A stretch of 64,000 bases of DNA from Zygnema cylindricum (lineage: Eukaryota; Streptophyta; Zygnematophyceae; Zygnematales; Zygnemataceae): assembly GCA_037447655.1 (NCBI GenBank), contig JBBHKE010001149.1:65591-129590 (forward strand). Reading direction: 5' to 3'. The notes under the pieces were generated by a model. It had not been told where the DNA came from. It saw only the letters and a list, made by a program, of their open reading frames with translations, and searched no databases. The translations under genes and the position numbers were made by a program. Shown here piece by piece: positions 1-64,000 of the stretch (position 1 is the first letter of the stretch; the number at the start of each line of letters is the position of its first letter).

Positions 1-77
<77 letters not shown>

Positions 78-78
78 C

Positions 79-125
<47 letters not shown>

Positions 126-170
126 CATATATATATATATACAATACATACATATATATATATACAATAC

Positions 171-209
<39 letters not shown>

Positions 210-252
210 CACATAACATATATATATATACATACATAACATATATATATAT

Positions 253-293
<41 letters not shown>

Positions 294-330
294 CATATAG
301 ATATATATGTTTATATATATTATTAACATC
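1..330. repeat. AT dinucleotide microsatellite
   Basis: Long (AT)n tract interrupted by ACATAC steps. It lies downstream of the last RadA exon found, so it may sit in an intron of that gene. No coding signal is seen from 1 to 640. Confidence 0.95.
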
Positions 331-639
331 ACTTTATTTTCTAGTGATAAATTGCCATTATTGCAACAATCAAAATATGTTTTTGGATCACATTCGAGGT
401 TCACCTTATTATGTCTCCTTATTCAAAAAAATACGATTCCATATTAGAGAAAAAATGTTAAATGAAAGACAGGAAACCCAATAACTAAGTCGCACATTTG
501 CCTCTAAGCCACAGGAAACACAACATTTCACAAGAAATATAACTACTTGTAACATATAAAAAATACAATTTGTTATACTTTCTGTCAGTTGTATCGAGCT
601 TTTATCTTTTTACCTATGTATACATATTTAAGTAATATA

Positions 640-1210
640 CAGGTAATAGATATTGGGAACAACCATTTCTACAGAATTGAAAACGCTATTTTTGATAATT
701 GAACACGCGACAAACGACTTAGTGATGTCCTTCTGCACGGATCGTACAAAAGTACATAAAGTTACAGAAAGAAGAGAGGGAGAGAGAGAGAGAGAGTACA
801 GGACTCCCACCTGTCACAGTTTGATACGATTTTGAAATAATAAGATTTTTTGCAGAGAAAAAATTTGGAAACAAAAACTTTGGGTCTCGCGTGCAAATTT
901 TGGAGACAAAAACTTTACAGACTTTGGTCTTGCTTCTCATTTGCACACGAGACCAAAAGTTTGGCTCCAAAAAGTTTCCGTGCAAAAAATCTTAGCGCTT
1001 CAAAATTGTATCACAAACATTCTGACAGGCTGGACATTGGTAAGTTTTGATACTTTTACCTGTACTTTAATATCTACTTCTGTACAATTTGTACAGAAGT
1101 ATATCATTAAGTCGTTCGTCTTATGTCCATTTTTCAGGGATTAGCCCAGGCTCTGTAAATATAGCTTTTTCAATCCCGCTATAAAGTTGTTCCTTATATA
1201 CTGTGATATA
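640..1210. repeat. Imperfect foldback (inverted-repeat) element
   Basis: Two arms, roughly 640-900 and 940-1210, are imperfect reverse complements; the best stretch pairs 807-897 with 939-1033 (both carry AAGATTTTTTGCA and GAGACC/GGTCTC words). A GA microsatellite (774-797) interrupts the left arm. The pair is flanked by direct repeats of about 35 bp (around 581-615 and 1247-1281, sharing TCGAGCTTTTA). It resembles a foldback or MITE-type insertion; the family is not recognised. Confidence 0.6.
774..797. repeat. GA microsatellite
   Basis: Short (GA)n run inside the left arm of the foldback element. Confidence 0.8.
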
Positions 1211-1310
1211 TAATATAAATATAGCATATGCAATTTTCTATTTTTTTCATTCAGTTGTGTCGAGCTTTTAACATTTTTACTTTCATATTGAAATCAGGGA
1301 ACAAGCTTAC

Positions 1311-4300
1311 CTCCATATACAAAACCACATCCACTATATGTTCCAAAACTCGAGGTCCGGCAATTTCTCCTGTCTTTGTGACGTGACCGACCTGGGAAGA
1401 AGGCGCATAACAAAATCAAGTGAAAAAAAGGAGTGAGAGAGAGAGGGGGGGAGAGAGAGAGAGAGAGAGAGGGAGAGAGACAGGCAGAGGAAATAGTAGT
1501 AATAATAATAAAATTACAGTAATAATAAAATCAGCAGAGAAGATGAAACAGTTGTGACGCACGAATTTGAAAAATTTAATGCACACTAAAAGTTGTTACT
1601 TAGAGATTTTTTAGAAGCCCGTTAGGAATTTAGAAGGTATGGAGCTTTACATATTTCTAAGCTTTGGGGGAATTATGTGTGTTGGAGTTTAATATGCTAG
1701 TAGATAGAAAATTTGATTACAAATATAATTAAGCATATAAAAAAGGAAGGATGTTAAAAATGCTTTGAGAGTTCTTAACCACAAAATACAATGATAGTTT
1801 TGGATATGCAAACATAAAGCAAAAAAATAAAGGAAAATAAACAAGGAGGACAAGAAAACAACAAGAAATACGAAATGGGCGGAAGAGAAATAGACAAAAA
1901 AGTTTTAGAAGAAGGACAAAAAAAGCAAAGAAAGATGTAAAATGGTTAAATATAGGAACTTGAAGGTGTTGCTCTATACTCGTCTATTAGAATCACAAAG
2001 TTAAAATAAACTCATGACATTCCCACATTTCCAGCCAAAAAATTGGAACAAAATAAAAAATTGGACCATGTAAACGTTTCTATAATTTTGTTATTTTTCC
2101 TTTTTTCTTATGTCTGAGTGTTGACTTCGACTTTATTTGTTTAACTACCAAAAAAAAAAAACTTATTGTCAACACTCTCAGATTCTCATTTGTCCTCTTG
2201 ATTGGCCGTTTATAGAAAATAAAGAAAACTGAGCGAGGTTCTTACAAGTGAAACAGAGCCCGAAAAAGAACATAGAAGAAAACTAGTGAGACTCTTACGG
2301 AAAGAACAAGAAACCGTTGGAAAAGAGATAACAAAATCGTAGAGATACTTACAAGGAAAACAGAAATTCCATTTCTTTTGGCCACATGTAGAAGAGCTGT
2401 TGCACACTCTTTAACCTGAAGACCAGTTCAAAAAAGAAAAAAGGAAAAAAGGAAAAGGAAGGGAAGGGAAAGGAAGAAAGGAAGGGAATGGGAAGGGGAG
2501 GGACGAAAGGCGAAGGGAAGGGAAATTGAAAAAAGGAATAATGTACAAGGCTAAACGAAAAAACTGTTAAAGTCAACTAGAGATCGCTCAAAAAATATCA
2601 TCTTTACCTTACGACAAATCATTCTCAGAAATGATTACAATCCTCAATGCATTATAGACAAAGTTAATGTTTCAAATCTCCAAAAACATGCTTATAAACC
2701 TATTAACTGTTATCAACCTTCAATCTATTAACCTGATGGTTCTAGAAGAAAAAGTCACCTAACCTGACTGGTTTAGGAGAAAAAGTTACCTCAGTCTGTT
2801 AACCCGACTGTTTTAAAGGAAAAGGTTAAGTACCAAACCTGACTAGTGCTTCCTGCACTTCCTGTGGCCTCTGATAAATAGACAGTCTGAATTGAATCGA
2901 CAATCACAGCTCTTGGTCCAATTCGTTGAATCCACTGCAAAATAATCTGTAAGAAACCCAAATAGTAAACATCCCATAAACCAAGTTTACATCGTTTAGA
3001 AGAATAATATGTATGAAACCCAAAGAGTAAACATCCCATAAACCAAGTTTACATCGTATAGAAGAATGTTTACATCGTTTAGAATAATATTCTGTATGAA
3101 ACCCGAATAGTAAAAATCCCATTAACCAAGTTTTCATCGTTTAGGGTAATAATATGTATGAAACCCAGAAAGTAAAAGTGCCATAACTGAGATCAAGTTT
3201 ACATCGTTTAAAGGAAATGTAAAGGAGAGTTTCAACAAGAAACCATTGAACTTATCGAACCGACTGAAACTTTTCTTTAGTACAAAATATTAGTTAATGT
3301 GGACTGCACCCGGATCTGAAAATATGACACTAAAAATTGTTTGACTTGTATTCTAATCGTGGCTAACAAGATCAACGCTAATTAAGGTGCAAAAAAAGAA
3401 AAAAGAATAAAATCTATGGCATTTCCACTATATCAGCTCATAAGCAGTGAGACACTGTTTGGTATCACATTTTAAGAAATTATTTTTTAGTCTGTCTATA
3501 ACTTGATAGGTTTTGATCAAATACAAAAGAATAATTTTAGAAATCAATTCAACAGAGATTCCCTCTGTTATTTTCCATTAATTGTATCATCCTAACAGCA
3601 TGTTTTAAAAATATATTCGAAAAGAGAAAGGGGGGACAGAAAACTGGAACTTCTCAGATTTTGAAAAAGAAAAAGATTTTCTGAGGTACATCTGAGAAAT
3701 TCCGATAACTCGCAAAATTTGAGACAGGTGAGTTATTCGAAAGAAAGGCTATATCGTTAATGACAAAAAAACTATCGAAAAGAACAAACCTCCATATTTG
3801 TAGCACTGAAAATGAAAAGGTCTTCTGTCTCTATTCCCATTCGTTCTGCACGATTAGCTACCTGCTCTTCACTCTGCCCTCCAAAGAAACAATGAAATTG
3901 CAAAAAACAAATAATGAAATTACAAAAAAAACAATGATATTACAAAAACAAACAATGAAAATACAAAAACAAACAATGAAATGACAAAAAAAAAATGAAT
4001 TTAAAAAAACAAACAATGGAATCACAAAAACATTAAGAATAAAAAGTCAAAATGGGCATTAGACAAGCTGTTGTAGTAATGAAACACAAACCTTAGTAAG
4101 ATAGAGCTGAGGTTCAGGGACCAATATACGAGGCTTACTGAGAGTAAATACTCTATGTGGAGATTTGCTATACGGTATCCAAAATTTGTCATATGACACC
4201 CCAACAATCATCAAGAGAGCCACAATTTTCCTCCCTCCTCCCCTTCCCTTATGATTCCACTAATAACAACAGCCAAGAACATTATTTTAAGTAAAAGAAG

Positions 4301-6622
4301 TGTTAATGCTAACAGGGAATAAAGTATCCATAATACTAAATAGGTCAGGTGCCGAATCAGCATTATTAAATGTAACAATGATTCAATGGTTTAGCGATTC
4401 CAGTTTTTTTTTTTTGTCAAACGATTGACAACCTTTTACTTCACAGTATGAAGTTTAAAACACTGCCCTATCTAATTAGCGTGGGTTAAAAAAGGGCTCC
4501 ATTACCCATAACCTTAAGCTAGAAACGAATTGCCTCAATGATAATCGATAACATTCAAGAAAAAGAACAAGAATATCCATTTGGGACTCAATCTATATCT
4601 CAATTCCTACCTCCTCTCCAGACACATAGAGCACAGGTGCTGAAACATCCTCCTCGCCTCCTTCTGCTAGCAAGCCTGCCACCTGTCCAACATGCCACGT
4701 GGCACTTGGGACAGTGCAGCAGAAAAACTATGGCTGCCACAACACCAAGTGACATGAAGTTGTGAACATCCCTTGGTGTCCTCAAACAGGATGTTTCTTA
4801 GAAGCTTCACAAAATGCCTATGTTACAGTTTGGAACATCATATTTGGTACAACTCTCTGTCTGGCAAACATTCAAAAAGAGACAGGCTTGGATAACAGGT
4901 CTTGAAAAGGTTGAAAGATCATAGGAGAGAGATGGAGAAAAATATAAGTGATCTTTTGTATCAATGGAGCACTGAGACATTTGGTTTAATTCTCTTCAGT
5001 GTGACTGTTGTTCAAAACTATTCTTTCAATAGTGGAATAGTCTCAGATAATTAGTTATAAACTCGTATATTATCACATTGATACGGTTGGTGATTCTTTG
5101 CTCTATATAACATCAACGGAACTTTTTGGTCGTTGATCACATCCTTGCAAATTTAATAATGCATCAAAATCCTTATCGGCCATCTAAAAACACAAAACTA
5201 AGTAGTTAAATTTTGAAGCAATAGAAATAAAATAACAAAAACAAAAAATTATAACAATAGCAGATAACCTGCCTGGAGGAGGAGAGTGCTTTTGCCCACT
5301 CCCGGATCACCTCCAACCAAAATGAGGGACCCTGAGAGCCACGCCCAGCCCCAGTTAAAAGAATAGTTGATTTTTTTTTATGCATTTTCTCTCCTATCTT
5401 CCACTTTTAGCACTGCAAATTTGTACCCTGGATACACTCATTGAACTTCGAGAGCTTAGGATGCTGTATGTCTATGTGTCTGAAAAGTTAACCTCCTGAA
5501 AATTACAACAACTTTCCATCTAAAAAGTACAGATTGAACATTGTTTTGTGAAAAGTCACTTTCTGGAGAAATTTCACCATCTAAAAATTTGTTATGGAAG
5601 GACAATAAATCTGCTCTGGTGGAAATAATGACACACACCAGGAACAATGCCCCCTCCCAAGACTCTCGATAGCTCCTTCCCTCCCTCGCCCTGCCTGTAA
5701 CCACCATATCCATATATTACTTTCACAAATCCTTAAGCAAGTTAATGAATGTATGGAATCGATGAAATAGTTTGGCAAATTCATCTACACTGTGGCCGTA
5801 AGAATTTTATTTGTAGAACGACACTATCCTCCAGCAACCAAAGTGACAATTAGGAAAGGGGCTCACTGCGCCATAAAAAGCAACTCACAATACCATCCGA
5901 AAACTTCCTTCTCCCATCTTTGACCGAATTTCTGCAAGTCTTTGTGGACCACCCTCTGTATCTTCTACCCAAGACCCCGTCCTTGTCTTTGCAAGCACTC
6001 TGGAGTTCAAATTCTTCTCATCGCCCGTGTTTGAAAGATCACCGTCTCTAGAATTAGTCCTAGGTTTCAAGGTTGGTGGCATGCTGTCCACTGCTCTGGC
6101 ACCTGCTCCTCCTCCTCTGGGAGCTCCACTTCCACTGGATGAATCTACTGGGATTAAGAACTCTTTCAGGCTATTAGGCGCATCACAGTGCTGGCAAGAA
6201 CCCCACCATTGTGAAAAATCTTCACCGCATTGGTCACACACGTATATTTTTTTAGCCTTCTTTTTAGTCCCTGTACGGATACTTGACCTAACAATGAATG
6301 TTCTTTTAGTCACAAATGTCTGTGGCACAACAGGAAAGAAACTTTTTGTCGCGCATCCTAAAATGTTTATTTTTGAGGGCAAAGGTGGGAGGAACGGTTT
6401 CCATGAATGCAGGTTACTGGCTGATTTCTGTGAATTCCATGCAGATGGTAAGAATATATGACGTCTTCTGGAGACAAGGACCGAATGAGAGAGCTTGTCC
6501 ATAGACAAACTGAACCAGGAAGCTCCGTACTTCCGGATGCTGTTGGCTGAATGGAAGGCTCCTTTTAAATGGTTTAATGCTAGAGAGGAAGTTATGATAC
6601 CAAAGCGTTCCAAAGCAATCAT
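1311..6622 (-). CDS. RADA: RadA/Sms-type DNA repair ATPase, organelle-targeted; 5' part, eight exons
   Basis: Exons read on the minus strand: 6622-5889, 5694-5639, 5331-5273, 4682-4611, 3873-3790, 2946-2839, 2415-2353 and 1391-1311. All join in frame with AG acceptors, giving about 419 codons. The ATG at 6622 follows an in-frame TAA. Residues 1 to about 115 are basic and Ser-rich, like a mitochondrial or plastid transit peptide. Then come a C4 zinc finger ([10 protein letters not shown]...CQHC), VLGGGIVPG, the Walker A motif [18 protein letters not shown], Walker B-like [10 protein letters not shown] and [17 protein letters not shown]. The family, as known, remodels branched DNA in recombination; plant copies act in organelles. 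The KNRFG motif and the Lon-like C-terminal domain were not found, so further exons should lie left of 1311 or off the window. Neighbouring genes are not functionally linked. Confidence 0.9.
1429..1530. repeat. GA-rich tract followed by an AAT/AGT-rich tract
   Basis: (GA)n with G runs, then trinucleotide-like AATAAT repeats, in the RadA intron between the exons at 2353 and 1391. No coding signal is seen in the rest of this intron (1392-2352). Confidence 0.8.
2432..2535. repeat. Purine-rich GGAA tract in a RadA intron
   Basis: Runs of GGAAGGG-type words on the plus strand. On the transcribed strand this is a long pyrimidine tract just upstream of the 3' splice site of the exon starting at 2415. 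Confidence 0.75.
2941..3220. repeat. Minisatellite of about 60 bp that includes a 3' splice-site region
   Basis: Four to five diverged units share GTATGAAACCC, AGTAAACATCCC and AAGTTTACATCG. The first unit overlaps the acceptor of the RadA exon starting at 2946. One further unit keeps an AG at the equivalent position. Confidence 0.75.
3888..4035. repeat. A-rich minisatellite of about 21 bp
   Basis: Repeats of AACAATGAAATTACAAAA in the RadA intron directly upstream (on the minus strand) of the exon starting at 3873. There they supply a T-rich pyrimidine tract. The rest of this intron (4036-4610) shows no gene. Confidence 0.8.
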
Positions 6623-8335
6623 CGGATTTGCTCCCTGTTAACAGAGTTCACACTTTTAGATAAGACGCTTGTTTTAGAATCGGAGATGAAAAACTGATAC
6701 GAAGTAAAACTGATAGTGATGGAATCGGATTGCTGCAAAAAGTGAAGTTGGAATGAAGGACCGGAGAGGTACATTTCTATAATACACTGAGAAGGATAAT
6801 ATGGTTGAATGATCCAAATTGCAGACTATAAACCAAAAACCAAGTTTTCGCTGGAATTACTATTCTCATGATGTTCACTTAACTTTTACTTTTTTTTAAG
6901 TTTTGTTTCTCTTTTTCACATTTTTCACAATCGCAACAAAAAAATTGGCTTTCAGAGTCAAACGACGACGTTCAAAATTTTCGATGTCATCTTTGGTTTC
7001 CAATTCTTGACTGCTACAGTGGACAACTTACTTCACATTTTTTGCACGTTTTCACGTATTACGACTCCGTTTTAAACAAATTCATTACAATTAAATAACT
7101 TTGTATTCTCCCTTGTCTTTCGAAGCCTTTAATCTTCTCTTCCCTGTCTTCCTTCCGATGTTCCTCTTGGTTTCTCCCTTTCCTCTCTAGTGTATTTTTA
7201 TTTTTCTTTGGCCTTTTTACAAGTGCATCGGCTTACTCTATCTACTGCATGAAACTCATGAATATGTTTTACTGCATTTCTATGATTTTATCAGCCACTG
7301 TCGAAAACATTCCAAGCAAGATCGTGATATTGCGTCCATTAGGCATGTACACATTTCTCCCTCTTATGTCCCCTAACCCTTCTCTACTTCAGTGGCCTCC
7401 GTGGCTCTCCCTTCAAAAACGCAATATGGTGGCACTCTTCATTTTCATATATGCATTTTTTTTATCTTCTTTTTTGTTGTATGGCTATGTGCAGCCATAG
7501 GAATGTCTGTTTTAGCCAACAAAATATTTTTTCTCATATTCCTGAACAGAGAGTGTAGTCATAGCAGCTCAAATTTGTTCTGTCAACGGCCGCTAATTTC
7601 TATGACAGTAAAAACAATCAGTTCCAGTGGCGTGTTTGGAAGGTGGAAGACTCATCAATGAAGATGTTAGCATCTTTATTGATGTAGAAGTAGCAACCAT
7701 GGGAATCACCAAAGTTTTTCTTTTCGGTTAGTGAAAGCCGGGTTGATTCTAATATCGCATGCATGTTCATTCCTCATCCTTTAGGACCTCTTCCTCTGGA
7801 GAAACTATAGGTTCGGTTATTCATGGTGAGGTTTCTGCTGTACTCTGAGGAAATAAACCATCTTAAGGTGATCAATTTAATGTCCATGATAATGGAGCTC
7901 GTTCAAACGTGATTGGATCTCCTTTTCATATATTGGTTGCATCTTTTCTCTACACATTCAGCTGCCACTTTAGAAAAAAAACATTGTGTTTATGATTCAT
8001 GAGCCTTGATTTGCAACTTGTATACCCTAAAACATATTGAGGACGTTTTATTTAACAGTCAAGATCCTTTTTTCTTGCTTCATTCTTCAACGTTTCATAC
8101 ATGAGTCCGATGAATTCATGGCTGCATCTGCATAACGCCTTTTAGTGAACTGTAGACATTTTGAACCTTTAACTATTTATCGATGAATCACACTCCGTGG
8201 ATTGTGGAACACAATATAATGTGACAAAGTTTTTATGCAAATTTTCACATTTTTTATAAGTAAAGACCTTCTGCATACCATGCCATAGTAAAGTAATTAT
8301 ATATTCAACTCTACAAATTTGTATCGCCAGGCACC
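6623..8335. other. Intergenic, no gene recognised
   Basis: AT-rich upstream region of RadA. The open frames near 7249-7661 are short and hydrophobic by composition, with no recognisable domain or codon bias. I see nothing I can support here. Confidence 0.6.
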
Positions 8336-8339
8336 TACA

Positions 8340-8565
8340 TTTTTTTTATTTTGTATGGACATTTTGAACATGTTGTATTCATTTTGTATTTTGCATGGAC
8401 ATTTTGAACATTTTGTATTATGCATGTACATTTCGTATTTTGTATCAACATCTTGAACATTTTGCAGTTTGAATTCTTGTATTTTGCATGGACATCTCGT
8501 ATTTTGTATGGACATATTGAACATTTTAATTCTGCATGGACATTTTGTATTTTTGCCTCACAACC
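8340..8565. repeat. Degenerate minisatellite (TTTTGTATGGACATTTTGAACA)-like
   Basis: About nine imperfect copies of a 22-25 bp unit built from TTTGTAT, GGACATTTTG and AACAT. The short open frames rich in MFNMSIQN-type words are translations of this repeat. Confidence 0.8.
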
Positions 8566-8639
8566 AACCATCGCCACGATACCAACATGATGTGGGGAAA
8601 AAAAATCATGGAAAGCCCTTTGATGTGTAAACACATATC

Positions 8640-10900
8640 TAGCTACAACATAGTTTCCGTGCAGGAGTAGGATGAACGCCTTCAGCGAGCTTCAAGGCAG
8701 CAGCAAGGCGTGTTGCTGCCAAAAATGGTACTAAAGTGGGTTATGTCCACGAGTTAACAACAAATTGAAAACCTGCAATATACTGAGCGGAGGGAATTTA
8801 TCACGTAAAAGTTCATGTACAATTGACGAGGGTCCCTCGGTTAAGAGATGAGGAGATTGGACCGAAGCCCAAATTTTGAGCAAGGGACCTTTGATCAAGG
8901 TCGAAGGGTTCAAAAAGACCATAATATTCAATGAAAGGCAATACCTCCTTTGTTGTTAGGGGGTGACGGGCATGGATGGCTTCAATCTCCTTAGTTGGTG
9001 ATGAGGTGAAAGGTTGAAGTGCTCGGGCAAAGGATTTGCCACACTGCCTGTGGTGCGCGGCACGACGCACACGGATCAGAGAGGTAAGATTAGAGCCTAA
9101 CGTTGAGAAAGGGGGATACGAAAACAACATTTACTTCATATGCATGCTCTTGTTGGAGCGAATTCCAATCCCCACGTAGGAAACGTTGACATCTCAAACG
9201 TCTTTCGCATGCCAACAACGAGAGGCGGGATCATGACCAAAAGTATAAGCATAAAGAAAATACTTGATACGAGCGTATAGTCGGGGTAAAGGATAGCCAT
9301 AGTGGTAGCACCCAACACGTTAAGGTTGCGAAAAAAAATCCCAATCGCGATAGAAAGGATGTCACATAATGGGGTTAGGTGTTGGATAATCACCTTGTGA
9401 GTTAGGAGCTGAAATGGTCTTAGTACACGTTTTTGTTGTGTCTCGCCAAACTGACACCCATAACCTATGGTTTCCCGCAACACGGATAAGGAACCCCAAA
9501 TGTAGGTAAATTAAACTAGCGATTTACAGTCGCACGAGAAGAAAAAGCAAGGTTGGTCAAAGGTAATGGTGGAAGCACGGATTCGAAAGGGAGGTGTAAC
9601 GTTTGTGGGAAAACGGGTTTTATCGATTGGAGGAATTGGTAGAACAGAAGGTGCGTAAAACGGGGAAGGTATAGTTGAATGACCAAAGGTGATTGGTGAA
9701 TAAAAGGGTTGACGCTAAAGGTCCAAAACAAATTTTTGAGTAAGGGGAAGAATACCGAGGTACCAGTGTAGGTAGGGGATGGTTTTCCAAAGGTTTTGGT
9801 GAGGGTACCTTCATAGGTGGAGCGTCTTTGTCAAAGGTTTGAGGTTTGACCGTGGCTGGTTAAACTGACGACTCGAGAGGCTTGGAAAGCCCATGCGAAG
9901 GTGTCACGTGATTGCAAAAGGTGGTGGAGAGGGCAAGGAGGGGGGTGGTGTCACTCGTCACTTTTGAGGTGATGCGCGAAACTAGAAGGTGTAGAATTTT
10001 GATTTTATTTCTGACGTCGAGGAAGGGATGTTTTAAGGACACAATTTGGATGTCATACTTTTTTTCATAACGACCATTGAGTGGCTGTGGTTTCTTTAAG
10101 TTAGCTGTTGGGCATCGAGGAGACAGGAAGGACATGGGTGACATGTGCAAGTTTCAGGCCTACCCTTTTTTAGCAATGTACCTTTGTATTATTTGTTCGT
10201 CACAACTCTTAAGGGCGATGACGCATGTATTGATAGTATTAGGACCTGCTTTGTCTTTTTATGTGCGAAAAAGTTATAACTAATGTGCATCCACACACAT
10301 GTGAGAACAAATTTGAGAGTAACTATAAATTGCATCTACGAATTTGGTTGATTTCAAAGTGTTTGACCCAACTATATACGCGGTTGATTGGTAGAAAGGC
10401 AAGGGTGTTCCTCATAAAACATGTGGAAATTTAATAACTACACGACTTTATTAGATCCGTAAAAACAAATAGTACGAAGGTACACCGTCAAGCTCGAAGT
10501 GTTTCATATGTTTCTGTCACGTTCTTAACCCAAGGGTATTCACGACCCTTGGTTAGATTTTGTATTCTTACACTTGCGGAAAAAACACTCCACGAAGTAG
10601 TTTTTACAAACCCTACAATATCTCGTGTTTGCTAATGCATGATATTGTATACACGCACGGGGAGTGATGATGTCGTTGCCTCCAAAGAACTCGGTTGTGC
10701 ACACTGAGATTGCTTTGGAGGCGTTTGAGACCCTCGACTTGTCCGTCGACAACTTCTTATAGGAATGCACTTGCTGATCTTTTGATGCTAGAGGACATGG
10801 GAGCCCTTCCCCACCTATCGTGCCGATTTCTATTAGCAACATATCCCTGTCGCCCTTAAGGGTGCCCAAGCTTCAACCTTTATTTGATAGGGCACAGTGA
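8640..10900. other. Higher-GC block of unknown origin
   Basis: This block is visibly less AT-rich than its flanks. It holds a chain of minus-strand open frames (8813-9130, 9136-9483, 9860-10150, 10540-10869), none with a domain I recognise. The frame at 9136-9483 is hydrophobic in its middle. The one at 10540-10869 ends with a Cys-rich CRVCKNYFVECFFRKCKN stretch. It could be a decayed mobile element, but no terminal repeats were seen. Confidence 0.3.
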
Positions 10901-13108
10901 CGAATGATGCACGTGGACTTCGGGACTCCCCGTTGAGCTATTTATGATATTTGTAATTTTGACCTTTAGAGTGACACAGTCTTGCGCTTTGGGTTGGGGC
11001 CCACTTTTTCTTTTGTTTTTAGGGTACAAATTAGTGTTTATTGACATTTTTCACTTTTTTTTGTAACTTTCAGTTTTAGATATTTAGTTTTGCTTAGCTT
11101 TATGCTTGAATTATGTAGTGATTTCATCTCTTACATGTAGTAGCCGTTAAGAAAATTTCACCTCAATCATGCGTTTGACCTAGATGACTCTGGAAATAAA
11201 ATGTTTTTCTTACCTGCCTTAAAAAAAAAGGAAATAAACTAAAAAAATGAAATAATTTTATAATGCAATGTCTCTAAATGTTTATCAATGTTGCTCGAGG
11301 AAGGGGGTAGCAGATTCCGACGGAAGTTAAAATTTACAACCAAAAGTAATGTTTCCCAAAAGCAATGTTGTTCGCTGTCGCTGTACGAACATGGTGCCCT
11401 CACACGTGACAGTTAATGTTTTTGGTGCATGAAGAATGCAAATTTTTTCACCAGGACAGAAGAATACAAGTGTTTTTCGAATTTTCGTTGACTCAACAAA
11501 CCGTCGCTTTGAAATTAATTCAGGCTTTCCAAGTTTTGTTATAACCTATGTAGTCCTATCATTCCCCTAAAAACTTTAGTTGTCCGGAAAATTGTGCAAA
11601 AAAACGTTTTTTTTCTGCCCGAGAACTATTCACCCTCAAAGCGCACTAGCGCAGACTGTCGGTTGCCGAATCTCTATTAATATCCAAAAATGAATTGTAC
11701 GGATTAGAATAATAATAACAAAAATACCGTACTGTATCGAAATGATTGTTATAGTACCAATTGTCAAACAGTCAACAGATGAGAAACTCAAAATGTCGAA
11801 GCTTTAGGACAAGAAAACGTTCTGACAGCCCACAAAATGCCAAAATGGGCGACAATAGGCGGGCAAATCGTACAAATTTTAATGATGAGAATATCCCTCT
11901 TCACCAATTGCCATTCTGTACTTTTAGGGTTATAAATTGCATTCATTTCGGATGCAAAATAATCTTGCGGTGATACTTCATTGCGAAATGCGAACAGATT
12001 AAAATCCGTACAAGAAAATGTTTCGTACATTTAGCTTTTACGAAAAAGCGTAACAAGATATGCTTAACGCTGACGTCACGACAGCAAAACAGATTCCAAT
12101 CTGTTCGCAATGGAGTATCGCCCTTATGGCGATTTCCGTTATGAACCTATTGATATTGGTTTTTTGTCGTATATGCGGCTTTTACGATAAATTTACTGGT
12201 CGATGTTTCTGATTGAGAGAAAACTTGCTCACGTGTTGGCTAACTATTTGCGGAAATGGAGATATCTACGTTCCAAAATAAAAAAATTGTCCTAAAACCT
12301 GAAAATAAAATGCGATTTTGTGTGAATATCAAGGCTATATGCCAACATTTAAGCAATATTGTTAATAAAATCCGAAACCATAACAAATTTTGACAGCTGA
12401 ACGAACGGTCAGATTTAACAGATAAAGACAACGGACGTGAAAGTGTAACGATCATCGTACAGCTCCACTTTCACTAAGTTCCACGGTAAAAAACATTTTC
12501 AGAAAGTCAAGTGCGAAAACTCCGCTGCAATTTGATTGGCTGCGTCTCTCCCTGCTTTTATTGCTTTGAAAGTTTGAAGTCTTCAACTAACGTACTGTAC
12601 GGTAATTACAGATGCGCAAAATAATGCAATTATAACCACAGCATTGGCCGCTGGTCGTTTGTACGGACAGTCGTACAAAGAACGAGAATCAGGGGAAGTA
12701 ACGTGAAAATAGCCGCTGTTACTATCGGCCGCCAAGCGATTAACTCTTAATATCGACTTTAAAAACTAATGGTAACGCTACAGTACAGTACTGTCGCAAA
12801 CAGTTGCCGCGGTTAATCCTTTTTTTTATGTAACATTTTAGCCGGTGCCCAAACTGCCCGACAAGAAAAACAAAATGCCGCAAAACAGATTGTCCCGCGC
12901 AACTCTTTGCTAAACCCTACACAATTTTTTCTGCTTCCAAGCAAATTTTCTGCTTTCTTTTTCGGGTTTCCTGTTTTTTCGACTTCCATTTTTGTTTTTT
13001 TCGGTCGTTCTTTATTTTTTCTTGAAGGAGCACTCTGCTGTACGTTCTGTACGAAAACTGTCGATATTGTAGTTACTAATGATATCTTTTCGGTAATTGT
13101 ATTTATTC
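10901..13108. other. Intergenic, no gene recognised
   Basis: AT-rich sequence with many GTAC-containing words and short open frames in all six frames. No domain, tRNA or clear repeat boundary was found. Confidence 0.5.
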
Positions 13109-13563
13109 CATAGTTCAAAAGTAGGCGTTTTTTGCTAGGCCTTTTGTAGGCCGCCTTTAGCGTAAGTTGTGTTACGGGTTCCATGTGATCTTCTTAGATC
13201 GCTACTTTCATCAGCGACCGTCAGATCGTCCGAATCTGACGATAGTCCCATCGTAAGTTGTGTTATGGGCTTTTCATGTGATCTTTTTAGATTGTTAATT
13301 TCATCAACGACCGTCAGATCTTCCGTATCTGACGGTTTAAATAAAAAGTCACTCAAAACTCACAGAAAAAGATTTTTTTGTCCGATTTTTTTTTCAAATT
13401 TATACATGACGTTTAATTCTCTATCGATCCATGTGCAACTCAACCCTGTTACTATTTTATTTCATTTTGCGGCCAATACAATATGGGTCTTAAGGCTATA
13501 TTGTATGTTTTGCATACAATAGGCATATTGTATGGGCGTACGGTCACCTACTTTTGAACTATG
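13109..13563. mobile_element. hAT-like MITE, family A copy 1
   Basis: Terminal inverted repeats CATAGTTCAAAAGTAGG and CCTACTTTTGAACTATG. It is homologous to the copy at 22620-22983 (shared interior GTGCAACTCAACCCTG and AATATGGGTCTTAAGG). This copy contains an internal tandem duplication of about 92 bp (roughly 13161-13252 and 13253-13344, each starting CGTAAGTTGTGTTA), which accounts for its extra length. The flanking 8-bp duplication is decayed (ATTTATTC and GTTTATAT). It has no coding capacity. Confidence 0.8.
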
Positions 13564-15455
13564 GTTTATATACAAAAACACAAATAATAAAAAGCCCTAA
13601 ACATATAACCCTAAAAATCCGAGATACCCGGGCAGTATCTTGCCGTACTTTGCTGGCACTACCTGAGTGAATATTGATCAAAATATTACTGCTAATAAAC
13701 GTGTCCGTACTGTTATTGGCAAACGCCTGAAGATAAGACTTATCATAAGAGCACTTAGCGGGAAATTTGTCTTTTAGTGAAGATTCGCCGCACGCGATAC
13801 ACGGTGTTCATAAATTCCCATGTCCAAAAACAAAAATCGTCATTTAAAAGTCATGACATGTGAACACGACGCATCTGTCTGACATAATAGACGTCATTTT
13901 CATGTGACGTTGCGACGTCCGGTTTTCTGTGACATCATGAAACACTGTCACACTGTCGACGTCACTAATTCTTGAACTTCCTGGATTCCTGACTGCGGCC
14001 GAGATTCTCTCGAAGTACAGTACCAGGAATGACATTGGATTCCGTACGACAAATTCCTGCAAAATACGGAAAGACCAATGATCTGTTTCACATGGAAAGG
14101 ATCCTGAAGTCAGATGGAGGGGGAGGGGGAGGGGGAGGTGCCAAGTGCCAGCTCTCTCTTTCCCTCTCCCTGATTATTTATACTACAGATTTTTGAAAAC
14201 CCCAATTTGTTAAACATACATCATACAATGTGTATTACTCCTTATAATAAACCTGTTTGATTTAGAGATCTCAGTTTAAAGGCTCAAAAGGTCGATTTTT
14301 ACCCGTTGCTTTATTGATTTACGAGACTTTCATGCTTTCATTTTTATTTTTTAAACAGTGTCAATTTGTTCTTTTGCTTACAATTTATTTTCCAGAGATG
14401 TGACAACAAATTATTTTCAAATGGTTCAACTTTTGTCAACCATATTTAAAATATATAGATATATATTTAAAAGATATATATATATATAAAATAAAATTAT
14501 AAAATTTGTATTTGAAGCAAAGTATTTTCAGTTCGTTGTGGTAAATGGCGTGAGTCTATCAAACGAAAAATGGTAACACTCAGAAAATGACCTCAAAAAA
14601 AGGTACACTTAAACCATAAACATGCAAGTTATTCTTAGCATTTCCAAAAAAAAAAATATTAATAATAATAATGGGGTACTTACACTGGCAACAGTTCACC
14701 GTCATTTTCAGGGGCAAGAAAGGACTTTAAAAATATTTTTAGGTAATTGTTCAAACGGTTTTATCTAGAAACTGTACAACTTACCCTCAACATTAGGTCA
14801 AAATTTCTTCAATGTAATTACCCCTCTAAGAGAAACCTTCCGTTAGGTGGAGGCAAATAACTTCGAAAATGAAGTTTCATTTTTTCATTTTTTTCATTTT
14901 TACCTTGGAGTACAAAAAAAAGTGTTGACTGTGCAGAAAAATTCAATCAAACTCAAACAAGATGTTGTCCATCAGTTCCAGTTTCCTTACACCGATTTAC
15001 ATAAAAAAATTTACTGTGATTGATGGAAAAAAGTACAAGATAACAGGTAAATTGATGGAAACGGATATGACCTATTGTCGAATGACTACTTTCTACAAAG
15101 CTGTAACTGAAAACTGAAAAGTAACTGGAAAAAAAAAGCCGCATAGAAAGGCGAATTCACAAATAGGCACGTCGAGATCAAAAGAAGCTGATTTTAGCGA
15201 TTTTTCTACAAAAACAGCGCACTCTATTTCTGGTATATACTATGCACAGATTACCTTTCTACAGCATCCAAAACCAACTTTCTTTCGAAAAAGAGTGCAC
15301 TCTTATTCCACATTTTCTATACCTTCCCGTCCGGAAAAATAAAAAATTGTAAAACAAACTAAATTCCGCACTAAATTCCCCTTTTCTTCTCGCATTACAA
15401 CATAAACAAACGTCCGTAATAACATTGCATGTAATGATGCAATTTGACGTCATCA
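13564..15455. other. Intergenic, with one isolated TA-family terminus
   Basis: No gene is seen. A terminus GATACACGGTGT (13796-13807) matches the right end of the TA-target family described at 26267. A short G-rich run (GGGGGAGGGGGAG) lies near 14118. The remainder is AT-rich and downstream of the RGP stop codon. Confidence 0.5.
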
Positions 15456-18400
15456 TCATGAGCTGATCGTCTTTTTCTCGTAACCCTTGTGATCAGGGTT
15501 CATGGCTTCCCATGCGTCGAGCCATACTTCCATCATATCCGCCAAAATCAAAAAGTATTCGTCCAACTTTACGAGCTCCTCTCGAACCTGCGGTCAGTGA
15601 AAAATTCTTATTCTTGTTAGTGAATCTAAAACTTCAGTAAACTTGTGTTTTCAGTTTTTAGAAAACCTACTTCTTTCAGTTTAGATGTACTAACAGTATT
15701 ACAATTATTTTGAAGTACTCAACTTTCTGAAATGCTTTCTTTGAAGAGTATGTCGATTGCCTCCAAACATCAAATACATGACGTAATGCATAATCTTTAA
15801 AATATTTTACTTCTTATTGATAGACGAAAAAAAGAAAAAAGAAATACACTACACGGATGGAGTCGTGACAAGTAAGGACAAAATTTTGTTGTTTCAATTC
15901 TATAAATTTACCTGATCCTAAATCCTAATATCTACTTGAAGACCCTAAAACCGTCTTTAAACTTTCAAAACCATCGATCTTTATCCTATTAATAAAATAA
16001 TCAGCAAATATAAATCAATACTGAATAGTACAAACATAGATTCAGCTTCCAGTCAAAATTTTGACGCAACTGTTAAAAAGATTCCTCGGCAACAATTTGT
16101 GACTGAGCTCCTCTCTTGACCTAAACCAACCTCACAACTGGATAAATTTTGGTTTTAATCGTTTTGTAAAGTGCATGAAAGGGATTTTTTGAAAGAGATT
16201 ATTGAATTCCATACCTTTACAGCAATCTCTCGATAGCAGTCGACCACATTTGTCGCCTCTGGACTGAGTTTCATGTTCTGTTTTTCCCCATCAAATGAAA
16301 ATATATAAGAACTTTGTGATCTACTTCCGAGAAAAATGTAGTACACAAAAGGCACAACTGAAATTTCCCTTAGTTTACAGTAGCTAGAAGCCAGACACCC
16401 TACACCATTACAAGAGAACAGACTTAAGATAAACCTAAGTAATCAGTAGAAATCTTACAATATACACAAATGAGAAATGAACTGAGAAAATCTCATATCT
16501 CATTAAAACTTTACACTGATTCATTCCAATTTGATTCAAAACTGTTGAAAAGTATTTTTCAAATTATCCATCACCCGTTCCATCTTTCCTTTGGAAGTTT
16601 ATTACACTTTGTTCATAAAGTTCGTTCGAATTCAAATTTAGTTTACATGCAAAGTTTGTTCCAAATCAAAAGTTTTTTCATATGTCCAGATTTAACATTT
16701 TTCCAAGGTTAAAGTTTGTACCTGGAAAAAGGGCACAATAGTCTCCTGCCAATCGATTCCGTTGACTTCCACATCCCAATTGGCGAAGGCATTGCTCGCC
16801 TTACTGTGCCAGATGTACGGCTTTCCTGTCTTCACTCCTAACCCTAAGTGGTCACAGATCACCTGGAACCAAAAACAGCTTTTTCTCAGGTCTCCTTTTC
16901 GAGGATTCCCAGGTTGTATTCAAATTTGCCAGGTTTTCAAGGTATTTTTCAGGTCTTTTACAAGGTTTTATCTCCAGGGTTTTCAGGTTTTTTCCAGTTT
17001 TTCTGAGGATTTCTCAAGGATCTTTTCAAGTATGCAAAAGGTTTAAGAACAGTTTACGAAGAGGTGAACAAAAAACTAGAATGATTTTAACTATTTGAAA
17101 ATCGGAACCAAAAAGGTATCTTTAAGCTAAACCCAAATTTAGGGCCTCTGTGTACTAACCCCTGAACCCAAGTGGTTGCAAAACACCTGACACCAATAAA
17201 AACGGTTTTTTTGGTTTTTAGTAGGACCTTTTAGGGTTTGCAAATGGCAGAAGAATCAGTTAAAAACAAGGTTAGCAAATGACTATGATTAATTTAAATC
17301 AGAAACCACTAATAAGAACCAAACTATCTTAACTATGTAGAAATCCCTACCAACAGACTTTATCCTAATCAAAATGTGACATTGTGTCACATGCTCATCA
17401 AAAGGTTTCTTCTAATATCCTTCCTCAAAAATATTTGGATTGTTTTTTCGGAAAATTTTAAAAAGGGGTGAAAAAACCGAGTCTCAAAGACATTACCGAA
17501 AACACCTCTTACCTTGGTTGTCCATCCGGCCCACATGTCTTCATATCGACCCCAAGGAGTTCCCTGAACCAATCATAAAGAGACACGTCAGCATATCGTG
17601 TTTCCTTCTTGTGTTATCATTATTACCATTATTATTATTATTACTATTCGTATTAATTTCCTTACCTGAAGTGTTTCAGTTTTCCGCATCGCAAAGGCTA
17701 CGAAAAAGCGATGCTAAAATTTCCTCATTGTCCATTTCTTCGTTTGTTTTGTCTTTTCATTAGTGATTGCAGTACAGAATAAATTACAGCAACAAAAGTC
17801 ATAACCTTAAAAGTAATAATGATGGAGAGAATCTCTGGATCTATGTAATGATTCTTATATGTAAAGTAGAGTAAAGATTAATAAGTTTTGTTAGTTTTAT
17901 CTGTGATTTGAATGGCATTAAAACTTGGGACAAATTTTACCTTTCCCATGAGGCCAAAGTACATACAGGGTCTGCCCAACCACCCAAACATTCAAGAAAA
18001 GCCAACAAATCAGAATCTGTACTTAACAATCAGAATCAGAATCTGTACTTTCTATCAGAATCCTTACATTTCAATCAAAACCAAACTCGTAGATATCATA
18101 TTCAGCATAAAAATTAAAACGACAAAAAAGTACAAAGTCGACAGCAAAAGGAGTACAGGAAGTAGAATTTAAAAACTGAGAGTTTCCTGACATATGCCGA
18201 AAAGAATATTGGGTTGATTAAAAGACTATTAAAACAAAAAAAAACAAGTAGAAAAAAAGGAGAAGTGGGTGGAAAATAACTTTGAAAAAAAAGACTTCCC
18301 ACTATCAACTACGAGGAAATCTGACTCAGTTAAAGACCAAAATGTAGACCACATGATACATGAGTATAGAGTTATGAAAAAAAAAGACTTATGATACATA

Positions 18401-21093
18401 ACAACAGAGTTAGCAAAAGAAGTTATGAAAGAATGGTTCATTATATACATATATATATCTATATATCTATACATAAGAATGGTTTATAATTAGAGCTCAA
18501 AATAAAATGGTTTATAATAAGAGTTGAGAAAAAAAAAAAAAATACCCAACAAGGTCTCGATCGAAGGCCAAATTCATCCCACAATTAGAGTAGAGGACTC
18601 CCTTTGGAATACTGACCACCGCGTCCACATACCTGAACTCCAAAAAAAGAAGGGTCAATTTATCAATTTACTCGGGTATAAAGACAAGAGAAACTCGAGT
18701 CACATAATATGAACTTTTTAATTAAGAATGCACATGCAGAAATCGAAGCATATGTAAAAAAAAAAAGTTTTCTATAACTAAGAACAAGATGTACTGTAAA
18801 ATATGATAGTAAAGTAAATAAGATTCTAAAGTTCAAGGTGACAACATAGTATGCTTAATTGTTTTTTTTTTTAAATGATAGAAGTTGAACAATGATATGT
18901 AATTACGAGTCATAATTAAGAAATGTGGTCATAAACTTTATAACTATAACATGCGGTTATAAACTTTATAATTAAGAAAAAGTGGTTATAAGCTTTACCG
19001 AGTGGAGACCTCGGCCGGTTTGTCGGAGCGGTCGATGGCGAGTTGAGTCGGACCGTCGTAATCACTGAAAGCAAAAACAGGAGGAGATAGTTAGGAGGAG
19101 AAATGGGAGTAAGGAGGGGGGAGGAAGAGAGGTAATGAGGAAGAAAAGTAAAATAAATAGAAGGAGTGATGAAGAAGTGGAATGACAAAGTACTGTGAGA
19201 GAGAGAGAGAGAGAGTCACGTACGGAATGTTGAGCCACATTCCATGTGAGACCGCAGTTGGGACACCGTTCCGTAAACTAAACGGGTAACATGCGACAAA
19301 ATCCGCATCTGCAGTAAAAAAATAAAATGAAATAAATATCATCAGATAGTGAGCGATTTTTGAGAGAGAATCAAATAACAATCGCAAATTGATAGCAAAG
19401 TTTGAGAAAAAAGTTGATTAGATTCGGTCAAAAAGGGTTTGTTTGTAAACTACAAATGACGAGAGGTATTAGGAGTTTAAATAACCATCCCAACTGTAGT
19501 ATAGATTTCAGTTATAATACATAATATAGAATTATATACTATATTGGGTTCCTAGTAAAGTTGTAGATGGAACAGAGTTTTGCAGAACTGTAAACAAACG
19601 GTGTCACCATAAATCTCTCATAAAAAAAGACATTAAAAGCTCAGATTTTTCATAAGCTTACGAACTTTTAAATGTGTAAATGTTCAATTACAAGTTCAAT
19701 TCCAAAAAGGGTGTGAGAGGACAGTCTTAACTCACCATCTTCAAAGGGATCGTACATAGTGTTGAAGTAATAAGGGGTAGATGGGGTCATCAGGTTCTGA
19801 AAATGACCCTTTAGAGCATCCACGTCATTTCCCTGCGGGTCTTTGCATACCTGAAACCAGAAACAGCCAAAAATAGTCGACCTCAGTTCAGTCCTGCCCG
19901 GTTCAGTTCAGTTCAGTTCAGCTCATTCCAGTTCATTCCAGTCCAGTGCAGTCCGATCCAAAAATAAGATAAATAATGAAAAAAAAAATGAACAGGTTCA
20001 TTAAGATGCCGAGTGCCGATCCTATTCAACAAAAGGGATGTACGAAGCAGCTTTCATCAAAATAGTATAGATGTAATTCCCCTGAAAAAACAAAACAACA
20101 AAACCACAAAGCAACAAAAAAAACAAAACAACCACACAAAACAACAAAAATGAAAAATGACTGAATCCGTACGAAGCAGTCGTCATCGACGGTGTAGATG
20201 TACTTCTTCTTGGAAACCAGGAAGCCGAAGCACCGACAGGCAGCGGATCTCTGCGATATGCACTTTGCCCTGTCTCCCAAAATCCTCTCCACGTCATCCC
20301 TCGTGTACATCTCGTACGTGTAGCCCGCAGGAACCGCCACCTTCTTCGAAGGATCTCCGTCCTAAAGCGACAAGAAAAACCAAAAGTAAATGAGAAAAGT
20401 GACAAATAAAAGTGATTATTCGGAAAAATAGTGACGTTTTTTGAAAAAGGATTTTCATTTCACGGCAATCATTTTTAGAGGTCTGCAAGAAAGATAAGAG
20501 GAAGAGGAAGAGAGGAAAGAGAAAGGAGGAGAAGAAGGAAGAAGAAGAAGACGATTTCCTTATCTTTATTTTACGTAGGATAAGTTAAAAAAATGTATAA
20601 GTGTACAAAATTATTTAAAAAAAAAAAGCTTTCCGTGGTTACTTTGCTGAAGTTAAGCTATCACCTTCACAATGATGAGGTGGCATCCCTCCCAAAGGTG
20701 ACGCCACGCTTCAAGGAACACTAAATCTCGGATTGTTGGAATGACAATATCTACAAGATCCTGCGCACACCAACAGAAAAAAAACAAAATAAGATTTTAC
20801 TTTGGTCACAGATTACACAGCTGAGCAGGCTTCTAAGAGGAATCCGCGAATCAGAGACCGTCGCAAGAAAATGTAGCATGTAGCAATGGCAGGGAGGAAT
20901 ATAGAGGGGGAATTTAGGGTTGTACCTTAAAGTTGGGAGGAATTCCTCTCGCTTTGGGCAAAGCGAGCACATCCAATACTGAGGGATCAGCTGCTGCGGC
21001 TTTTTCGACTCCCCTTGGTCCGCCATGTTCGGCTGAGAGCTTCTTGGCGGCCTCCCATACGGCATGGGTGCTGGCTACGCTTACTTCCGCCAT
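15456..21093 (-). CDS. UDP-arabinopyranose mutase / reversibly glycosylated polypeptide (RGP), complete
   Basis: Twelve minus-strand exons join in frame: 21093-20926, 20760-20665, 20361-20173, 19850-19736, 19308-19224, 19064-18999, 18632-18546, 17971-17941, 17563-17513, 16862-16722, 16277-16215 and 15587-15456 (TGA 15458-15456). That is about 407 residues, against about 350-360 usual for plant RGPs. Family hallmarks in order are [29 protein letters not shown] (the DDD nucleotide-sugar/metal motif), [56 protein letters not shown] and [10 protein letters not shown]. The known family enzyme interconverts UDP-arabinopyranose and UDP-arabinofuranose for wall polysaccharides, in the cytosol or at the Golgi surface. 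The first exon adds about 55 residues (MAEVSVAST...IPPNFK) before the conserved start; it is not an obvious signal peptide. Confidence 0.95.
16875..17045. repeat. Degenerate CAGGTTTT repeats inside an RGP intron
   Basis: About ten CAGG(T)TTT-like words occur in the intron just upstream (on the minus strand) of the exon starting at 16862. They form a simple degenerate repeat rather than coding sequence. Confidence 0.6.
19880..19960. repeat. GTTCA-type pentanucleotide repeat in an RGP intron
   Basis: Runs of GTTCA/GTCCA steps between the exons at 20173 and 19850, degenerating at the ends. Confidence 0.75.
20044..20081 (-). pseudogene. Degenerate copy of the end of RGP exon 3
   Basis: On the minus strand, an AG acceptor is followed by 38 bases ending TACATCTATACT...GCTGCTTC and then GTAC. 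This parallels the true exon end TACATCTACACC...GACTGCTTC followed by GTAC. In translation [10 protein letters not shown] has become [11 protein letters not shown], so the DDD motif is lost. It reads as a relic of a local exon duplication inside intron 3. Confidence 0.5.
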
Positions 21094-21900
21094 GGCTGCC
21101 TTGTTGCTGAAACAGAAAGGGCAGAATTAACTCTTGGGAGATGCACTGGACTGGACTGGATTGAACAGTACTTTCCTGCACTGTACTGAAGGTCGCAGAA
21201 AGTACGCGATGGATGTTGGTTTGAAGAAGGCGAGAACTAAAACGAAGTTTTATAGTTGGAGGGATGTGGCAAACTCTGCTGAGTCTTGGTTTGTCGACGA
21301 ATCATTAGCAATTGTGAAGCGTGAAAGAGTATAGACGTTTCAATTGGAGACACGTGTCTAAGAATTTTAAGAGAGACGTACGATTCGTTGTTTTGAAGGA
21401 GGTACAGTCCTGTTTTCATGCGAAGAAGTGCATGTACGTACTCTTGGACACGCTCGGCGACTGGATAAGAATCACAGTACTGTACGGCCTGGATGTGAAT
21501 TCGGAAGCCGACCAATGGAGATGCGAGATTTTCCAGCGAAAGGGCAAATTCTCAAAGGACGTTGGCCAATGAAAATGAAACTTTTAAATCACATGGTCCA
21601 TTATGCCCACGTGGTGAAATATTGTCAGAGAAAACAAAACGATATGACACGTGGAAGTTCACTACGGTAGACACGGTAGATTTTAGTGTACTTTTGGGTC
21701 AGGTTCTATTAACAGCTCTGTGATACACTTCTACATGCTGATTGGTCGAGGTGATTTGCCAGTTGTCCGATCTATGTCTCCGTAACAGCAGCAGGCAAAC
21801 TCGGTGTGGAAACATCTTTGATCAACGTGCTGCTCATGAGTTCAAGTGTTCAACTCTAATTTTAGCGAATATTCGCAGTTTTGATTTTCTGAGCGAGATA
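21094..21900. other. RGP upstream region
   Basis: Presumed promoter and 5' UTR side of RGP. No TATA box or other element can be called with confidence, and there is no gene. Confidence 0.4.
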
Positions 21901-21901
21901 T

Positions 21902-22619
21902 GCTCAAGATCCTTCACAGTCGGTAAGCAAAGATAGCGTAGCAAATTACACAGGGAAATATTCATACTCTTAATGTTGCGGTACAATTTTGAATTACTGT
22001 GCAGTAAAGCGTAACGAGCTACCTAAGCTCGCTACAGCAGAATAAGATTTTCCGACAAACATGTTTTCGATAACAATAACAAAATAATCTTGGCATTTTA
22101 CGGCATTGGATTTGGCGATTCGATCTGGCCCTAATTTTGTAATGGAGAACAGGGCCTATTGTCATTGGTCCACAGCGACAAGTAAATACTGGAAGAACCT
22201 GATTTGTAGACAAAGAGAAGGAGCAGAATTGACTGTCGAAGTGTCGATCGACAGCTAAACGACAATTAGATGACGTCGTAATTTCAGCCCAGGTCCAGGC
22301 TCGGCTGAAAATTTTACGGACTGTGATCAGCATTTGTACGGTTGTGCATCGATGGCCGCTTCCCGATAAATGCATATGTACTTTTTGTCGCACCTTGAAA
22401 ATCGACAAATCGTTTCAGAATATCGAGATGCAAAGCATTGGGAAGTGTAGACGCTACAGTATCGTGTACGGTTACACTTCTACATTAATCATCAAACTTT
22501 TGTTGACTGCAGAGAAAACGTTTTAATTATGTACGGCAAATGAGAAACATGACAGCGTACAGTTTTGTCCTGTTTTAAAAAGTACAGTACTGTATTTCGG
22601 GCTGAAGAGACGTTCAATG
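21902..22619. repeat. Dispersed repeat R, copy 1 (uninterrupted)
   Basis: Collinear with the interrupted copy at 23675-27390. Shared words in order are AAGATCCTTCA, GTGCAGTAAAGCGTA, AAGATTTTCCGACAAACATG, GGGCCTATTGTCATTGGTCC, TAGATGACGTCGTAATTTC, GCAAAGCATTGGGAAG and ATCAAACTTTTGTTGACT. It provides the empty-site reference for the insertions in copy 2. No coding capacity is seen and its family is unknown. Confidence 0.8.
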
Positions 22620-22983
22620 CATAGTTCAAACGTAGGCGTTTCTATTGTAGGTCTTTTGTCGGCGCCTTCATCGTAAGTTGTGTTATGGGCTTTTCATGTG
22701 ATCGTCTTTAAGTCGCTACTTTGATCAGCGACCGTCCGATCGTCCAAATCTGACGGTTTAAATAAAAAGTCGTTTAAAACTCACAGAAAAATATTTTTTT
22801 GTCCGTTTTTTTTTCAAATTTAGACATGACGTTTAATTCTCTATCGATCCATGTGCAACTCAACCCTGTTACTATTTTATTTCATTTTGCGGCTAATACA
22901 ATATGGGTCTTAAGGGTATATTATATTTTTTGCATACAATAAGCATATTGTATGGGTGTACTTTCACCTACTTTTGAACTATG
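22620..22983. mobile_element. hAT-like MITE, family A copy 2
   Basis: Terminal repeats CATAGTTCAAACGTAGG and CCTACTTTTGAACTATG, with a perfect 8-bp target duplication GTTCAATG at 22612-22619 and 22984-22991. An 8-bp duplication is characteristic of hAT transposons. It is 364 bp long and shorter than copy 1 because the internal 92-bp unit is single. Confidence 0.88.
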
Positions 22984-23510
22984 GTTCAATGTAACGACGT
23001 CACTGATCCAAAAGTTTGGTCCATACAGAAGAGAGAAATGGGCCTGCACTATCCATCGTTATTAGCGTTTAAGGATTTAATAGTGTTAATGCTTTTAATC
23101 AAAATACTACCCTATTGACGAATAGAAATCTTGGGTTGCACGCGTCAAAAGTTTTCATTTGTTTTTTTGCAGTTGGGATAATACACGAAAAAAAAAATTG
23201 TTTGTCCGTTTGCTTATGTTGTCCACTTGTGGGCGTCTACAAATGTCAGCCGGCGTCGACAATTGTCCCAGTATGTCAGGAGCTCTTTGCGGCGTACAAA
23301 TGTCCGCAGTTTGTTCCGAGACCGTTGGCGTCTACAAATGTCAGCAGTTTGGGTTTCGCAAGTATTGGCGACGTGTACAGCTACCACATATTCAAAATAA
23401 TGAACGCGCAAGTAAAGATTCACATGGGCACACTTTGAAAAGTACACCGTAAAATCAGCGCTAAAATCCAAAATAACGTTTCAAAATATCGGTTACATGG
23501 GGACACGCCC

Positions 23511-23674
23511 TTAGACATGACGTTTAATTTTTTATCGATCGATGTGCAACTCAACCCTGATACTATTTTTTTTCATTTTGCGACCAATACAATATGGGTC
23601 TTAAGGTCATATTGTATGTTTTGCGTACAATAGGCATATTGTATGGGCCTACTTTTACCTACTTCTGAACAATG
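23511..23674. mobile_element. hAT-like MITE, family A copy 3, 5'-truncated
   Basis: Matches only the right part of family A (TTAGACATGACGTTTAAT to a degenerate terminus CTACTTCTGAACAATG). Just left of it, a PIF-type terminus ACATGGGGACACGCCC followed by TTA ends at 23510-23513. Confidence 0.7.
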
Positions 23675-23819
23675 CCCAAGATCCTTCAAAGTCGGTAAGC
23701 AAAGATAGCGTACCAAATTACACAGGGAAATAGTCATACTGTTAATGTTGCGGTACAATATTGAATTACTGTGCAGTAAAGCGTAGCGAGCGACCTAAAC
23801 TCGCTACAGCAAACAATAA

Positions 23820-24539
23820 GGGTGCGTCTCCATGTGCCTAAGTAAGGGTTTTCTTATGTCATTTTCCTGTAAAACTTAGAGCCGTACTGCGTAAGTTTCA
23901 AACGTACAGAAAAATATAAAAAATGAAAAGTAAATTTTGCTTCGAATTTAGAATGTACTACATGTTGTCGTCTTTGTTCTTCGACCCACGGCCACGCCTA
24001 AAAACGTCATCTTCAAACATTTATTTAAAACATAGGGAAGATGTGTTTTAAAACAAAGTATTTTCGAAAAACAAATACGAACACGTATTCGCACGTGTGA
24101 AAAAAAATCACACAAATTTCAAACGAATACAAGCAACGACGAAAGGTACACTATTCGTTGTTTTTTGTCCGTTACCATCCATCAAAGTACACACTTTGTT
24201 TTGTTTTGTTTCAATACGGATTTTTCCATTCCAGGGGTCTGAAAATTACGATGCCATTTGACGAAATCGTGAGAAATCTATAAGGGCGCCCCATCAAGTC
24301 GCACACGCCGCCCTTCTCGCGCAACCTCGCATTCTCTCCTTCACACCACTATTTGGTGTGTCATCACAGATTATATATCGGCGACAACCATCACGGGCAT
24401 TGTCGATGTATACAATCGTCACGCCTTTAAGTGACAACTTCGTTTCGTACACATAGGGACACCCAAAATCCGGGTCCGCCTGATTTGCACTAAAAAACAA
24501 AGTAAATTCTCTAAGTTTAAAGTACATAGAGACGCACAC
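23820..24539. mobile_element. PIF/Harbinger-like MITE, family D
   Basis: Terminal repeats GGGTGCGTCTCCATGT (left) and GTGTGCGTCTCTATGT (reverse complement of the right), flanked by the 3-bp target duplication TAA (23817-23819 and 24540-24542). Repeat R copy 1 shows the empty site. The interior near 24450-24480 is related, in inverse orientation, to the E elements at 41.6-43.1 kb (GGGTCCGCC/GGCGGACCC). Confidence 0.82.
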
Positions 24540-24737
24540 TAAGATTTTCCGACAAACATGTTTTCGATAATAGAGACAACAAATTCTTGGCATTTTCCGG
24601 CATTCGATTCGGCGATTCGATCTGGCCCTAATTTTGTAATCAACAACAGGGCCTATTGTCATTGGTCCACATTGACAAGTACATACCGAAAGATCCTGAT
24701 TTGTAAACACAGAGAAGGAGCAGAATTGTATGTCGAT

Positions 24738-25485
24738 CATAGTTGTTCAAAACGCATTTTACGCACGATTCAAACGCGCGTACAATACGTAGAAACCAGC
24801 GAGGTCATTTTGAAAAAATCGTTAATGAATTTCTCTCCGTACATTTCCGTACATGTTTAAAAAATTGAATAGAACATGTACCGCAGTTTGTACGCTTTCT
24901 ATTAAATGAGTGGTATAAATGTTTTGTTATTTATATATTATCGCACCGAGGGCAATTACCATAACATATACATCAATTGGTATCCGACAACTTTTCTCAG
25001 GGTATCGTCTGAATTTGTAGAGCCAAGTTCGTATCCTGAATAACGTTTTTTTTTTGTCAAACTATTGTTGCCGTGGCGTCAGTAATGGTGTCTTCCTTCA
25101 AGATTCGCGTTAAGGTTTTCATGGCGGCTTCTTTTTAAAATAACCAAGAGTACGTACGTACACATTTTGAACTTACGGCGCGCAAATAGTGTGACGCCGC
25201 AATGTCTCTTTTTGAAATTGTCGGTAGATGTACGATAAAATTCCGTACGTATCCATGAACATTTTGTTCAGTTTATAAAACAGTAAGTACCGACACGTGC
25301 ATCATATATTTTCCTCAACTTCCGTACAAATTCCGTAAAAAAATGTACAGTTGCCGTAATTTGTCTATAAGTTTCTGTAAATTTATTCGTTTCAGTTTAT
25401 AATAAACGTTTTTTGCGATTTTTTCAAAAGTACAATGCGTAGAAACTCGAAAAAATGAAAAAATCGCGCAATTTGAACAACTACG
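24738..25485. mobile_element. hAT-like MITE, family B copy 1
   Basis: Ends CATAGTTGTTCAAA and TTTGAACAACTACG, with an 8-bp target duplication of one mismatch (ATGTCGAT 24730-24737, TTGTCGAT 25486-25493). The interior is homologous to copy 2 at 26536-27258. It is inserted in repeat R. Confidence 0.82.
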
Positions 25486-25697
25486 TTGTCGATCGACAAC
25501 TAAAATGACAATTAGATGACGTCGTAATTTCTGCTTAGGCCCAAGCTTGGCTAAAAATGTCACGGGCTGTGATCAACATTTTGTACGGTTGTGTATCGAT
25601 GGTCGCTTCCCGATAATGAACATGTACTATACTATTCTGTCACACCTTAACAATCGACAAACTGTTTCAGAATATCGAGATGCAAAGCATTGGGAAG

Positions 25698-26250
25698 CAC
25701 AAGTCGCAAAAGTCAAAATTTTACATAACCAAAACCGATCGTTTTTTTTTTTCAAAATTTGAGTAACCGATGCCTGACTGGGTTATGTCACGCTCGAAAA
25801 TTGTTAACCGTTAACTGACCGGCATTCACGAAAATAAAAGTTAACCGGAACGCGACTAACCGTGTCCGCCTGTACCTGAAAAAGTACAAAATTAATTAAT
25901 GTACGACGTATCAATAAGCCAATAATTACGATTTGTCGCGTTCCCTAAGATTTGCGAAATGAATAGTGTTACTACCGTGTCAGATTTGCGACGCTAATCA
26001 TGATGTCACGTACTTTCACGATACCAAAGAGTACAAAGTATAATACTGTTGGATTGTATGGACAATACATTTTTTTTTGTTTTTTTGTTTTTGGTTAACC
26101 GACTATAACCGGCCATTTTTTTTTCTCTGGTGAATGAACCGACCGCAACCGCCCGACCCCCAAAATTTGGCAACCGAATCCGTTTCAGATCCGGCGCGGG
26201 CGGTCGGTTAACGGTAGGTCACGGTTTCGGTTGACCGTTTGCGACCTCTC
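25698..26250. mobile_element. hAT-like non-autonomous element G
   Basis: Inserted in repeat R at TGGGAAG, duplicated at 25691-25697 and 26251-26257; copy 1 of R has this site once. Ends share AGTCGCAAA (left) and GGTCGCAAACGGTC (reverse complement of right). The interior is rich in GGTTAACCG-type words, as in many plant hAT MITEs. A 7-bp rather than 8-bp duplication leaves the superfamily call tentative. Confidence 0.7.
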
Positions 26251-26266
26251 TGGGAAGTGTAGACGC

Positions 26267-26500
26267 TACACCGTGTATCGCTTAGTGTTAATGGTTTTTC
26301 TGCCGCATAAAAACATTTTTACTCCGTACATGCTTGTCAAATTCTGGATGTGACGGTTGGGATCGAAATCCGAGATTCTCACCTTCCCATCGGTGGTCTC
26401 CATATGAAAATCAGACAAATGTGTACGGAACAAAGGTGTTTTAACTTCTAACTTTTAAGTGACGGTAAAACTATTAACACTAATAGCGATACACGGTGTA
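26267..26500. mobile_element. TA-target MITE, family C copy 1
   Basis: Ends TACACCGTGTATCGC and GCGATACACGGTGTA are inverted repeats extending into TAGTGTTAAT/ATTAACACTA. The element sits in repeat R at a TA dinucleotide. It is 234 bp long and non-coding. Confidence 0.85.
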
Positions 26501-26535
26501 CTGTACAGTACCGTGTACGGTTTAAGCATGCGCAC

Positions 26536-27258
26536 CATAGTTGTTCACGGCGATTAGTGCGAACATACCGTACGTGACGAATTATACGTAACAAACGCAT
26601 TGAACCTTTTGATCAAATCGCAAAAAATCGTTAATGAATTTTCTTCCGTACTATTCCGTACATAAAAAAACAAAAAACTATTACATATAACGCAGTTTGC
26701 AAGTTTTTCCCGTTAAATGAGCGGTAAGAAAATAAACTTGTTAAACCTTTATCACAATCTTTCTTGTGAACGGAATTAATTTACCAAATGGTAGTCCATT
26801 AGCTCACCTTAAGGAGTGTTTCTCAGTGAGCGTGCATGGGTTCGAATGCTGCCAAGATAACATTTTTAGCAATTTCGTCTCTGTTCCATGGCGTCTTCTT
26901 TCAAAAAAAATTGAAGAAGACGCCCGTACAAATTTCAAACTGAACGCGCGAAATTATTGTGACGTTCAACGTCTCTTTTCGAAAATGTCCGTATATTTTT
27001 GATTATATAACGTACAACTTCCGTGGTATTTCTGTTCAGTTCACTGAACAGAAAGTACCAATAAGTGCAACGCATATTTCCTGTTTTATTGCGTACATAT
27101 CTGTAAAAAAATGCACAGTTACAGTAATTAGTTTACAGGTTTCCGTAAAATTTCAGTTTCAGTTTACAGTACACGTTTTTTTACGATTTTTTCAAAAGTC
27201 ACGAATTATACGTTTCAATCGCAAAAAAGGAAAAAATCGCGCGATTTGAACAACTATG
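26536..27258. mobile_element. hAT-like MITE, family B copy 2, with a tRNA-like stretch
   Basis: Ends CATAGTTGTTC and GAACAACTATG, with a perfect 8-bp target duplication ATGCGCAC (26528-26535 and 27259-27266). Inside, 26790-26853 resembles a tRNA fragment: an A-box-like TTAGCTCACC, a B box GGGTTCGAATGC, and ends GGTAGT/GCTGCC that can pair. At about 64 nt it is too short for a normal tRNA. Confidence 0.85.
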
Positions 27259-27432
27259 ATGCGCACCCAAAAATTTGCACATTTACAGTAACCATCAAAC
27301 TTTTGTTGACTAGAGAGAATACGTTTTAATTATGTACGGTAGATGAAAAATATGACACCGTACAATTTTGTCCAGTTTTAAAAAATACAGTACACCGCAA
27401 ATCGTAATTAGAGTAAATTAGAGCGTTGTTCC

Positions 27433-28675
27433 TGAAATTCTATGGGCTCCATTGCCCACAGAATTCGCAGATCCAAAAGAAGCTAATCTAGATAGTGCCG
27501 ACTCCAAGTTGATATAAACCCAAATGAATGATCCCTTGACAATTAGAACCCCAATACACCTTCACCCCTGTGAAGAGAAGACCTTCTGTGTGCTCAGTTC
27601 CACCACAGAATGCAAAGCTTGAATATGTGTTTTGGACAATATTCCCCAATTTGACTTTCCCACTGAATAAGTGCCACCCTGACACGCAAAGACTTTGACC
27701 GACTACACCCCTGTGTAGCTTGGACTCCCCTGAGTCCGCAGCAAAAAGAATCACTGAATTTGCTCACCCGAGCATTAAGTTATGGCTGGTCAAAGATGAC
27801 CTTTATAGTTACAAGCTCTCTTAGAGAGAGAGGTACCTAAATATTACTAAGTCTCGGTCTGCCTACTCACGACTACCTACTACTAAACCCTAGTCCAATA
27901 GGAACACTATATAGTACAAGAAGGTACAATGGGCGATGTACTTATTGTACGACCATTGTACGACAAGGTCTACAAGGTGACACCTGTCAAATCGGAAGCC
28001 ATGGTTCCTCCTCCCATCTTCTCCGGTATCAAATAATGTGGCGCCACGTGGCACCGCGTGACGCTATCTCCGTATGCCGCCAAAAGCTCACTTCGCGTGG
28101 CGGCTATAATGCCGGCCGTCCGATCAAAACATATATTACAAGGTTCAGATTCGCGTACATGCAGGAATTGCTCCTTTTGGTTAGTCTGCTGTTAATTAGC
28201 TGTTGCGTTAATGTTTATATATTTATAAAACCCGTCACGTGTATCGTTTCGATAACGCTTTATTGGTTAAGGTTTACCTCTACAAATATAACCACAGACC
28301 ATGGTTCAAATCTGGTCTAGAGCAACTTTTGGTTATTTGTTAGTTTGTTAGAACTCTCTTCTTGTCCGCTTATAAATGACTATTGTACCCTATATATGAT
28401 ATCGTTTACTCTAAGCCATAGGCTAAAGCTAACGACTATAATAGGATGTAGGTACCGGGATCAAGTCCTTTACTTTAACCTTCACAACCATTTTGGTACA
28501 AACTACGAATTAGCCTATCCTCTTTAGACAGCCATGGCTCTAGCTCTCTCTCTGGTCTTCAGTGACTGCAACAAGTATGGGGACCGGAGAGAGTTGAGTG
28601 AGAAGCAGGTTGCCTTTGCTGACTTACTCTATTTAATTTTCCAATATAGACCTAGAAAATACATAAATTTCAACA
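27433..28675 (-). repeat. 3' LTR of the Copia-type element
   Basis: 1243 bp, same sequence as 30676-31918 by eye. Short open frames within it recur at exactly +3243 in the other LTR. Confidence 0.92.
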
Positions 28676-28686
28676 CTCCCCTTATT
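28676..28686 (-). promoter_or_regulatory. Polypurine tract of the Copia-type element
   Basis: Reads AATAAGGGGAG on the minus strand, immediately before the 3' LTR (TGTTGAAATTT). It sets the orientation of the element. Confidence 0.8.
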
Positions 28687-28957
28687 TTCTAGTCTACTTT
28701 CTTTTCAACTCCCACTAAAAATATATATATAATATTTTTTTTTTTTCTTCTTTTCTTTTTCCTCTTTCTTTTCTCCTCATAAAACTTTAAGTGAATACTC
28801 TCGTATTTTAAAAGGTCCATTAGATGAGCTGAAATAAACATTCCATCTTGCTGATCACATATTTTATCAAGCATACAATTTTCCATAAATCCAAGCAAAG
28901 ATTTTATCCCACTCATCTCTTTTCCATCCACATAGAATCCGATTTCCCTCTTGCAAT

Positions 28958-30337
28958 TCAAAAAACCAGCCCCATCCCCAATCTGCGACCACACCCAGAT
29001 GCTAACCCTTTTACAGGCACACCACCATAAATGCCATCACTCCCATTAGTGATGTCAAAACCATTACCCCCCATATTTATCGTTATATCAAGAGTCCCCA
29101 CTAAGTTCCTCATAAAATCTACATCTTCCAAGCTCATATTTTTATCCATGATACTCACCCCATTTTCTGAACTTTCCTCACTCTCTCCCATGGAATTCTT
29201 TCCACTATCACTTTCTATAATGATTCCCAAAGAGTATTTCTCCTCCCCTAAGCTTTTCATTAAATATTTCTTTTCTCCACTATCATTTAAAACCCCCTCT
29301 AGTTTTACTTCTCCCCTTTCCTCCAAATCCGTTGAAGTCTCCTTTTCCAACCAGTTTTCTGTTTCCCAAATATTTATAGAATTATCCTTATTATTTTTAT
29401 TTTTCCCTTTTTCATTTATGTATCCTAGATCTGACTTTCTCATTTCTAACTCATACTTTCTACACTCCTTGACATCCTCATCATTTCTAACTCCCTCAAG
29501 TACCTCCCTTCCCTTTACTTCCCTTATACCTCCAAAAGCACATCGTTGCTTTCGTGTAATTTCCGCGTACTTCTCTCTCTTCTCCATTCTACCAATGTGA
29601 AGAAGCTCCAATATTTCTTCATCCTCTTTCTCCTCTTCCCCTTCTTCCTCCTCTTTCACATTCCAACTTCTAAGTTCTTCCAAACAAGGACACTCCTCTA
29701 TATAGTGACCCGGTTCTCTACAAAAGAAGCAAACACCCTTTTTCAAAGCTCCCTTTTTTTTTCCTCTCCCTCTCTTTCCACCAAAGTTCTGATAAGGTTT
29801 ACCTTCGTCTTTCTTCCCCTCATCACGCTTCCGCTCGTCACCGCCGTTCCTCTCATCACGCTTCCGCCAATCACCACCAGCTGTAAATACAGTTACCTTC
29901 TCACTTCCCATACGAACCTCCAAAGTGCTTTCCCTCACAAGAATTATCCCCATGGTGAAGCTCCAAGTCCATGAGGAGCCATCCATTGCCTGCATCCGAT
30001 AAATGATGTTTTCGTACTCATCTGGGAGTTTCATGAGTAGTGTATTGATCAATCTCTCCTCAAATTCTACATACCCCGCACTAGCAAGCTCAACATATAA
30101 CGCAGCAATATCATTGCAAAACTCTATCTTGTTACCGCCTTTATAAACATAGGCCTCTATTTTCTGTTTTACTAACTGCTGCCTCTGAATAGTCTCACTC
30201 TTATAAATCAGCCTTAGTGTTTCCCATATTTCCGAAGACTTAGTAAGACTTAAAAGAGTGATAGCTATGGACTTAGACACATATCTAAGTATAAGATGTT
30301 TTGCTATTGTTTTTATACTCCCAAATTTTACTATCAT
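28958..30337 (-). CDS. gag: Copia-type Gag (UBN2-like) with CCHC zinc knuckle and long acidic tail
   Basis: About 459 residues. The N-terminal third has the Copia gag pattern (SSEIWETLRLIYKSET, LINTLLMKLPDEYENI). A zinc knuckle CFFCREPGHYIEEC (CX2CX4HX4C) follows a basic GGKRGRGKKKG stretch near the middle. The last 240 or so residues are Glu/Lys-rich and contain no protease or integrase motif. Family role: capsid formation and RNA packaging. The N-terminal Gag segment is in another frame upstream (30414-30719), so this frame probably starts after a frameshift. The first Met is therefore only nominal. Confidence 0.82.
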   Translation of the reverse strand: MIVKFGSIKTIAKHLILRYVSKSIAITLLSLTKSSEIWETLRLIYKSETIQRQQLVKQKIEAYVYKGGNKIEFCNDIAALYVELASAGYVEFEERLINTLLMKLPDEYENIIYRMQAMDGSSWTWSFTMGIILVRESTLEVRMGSEKVTVFTAGGDWRKRDERNGGDERKRDEGKKDEGKPYQNFGGKRGRGKKKGALKKGVCFFCREPGHYIEECPCLEELRSWNVKEEEEGEEEKEDEEILELLHIGRMEKREKYAEITRKQRCAFGGIREVKGREVLEGVRNDEDVKECRKYELEMRKSDLGYINEKGKNKNNKDNSINIWETENWLEKETSTDLEERGEVKLEGVLNDSGEKKYLMKSLGEEKYSLGIIIESDSGKNSMGESEESSENGVSIMDKNMSLEDVDFMRNLVGTLDITINMGGNGFDITNGSDGIYGGVPVKGLASGCGRRLGMGLVF

Positions 30338-30413
30338 ATTCTTCAGTTTTACTTATAACCCCCCTAAATGAAGATGTGGCAGAGAGCATAGCTCCCCTCA
30401 CCATAAGTGTCCT

Positions 30414-30719
30414 TTAATCCTTCTCCCCTATTTCCCCATCCACTGAAAAGTTTTTCCCTTCACCTTTTGATTCATCTGAACTCCGTTTGATATTCTGGGC
30501 AGCCTCAGATGATTCTCCATAGTAACCTCCTCCAAAGCCAGGTGGCGGACATCTCACTTGTCCCGAAACAATTCCCCATAAGTGCTTCTCAAAAAGCAAC
30601 CCCTCCATTGTAAACTCCCAATAAGTAAAGTCTGTTCCATTGAACATAGGCACCCTAGATGGTGGGCCCATAACCTGAAATTCTATGGGCTCCATTGCCC
30701 ACAGAATTCGCAGATCCAA
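30414..30719 (-). CDS. Copia-type Gag N-terminal segment
   Basis: Begins at or near MGPPSRVPMFNGTDFTYWEF, a typical N-terminus of Copia Gag (DUF4219-like, with the FNGTDF.YW pattern). It is followed by a short Gly/Ser/Glu-rich part and a TAA. The upstream Met codons lie in the LTR. It is out of frame with the main gag frame, so gag is either split by a frameshift or expressed by recoding. Confidence 0.7.
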   Translation of the reverse strand: MDLRILWAMEPIEFQVMGPPSRVPMFNGTDFTYWEFTMEGLLFEKHLWGIVSGQVRCPPPGFGGGYYGESSEAAQNIKRSSDESKGEGKNFSVDGEIGEKD

Positions 30720-31918
30720 AAGAAGCTAATCTAGATAGTGCCGACTCCAAGTTGATATAAACCCAAATGAATGATCCCTTGACAATTAGAACCCCAATAC
30801 ACCTTCACCCCTGTGAAGAGAAGACCTTCTGTGTGCTCAGTTCCACCACAGAATGCAAAGCTTGAATATGTGTTTTGGACAATATTCCCCAATTTGACTT
30901 TCCCACTGAATAAGTGCCACCCTGACACGCAAAGACTTTGACCGACTACACCCCTGTGTAGCTTGGACTCCCCTGAGTCCGCAGCAAAAAGAATCACTGA
31001 ATTTGCTCACCCGAGCATTAAGTTATGGCTGGTCAAAGATGACCTTTATAGTTACAAGCTCTCTTAGAGAGAGAGGTACCTAAATATTACTAAGTCTCGG
31101 TCTGCCTACTCACGACTACCTACTACTAAACCCTAGTCCAATAGGAACACTATATAGTACAAGAAGGTACAATGGGCGATGTACTTATTGTACGACCATT
31201 GTACGACAAGGTCTACAAGGTGACACCTGTCAAATCGGAAGCCATGGTTCCTCCTCCCATCTTCTCCGGTATCAAATAATGTGGCGCCACGTGGCACCGC
31301 GTGACGCTATCTCCGTATGCCGCCAAAAGCTCACTTCGCGTGGCGGCTATAATGCCGGCCGTCCGATCAAAACATATATTACAAGGTTCAGATTCGCGTA
31401 CATGCAGGAATTGCTCCTTTTGGTTAGTCTGCTGTTAATTAGCTGTTGCGTTAATGTTTATATATTTATAAAACCCGTCACGTGTATCGTTTCGATAACG
31501 CTTTATTGGTTAAGGTTTACCTCTACAAATATAACCACAGACCATGGTTCAAATCTGGTCTAGAGCAACTTTTGGTTATTTGTTAGTTTGTTAGAACTCT
31601 CTTCTTGTCCGCTTATAAATGACTATTGTACCCTATATATGATATCGTTTACTCTAAGCCATAGGCTAAAGCTAACGACTATAATAGGATGTAGGTACCG
31701 GGATCAAGTCCTTTACTTTAACCTTCACAACCATTTTGGTACAAACTACGAATTAGCCTATCCTCTTTAGACAGCCATGGCTCTAGCTCTCTCTCTGGTC
31801 TTCAGTGACTGCAACAAGTATGGGGACCGGAGAGAGTTGAGTGAGAAGCAGGTTGCCTTTGCTGACTTACTCTATTTAATTTTCCAATATAGACCTAGAA
31901 AATACATAAATTTCAACA
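30676..31918 (-). repeat. 5' LTR of the Copia-type element
   Basis: 1243 bp. The sequence just inside it reads GGTTATGGGCCC on the minus strand where a primer binding site is expected. I cannot assign a tRNA. Confidence 0.92.
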
Positions 31919-32600
31919 GTTCCATTAGGCGGTCTCTGTAAACATCCAGAATTCGTTTACTGAAGCGACCGTTTCATTGTGTCGGGTCAGTAACCGACAT
32001 TTATTTTTGCATGGCACACTCTGATTTGGCCACGAATAAAAGAATACGATTCTGGTAATCTTCAAAGAATCTCTGGCAGCAAATTGTGACCACGTATTCG
32101 TACCACCAATGGTAAAAAGTGGCTCGTACGACGTATTGAATAAAAGCTGTACGAGCGGACGAAACTTAATATTTGTAAAAGCGTACGAAAATGTCAAAAT
32201 GGTTAGTGGATCGCGTGAAACAATATCCTCCGTCAAAGATTTTCTTGCGACTTCCGGTGGCCTCGCATCCTCCCTGGCGGAAGGCACATGTCATTAGCGA
32301 CGTGTACCCACCTGGTCGCGCGGTCGTCGTGGATATTTGTTCACTTTCCTATGAGGCACGATGCTATTCGTTCAGGCGCTAATAATTGACCTACTCCGGG
32401 TCACTTCTTGCAAACTGGAAGTGTCAGACGACGACGTATCCGATTATGCATCCGACGGTCCACGTTTACGCCCATAAACGTGGAGAATCAAATTCCTCAT
32501 TTAGTAGGCTTGTTTTTCCGACATTTTTTTTTTGGTACAGTACTGTACGAAAGAGTACGACTTCCAATAGACAACGACATTTTTCCCCTAATGGAACCTT
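31919..32600. mobile_element. Probable PIF-like element F copy 1, remainder
   Basis: Starts GTTCCATTAGGCGGTC (its first bases also form the LTR element's target duplication at 27428-27432) and ends near CTAATGGAACC at 32588-32598. The ends are inverted but imperfect. The Copia-type element is inserted at its very start. Confidence 0.5.
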
Positions 32601-32607
32601 ACTTTTA

Positions 32608-33306
32608 GGGTAACATTCCATTAGACGAAAAGTGGGGTTCGTTACTGGACGCCGTACATTTTCGTACATAGCCGTACTATTTTTATTTTTTTTGTCAACG
32701 AAACATCGTTACTGGAAAGCTGTCGAGAAGCTCCAATGATGTAGGCGTCATTCTTGACCGTTGGATGTTGCACTTTTTGAGATCCGCGAAGCAATCGGGC
32801 ACATCATCCAATGGCCCCCAACTCTCCTCGCGAGGAGAGTTGGGGGGCACTCGATGATTACCATTGGTACGCGTGAAAAAGCAAAAAAAATATACTTTGA
32901 ACAAGCGATCACGGGCGTACACGTCGTACAGGCCATGTGCCACCTGCCACGCTGGATGCAGGTCAGTCTAAAATATCCTCGCACGCGACATCCACCGACA
33001 TTCAAAGTTTGCCGCGTCCTTTTGCCATTCCGTTTCGAAATTTTGATTTTCATTTTGAAAATCAAAATCTAGCCGCAAACTTGACGTACGAATCATTAAC
33101 TACCTCCGGTCGTACAAATATTTCGTTATGACTTTCAGTTTGTAGATTCTTTTAAGATTTTCATAATCTGGACTCTAACCTATGTGGCGCCAATTATAAT
33201 CGGGGAAGGTTCGTTATTGGCCCGACAAAATGGAGCGGACTTCTAGTAAACGCTGTCATTAGACTTGTTCGTACATTTACTAGGACCGCCTAATGGAATG
33301 TTACCC
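32608..33306. mobile_element. PIF/Harbinger-like MITE, family F copy 2
   Basis: Terminal repeats GGGTAACATTCCATTAG and CTAATGGAATGTTACCC are perfect over 17 bp, flanked by TTA at 32605-32607 and 33307-33309. A perfect 32-bp palindrome lies inside (32815-32846). Confidence 0.85.
32815..32846. repeat. Perfect 32-bp palindrome
   Basis: CCCCCAACTCTCCTCG is followed without spacer by CGAGGAGAGTTGGGGG. Weaker symmetry (ATCATC) extends on both sides. It could form a cruciform or a terminator-like RNA hairpin. Confidence 0.9.
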
Positions 33307-33898
33307 TTACTCTCATTCGGTCGCTCGAAATTTCGACTCTATGACATCAAATAGAGTAAACGATTCTAATTTTTTCATTATTCTAATTTAGGTAAGTTTA
33401 ATTAGCGTAAAAAATTGTAATATAGGTTCGTTTTAAATAGTGTGGAGTACGGACGACTTTCGACCGTGCAAAATTGTACTTTTTTAAGTAAAAAGGTACA
33501 AATAATGATTTAATAGAATCGCGCTCGCACGTGAAATCACACTAAACGAGAAATCAATCACATCGAAAAAAAATCGTTCGCATAACTCTCGTTCGTCGAC
33601 AGCATCGTCGTCAGTGTGAACAGTAACTGACATTCAGCGCGACAAATAATGCTAGCGTCATAATGATGTCAAAACTATACGGACTGACAGATTTTGAACG
33701 TCTACGTAATTTAGTGTTCAAAATTTCAGCGCGGATAATTATCGCCGACATAACCCAATATAGAGAACTTAAATAAATTAGAGTAAACTTCCTCTATGAA
33801 AAAGTTCTATCACATAAATTAGAGTTCATTACTCTAATTGTATTTTTTTGTTTTTTTACTCTAATTTTTTCATTACTCTAATTACGATTCGCGGTGTA

Positions 33899-35270
33899 GT
33901 TTACCAGAAAAGGGGGAGGGGGGGAGGAGGAGGGGGGGGAGGAAGGGATAGGAATAACTTGACAAAGACATTTTTTTTTTTTAGATTTTTTTAGTTTTCT
34001 ATTTGATTATGGCCATTACATATAGAAAAAAAAAGACTTATTATATTTTAAGTCCATTTACAGATACGACGACTCTTTTTTTTGCATTTGTAAGAGTTGG
34101 GGAAATACTTAACCAAAAAATCATAAATGGGTATACATATTGAAATATTGTTCGGCTTAAAACTTTATTTAAAATGGGCTTTCCAAGTGTCTTTAAGTAA
34201 TTTCTCAGATATAGGTTTGTCACATAAAATATTAAAATGAAAAAATAAGCTTTATTGTTTTTTTATTTAATTTGACCATAATTTTAATGTGACGGTTTAC
34301 TATGGGGTACTGTGCGAAAAACACGAAAAGAAATTATAGTCATACTATATCCATTTTTAGTATGATATATTGTAAATCACCATCAGCGCTAATAAAATTA
34401 TTTCTCTCCTTGTCTTTTTTCTCCTCATACACAAAACAGTGTTAATAATACTAAATGGTTTTTCTTAATGCTAATATTTTTTTTGTGGTTCAGAATTGTC
34501 CACATTATTTGGACTGGATGATATAAAATTATTCAGGATAAACGAGTCCTCGTATTAATTGTTTCTTAACCCTGGAAAGTAATTTTTGGTGTGGTGCCCA
34601 AAAATAACAAGAATAAACAGTGATGTCAAATCTGGTCTGACGTTTTTGACATAAGATGATGTCAATTTAGACGCAGTGACAAATGGACGACAACAAACTT
34701 TATTTTGAAGGTAAGGAGTGGACTAAGGAAGAAATGAGATGTCAAGATATAGTATTTCTACCCTATCTACAATAATAGTGTTTCTACCTTATCTACAAAA
34801 AATAAATATGTCATTCTATTACTCTATTTGCGTTAAGAGAATCCTAGACCGCTGGATTTTTTAAATCTAGCAGTATAAAATGAAAGACAAGACAGTTATA
34901 CACCCCTTTTTACTCTCAAGAACAATTCCCCATTCCAAAACAACACGCACTTAAATTGCCCTTTCTATTTCCCTTTGTGATTAAGTTACATGCTTTAGTG
35001 CGTATCACTCAATCCTTAATATTAGTTTGCTTTCACATTTGTTCAGTTTTTCAGTTATGTTTTTGCCTTCCATTTTTTTAACCATCCTGCTTTTTTAATA
35101 AAGTCGCATTTTTTTTTCGTTGGTATGGGCGTCACACTATCAACGGCCACATACATGTGATTGTTTTTGCACTTAAACTAAGTTATATTGTTGAATTGTT
35201 CTCCCCCATTTTACCGTACCCATGATACCACGTACCATAATAAGATACACGAAACATACTAAGCCCTAAT
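33899..35270. other. AT-rich intergenic region with a G-rich tract
   Basis: A run of GGGGGAGG-type words lies at about 33908-33948. The rest is AT-rich with homopolymer runs and no recognisable gene. Confidence 0.6.
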
Positions 35271-35274
35271 ATCG

Positions 35275-35375
35275 TTATTCCATTATGTATCGCGATATGG
35301 ATCGTGAAATCGAGCACGATATCGATTGCAATATCGATGGCGATATAAATTGTGATATTTCACTCAGCATCAGAA
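35275..35375. repeat. Degenerate GATATCGA/TATCG repeat
   Basis: Successive CGATAT, GATCGTGA and GATATCGAT words with a step of about 12 bp. The short open frame rich in Asp/Ile is a translation of this repeat. Confidence 0.6.
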
Positions 35376-35799
35376 TGCGATTTGTTTTACAAGATATTAT
35401 CCAGTATCGCAGACCTTGTTTGTCTTCCGTACCGTGTACCTACTGCGTTAGGGTTTCCGTACGGTCATGTCTAATAAAAGTAGCGACAACTCAATGATTG
35501 TTGTTAAAAAAAAAAATTGCTATTTTTTTTTTTAGCCACCAAGAAAATAGAGCGAGCCAGTTAGATTGTTAGGGTATTTTGTTTTTTTATGAATTCTTTA
35601 TTCATTACCCCGTTTTCCATTCCTCGGGTTTGCGGGCTTTATTTTGACGTAGTGCATATGTGTTTGCGCACTTTCGATAAATATTTTGAATTTTTTATTT
35701 ACTTTGTCCCTAACGTGTATATTTAGAGAATATTTATTTCTATTTTGACCTCTTACAGATTTCTGTGTTTTCGTTTCGTGAGTACATTTGAAACACGCA

Positions 35800-36393
35800 T
35801 TTTTTCGTGTACTTTTATTTTTTGCCGTCGGCGGACCCTCTCGGCCTTTTTTGTCTTATTCGCGATGCCGTTGTGACTATCGCTTCAGAGGGGGGCTTTT
35901 CTGTGCGTCAGGAGGTTTCTCATATTATTCCCAAGCGTCGGATCGATGTTGTTTTGCTTGATGGTGCCCGTCGCATCTTCGGTGATATTGTTTTGGCGAA
36001 CCCTGCTTCAGCTACAGTTGTTGGTCAGGAGGCTCGACATGTTGGGTGGCGGCTCGTGATGCCGCTAAGGTAAAGGAGCGTGATTATGCCCACCGGGACC
36101 CTATGGATGACTTTATTCTGATGGCGATCGAGATCTTTGGTTGTCTGGGTGTTGCAATGGACGAGTTTCTCCGTACTTGCGCTCGACGTGCTTTCGAGCG
36201 CCGAGGACCTGGGAGCCCTCCTCCTTCGGTCCTTACTTCTTTTTATCGTCAACGCTTATCTGTGGCTTTACAACGAGTGCAAGTTTCTATTCTCCTCCGA
36301 TCAGCTGTTGGGGCTATGGATCGTCGTCGGATTCCGGAACTCCCTCAACATGCTCCCATGGGATGGGGGGACTTACGGGGTTGCTTTTCGTAG
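35800..36393 (+). pseudogene. Decayed C-terminal fragment of a retroelement polyprotein (nuclease-like)
   Basis: Two frames join across a frameshift near 36046. The first reads SEGGFSVRQEVSHIIPKRRIDVVLL... and continues FGDIVLANP. The second reads AAKVKERDYAHRDPMDDF, IEIFGCLGVAMDEFL and RQRLSVALQRVQ. From memory this resembles the region after the reverse transcriptase in plant and green-algal elements. The RIDVVLLD...FGDIVL pattern recalls a restriction-like (PD-(D/E)XK) fold. No RT lies upstream, so it is a truncated relic. Its local GC is higher than its neighbours. Confidence 0.5.
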
Positions 36394-36662
36394 TTATTTA
36401 GTTGGGTTGGGGTTGTGGTTGTAGTTTTGGTTTTGTCAGTTGCCGTGCTTTTCATTTTGAGTTTGGGTGCTTTTATTTTCCTTGTTGTTGTTTTCTTTAT
36501 GTTTTTGTTGTGCTGTTATTTTATTCCCCTGCTGGTGGTTTTTTCAGTTTCGGCCATGCCACCCCTTTTGTACCCCCGGACTCAGATGGTGATCCATCGT
36601 GCTTTTTAATTTATCCAGCGTTTGATTCATTTTTTTTTCTATCGCGTCTCATTTATATTGAA

Positions 36663-36691
36663 TGCTAATAGCAATAGTGATACACAGTGTA
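36663..36691. repeat. Isolated TA-family C right terminus
   Basis: GCTAATAGCAATAGTGATACACAGTGTA matches the right ends of family C with two or three changes. No partner end was found nearby. A second isolated terminus (TTCACGGTGTA) ends at 37674. Confidence 0.5.
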
Positions 36692-36771
36692 CTTTTAGCT
36701 TTTTACTTTGTTTTTTTCTTCATATTTTGGTTTGTTTCCGTTTTGTTTAAATTTTATTGGCTACTTTTTTT

Positions 36772-37141
36772 GGAGAGAGGGGAGGGAGGAAGGGGAGAGG
36801 AAGGAGGGAGGGAGACACGATGGGAGGGAGAGGGAAGGGAAATGGACAGAAAGGGTGGGGGGGGAAGGAGAGACGGGGAGGGAGAGAAGGAAAGAAACGG
36901 GGAACACGAGGGAGGGGGCTAGGCAGAAAGGGGCGACAAGGAAGGACAAAGGAATGAGGGAGGGGAGGGAAAGAGGGAGGGGAGGGAAAGAGAGGGCTCT
37001 AAGAGAGAGCGGGGGAGGGGCAAGGAGGGTGGGGGGCTGCCAAAGAGGGGAAGGGAGCAAGAGGGAGGGAGGGGTTAGGGAGGGCGAGAGGGAAGGAGCG
37101 AGGAATGAGGAGGGATGGAGGCTGCGACGGGGAGGGAGGGG
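36772..37141. repeat. Polypurine tract 1 (GGGA-rich)
   Basis: About 370 bp that is almost wholly A/G, with many GGGAGGG words. It is a candidate for triplex or G-quadruplex structure. Open frames here on both strands are composition artefacts. Confidence 0.9.
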
Positions 37142-37184
37142 TGTTAGATTCGCGCGCAATCCGGGATTCGGTATTTTCCCATAC

Positions 37185-37290
37185 TAGGGAAAATTGAGCC
37201 GGCAGGGCTCGAACCTGGGACCTTTGACTTAAGTCGTCAACGCACTAACCACTGTGCCACCGTAGTGCCACCGTAGAGCCTGGCGGGTCT
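37185..37290 (-). mobile_element. tRNA-derived SINE-like head
   Basis: On the minus strand, an A-box-like TGGTTAGTGCG (37251-37241) is followed at a suitable distance by a perfect B box GGTTCGAGCCC (37215-37205). These are internal RNA polymerase III promoter elements. An 11-bp local duplication (TACGGTGGCAC) lies just upstream. No intact cloverleaf is evident, so a SINE or tRNA relic is likelier than a functional tRNA. It lies between the two purine tracts. Confidence 0.6.
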
Positions 37291-37377
37291 GTACCCATTT
37301 ATTTTGGGCGGCTTGGAGTATGGTACTACCATATTGTACCCTGTATTGAACAAGCATCCACGTGCCAATCCAACAAC

Positions 37378-37563
37378 GGGGGAGGGAGGGAGGGAGGGAG
37401 GGACAAAGAGGTGGGAGGGAGGGAGGTAAAGGGGGGGAGGGAAGAGGGAGAAAGAGATGGAGGGGAAGTGGAGGGGGAGGGAGATGGGGAAAGGGGAACA
37501 AGATAGGCGCGAGGCGAGGGAAAAGGTGGGGAGGCGGGGGGGGGGAGGCGAGTGAGGAGAGAA
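37378..37563. repeat. Polypurine tract 2 (GGGA-rich)
   Basis: GGAGGGAGGG repeats ending in a G9 run. Same character as 36772-37141. Confidence 0.9.
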
Positions 37564-39134
37564 GCCTCTTAATATTACCAGCAACATTTAATGAATAATT
37601 AGATTTAATAACACCTGACACATATTATAATATTAATAACACATTAATTTTTCACTCTAATGGTTCACGGTGTAAAACACGGATATTTTAATATTTTTGT
37701 ATCTTAAAATGTGATGCCACCTTCAAAACCCTATTTTTTTATTATAGGGTTTCAAAGTATCGTGAATTAATAATAACCCAATCTCAATTTTATAATCATA
37801 CTTAATATTAATATTATAATTTATACTTTATATTAATATTATTTCTATACAATATCAACATTATAATTCTACTTAATAATAATATTATAACTGTACTCAA
37901 TATGAATATTGTAATCATACTCTCAAAACATGTTTTTTTTTAGGTTTTCACATTTCCAAAGTGCCCAGCAAAAAAAACATGAGACACTAAATTATATTTA
38001 TCACATATATTATCATAAGCATTTAATATAATCATAAAAATATATCGTAACATCACAATATGATAGACTTCCACTGATATTGTGGTTTTTTGTCCTTGTC
38101 TATTGTTGTGAGGAAGTCCATTATAGACAACACCACTACTTCTTAGAGTTAATAACACCTAAGTCCCTTTTTTTGGACAAAACATGTAGAATTTATATGA
38201 TGTTTATTTATTTACATATGTATATGTATATGCATATGTATATATACATATGTATACATATATATGTATACATATATGTATATGTACATGTATATATGTA
38301 TATATAATGTATATATATTAGTGTTGGGTATCGAGGATTGTTTGCCGATATTCGATATATATATCAAATTTCAGGTATCCGATAATCGATATCGCTTCGA
38401 TATATCAAAAATCAAAAATTGCGATATATCGCTGATATATCGTATCGTCGATATATCGAGGCATTTAAAAAAAATATAAAAAAACCACAAGTCTTCAAAG
38501 TCACGTGCCTTCGGACAAGGTGACTGTACAATCTTTGCCGAAAAGAAATACATTTTTTTCCTAAAAGTTAGCAGAGTGAAGGAGATCTCTGAGGTACATT
38601 GACGTGGTACACTTGCGAAGTACACGTACGTAATACGCAAGTACGGATTTCCATAAGAAAATGGTCGGTTTTCAAATCTTTGACGATTTTAGAGATTTGA
38701 TCGTCAACTTACAATGAACCACTCAATTTAAAACACGTATGTAAAAACTTGTTTACAGACGATACGCGATGTAATCGAGGCCTCTGTAATACATAAATTT
38801 TGTTGTCCGTACTATTACAAAGACCTCCTGGTGCAACCATCCCTCAGATAAGTAATTATATGAATTACAGAATTAGTATTTTTTTGTTGGTTACATTTTG
38901 CAGCGTCTACCTTTAAGTCACGGAACGAAAATTACGTCGTACGTGGCGTATTAGAAATTTTGTCTTTTTCCCTAAAATAACATATAAAAAAATAAATTTA
39001 AAAATACTATATATCGCGATATATATCGCGATAATTTATGTTGGTCTCGGTACCATATATTGAGGATTTTTATCGATCGATTTTCAAAATATCGGAATCG
39101 ACGAAATTATCGCGATATGAATTTGCGATGCAAC

Positions 39135-39201
<67 letters not shown>

Positions 39202-40420
39202 TATATATGCATATATATATATGATATGTATATGTATGTATATATATGTATATATATGTTTATGTATATATATGTGTATAATTATATATATATATGTATA
39301 TATATGTATATATCTGTATATATATAAATTTATTATACCACACACATATATAAATGTTTATATATATATATATAATTTAAATACACACACACACATATAT
39401 ATATGTACTTATATTATTATTATTATTTATATTATTGAATATATACATGTTTATGAGAGTATATTACAACCTTTCACATCTCCTTCCCTAAATTTGAAAT
39501 TTAAATTTTAGCACATATTAACATTCATGATTTTGCAACAGTAATAACGATCGGGGGTAAAAACATTTCCAACCGGACACATCCGGTTTTTAGTTAGTAT
39601 AGTTTTGTTAATTCCCTAATGGTTTAAACATGCATCATTTGGTTCAATCAATTCCTGAAAACCCTAAAACTTTTTTTTATTCGGTCCAATCATGCCAAAC
39701 CCGGTTCGAGGTGATGTATGGATGTACCAATCGATAGTATCGATGGTCCAAATAGGAAAAAACCGACCTTAATTGAACCAAACCAAGCCAAACCGAACCG
39801 ACTTCAGATTGCACAGGACAAAATAGAAAAAAAAAATTGCGAAGCTTGCGAAGGAAAACTATCTTAATACAAAGATGATTACCCAAACAAACATGGCTAA
39901 TTATTAAATAAAGAAAGTGTGATGGAAAACACCACCGAAGTATAAAAGGGGTTAAAATAAAGAAAAAAAAGCATGTAAAGATAGCAAAAGCCAAAGGAGA
40001 CTAAGGCAAAGAAAACAAATGAAGAGGCCAATTCTAACTAGAAGAACTACCAAAATTAAGCAAATCTAAAAAAGTTTACTATACAAAAATGGAAAACTTA
40101 GCATATATGACGCCCCACAACCCTAACAAACTAAAGTCCACACCCCCGAAGATCGCGGATGTGAAACGTTGGAAAATACATCGTTGAATTCCGCGAAGCA
40201 AGGCTTCGCCAAAACAACATGCATATCGATTTGGAGACTGAAAGAATAGACTATGTTTCGCGTCTACTTTAATTTTGTACATGTGGAGTTTAGTGCGAGT
40301 ACGGTGCACGTGAGAGATGACTTGTTTTCGTTTCGTTTTGTGAGGAAAGCATGCCCGATTTCTTTTCCTCTACTGTCTTTGTGGCGCGTCTTCTTTGACT
40401 TAGTCAAAATCAAAGGAAAT
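37564..40420. other. AT-rich intergenic region with microsatellites
   Basis: Contains ATGTATAT repeats (38204-38325), ATATCGATAT-rich stretches (38340-38465 and 39005-39125) and the large TA tract listed separately. No gene was recognised. The ends of the ATATCG region (GTGTTGGGTATCGAGG at 38322) look like an hAT-type terminus, but no matching partner was found. Confidence 0.5.
39138..39460. repeat. TA/TG microsatellite cluster
   Basis: A (TA)n tract of about 55 bp followed by mixed TATATG, ATACACAC and TATTAT repeats. Confidence 0.95.
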
Positions 40421-40800
40421 TTGAGAGGGAGAGGGAGTGATGATGACGGCGTAGACTTTTGCAGCGAAATCATGAATGTAAGCGGAGGTCCGAGACCTTT
40501 GATTTTTTTTGTTACGTACATGCGAGTGACGAGCGAGAAGAAAAAAAGCCTCTCCCTCGTGCTAAAAATTTCACATTTGTGTGGTAGGGGCGTGAACGTC
40601 TTATCATTCGTGGTTTTATTGATAATTTTAACTCAACTTGCAAGTGTGAGATAAAAGCGATAGTGTGAGAGGGAGAGGGGAGAGCCGACGACGTCATAAA
40701 ATTCTGCAAAGGATCCATGAAGGAAAGTGGAGGTCCGAGACCCTTGCAAAATTTGTTCCGTTCAATTTTTTTCCGTACATGCACGTTACGGGCAGAGAGA
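40421..40800. repeat. Diverged direct repeat of about 125 bp
   Basis: Blocks at roughly 40421-40540 and 40668-40795 share GAGGGAGAGGG, GGAGGTCCGAGACC and TACGTACATGC/CCGTACATGCACG. The family is unknown and there is no coding evidence. Confidence 0.5.
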
Positions 40801-41577
40801 TAGGTAGTACTCTCCATATTCCCAAAATTTGCCCACTCATGTGGCCAAATGCGTGGATCGTTTTTTATTCGTTGTTCGGAAAATCCTTTAATTAAAATCA
40901 GAGGTGATTTTAAATATAAAAAATACGATGAGCTAGATTCTTTTGCTTGCGGGTAAAAAAGAAGAAAACACCAAAATGAGTTCACAAGACAAACTTGGAG
41001 TACAGTCAAAGTATCGAATTGATGCTCGTTGTACTTTGGTAAAAATTATATTTTCTTACTACAAAAGAATTTCTTGTTGGGGGCTTAATTTTGGGGGAAA
41101 ACGACAAAAAAAACCCGATACTCTAACATAATGGCACACCCCATTGATGTTTTTTTCCCATTTAAAACATATTTCCTTGTAGGCGCTTGCTGGATTGTTA
41201 ATAAAACCGTTGAGATTCAATGAAAATATATTCAACTTCGAATTGGTGATCTCCAATCGAAAATCAGACATTCATGCACGGGGAAAGATGTTTGAAGTGG
41301 CTTAAAAAACTTCAACACTTAAAGGGATCCACAGTGTTAATTTAATTTCAGACTAACGATGAGGTTTCATCAGACGAAACGTGAGTATGTTTAGAGAAAT
41401 CCGGACCTCTCTATACTACGCTATACCAATTATTTTGTTTTTATCCGCAAACAACATTATATATAATCTTGCCAATATTAAAGGGTCTGGGAGGTAACAC
41501 TTACCGTCGGATATTCATTCGCGAGGCATTCAATTCAGTTTGTTTTATGCTTTTTTGGGGAGACGTTGGATGATTAA

Positions 41578-43138
41578 GGGTACGACCCCATGTACTTATA
41601 ACTTAGCGAGCTTACTTTGTTTTTTAGCAAGGATCCGGCGGACCCGGATTTCAAGTGTCTCTATGTGTTTACTCGAAATTGTTACTTAATTGTGTGACAT
41701 TTGTATATGTCGACAATGCCCGTGGCGGCTGTCAATGTGTACAATCTCTCTTGCCGCACCGTATTTTTCGAAACTTTTTGAAGTGTCGCAAGACACATTG
41801 TATATTTTGAAACGATTTGGCATGTCGCATGTCATTGCGTGACATTGTAGACATACAACCTTGCAGTAGTGGCTATACAACATGCTTATGCGTAAATCTC
41901 TCCTGTCCGGCCGCCATGACTTCACAGATTTTTCACCTTCGCAGATTTTTCACCTTTTGGCGAAATGACAATGCACCATCGAGACCCCTTAAAAAAAAAC
42001 CGTACAAGGTGCATCGGACAAACACGAACAACCTTGTACTTTTTTCAGTCGTCAAAAACTTTTGAGAACTTTTCACACGTGGGAATAGGTTTTCCTATTT
42101 GTGTGAACGGTTCTACTTTGTTTAAAACACATTGCCGATGTGGTTTATAATAAGTTTGAAGATGACGTGACAGTGGGTCAAAAAAACTAAAGAGTACAAT
42201 TTTTGTACATCCTAAGTTCGACGATGACGCAAACTGTACTCTACAAATTTGCGATTTCTTCGTACGGTCGCAACTTAGGCTGCGGCCCCATGTAGTTGTA
42301 ACTTAGCGTACTGACTTTGTATTTTAGCGCGGATCCGGCGGACCCGGATTTCAAGTGTCTCTATGTGTTCATTCGAAATTATTACTTAAGTTTGTGACAA
42401 TTGTATACGTCGACAACGCCCGTGACGGCTGTCACCGTGTACAATTTGTGATGACGCACCATATTTTCTTGAAACTTTTTGAAGCGTCGCAAGACACATC
42501 GTAATTTTTGAAACGATTTGCGGATTTGGTATGTCGCATGTCTTTGCGAGACATCGTTGACGTACAGCCTTGCACCCGTGGCTGTGCAAAATGCCTTGAC
42601 GTAAACCTCTCCCGTCCGGCCGCCATTACTTCGCAGATTTTTAACGTTCGCAGACTTTTCAACTTTGCGTGAAATGACACTGCAGCGTCGAGACCCCTGC
42701 AAAAAAAAAACCGTACAACATGCAAGCCGACAAAAACAAACAAACCCTGTACTTTTTTTCGTCGTCAAAACTTCTAAAATATTTTCACACGTGGGAATAT
42801 ATTTTCAGATTGGTGTAGACGGATTTGCTTAGCTTAAAACACAGTGCCGATGTGTTTTATGATAAGCTTGAAAATGACGTGACAGTGGGTCGAAAAACCG
42901 CAAGACGACAAAATTTCGTACATCCTAAGTTCAAGAATGACGCAAATTGTACTTTACAAATTTGCGATTTCTTCGTACGGTCGCAACTTAGGCAGTACGG
43001 CGCTAAGTTATAAAGGAAAACGACAGAAAAAAACCCGAACTTAGCCACATGGGGCCGCAGCCTTAGGCAGTTTGGCGCTAAGTTTTAAAGGAAAACGACA
43101 GAAAAAAATCCGTACTTAGCCCACATGGGGCCGTACCC
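41578..43138. mobile_element. PIF/Harbinger-like element, family E copy 1 (host)
   Basis: Ends GGGTACGACCCCATGT and CATGGGGCCGTACCC are inverted repeats. The flanks TAA and TGA suggest a decayed 3-bp duplication. A second copy (42278-43062) is inserted near its right end; without it the element is about 0.77 kb. Its interior shares GGATCCGGCGGACCCGG with the inner copy. Confidence 0.75.
42278..43062. mobile_element. PIF/Harbinger-like element, family E copy 2 (nested)
   Basis: Ends GGCTGCGGCCCCATGT and ACATGGGGCCGCAGCC are perfect inverted repeats, with a TTA target duplication (42275-42277 and 43063-43065). The host copy resumes immediately after it (GGCAGTTTGGCGCTAAG, as at 42991 in the inner copy). 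It is non-coding. Confidence 0.88.
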
Positions 43139-43758
43139 TGATGGACTACCACACGAATTCTCAAAATTTGCACATGAATGTACCTTCGGACAAAGTGGAC
43201 GCAAGTCCACCAAAATCCAACCGAAAATCCAAAAATAATTTTGTAACGCTCGTTAGTCACGCTATTCCTGGTGTAGAAGACGAGGCGTCGCCGAAGAGTG
43301 CAGCACCACTGTACCAGAGTTCTGTCGTGCAAACACTTGTTACGCATTTACATGGTAACAAATGAAGATTTTATGTTAAAACTGGTCGGTGTAAAAAGAC
43401 TTCGACGATTTTTAACGTACAATCTTATCTCACGTGGTACCATTCAATATAGAATACGTGGTTTACAGGCTCCACGCGATGAAACATCGTCCAAAATATC
43501 ACAGTCCCTAATGTTGACAGTACAATTAGAAATTTTCATGATGGAACGTTACATTAATCTTAATAAATTATTAATAATAATAACGTAGGGCAAAAGATAA
43601 AAGCATTATTGCATGGAAATACATTTTGATAGAATAGGGACATAAGAACAAATGGGACAACAACCGTCATGGAACGCAAAAACGGTGGTCTAGCCGTACA
43701 TATCTTTCCTGAAGACCAACCAATTTTAACTTATTCAGCCCCCACATCGTTTCCTGTA
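43139..43758. other. Intergenic, no gene recognised
   Basis: Short open frames at 43141-43365 and 43298-43588 overlap in different frames and show no recognisable domain. Confidence 0.5.
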
Positions 43759-43759
43759 T

Positions 43760-43859
43760 CGATACTTCGCCAATTTTCAAACTTCGCTGCCAAGCTAAAC
43801 AGTAGAATTCGATACTTCGCCAATTTTCAAACTTTGCTGCCAAGCTAAACAGTACACCG
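43760..43859. repeat. 50-bp tandem duplication
   Basis: Two copies of CGATACTTCGCCAATTTTCA...AAGCTAAACAGTA, period 50. The second copy is cut at its TA by family C copy 3. Confidence 0.88.
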
Positions 43860-44393
43860 TGAATCGTTATTCGCGTAAAGGTTTATTTAGCGTGTAGGAA
43901 CAATTACCGTTATTTATGCTAATTGAGAATTTGGATTTTTTCAAAAAAAACATACATAATGGATATTTACTTATACTAATTTGGATTTAAAAAAAAATAA
44001 ACACCCGCCCCAAACTTGTCTACACTAATATATGTTCTGTTCAAAATCTGACAAATTGTACACAAATCGTACGTTCACACAGTCGAAACGCGGTTGCCGG
44101 ACGAATATGTGAGAACGTGATTTTTAACAACCCGATTGCATCCCCTTTTTAGAGAGCATATTCTCATGCGTCCGTGGTTACTAAAACCCATTAAGATACT
44201 TTCTCACTTAAAAAGGTACATTTTTGTACGGTCTGACACCAACCGTACAACACTCTATTTAGATGACAAAAATTGGAAAAGAACCCTAAATGGCGTAAAA
44301 GAAAATACAGAATAATTTATGCTGTTTAAGAATTTGGGGAAAAAAAAGGTACCTTAAATAGCGTCCATTACGCCAATACCGATTCACGGTGTA
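43853..44393. mobile_element. TA-target MITE, family C copy 3
   Basis: Ends TACACCGTGAATCGTTATT and ACCGATTCACGGTGTA, at a TA target site. It is 541 bp long and non-coding. Confidence 0.82.
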
Positions 44394-44407
44394 CTGTAGA
44401 ATCTTAC

Positions 44408-44610
44408 TACACCTTCAATCGTTATTAGCGTATAGAAATTATTAGTGTTAAGAAAAAAATAGCGTCATTCATTATAATTTAGTGCCAGGAGACGTGGCAG
44501 ATTATGGTCCATGTCCTTAAATAGTGTAACTTATTATATTTAAGGTATCAATGTCAAAATTTTGGGGTGCCGATATAGCGTACATAAGGCTAATAACGAT
44601 TCACGGTGTA
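44408..44610. mobile_element. TA-target MITE, family C copy 4
   Basis: Ends TACACCTTCAATCGTTATTAG and CTAATAACGATTCACGGTGTA form inverted repeats. It is 203 bp long and lies 140 bp upstream of the C2-domain gene start, so it sits in that gene's presumed promoter. Confidence 0.8.
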
Positions 44611-44750
44611 CTGTTCGCGCGGTTGTACAGTTAAACGAATACTCTGAGACGTCACAGCAGGTTTAAAAAACGACTTGCGTACAACTTTTTTTTATCCCGT
44701 CATTCCAAATTTTGAAAACGAGCTCTAGACTTATCTCAAAACGTCTACCC

Positions 44751-45206
44751 ATGGCGGTCCATGCTGGACACGAAACGGAGCGAACACTGAGCGTGACTCT
44801 CAAACATGCCACGGGATTGAAGGGAAAATGGTTCAGCAGTTATTATCCGTGCGCCTCGCTAGAAATTTTAGGAACTAATGCCAAATTTCTCTCTTCGGTA
44901 TGGATAAATACCGCCTCATGTCCCAGATGGAAGGAAACATTTACTTTCTCCATCCCTGAGAGTGCACTATTGGACCAATTACCCATTCTGTTTATCCAAA
45001 TATTCGACCCTTACGAGAAGAAACTTTTAGGAGTTTCCTTAATTTCCCTCTCCCTCGCTGTTTTTGATGTCGAAAAGGTACATGACATCTTCTCCCGAGT
45101 TTACAGACCGAGCGGAAGGAGACAAGGGAGCGTAGCAGTGAAATATTGTCTGCATGGAAGTAAATTTCCAGAAAGTCGTTTATTGGCGGCGCGTGAAATT
45201 CACTAA
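44751..45206 (+). CDS. C2-domain protein, SRC2-like
   Basis: The ATG at 44751 opens MAVHAGHETERTLSVTLKHATGLKG. One C2 domain spans about residues 12-130: LSVTLKHATGL, ASCPRWKETFTFSIPE, LFIQIFDPYEKKLLGVSLISL, and the closing YRPSGRRQGSVAVKYCLHG. This matches plant SRC2-type proteins, which have a single C2 domain followed by a Gly- or Tyr-rich tail and bind membranes or Ca2+. A TAA stops the frame at 45204. The same frame stays open beyond it to 45431 and encodes a Gly/Cys repeat tail, so this is a recent nonsense allele, a read-through case or an unrecognised intron. I could not find an in-phase GT-AG intron that keeps the last C2 strand. Confidence 0.78.
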   Translation: MAVHAGHETERTLSVTLKHATGLKGKWFSSYYPCASLEILGTNAKFLSSVWINTASCPRWKETFTFSIPESALLDQLPILFIQIFDPYEKKLLGVSLISLSLAVFDVEKVHDIFSRVYRPSGRRQGSVAVKYCLHGSKFPESRLLAAREIH

Positions 45207-45431
45207 ATCGCTTTAAAACAGAAAACATTACCACAGGTATCCAGAAATAGTAAGGATTCTGACGCGAGGTCGGCAGCTAAAGCTGCCATGATGGTTGGAT
45301 TGGCCGTACAATTGGGAGGGGGAGGATATGGTGGATGCTGTGGCGGTGGATGCGGTGGCGGTGGATGCGGTGGCGGTGGATGCGGTGGCGGTGGATGCGG
45401 TGGCGGTGGAGGCGGTGGTGGATGTGGCTAA
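45207..45431 (+). CDS. Gly/Cys-rich tail in frame with the C2-domain gene
   Basis: Open in the same frame as the upstream C2 gene after the TAA at 45204. It encodes a linker with KDSDARSAAKAAMMVGLAVQ, then about 40 residues of Gly and Cys built on a 15-bp unit (GGATGCGGTGGCGGT), ending in TAA at 45429. Gly-rich tails are normal for SRC2-like proteins, so it probably belongs to the same gene product. Confidence 0.6.
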   Translation: MALKQKTLPQVSRNSKDSDARSAAKAAMMVGLAVQLGGGGYGGCCGGGCGGGGCGGGGCGGGGCGGGGGGGGCG

Positions 45432-45449
45432 GTTTCAAACGACATTTAT

Positions 45450-45665
45450 AAGGAAGGTTTTTTTAAGAAAGAAAGGATAACAAATTTTGAATAAGAAAGG
45501 TTGGATAAGGAAGATTGGGGTATGAAAGATAGGAAAGCAAAGGGGGATAAGAAAGGTTGGACAAAGATTGCATAAGGAAGATTGGAAAACAAAGGTTGGA
45601 TAAGAAAGATTAAATAGGAAAGAGTAGTTGTAATTGGGAGATTTGATAGGAAAGATTAGGTGAGT
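45450..45665. repeat. Degenerate GGATAAGAAAGGTTGGA repeat
   Basis: Imperfect repeats of AAGAAAGGTTGGATAAGGAAGATT downstream of the C2-domain gene. The following stretch, 45666-46261, shows no supported gene. Confidence 0.7.
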
Positions 45666-47357
45666 AATAGTATTTGTATTTGGGTTCAGTTGTATCTTGA
45701 TACTGTATATTGGACATTCTCTATGGTGTGGAATAGAGGAAAAATGGAAATTGATTTATTTACAGTTAGTATCGGTTGCTTGACATTTCCAAGGGTATAT
45801 TTAATAAACCAGTTACGTAGAGTAATTTTCTGGTTATATCCATTTGTAAATCAGTATGACCAATTTTTTGATCCTGAAAAACTATCATTTTTTCATTTTC
45901 GAAATTTTTGTGCCACGAGGCTTCTTAAAAGGATTTGGAAGAAATTTTCACTTATCGTTTTTTTTTCACTTTTTTTCGTTCTTGTTTGTTTGTCAACATG
46001 GTAGCAAATATCGTCAAATTGGGTTGATATTCTACAACTTAAGCAGGACATGAATTCCAGATCTTTGGTAATTACAAATTAAACTTGCTGGAATACATTA
46101 AAACATTTATGTAACTGTTTTTGCCTTACATTATTCTACAAATGCTTATGTGAAAAGAGATTTGTTTTGCTCCGCGTGTTGGCACTAAACATTATATCCC
46201 CATTGCTTATTTGAACAGTTCATATTGCCAACAAGATAACAAATAGACATGTTTGTCATGCTGTAAGACGTCAGCGGGTATTGTGGTTAAATTAGGTACT
46301 AATTGAAGTTTCGGTGACGTGACAGGCTCATATACGAGAGTACAACTAGAGATTCGTACGGGACAAAGGTCGGAATATACTCTCGTACGGTACCACGGGA
46401 ACACGATGTGAAACCAGCGTGGAACTGGACCGCGGTACGGCATTAGACGTCAGGAATTCAAACGGCACCTGACAGGTGTCTGAAGTCATGAACCCTTGGA
46501 GGTTCATGCATCATCCCTTGGAGGTTCATGCATCATTTTTGCTTAGCTTAGGGAGGGTTTTTATCCTCGAGGTGTAGATGTAAGGCAATCTGAGGCGGCC
46601 ACGCAACGGTCGTCTCTTGAAACTGGCAGCGTTTTAACATAGAAACCTGCCTGCTCAGAGACATGTAGGAATTAGTGTTGCCGTACGGATTAGTGAAAGC
46701 ATAGGATAAATGCCATTTGGCGAGATAATAACTTTTGCAAATTAAGTACGTGAATCCAACATTGGAAGGTTGTCGTTTTTTGACAAGCATTATTCTCGGG
46801 ATTTGTCGAACTCTGTCGTTATGGTTTCACTTGAATATTTAGTGAAAGGCTAGTTTTTGAGTTAGGGTTTTTCCTTTTTCAGACCCATGGTTTCAGGCTA
46901 GTGATTGTCTCTGAGTTTTTCCTTCTCTTTGTACTAAGACCTTACCTAATCTACCGGCGCAAGCCAGCCTGCAAGGTTTCCCTCCAGACTATCTTCTACT
47001 TGTTGTGATTTGTGAATTGTGTTTGTGGACTTGGTGTTTTCTTGCTGTTTGGACAATGACCGTACGTGCTAGTACTCACCTTGTCTGGCCTTGGAGGAAT
47101 ACCGGTTATCTCTCTTCTTTCATCCGGCTAAGGAAGGGTTCTCACCAGCTGATTGGACTCCTGTAGGGAATATTGATGACTTCAGGGCCTAGTGGCTACT
47201 GTCGCAAATATTCCCGTACTTAATTTGTTTCTTTCTAATTTTCTTTATTCCTTGTGTCAATTGTTTTCTTTCTGTCTAGTTTATTTTCATTCGTTTCATT
47301 TCCAATATTCTTTATTCCTGGTGTCTTCGGTCTAGTTTGTTTGGAATTTGTTGAAAT

Positions 47358-47648
<291 letters not shown>

Positions 47649-48015
47649 GTTGCACGAATTATCACGAAAATTATCATTGCTTTATAGACGGGCAGAGCGT
47701 GGCATAGTGCTGATACGCGTGCCCTAACAGGCTACTAACTACGTTGGTAACTACGTTGGTATTTTAAGCTGTGATCTCTTTTCGACGATTCAGAATTGGA
47801 GGGAGGTTGGAGCATCACAATAAGACCTTACCGATCGCTCCAGATGAGTAATCGGGTCCTTGTGGTTGCAGGCGCGTGATAGGTTGTTAAGCGCGATAAC
47901 CTAAAGGGGTTAGGATCCGACCGAAGACTGTGCCTTCCTTTCCGCATAGGCATTGTGGTTGCATTTTCTTTAGATTTGACCGTGATTGGTCTTGGATAGC
48001 GAATTCTTGTCTATT

Positions 48016-48201
48016 ACATCTGGCCCTGTTGGGCCAAGATAATTTCCTGTTTTATTACATCTGGCCTTGTTGAGCCAGGATAATTTCCTGTTTTATTACA
48101 TCTGGCCTTGTGTGCCTTAGATAGTTTCCTGATTTCTACATCTGGCCTTGTGGGCCTTGAATAGTTTCCTGTTATATTAAATCCGGCCACAAGTGGCCTT
48201 G
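48016..48201. repeat. Minisatellite of about 45 bp, four units
   Basis: Units share ACATCTGGCC(C/T)TGTTG and ATAATTTCCTGTTTTATT, diverging towards the right. It lies inside the presumed 5' LTR. Confidence 0.8.
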
Positions 48202-48530
48202 CATAGGTGACATGTTTCTTCTTGGAGTGGCTTGAAGTGACTTATTATGGTATTGCTTAGATCTGGTTGTGACAGCCTTGTTAGGGGTGTTCACGATTAG
48301 ACTAACCCCGGTGATACAGAATAGATCAAATGGTTCGGAGGTGCCTGGTTGCGTGAGTTCCTGTTTGCGTGAATTTAAAGACTTCCTGTGTGAATTGATT
48401 AATAGATGTGGCAGTGGGCATATGCCCACTGACCCTGAGTAGGGTCTGGCATCTAGTAGCATCCAGATAGGACGACCGGACTACTCTCTGTTTACATGCC
48501 AACAGGTTGGAACAATTTACTGTTTCCAAT

Positions 48531-48548
48531 TGGTACCACTAGGAGCTC
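48531..48548 (+). promoter_or_regulatory. Possible primer binding site
   Basis: TGGTACCACTAGGAGC starts two bases after the presumed LTR end. It resembles, with changes, the initiator-Met site TGGTATCAGAGC common in plant LTR elements. Confidence 0.4.
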
Positions 48549-48576
48549 CAATGTATACCGTTGACCGGATCGGGAT

Positions 48577-49814
48577 TTGATTCCCGATCGCTCACCTCTT
48601 GTCCAGCTTTTAGGTCATACTGGTCAGTCTGCTCAGTCTCAGCTTACGGGTTCACTCGACTCTAGATCTGGTATTACCAGCACGTATAGATCTACTTCAT
48701 CTGTCTCCTCATCCTCTTCCCATAACTGGGGGGAAGATTCAGACATAGACTCCCTTGATATCCGAGATCTAAATCTACCATCTTCGCTTATTCTTTTGAG
48801 TGGAAATATTCACACTAACTCCGATTCCTATTTTGTGGATATGGCCTCGTCCATAGACACCGGAGGAGGTAGAAATCAGTTTTGTTTTTCGGGTCTCAAG
48901 GACACTATGTCTTTGTCACATTTTCGAATTCTTTTTGATTTGGAGATGCGCGATCTTGCTTTCCGGTATCAAGACCGTTATGATTTACGGGTTGCTTTTT
49001 CGTTACTTGGGCGATACCTTAGGGGATCTGCCCTATCTCTATATACACGGAAATATGCGGCTTTTTGTGCTATGACAGAAATGGCACCTGCATATTCAGG
49101 ATCTTTAGCCATAACAGGCAGTCCAAAAATTCTTTTCCAAGCTGCTGTACCCGCAGTTTATGACCCTGCAGGCAACGAAATTTCACGTGAAATACCTGAG
49201 GTCCCTTGTCAACGAAATTTCACCTGAAATACCCGAGGTCCCTCATCAGTTCGTCGTTGCGGCTCGGGCTGCAATCCCAACCCGCCCTGCAATGCTGGTT
49301 CCTCTAAGGGATCCGTGTTCCTCTAAGGGATCTAGTATCATTTGTTTTAAGTTTATCACAGTAAGAGTACCGAATGCACAATCCCGATCAGGTTAAAGAA
49401 CTAATGAATTTCGAACGTCGCCCAAGCGAAACCGCTCCGGCATTGCGAGCACGTATGGAAACATTACGTGAAGCACTGCCAGATCTCATGTCAAATGCAG
49501 AGGTAGTTCAGAAATTTGTGGGGCAATTTCCCACCCATTCTCGACGTTTCATTCAAAGCCATTTGACAAAGGCATATGGCCTCAAATTAACTTTCGAGCA
49601 GGCTGCAGAATATGCTGTACGGTATGAAATGCAGACCAGCTGGTGGGACGCTCACGAGCGACCTAAGTCTTCTCCTAATGCAAACCCGAATCCTTATCCT
49701 AATCCTCGCAACCCATGGCCTAATCCGAGACCTCCAAGGGCTCAGGCTATGGGAACATTAACAACAAACCCTGGTGTTCGTTTATGTTTTCAATGTGGTA
49801 ACACTGGTCACGAC
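48577..49814 (+). pseudogene. gag: Gypsy gag, first part, frame-broken
   Basis: 48577-49227 starts MIPDRSPLVQLLGHTG and contains a Ser-rich region and a SHFRILFDLEMRDLAFRYQDR helix-type segment. 49374-49814 carries the typical Gag core (RPSETAPALRARMETLREALPD, KFVGQFPTHSRRFI), a Pro/Asn linker and the start of a zinc knuckle (CFQCGNTGHD). Between them, a 37-bp tandem duplication (49173-49209, 49210-49246) and a 19-bp one (49300-49337) shift the frame. The solo LTR interrupts it at 49815. Confidence 0.82.
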
Positions 49815-50933
49815 TGTTGAAAAATAGATATTTTATGTTCTATCTTTTGTTTTTGGGTCCTGTACTTCTCATACTTGTCGTAGTCACTGAGAATTGGCAG
49901 GCAGCCATGTCTGCCTTACACAGATGAGGAGATAGGCAGAAGATTATGCTCCTGCAAAAGTAATACTGGCACCGTCAAGAACTGATCCCTAACCTCCGGA
50001 CAACAACCGTACGATCTTGGCGCCCGCTTTAAACGTCAGGTCTTGATGAATCGTGACATACATTGTATTTGATATTTATTTAAACTCATATCTACGGCAC
50101 ATTCCATTTAACATCCTACGAATCGAAATGCAACATGGAACGTATGGTAGCGCACGAAATGTAGTACCGCACGAAATTAATGAAACAAACATTTAATTTC
50201 GACGGACGAAATTAAATGTCGCGATCGACGGTTCACAAAGTGAGAACGAATTTCAAATGGTAAACACGGAATGTTGACCGTCGAAATTCAACGGTCAACA
50301 CGGAACTTTGACCGGTGAAATTCAACGGTCAACATTTATTCGGCGCGCCGTCAGATCCAACGGCTGAAATCGAGCGCCGTAAAACGAACGAACGGCACGC
50401 ATGAGTGCTGGTATGCCGGAACTACTATATGGGAGCAGTTCCGCAAAATGGGAGGAAATGACACGTGGCATTATCCTATTGGATGTCGGAAGAGAAAAGG
50501 GACAGAATGACGTTGACCTATTTGCCACGTGGCAGACCGGGAGTGGTGCCGAATATATCCGTACATAAAGTACGACGACTTCTGTACTTTATATGTACGA
50601 TAGTTAGGGTACTCTATTTTGATTGGTTTAGAATAGCTATTAGGAGTTTTTCAGGACTTAGAAAAATATTGAAAAGTCCTCTCTCTCCTAGAGGCCATCT
50701 GTACAAATATGCTGTCTTTGAATAGCCATAACTTAATGCTCAGGTGAGAAAATTCTGTGATTCTTTTTGCAGCGGACTCAGGGGAGTCCAGGCTACATAG
50801 GGGTGTAATCAGTCAGAGTTTTTGCGTCTCAGAATGGGACTTATTCATTGTCAAAGTCAAAAGTGCATATACTATTCTAGAGGCTTTATATAAGCTGGAC
50901 ATTCTGTGTACCAATGGAGGTCACAGAATTACA
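49815..50933 (+). mobile_element. Solo LTR of the Copia-type family, inserted in Gypsy gag
   Basis: Begins TGTTGAAA and ends AATTACA, flanked by the 5-bp duplication ACGAC (49810-49814 and 50934-50938). It is a diverged relative of the LTRs at 27433 and 30676 in the opposite orientation; it shares GATTCTTTTTGC, GGACTCAGGGGAGTCCA and AGCCATAACTTAATGCTC. Internal sequence and the second LTR are gone, as expected from LTR-LTR recombination. Confidence 0.9.
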
Positions 50934-50938
50934 ACGAC

Positions 50939-51226
50939 GGGCGTAGCTGGCCGGATAAGACCGCCACATGTACTCATTGTAATCAAACGGGTCATTATGT
51001 AGATCGATGTCACATTAAAAATCTTGATTTCAGTTATCAAAATCAAATAAAAAACGGCGGTATACTTGCTCGTTCGGCAAAATTGGTCACTCCACCCAAA
51101 GGAGTAGAGAAAGACAACCCTCCAAAAATCAGCAGGAGGGACCGAGAGAAAGCTGAGATGCAGGCTATCGTAGGGGCTATAATGAAGGAGCAGTTTGCCG
51201 CGCTTATGGCGCAGGTCAAACCGTAA
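50939..51226 (+). pseudogene. Gypsy gag, continuation with zinc knuckle
   Basis: The frame interrupted at 49814 resumes exactly at 50939. A knuckle CTHCNQTGHYVDRC (CX2CX4HX4C) binds nucleic acid in this family. The following basic/acidic stretch (RRDREKAEMQAIVGAIMKEQF) is coiled-coil-like. It ends in TAA. Confidence 0.8.
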
Positions 51227-51247
51227 TTAACTGGAATGGCTTGAACT

Positions 51248-51979
51248 GTGGTCCATATGTCCTCTTTTGCTAGGCGATCTTTGCGGGAGTCCACTGTTCA
51301 ACAACGGGCAGCTCAGTTTAAAGGGACTCCCGATCATAATCGTGAGTCAAAATCCATTAACACGCATATCCCACTATCATTTGCTAAAGAACCCCGCTCC
51401 CCTATTCCAGAAACGGCTTCAAGCATCACCGCTGAAGCATTAACTATTTTAGAGAGGAGCATACAAGACACATATAAGGTCAAAGAACAGTTGTCCATCC
51501 TGTCCACCATGCTTCCCGAGTTGGATAACAACGAAAAAACTATAGATCTAACTCCTTTAGCAGTTGCGTTACAAACATTACAAAACCATCGTAATGCTCT
51601 CTCCCTTCAAGCTATTACTATTGAAGAGCGCTCTAGTCTCACTCCTCACATCAGTTTTCTAGATAACAAATTGGGCGTGTTCACAGTTAATGGGTTTGCT
51701 CCGACACTTCCTCTCATGAATACAGGTGCAAAGCTAATTATCCTCGGTTCTGATTTTGACATCAAAATAGGTCTTACAATAGATAAGCTACAACCCACTA
51801 CCACACGTCCATTGATTTCCGCAGATACCAGTGAGCCAGTCCTCGGCATTACGATGGACCCAATCTGTTTTCAGTTTCAGAGTCAGTCAGTGACGGATTT
51901 CGCAGAAATTTATGCTGACGCCTTGGTCACCAAGTGTAGTGACTATGAATGCTTGGTCGGTCAAGACGTTATTTTCTGA
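51248..51979 (+). pseudogene. Gypsy retropepsin-like protease region
   Basis: About 240 residues. The C-terminal half has the aspartic-protease layout (FTVNGFAPTLPLMNTGAKLIILG ... CLVGQDVIF). The catalytic DTGA is NTGA here; the Asp codon position is 51719 (AAT), a G to A change. The frame ends at TGA 51977, directly before a G10 run. Confidence 0.75.
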
Positions 51980-52128
51980 GTTGGGGGGGGGGTTGATATG
52001 CATGATCAAACATTTTCGTACAGCCTAACAATTTTCCGAAATGCAAAATTTGCTTACCCCTTATCTCGGCCCGAACACCCATGCCTACTACGGCCCATTC
52101 GGCGCTGATCTAGCCAGCCTATGCCGCA

Positions 52129-53340
52129 CTTGGCATAGGTGCAGACATCCTTGAATCTCTAACAGTGGATGAAATCTCACCAGATCCCTTAGGTTTACCA
52201 GAATTATTTAGTACACCAGGATTTATCATACATTCTTCGGGGTTTGACCAACTTTATAAATTTACTATACCAATTTCTTTATGTAGTATTCCACATCCAC
52301 CCTCCATTACGATGGATCCGTCCGGGTTCCTACCCATTAAATGGACACCGGTCAATTTAGAACCTCACCAAAACGGTCTCGTTATCTTGGACCTTTTTGC
52401 CGGAATAAGGACTTCACTTCTCTCATGCCTTTGGAACGGTCTTCTGATAAAGCATTACTATTCTGTAGATATTGACCCTTTTGCTAGACGCGCTCAATTG
52501 CACCACAGTCAAGTCTTGCACGAACATTATCTTCATCTCTTACCCCAGTCTGCGTTTCACGATATGCATTCAGCCTTGCCACAAGATATTCGACTAATAG
52601 GAAATCATCATTTAATGGAATTGGAACCAATTGATCTCCTCTTTCCCGGATGGGAATGTTAGGGTATGTCTAGGGCCGGGAAAGGTTTAGGTCTCGCAGA
52701 TCCACGTACTAAGTTGTTTTTCGAGGTGGTGCGACTTATCCACTTCTTCCAAAAACTAGACCGTCCTTTTGGATACATCATAGAGAACGTCGCAGCTTAT
52801 AATGACCCCTGACCTACAATCCTCGCTGATTATAAACGCATTGAATCAATAATTGGACCACCACAGATCATTGATGCCGCACGCCACGGTTGGCTGGCCC
52901 ACCGGGTTCGTTCCAAGTGGACTAACGTGGTGGACATGGGCCGGCTTCGAGAGGCTAACCTCGATGTCCGACCACCAAACCTTTCCATTCAGGATGCTCT
53001 TCTTCCATTTCATAAAGTCCAGACATGTATACTGACAGACTATCCTCCTCTATTTGGTCTTAACATCCCGGGCCAGCCACTACGTGCACTGCCTACACTA
53101 GTTGCATATCCACACTCTCACGCATACTCACATAATGGACTGGGCATGCTTCAGAATACACATACAGGCAGCTTAGAAGAACCTACTGCCACAGAACTAG
53201 AACATCTTTTACATTTCATCTCAGGCACCACTACTGCTTCGAGACTCACCAAGAGGCAGCGCTGCACCTTACTTGGTCGTGTCATGGATCCCCAATCACT
53301 ATCATTTGTCTTAGGCATGCGGTTCGCAGCTGGTCGATAC
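52129..53340 (+). pseudogene. Cytosine-5 DNA methyltransferase domain (DNMT3/DRM-like) inside the Gypsy polyprotein
   Basis: A single frame from about 52129 carries the C5-methyltransferase motifs in order: I, VILDLFAGIRT (52381 on); II, YSVDIDPFARR; IV, LLFPGWEC with the catalytic Cys at 52657 and the usual next Gln replaced by TAG; a conserved SRAGKGLGLADPR; VI, IIENV (ENV 52783-52791); VIII-like HRVRSKWTN (52900-52926); then LPTLVAYPHSHAYSHNGLG and EPTATELEHLLHFISGTTT...RCTLLG. Two stops, TAG at 52660 and TGA at 52810, break it without changing frame. The HR.R..WTN motif favours the DNMT3/DRM or phage-type group over DNMT1. The known reaction is transfer of methyl from S-adenosylmethionine to cytosine C5. 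It lies between the protease and RT and is bracketed by poly-G runs (51983-51992 and 53368-53376). Confidence 0.85.
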
Positions 53341-53625
53341 GCACAAAAACATCCGTCTCAATCAACTGGGGGGGGGCATACACCATCTAAACACACAGCT
53401 TCCAAGTCCTCACCTTCTCTTCGGGGTATAATTTTTAAGCTTGCTTTTTTTCCTTTCCCCAATAAGTCTGACACAGATCACACTATTTATGATTTTTTGG
53501 AACCTAGTCACATGAGCTGGTCTCTCCCAGAATACACAGCCGCTAGATCTCAGGTACCAGTACGGGCATCACCACACTAGACAGCTGCATTTCCGTCTAG
53601 AAGTTGGCATCACGCTGTAAATTGT
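53341..53625 (+). pseudogene. Linker between methyltransferase and RT in the Gypsy pol
   Basis: Same frame continues after the methyltransferase (KHPSQSTGGGHTP...) with a G9 run at 53368-53376 and a TAG at 53578. No domain is recognised. Confidence 0.55.
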
Positions 53626-54447
53626 TTGCATCAACTTACTGTCGAGTATGATTTGGGTCACTCCTTGATAGCAGATGAACAGCTAGCATTCGTACAACCC
53701 ATGGAAGCCATGACCATTAACACGCCTGAAAAACCGGCATGGAAATTCGGAACTGGACTAACAGAAACTGAACACGAACTTTTAGATGAAGTCATAAACC
53801 GGAACGTAGACGCATTTGCTTTCTCCATGAAAGACTTAGGTCGACACACCACTTACAAAATGTCTATTGACTTGGAAGATGACAGACCTATATTTAAGCC
53901 TAAGCATCGCCTATCCGAGACTGAATGGGAATCTGTAGACAAATGATGCAAAGAGTTAGAAGAGGTAGGTTTGATTAATAGGCCCGATTCCACTTTCGCG
54001 GCGCCCACGGTCATGCCCCGTAAAAAAAACGCAGAGGGGAATTTTACAGAAAGTCGCATGTGTGGGGACTATCGAAAACTGAATTCACATACAATCCAGG
54101 ACCGACATACAATGCCGTTGGCCGAGGATATTTTTGATCACGTGGGCGGAGCTAATTATTTTAGCATCCTAGATGTGCGACAGGGATTTAATCAAATCAA
54201 AATAGAAAAAAAAGATCGACACAAAACTGCATTTTGGGGTAGTGAAGGACGTCGGGAATGGGCGGTTATGCCTTTTGGACTGAAAAATGCACCGGCAGTA
54301 TTCCAGAAAGTCATGGACTCAGTGTTGGGGGGATGTAAGTTTGCCCGTTGCTATATTGACGATTTAATCATCGCTTCAACCTTGTATAGAGGAACATGCA
54401 GTGCATATAGAGTGGGTGTTGAGGGAATTAAAAAAGGTAGGACTTAA
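53626..54447 (+). pseudogene. Gypsy reverse transcriptase, palm and fingers
   Basis: Contains the pre-RT segment (YKMSIDLEDDRPIFKPKHRLS), LINRPDSTFAAPTVMPRKK, CGDYRKLNSHT, YFSILDVRQGFNQI, FGLKNAPAVFQ and the catalytic YIDD (54352-54363). A TGA at 53944 (probably a CGA codon originally) and a one-base frameshift near 54385 break it. RT copies element RNA into DNA. Confidence 0.88.
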
Positions 54448-55310
54448 ATCTCATCTTGCCAAATGTACCTTTGGGGCCGAAGGGGTTCCATACCTTGGGC
54501 ACTTTATCTCATCTAAGGGAATTACTCCGGTAGAAGTCAAAGTGGAAGCAATTAGTAAACTACCGGCCCCAACTGATTTGACTAGCCTGCGTGCATTTCT
54601 GGGGTTAGCCAATTATTACCAACGGTTTGTTCCTAGTTTCAGCACACTTGCATCTCCATTAAATGAACTCTTGAAGAATTCAGTCCCGTTCACGTGGGGA
54701 CCCTCTCAGATCGAGGCATTTCAGGGCTTAAAGGATGCACTATCCACCGCTCCTATTCTTCGTCCCCCAAATCATAAGTTACCATTTTGCCTACAAACGG
54801 ACTTTGGTAAGCCCGGTATTGCAGCCATCCTAACTCAGCGTGAACTCACATGTGAGGAATATGTGGTGGCTTATGCCAGTCGGAGGAACAATCAAGCGGA
54901 GTCAAATTATAGTAGTTATGAGGTGGAGTGCCTTGCCGCAGTTTGGGGTATTGTGCATTTCCGACATTACCTCTATGGCAAGCCTTTTACCCTTCTTACT
55001 AACCATCAACCATTGCATTGGCTCATGACCAATGACAAGCTATCCGGCAAATTAGCCCGTTCGGCTCTTATTTTACAAGAATATGACATGGAAATAATCT
55101 ATCGACCCGGGCTCCTCAGTTTGAATGCCGACGGCCTCTCCAAGAACCCTTTGCCCCACTCTAATGATAATGGTGTGCGACAAGATTTTGATGACGGATC
55201 AGTTGCCTCCTTATCAGCCGGAGCACATCTGATTTACAGTTTTGCAGCACCTACAAGCCACAAAACCGAACACGATCCATGGCGGGACACTGTTTTAATT
55301 ATTTTCCTAT
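54401..55310 (+). pseudogene. Gypsy RT thumb and RNase H
   Basis: Continues RT (HIEWVLRELKKVGLKSHLAKC, LGHFIS, LRAFLGLANYYQRFV) into RNase H: LPFCLQTDFG, SSYEVECLAAVWGI, TLLTNHQPLHW and LNADGLSKNP. The third acidic residue of RNase H is Asn (TNHQ for TDHQ, codon at 55001), another G to A change. Confidence 0.88.
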
Positions 55311-55500
55311 CTACACAGTCTTTCCGGGCGGGCACCCTACCAATGGAAAAGGAGCGTGTTTGTAAGAGAGCCCAAAGTTACCTATCGATGGGGGGCTCAC
55401 TTATTCTACACAGTCTTTCCGGGCGGGCACCCTACCAATGGAAGAGGAGCGTGTTTGTAAGAGAGCCCAAAGTTACCTATCGATGGGGGGCTCACTTATT
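55311..55500. repeat. 95-bp tandem duplication in the Gypsy pol
   Basis: Units 55311-55405 and 55406-55500 differ at one base seen (AAAAGG/AAGAGG). The length is not a multiple of three, so it shifts the pol frame between RNase H and integrase. Confidence 0.92.
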
Positions 55501-56600
55501 CGTCTTCTCTCAGATAGAAGTCATCACGGCCGACGGAACGACTATCATTTATCAACCAAATTCATACTGACCTTGGACACTATGGCACCAAACGGAGTTT
55601 GAGTTTGGTACAGGCACGGTATTGGTGGTCTGGCATGCACGCTGATGTGGCGGCTGTGTTGTAGGAATACAACACATGTGACTGGCGACGAACTTCATTT
55701 TCTAACCGACAGACCTCCTTTCAGCCCTTGCATATTCGGGGTCTCTTTTACAAGTGGTCGTGTGAATTGGCTAGTCCCTTTCCAATCTCGCGAAGGGGCA
55801 AGCAGTACATTATGATTATGATCAAAAATTTTAGCAAATGGGTGGAAGTTGTGGCCCTCTCGCAAAAAACTGCCAAACTCACCACTACAGCTTTCAAAGA
55901 GCATGTGCTTCTCCGATATGGAGCCCCCGCAGAAGTATCTACCGACCAAGGAACTGAGTTCTGTGGCGAATTTGAGGAGATGCTAGACGAGGCGTTAATC
56001 GATCATCGGCGGACAAGTCGAGACCATCCTCAAGCAGACGGTTTGGTAGAGAGAGCTGTACAAACCTTTAAGCGTGCTTTGCGTAAACATTGCTTAGAAA
56101 AACATATTACGGTGTGGGATGAATTATTGGGATATATTGTCATGGGTTATCCCATGTCTGTACATGCCAGCCTGGCAAATTTCAGCCCTTACTATGTGTT
56201 GTTTGGTCGAAAACAACTACTAGGTATGAATGTACAGAAAGCCGCGAGCTTACCTCAACCTCTTATGTCTGATTCTGTGTTTTTGGAAGAACTAACTAAC
56301 CGAGCGTTGCTTTTGTTAGAGACATATGCCCATTGCCTTTGAAAACTTGCAGATTGCCCAACATCGCGACTCCTTACGGTATGGGACGACTTGCAGTGGC
56401 AGCTACCGGCCACAACAAAAACCCTTCCGGGTGGGGGATTATGTTTATTTGTGGCGGCAAACTTTTGACACACTCGACACGGATGTTTCGGCTCACATTT
56501 TGATGATAACCAAAATCAACGCCAATGGATGATTAAGCTTACAAGGGGATGACACCCGAACTTTGCGGGAGCATTTGAAAAATTGTTCCCCTTGCAATCT
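55501..56600 (+). pseudogene. Gypsy integrase
   Basis: A damaged HHCC zinc region lies at about 55555-55680 (IHTDLGHYGTKR, ARYWWSGMHADVA; the first Cys is lost at a stop). The catalytic core at 55728-56342 has YKWSCELASPFP where the first Asp is expected (Glu at 55764), STDQGTEF (Asp 55944) and DGLVERAVQ (Glu 56049, 35 positions later). The C-terminal part at 56326-56532 (FRVGDYVYLWRQ) ends at TGA 56530; QGDDTRTLREHLKNC follows in frame. Integrase inserts the cDNA. Confidence 0.85.
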
Positions 56601-56651
56601 ACCCGACCTTTCCCACAACATGGACCCGTGGCAGATGCCGATTATTGAGGC

Positions 56652-56860
56652 CACTGGGTGTTAGTTGTGTCAGCGACACTGGGTGTCAGTTGTGTCAGCG
56701 ATCTGATGGAGAAACAATAATGCTTCTTGGCGACTATTGCAATTTGGGATTCCATATGGAGTGTTTGGTTCCACCTCTGCATACTATCCCGGCTGGACAG
56801 TGGTTTTGCCACGGATGTCGCGACCTACCGGCAGTTTTTACCAGCTCCTCCGAAGGCTAA
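56652..56860 (+). pseudogene. C-terminal PHD finger of the Gypsy polyprotein
   Basis: CQLCQRSDGETIMLLGDYCN followed by GFHMECLVPPLHTIPAGQWFCHGC: a C4HC3 PHD pattern, with Gly where the third Cys is expected (LLGD for LLCD). PHD fingers read histone H3 tails; the chromodomain of many Gypsy integrases plays a similar targeting role. A 25-bp tandem duplication (56652-56676, 56677-56701) sits at its first Cys pair and shifts the frame; unit 1 has TTAG where unit 2 has TCAG. Confidence 0.85.
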
Positions 56861-56866
56861 CGAGCT

Positions 56867-56880
56867 GGGGGGGGGGGAAA
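56867..56880 (+). promoter_or_regulatory. Polypurine tract of the Gypsy element
   Basis: G11 followed by AAA and then TGCCATTC, the likely start of the 3' LTR. A shorter copy (CTGGGGAAATGCC) recurs at 57822. Confidence 0.65.
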
Positions 56881-58066
56881 TGCCATTCTTACTTACCCGA
56901 TCTTGTTTTGTCTTTTATTTCTTTGCTAAGTGTAGGTGTTCGAAATAATTTGCTTGTTTTCGGGCATATTCATTTATTATTTCTTGCGCTATATATGTTT
57001 TGTACTCTGATTGTGGTCACAAATACTGTACATATGTAATGGTCATTCATTTTTTGGTGTTTATCGGTGACCCACGCGGGATGTGATGCATGCCATTCAC
57101 GGTTGTACTGTCATGTACGACAGCTGTCACGGTGTAAGATGTCAGCGGGTATTGTAGTTAAATCGGGTCTTAATTGAAGTTTTGGTGACGTGACAAGTTC
57201 ATATCTCAGAGTACAACTAGAGATTCGTACGGGACAAAGGTCGGAATATACTCTCGTACGGTACCACGGGAAAACGATGTGAAATCAGCGTGGAACTGGA
57301 CCGCGGTACGGCATTAGACGTCAGGAATTCAAACGGCTACAAACTTGACAGGTGTTTGAAGTCATGAACCCTTAGAGGTTCATGCATCATTTTTCCTTAG
57401 CTTAGGGAGGGTTTTTATCCTTGAGGTGTAGATGTAAGGTAGTCTGAGGCGGCCACGCAGCGGTCCTCTCTTGAAACTAGCAGCGTTTTAACATAGAAAC
57501 ATGCCTGCTGAGAGACATGTAGGAATTAGTGTTGCCGTACGGATTAGTGAAAGCATAGGATAAATGCCATTTGGCGAGATAGTAACTTTTGCAAATTAAG
57601 TTCGGGAATCCAACATTGGAAGGTTGTCGTTTTCTGACAAGCATTATTCTTGAGATTTGTCGAACTCTGTCGTTAGGGTTTCACCTGAATATTTAGTGAC
57701 AGGCTTGTTTTTGAGTTAGGGTTTTTCCTTTTTCAGACCCATGGTTTCAGGCTAGTGATTGTCTCTTAGTTTTTCCTTCTCTTTGTACTAAGACCTTACC
57801 TTATCTACCGGCGCAAGCTAGCTGGGGAAATGCCATTCTTACTTTCCCGATCTTGTTTTGTCTTTTATTTCCTTGCTAAGTGCAAGTGTTCAAAATAATT
57901 TGCTTGTTTTTCGGGCATATTCATTTATTATTTCTTGCGGTATATATGCTTTGTACTCCGATTGTGGTCACAAATACTGTACATAAGTAATGGTCATTCA
58001 TTTTCTGGTGTTTATCGGTGACCCACGCGGGATGTGATGCATGCCATTCACGGTTGTACTGTCATG
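56881..58066 (+). repeat. 3' LTR region of the Gypsy element, with a 250-bp segment present twice
   Basis: 56881-57115 and 57831-58066 are near-identical direct repeats (TGCCATTCTTAC ... GGTTGTACTGTCATG), 950 bp apart. Between them, 57133-57822 matches the 5' LTR portion 46262-46975. The LTR therefore appears to restart at its own beginning and the rest of it is missing. Confidence 0.75.
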
Positions 58067-58075
58067 CATGACATG

Positions 58076-59100
58076 TTAAAATTATACATTTATTCCGTCC
58101 ATTATCTTAGAGAGACTTATTATTGAAGTGTTGACCTTTGTGCCTTTCACAATGCTCACGGTTCATCCACTAACCTCTAATTTTGGTGCATTGTGGTGAA
58201 ATTGAATTGTTGAACGGATGGATGGTTGTGTGGTTGTTCATGTCGATGCAAAAATTTTGAGGTGTAAAAAGCAAAAAAAATGATGGAAAGGTAGATTTAA
58301 ATGTCACACGGTGGCCGATAGATAAACGACAACGATACGTAGTTGACAACTTTTTTTCTTTGGTTTTCGTCATTTATTTTTATTTTTGGGGTGAGGTACA
58401 ATACGGAGGAGCGCGGTCACATGACTACTAACGATGAAGCCTGGCGAGAGGGGATTGTGGCGACGTGGCTCGCCACTTGGCGTCGCAAGGCAACAAGTCA
58501 AACATCGTCGCTATGTCAATCGCAACGGTTGGTGCAATAAGCTAATTTTTCCAACCATGGTATGTCACTGCACAAACAACACCTCTTAAAAGACGCGGTG
58601 GCGATTGTTTGGTTGTTGGACCATACAAGGCGACCCCGAGACGCGAAGAAAATAATAAAAAGGTTTCGCACATTTGTTTTTTTCTGTGCGACTTATATTT
58701 TGCCGTTCGGACAATTTTTGTTTCATAGGTCGTACATTCCTTGCGTGTCACACATGCCAAATCCAACAGTGTATATGTCAACATGATGCCACATCAAAGT
58801 TTTAGCCATGTAGAAATTGCCTTTTTTACAACGACTATTGAAGACTATCCCTAATCAATTGCAATATATATATAATCAAAATAGGGGCAAAGTAAATTGA
58901 CTTGTGTCTTTGTCCTCGGTAAAATGATCCGAAACTAAGGGTACTTTCCCATGTGCTAAAGTTACAGTTATTTTCTCTAGGTTTCCTCCATAACGTAGAA
59001 AAAAACGTGAAAATCTGCAACCGTACCAAAAAATTGAAATTACCATCTTACAAGCTGCTTTATCTTAAAACTATATATGTACTACAGTTTATGGTGGTCC
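58076..59100. other. Intergenic, with one isolated PIF-type terminus
   Basis: No gene is seen. TAAGGGTACTTTCCCATGTGC near 58937-58957 matches the left ends of families D and E next to a TAA, but no right end was found. Confidence 0.5.
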
Positions 59101-59104
59101 ACAA

Positions 59105-60504
59105 TACTAAGCTGCAGTATTGGGGGGAAGATATGAGCACCGCCGTGTACCTGCGTAACAGATGTCCCACCCAAACATTAGACAACTCCGCATCGTTTGA
59201 GCAGTGGCATGGGTTCACATCGAACCTATCCCACCTAAAAGTGTACCTTTCCCACCTGAAAGTGTTTGAGAGCTGGGCCTATGTGTTTAACCACAACAAC
59301 AAAGGAGGGAATTTAGGACCAAAGGCCATTGAGGGGACATTCTTGGGGTATGAAGAGCACAGTAAGGCATACATAGTGCTAAAAACATTAATAAGACGAT
59401 CATCATCAGCAAAGATGTAAGATTCAGTGAAAAACCAATGTCTAATGACAGTGAGAGTGAACAAAGAGGTGAGGCATTTACCTTGAACGAACAGGTGAAA
59501 CCAATGTTTTCAAACCCATCCTACATTTCGCCACGAGATGTTGATTTAGAGGAGGACACAGATGACTTTCCTCCAGATCGAAAGACTCCTGAAAAAGTAC
59601 AAGCGCAAGGGCAAACAGAGTTGGAGTTAGAATCAGAGATCACCAAAACTGCATAGGAGATTATCACACGAAGTAAAAGAGGTGAGGCTAAGAATGCAGC
59701 GGAAGCAGTGGTGGAAAGGAAAAGAAATGGGACCCAAGAGCAAACCAATAGCAAAACGAGTTGACCGACCGAGCCGAGTCAAAAACCCACCGAACAAGTT
59801 CTGTAAGTGGGTGGAGACGTCAAAGATTCCAAGGATGGCGCGGGTTGAGGAACCATCAACTCTCAGAAGTGCTTTTGCAAGTGAAGACTCCGATAAGTGG
59901 AAGGCCGCCGCTAATGAAGAGATGGCTTCCATTCTCAAGAATGGCACATGGACACTGGAGGACCTGCCATTGGGGAGAAAACCAATTGGGAGTAAGTGGA
60001 CCTATAAGATAAAAATAAACGTAGATGGAACAATTGAACGCTACAAAGCAAGGTTGGGCGCTAAGGGGTACACTCAGAAGAAGGGCATAGACTACAAGGA
60101 GACATTCACATCGGTCGTGAAATTTACCTCAGTTTGGGCACTTCTTGCCCTCGCCGCCATCCTCGACTTAGAAGTTGAGCAGATGGATGTGAAAATGGCC
60201 TTCCTCCACGGGGAACTCGTGGAGGAACTCTACATGACTCAACCAAAAGGGTATGAGGATCGGATGAACCCCTATAAGGTTTGCAAACTCTTAAAGGCTT
60301 TTTACGGCCTTAAGCAATTTCCCAGATTATGGATATTAAGATAGATGAATATTTGTAAGAAGAGGGATTCATAAAAATTCAGTGATCACTCAGTATATTA
60401 TCACCCAGAAAGCAAGATAATCATAACAATCTATGTAGATGATCTGATGATCCTAGGAAAAACTAAGGATGTAAGCACCTTAGTACAAAAACACCTTGAA
60501 TGAA
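59105..60504 (+). pseudogene. Truncated Ty1/Copia pol (integrase end and RT)
   Basis: Integrase C-terminal signature: WGEDMSTAVYLRNRCPT, FEQWHGF, LKVFESWAYVF and LGYEEHSKAY. It contains a 21-bp in-frame duplication (about 59226-59267). Then RT: KWKAAANEEMASILKNGTW, GSKWTYKIKIN, KARLGAKGYTQKKGIDY, VEQMDVKMAFLHGEL, KAFYGLKQ and YVDDLM (tat at 60432). Frameshifts and stops occur at 59417-59440, 59653 and 60342-60400. The sequence ends abruptly after VQKHLE at about 60501. No LTRs are present, so it is a fragment of an inactive element. Confidence 0.88.
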
Positions 60505-61080
60505 GTGTATAGTTAGAATGGGCTATGATGATTTTTTGATCATTTGAACACTTATTTCTCGATATTTTGAGTTATCGGGTATATATATTGAAGAGTGGGC
60601 AATATTGTTTAGAGTTTATTGACACTGCACATGACTATTCATGTTTAAGTTTTAATTGCCTCCTGTGCAGAATTGTTGTTTAAAAATTATCGATCAAAAT
60701 ATAAAGTGTTTAATTGTGATATTTAGATGGAAAATCCAAATTGTACGTATAGTTTAAGTTGGATCAGCAACAACATATGAAAACGTATTAACATATTATC
60801 AATTTGTAAACTTTTAATATATAAAAAGGTACAAAAATATTAACATTAATAGCGATCCAGATACAATTTCTACTTATGGTAGATTTTTATTCTGCACTTG
60901 CTGAACTTTCGTTTCATATGTGTTTTAAAAAGTTGAAAATGTATGTTCTCCTTCTGAAGTTGTTTGATGTGTACACCGTGTATCACTATTAGCATCAATG
61001 ACGATTTTCTTTTATCATAGCATTTCTTTACTCTAACTTTTTAACAATAGTAATTGGAGGAGTTTTTGGTCTTTAACAGT
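60505..61080. other. AT-rich intergenic sequence with two family C termini
   Basis: A right-type terminus (ATTAACATTAATAGCGATCC, around 60841-60860, degenerate) and a left-type terminus (TACACCGTGTATCACTATTAG at 60972). They belong to different copies or to a rearranged one. Confidence 0.5.
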
Positions 61081-61223
61081 GAGAAAACGAGGAAAAGTCT
61101 GTGAGAGGAGTTTTGTATGAAACAACGCTTTTTGATGTGAACAAACTATCTAGAATACATGCCTCTATTGGGAATAATTCAGCGATGATATACCTCAAGA
61201 AAATTTCTCTCGCGAGGAAGAGC

Positions 61224-64000
61224 ATGGCATTTTTCAGGTGAGTTTTTTTTTTTTTCCTTTGTATGTCTAGTCGCTTATGCATCTTTGGTCGATTTTTTTT
61301 TTGGGTTTTTTGCATCTTTACTTGCCCTTGTGGAGAAACTGGCCAATGGTGTTTAACTCTAAAAGTATCCGTAGGTAAAAGATTTAAGCATTTGGATTCT
61401 TTTTTGTAACTGCTAGGAGACTTATTCCGTTTACTGCAATCACGAGGTTTCATGTCTTAAGTACACTTCAGCAATTTCTTAGTGTTTTAGCGTTTGATAT
61501 TAGTTTAGCTTTTTCAGTTGGCAACTCGTTATCTCTTTTTGGTGGTTACAATTGTTAGAACCTATGTTTTACTTTTAAGGACCCTTTTTGTTTCATTTTC
61601 AAAGAATTGTCATTTATCCATTTCAAGTCCACCTCATGATGTATGCCTCCACCTCCTGATGTATGTCAGTCAGAGTTTTTTTTTTTTTTTTTTTTTTTTT
61701 GAAGGAAAAAAATTTTTTTTTTTTTTTTTTTTTTGTTTAAGGCAAAAATATTCATTGTTTTACAGTGGTATTGCATTTAATTTTGATCATCAATTAGGGA
61801 GCTTGTGACATTGCATGACAAGAACTGATGTGTGTGTGTGTGTGTATACACACACACACACACACACACACAAATGTATATTCATACTAGATATTGTTTT
61901 GTTGAAAGTTAGTTTTATCGCGAGTAAATATGCCTTACCATTGCCACAGCTTAGTCACATGGTTTTGCTAGTTAAAAGAAGAATTTTATTTATTAAAAGC
62001 GTAAAAGCATCATTAACTCAGAGTTCTTAACTGTTAATTTTCTCTTCTTCATTTTTCTTCTTTTCTCTTTCTTCTTCTTCCTCGCCCCTTTTCCTCTTTC
62101 GGTTTCTCACTTTCCACTTCCGATGATGACAGCAAAGCGACTTTCTTTATATACTTGTCGACAGGGAAGAAGGAGAACGTAGCCGAGCTTTAGCCATGGC
62201 TGCCACATCAAAGAATATGGAAGTGCCACCTGTCTTGACTGCCAGACTGGCAACTTTGAAGGACGAAGGAAAATTGCCACATGGCATTTCTATTCCATCA
62301 TCTTCTCTGCAAGGAAATTCGAAGACTTTGACAGGTCATTACAGTATTACCGAGTAGATTATTGTCCCACCGTTGTTAGTACATAATTATCAAGTACATC
62401 AATACCAAGTACATTATTTATTCTTAACATTGTTGGTACAATTGTTGGTACACTATTACCGAGTGCGGATATACTAAATTCACACTTAGTAATTGTTTGT
62501 AATTATTCACAAAATTTTGTGCGATTAAGCATTGATGTAAATGATGTCTGTTTACTCAAACTACAATACCAATTAACAGTAGGATTTGCGAAATTGCTAG
62601 GATTTTATTAGATGAAGCTGCTTAACCATCTTTTCCCTCTCCCCCCTCTCCCCCCTCCCCCCTCCCTCTCCATTTAAAAATTCCACTAAACTAGTGTGTA
62701 TTTACATCAGTGGAAACATTGTGGTGTTTTTTTCAAACCCACAGTAATTGGGGTGAGTGTAGCATAGGTAGATGTGTTTTTTTATGATTAACACGTTTGT
62801 AACTAAACTTGCAAATTTTAACGTTTTAAAATTCTAATCGCAAAACTGTTAATCGGAGTCGTCATGTTTTAGAATGATAAGAAAGGGAAAAGGAAAAAGA
62901 AAACACATTTGGTTATCGCAATGAATATTGCTGGTTTTGTCATCATTCTCAGCTGAAAAGTTCAAAAATATTGTAAAAACAGGTAACATTTTCATACTGG
63001 GAAGCTTCCTAGTGACTAAATGTACAGGGATTTTCTCTGCCTTTTATGTTTTACAGCATTACTTATTGAAAGTTCCGGTACTACTCTACTTCAAATGCTT
63101 CTCTCTTCTTTTGGAGACGAGAATTTAAATTTTGATATTGACACGGCAATGACCGATATTGGAGCTTCTTCTCGAGGAGGAGGTGAAGGAGAGATCGACA
63201 GAGAAGGAGAGGCCGGAAGTGGACAGACTGATCCTGACTCGTTTGTCTTTTTTGTCGATACGAAAGGTGATAAAGCCATGGCTAATTCTAGTGGTGGTCG
63301 TGACGGTAAGGAAGAAGGGAAGGAGGGAGAGGTGAGAGAGGAGGAGGGAGAGGAAAGTAGAGCATTTGCACTAGCAGCAGCAGCAATGAGAGTAGAGGGA
63401 GAGGGAAAGAAAAGACGGAGAAAAAGTGATGGAGGTTTTGGACAGGGAATGGGTATCAGTAGTAAAGAAAGGTCGAAGAGAGTTAAACTTGAGGGTAGAG
63501 AGTGGGGAAGTGAGGGAGATGAAAGTGAGGAAGAAGGTGGTGAGGATTTTAGGGCATTGGCCAAACAAAAGAATGAAATGGCAGAGGAGAAGGTGGAGGA
63601 GGTTGATGAAGAGGGTGAGAGTGAGGTAGAGGAGGAGGAGGAGGGAGAGGTCGAAAAGGTGGAAGAAGAAGCTGAGGGTGAGGAAGAGCAAAGGGACAAA
63701 GTAGCAGCGATGGAAAGGGGAGAGGAGGAGGAGAGAGAGGTAGAGGTGGTGGAAGGAGAGACTGACGGTAAGGGAGAGGAAGACCAAAAGAAAGAAGTGG
63801 CAGTGAAGGAAAACGAAGTGGAAAAGGAGGAGGAGGTAGGGATGGCGGAGGAGGAAAAGGAGGAGGAGGAGGAAAAGGAGGAGGAAGAGGAAAAGGAGGA
63901 GGAGGAAAAGGAGGAGGAGGTAGGGATGGAGGAGGTGGAAAGAGAGGCTGAGAGTAAGAAAGAGGAAGAACAAGGGGAGAAAAGGGTAGAAAAGGGAGAG
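61224..64000 (+). CDS. Gene for an acidic, low-complexity protein; 5' part, runs off the window
   Basis: Four exons join in one frame: 61224-61237 (ATG GCA TTT TTC AG, then GTGAGT), 62165-62334, 62953-62982 and 63057 to beyond 64000. All have AG acceptors and GT donors. The upstream frame has a TAA at 61176, so ATG 61224 is the likely start. The N-terminal 100 residues are ordinary (VPPVLTARLATLKDEG, EKFKNIVKTALLIESSGTTL). The last exon is open for 944 nt and becomes extremely Glu/Lys-rich, with repeated EEEKEEEE blocks, two EEEVGM segments and a nuclear-localisation-like KKRRRKSD. A long charged coiled coil or disordered region is likely. I do not recognise the family. The Ser/Pro/Leu-rich open frames on the other strand are its antisense shadow. 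Confidence 0.72.
61677..61735. repeat. Poly(T) tracts in the first intron
   Basis: T runs of about 24 and 23 separated by GAAGGAAAAAAA. Confidence 0.9.
61829..61872. repeat. (TG)n TA (CA)n self-complementary microsatellite
   Basis: GTGTGTGTGTGTGTATACACACACACAC-type stretch that is palindromic and hairpin-prone, within the intron between 61237 and 62165. Confidence 0.95.
62632..62672. repeat. Pyrimidine (CCCCCTCT) tract
   Basis: C/T-only run in the intron between 62334 and 62953. The rest of this intron shows no other feature. Confidence 0.85.

Follow-up and report, generated by a model that had tools for sequence, protein, structure and literature searches.

The element at positions 46254-58073 of the window (the whole 64,000-nucleotide stretch of Zygnema cylindricum DNA analyzed here) is probably a decayed, DNMT3-bearing retroelement of the Ty3/Gypsy type and of the KnitGypsy-Dnmt3 kind, for which insertion would proceed from a cDNA circle with joined ends; this is the best explanation of the evidence as a whole. 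Its sequence gives the polyprotein order gag, protease-like region (PR), DNMT3-type methyltransferase, reverse transcriptase (RT), RNase H (RH), DDE integrase (IN), and PHD finger. It belongs to a many-copy family with at least one very young copy (the related locus L009), in which the DNMT3 and the PHD finger are kept under selection, and the old window copy decays like silenced DNA.

Architecture of the element and identity of its methyltransferase

The features of the element are as follows:

46250-46253 (no strand): left 4-bp target-site duplication, TGTT, from comparison of the ends
46254-47210 (+): B1, left terminal repeat, beginning TGTCATGC; matches positions 1-931 of the L009 B repeat at 85.5%
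48565-49224 (+): gag-like ORF, N-terminal part; similar stretches in related loci, no Pfam match
49365-49817 (+): gag-like ORF ending in a zinc-knuckle-like stretch; the L009 counterpart matches zf-CCHC at E 0.058, under the cut-off
49815-50933 (no strand): later insertion, foreign to the element; TG start, CA end, 5-bp duplication ACGAC, and a break here in the alignment to L009
51245-51976 (+): aspartic-protease-like region, in a frame other than that of the methyltransferase; no Pfam match in the window
52114-53577 (+): DNMT3-type cytosine methyltransferase (PF00145; DNMT3A in the PDB), with stops at 52660-52662 and 52810-52812
53947-54444 (+): reverse transcriptase (PF00078, 2e-19), followed by a frame shift
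54368-55567 (+): end of RT and RNase H (Pfam), including a 95-bp tandem duplication at 55310-55499
55665-56339 (+): DDE integrase core, degraded (PF00665, 3.4e-11)
56633-56857 (+): PHD finger, C-terminus of the polyprotein (PF00628, 7.2e-10)
56867-56877 (+): run of 11 G, polypurine-tract-like, at the start of A1; a G-run lies at the equivalent place in L009, L014, L016, L011, and L028
56876-57122 (+): A1 repeat, from repeat comparison
57125-57822 (+): B2 repeat, 3′ part absent, from repeat comparison
57824-58073 (+): A2, right terminal repeat, ending GCATGACA, from repeat comparison
58074-58077 (no strand): right 4-bp target-site duplication, TGTT, from comparison of the ends

The domain order PR-RT-RH-IN with a DDE integrase, as in Ty3/Gypsy elements, is present, with a protease match that lies under the Pfam cut-off (Asp_protease_2 for the L009 counterpart, E 6e-4, 20.9 bits, cut-off 24.3). 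Full LTRs at both ends are not found; the repeats are split (B1...A1-gc-B2-A2), and thus the element is Gypsy-type by its domains and not by its ends. No primer-binding site was identified for it. The window copy is dead, by virtue of its stops, the change of frame in RT, the 95-bp tandem duplication, a solo-LTR-like insertion in gag, and the shortened B2. The putative first catalytic Asp of its integrase, at a position assigned by eye, is changed. The tandem duplication, which lies between RNase H and integrase, has units 99% identical to each other and is single in L009. The insertion in gag (TGTTG...ACA) is probably a solo LTR left by an LTR element of the ordinary kind, and its 5-bp duplication is unlike the 4-bp duplications of the surrounding family.

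A sequence-only reading of the window had placed the motifs of a cytosine methyltransferase in one frame inside a Gypsy pol, flanked by protease and RT. All the named motifs (DLFAG, VDIDPFAR, GWEC, ENV, and AHRVRSKWTN) indeed lie in frame 1 (+) of 52114-53577, and the order of the flanking domains holds, but the frame is broken by two stops (the first immediately 3′ of GWEC) and the protease-like ORF lies in another frame. Because of these stops, the window copy yields no full enzyme. The stops do not figure in that reading, nor do the PHD finger, the split repeats, and the missing proline. The profile search proposed in that reading returns PF00145 (DNA_methylase) for the segment with stops read as X (E 7.3e-9, 35.9 bits, cut-off 22); two pieces of the segment searched separately give no such Pfam match. 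The L009 counterpart matches the same profile at 1.5e-12 (48.1 bits). In the PDB, the best solved relative of the window segment is DNMT3A (E 3.6e-9).

Six related copies from this genome were aligned over approximately 52351-53340 of the window segment, and the alignment, used as a profile against the PDB, again places DNMT3 closest among solved C5 enzymes (DNMT3A 4.7e-18, HhaI ~1e-7, DNMT2 3.1e-6, DRM2 1.1e-5). Motifs I to VIII align with those of DNMT3A and DNMT3B in the same linear order; the catalytic Cys, the residues of the SAM motif, the E and N of ENV, and the Arg residues of motif VIII occur in order and are invariant in all six copies. DRM rather than DNMT3 is rejected both by this order, which is not the rearranged one of DRM, and by the far weaker DRM2 match; the "DRM-like" of the sequence-only reading does not hold for motif order. 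DNMT3A and DNMT3B have ADD and PWWP domains, neither of which Pfam reports in the element ORFs scanned, and they have Pro before the catalytic Cys where the window's lineage has Glu. Judged by the profile and the remaining motifs, and with the proline of the family signature missing, the segment is a C5 cytosine methyltransferase of variant form.

Relatives in the genome and the residue before the catalytic cysteine

Searching the genome (352.8 Mb in 2689 contigs) with PF00145 gave at least 123 scored matches among 782 candidates, and searching it with the window segment gave at least 88 scored loci (the window and 87 others) among 2002 candidates, at E < 1e-168. One PF00145 match (L007) is the exon of a host gene, with 4fsx, the maize chromomethylase ZMET2, and related entries as its closest matches (8.1e-28 to 8.8e-28, vs. 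~7e-12 for the best other DNMT1 entries), which points to a streptophyte as the probable host. Twenty loci were fetched at 10 kb, of which 15 belong to the window's lineage and five to a sister lineage that is ~40% identical to it in the methyltransferase.

PR, methyltransferase, and RT follow each other in order on one strand in 14 of the 15 window-lineage loci, the exception (L025) combining pieces of two copies in opposite orientation. In L009, an open frame of 2395 aa carries gag, PR, methyltransferase, RT, RH, IN, and PHD finger, all in frame 1; the pieces match in Pfam, with zinc knuckle and protease under their cut-offs. RT was found downstream of the methyltransferase in four of the five sister loci (all except L027), and the protease query matched none of the five. 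For copies of this genome, a tree of the methyltransferase (21 rows) and one of RT/RH/IN (20 rows) give the same groups; their deeper branching orders differ and are weakly supported.

Pairwise dN/dS values for the methyltransferase are 0.16-0.23 for L009/L017, 0.12-0.23 for L012/L013 (two stretches), and 0.17-0.19 for two stretches of L009/L025, with 0.66 in a third stretch of 49 codons. For L014/L016, young copies with few changes, two stretches give 0.31-0.36. Between subfamilies, dS exceeds 1.2 or is not computable, and dN is 0.11-0.29. By these sequence comparisons, the methyltransferase is mostly under purifying selection. Because of this, and because it groups with its pol, the methyltransferase belongs to the element. 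That the element merely inserted at the site of a host methyltransferase gene is scarcely credible: the separate host gene with an element around it, which the sequence-only reading had named as the refuting case, is not seen, and a host gene flanked by an insertion is ruled out by the recurring arrangement together with the matching tree groups. The proposal that a Gypsy pol captured a DNMT3-related enzyme, placed between its protease and its RT, is thereby borne out.

Pro directly before the catalytic Cys is part of the PROSITE signature of C5 enzymes, conserved and not catalytic, and to our knowledge nearly universal among them. At this position (motif IV), all 24 window-lineage loci have Glu, and all 19 sister-lineage loci have Pro. 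These 43 distinct loci comprise the window and 42 of the at least 123 PF00145 matches, with the host-gene exon left out; they are related to each other and were found by a profile that favors the motif, such that they are not independent trials and the constancy of the Cys partly reflects how the loci were chosen. The Glu codon varies (GAG in 16 loci, GAA in eight), and therefore it is the residue that is kept and not the codon.

Because the proline is missing, the activity of the window-lineage enzyme is uncertain. It is conceivable, if on balance unlikely, that it is no longer a DNA methyltransferase and that the Glu-for-Pro form serves in another role, such as RNA methylation or nucleic-acid binding during particle assembly. 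Such a change of role would accord with the maintenance of Glu-Cys by selection in the 24 window-lineage loci, and with the behavior of the Klebsormidium enzyme, which gave no methylation in yeast, a result that its authors call inconclusive in that human DNMT3B also failed (de Mendoza et al., 2018; main text of PMC5890265). On the other hand, a dead enzyme would not be expected to keep the catalytic Cys, the residues of the SAM motif, Glu and Asn of ENV, and the arginines of motif VIII invariant across the six aligned copies, and the profile prefers DNMT3A over DNMT2. The Glu-Cys lineage and the Pro-Cys sister lineage in one genome constitute a natural pair for probing the role of the proline.

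Split repeats, target duplications, and insertion

Circularly permuted "split" repeats are otherwise known from tyrosine-recombinase elements, and DIRS elements are not known to make a target-site duplication. In L009, L014, and L016, the repeats occur in the order B1-coding-A1-gc-B2-A2. B1 and B2 of L009 are identical over 931 bp and its A1 and A2 are 99.6% alike; the corresponding values are 99.64% and 99.47% in L014, and 99.5% for both pairs in L016. The window copy has the same order, with K2P distances of 0.062 (B1/B2; 90.6% identity over 720 columns) and 0.050 (A1/A2). L010 shows A1-B2-A2. L011 and L028 have the full order with A1/A2 95-96% alike and B1/B2 only 80-83% alike, and are probably mosaics between copies.

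Perfect 4-bp direct duplications lie outside B1 and A2 in seven of the 13 copies with both ends readable (TGTT in the window, TTGG in L009, AAGG in L014, CCCT in L016, GGAG in C591, CCAT in C232, and GACA in C262), where chance would give approximately 1 in 256 per copy. Each of the three copies with a measured B1/B2 identity of 99.5% or more has such a duplication; L011, L028, C1959, C802, C233, and C308 lack it. The pairs of the C-numbered copies were picked by hand among the matches listed (100 of 141 places of the pattern), and C233 and C308 come from 100 of 141 and 100 of 298 places listed, in each case regardless of flanks. The 13 copies exclude C193 and C677 (no A2 end located within the retrieved stretch), C1807 (left end an internal junction), L010 (no B1 found), and L015 and L017 (repeats not found). 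In the sister lineage, L012 and L013 carry each repeat only once (B-coding-A) and are not flanked by a 4-bp duplication, even though their frames are open over 1520-1525 aa; this form could be either a recombination product or the insertion of a one-LTR circle. Recombination between copies could account both for the copies without a 4-bp duplication and for the B-coding-A copies.

The split repeats might instead derive from ordinary LTR elements (LTR = A+B), in tandem or recombined, with loss of the left A. The G-run at the start of A1, as in front of an ordinary LTR, and the existence of the mosaic copies are in keeping with such an origin. We regard it as improbable: in L009, L014, and L016, the repeats are near-identical (B1/B2 99.5-100%, A1/A2 99.5-99.6%) and the outer ends of B1 and A2 abut perfect 4-bp duplications, and for this reason the permuted form is the inserted form. 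An ordinary LTR element with a tandem neighbor is rejected on the same evidence.

Still less probable is that the element is of the DIRS type and relies on a tyrosine recombinase for integration. The B1-coding-A1-B2-A2 arrangement is the DIRS repeat order (legends of Figures 1 and 4 of PMC5890265), and nearly half of the readable copies (6 of 13) lack the 4-bp duplication; however, the ORFs scanned match a DDE integrase (rve) in Pfam but no tyrosine recombinase (PF00589), and the duplications are present at the other seven copies. On these grounds, a DIRS element is strongly disfavored. The 4-bp target duplications favor a DDE integrase over a tyrosine recombinase.

The preferred reading is that the element probably inserts from circular DNA. 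Reverse transcription would start at the G-run of A1 and proceed as far as the end of B, giving an LTR composed of A+gc+B; the ends of the cDNA would then be joined into a circle, a putative step, and the integrase would open this circle at the near-palindromic ...CGACA-gc-TGTCA... junction and insert it. The "gc" lies between A1 and B2, and copies that have duplications lack it at their outer ends; in L011, it is also found after A2. Opening of a circle at CA-gc-TG would account for the permuted form of the repeats, the precise joint between B2 and A2, and the missing outer "gc". The combination of permuted repeats with 4-bp duplications amounts to a concrete, testable claim, namely that a DDE enzyme integrates from circles; a literature search for split repeats with a DDE integrase found no report among the papers listed. 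A fuller scheme may be put forward tentatively, as possible rather than probable: a DDE integrase that opens a circle at the internal CA-gc-TG instead of inserting linear ends, and a Glu-Cys DNMT3, kept by selection, that acts on the circular DNA jointly with a PHD finger reading histones.

Known elements, the PHD finger, and silencing

The published precedent for methyltransferase capture by retrotransposons to which the sequence-only reading appealed does exist. KnitGypsy-Dnmt3 of Klebsormidium nitens, reported by de Mendoza et al. (2018; PMC5890265), has a DNMT3 inside a Gypsy Pol and, as described in the text and a figure legend there, shares with the window element the Gypsy domains, an un-rearranged DNMT3 in Pol, and DIRS-like split repeats, a likeness drawn by description. 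Its methyltransferase is reported to be under purifying selection (Ka/Ks < 0.2), as is that of the window family, and K. nitens is stated to have fewer copies than Symbiodinium (main text of PMC5890265). SymbioDIRS-Dnmt3 of dinoflagellates likewise has a DNMT3 in Pol and split repeats, but it is described with a tyrosine recombinase and a DIRS-type RT, whereas the window element has a DDE integrase and the Pfam domains RVT_1 and RT_RNaseH; the isolated SymbioDIRS-Dnmt3 domain methylates CG in yeast (PMC5890265). According to a survey from 2025, which cites the 2018 paper, streptophytes and dinoflagellates have DNMT3 in "LTR Copia and DIRS" elements (PMC12344493). Searches for later papers on plant elements with a DNMT yielded nothing further among the papers listed. 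In the main text of PMC5890265, the terms zinc finger, proline, circular, and PHD do not occur, and target duplication occurs once, for the LINE; this term search covered the main text, and the features may be shared. Thus, the DNMT3-bearing Gypsy kind is already known, and the C-terminal PHD finger, the Glu-for-Pro exchange, and the 4-bp duplications are not in that text as searched.

The window PHD finger retrieves PHF12, BAZ2B, and other PHD fingers from the PDB, and that of L009 matches PF00628 at 1.8e-11. By tblastn, the domain is present in 14 of the 15 window-lineage loci (all except L024) and in none of the five sister loci; by eye, L012 and L013 have a PHD-like Cys/His pattern at the equivalent place. 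Its dN/dS is 0.10-0.29 in three pairs. Chromoviruses are Gypsy elements with a chromodomain after the integrase. They thus resemble the window element in having a chromatin-reader domain fused behind the integrase, with a probable targeting role, and differ from it in that the reader is a chromodomain and not a PHD finger. The PHD finger might read histone H3 and steer insertion, a step we offer as a guess. Literature searches on PHD fingers in Gypsy elements found no report among the papers listed, and a term search of the text of Neumann et al. (PMC6317226) gave no occurrence of PHD or methyltransferase.

From L009 to the window copy, C-to-T or G-to-A changes affect 83 of 726 CG sites (24 of 566 in reverse), 93 of 717 CHG sites (23 of 567 in reverse), and 92 of 1920 CHH sites (78 of 2051 in reverse). 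L017 and L024, compared likewise, have the CHG bias and a weaker CG bias. The loss of cytosines at CG and CHG, with hardly any at CHH, suggests that plant-type host enzymes methylate the old copies and that these copies are silenced; given this decay of the window copy, the methyltransferase cargo seemingly does not spare the element from silencing. Silent Klebsormidium copies of KnitGypsy-Dnmt3 are reported to have CHG and CHH methylation (main text of PMC5890265), a counterpart to the CG and CHG decay of the window copy. That elements carry the very kind of enzyme that silences them is a paradox. For DIRS elements, the 2018 authors proposed that methylation of the new DNA copy lets it pass as host heterochromatin (PMC5890265, main text); by a similar guess, the DNMT of the Zygnema element would place 5-methylcytosine on new DNA copies, which could then pass as host heterochromatin. 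The suggestions in the sequence-only reading that the element could methylate its own cDNA and so tune host silencing are not supported by these results.

Other parts of the window also contain element-like sequences. Positions 27841-28320 and 31084-31563 give the same 159-aa translation, and between them lies a gag-like ORF on the minus strand (28958-30352) that shows a zinc-knuckle pattern; the whole (27841-31563) looks like the LTR pair of another element. Downstream of the retroelement, at 58923-60344, ORFs resemble fragments of Copia integrase and RT by eye. Additionally, 5885-6637 (-) is an exon-like ORF with a zinc-ribbon pattern, presumably resembling RadA/Sms.
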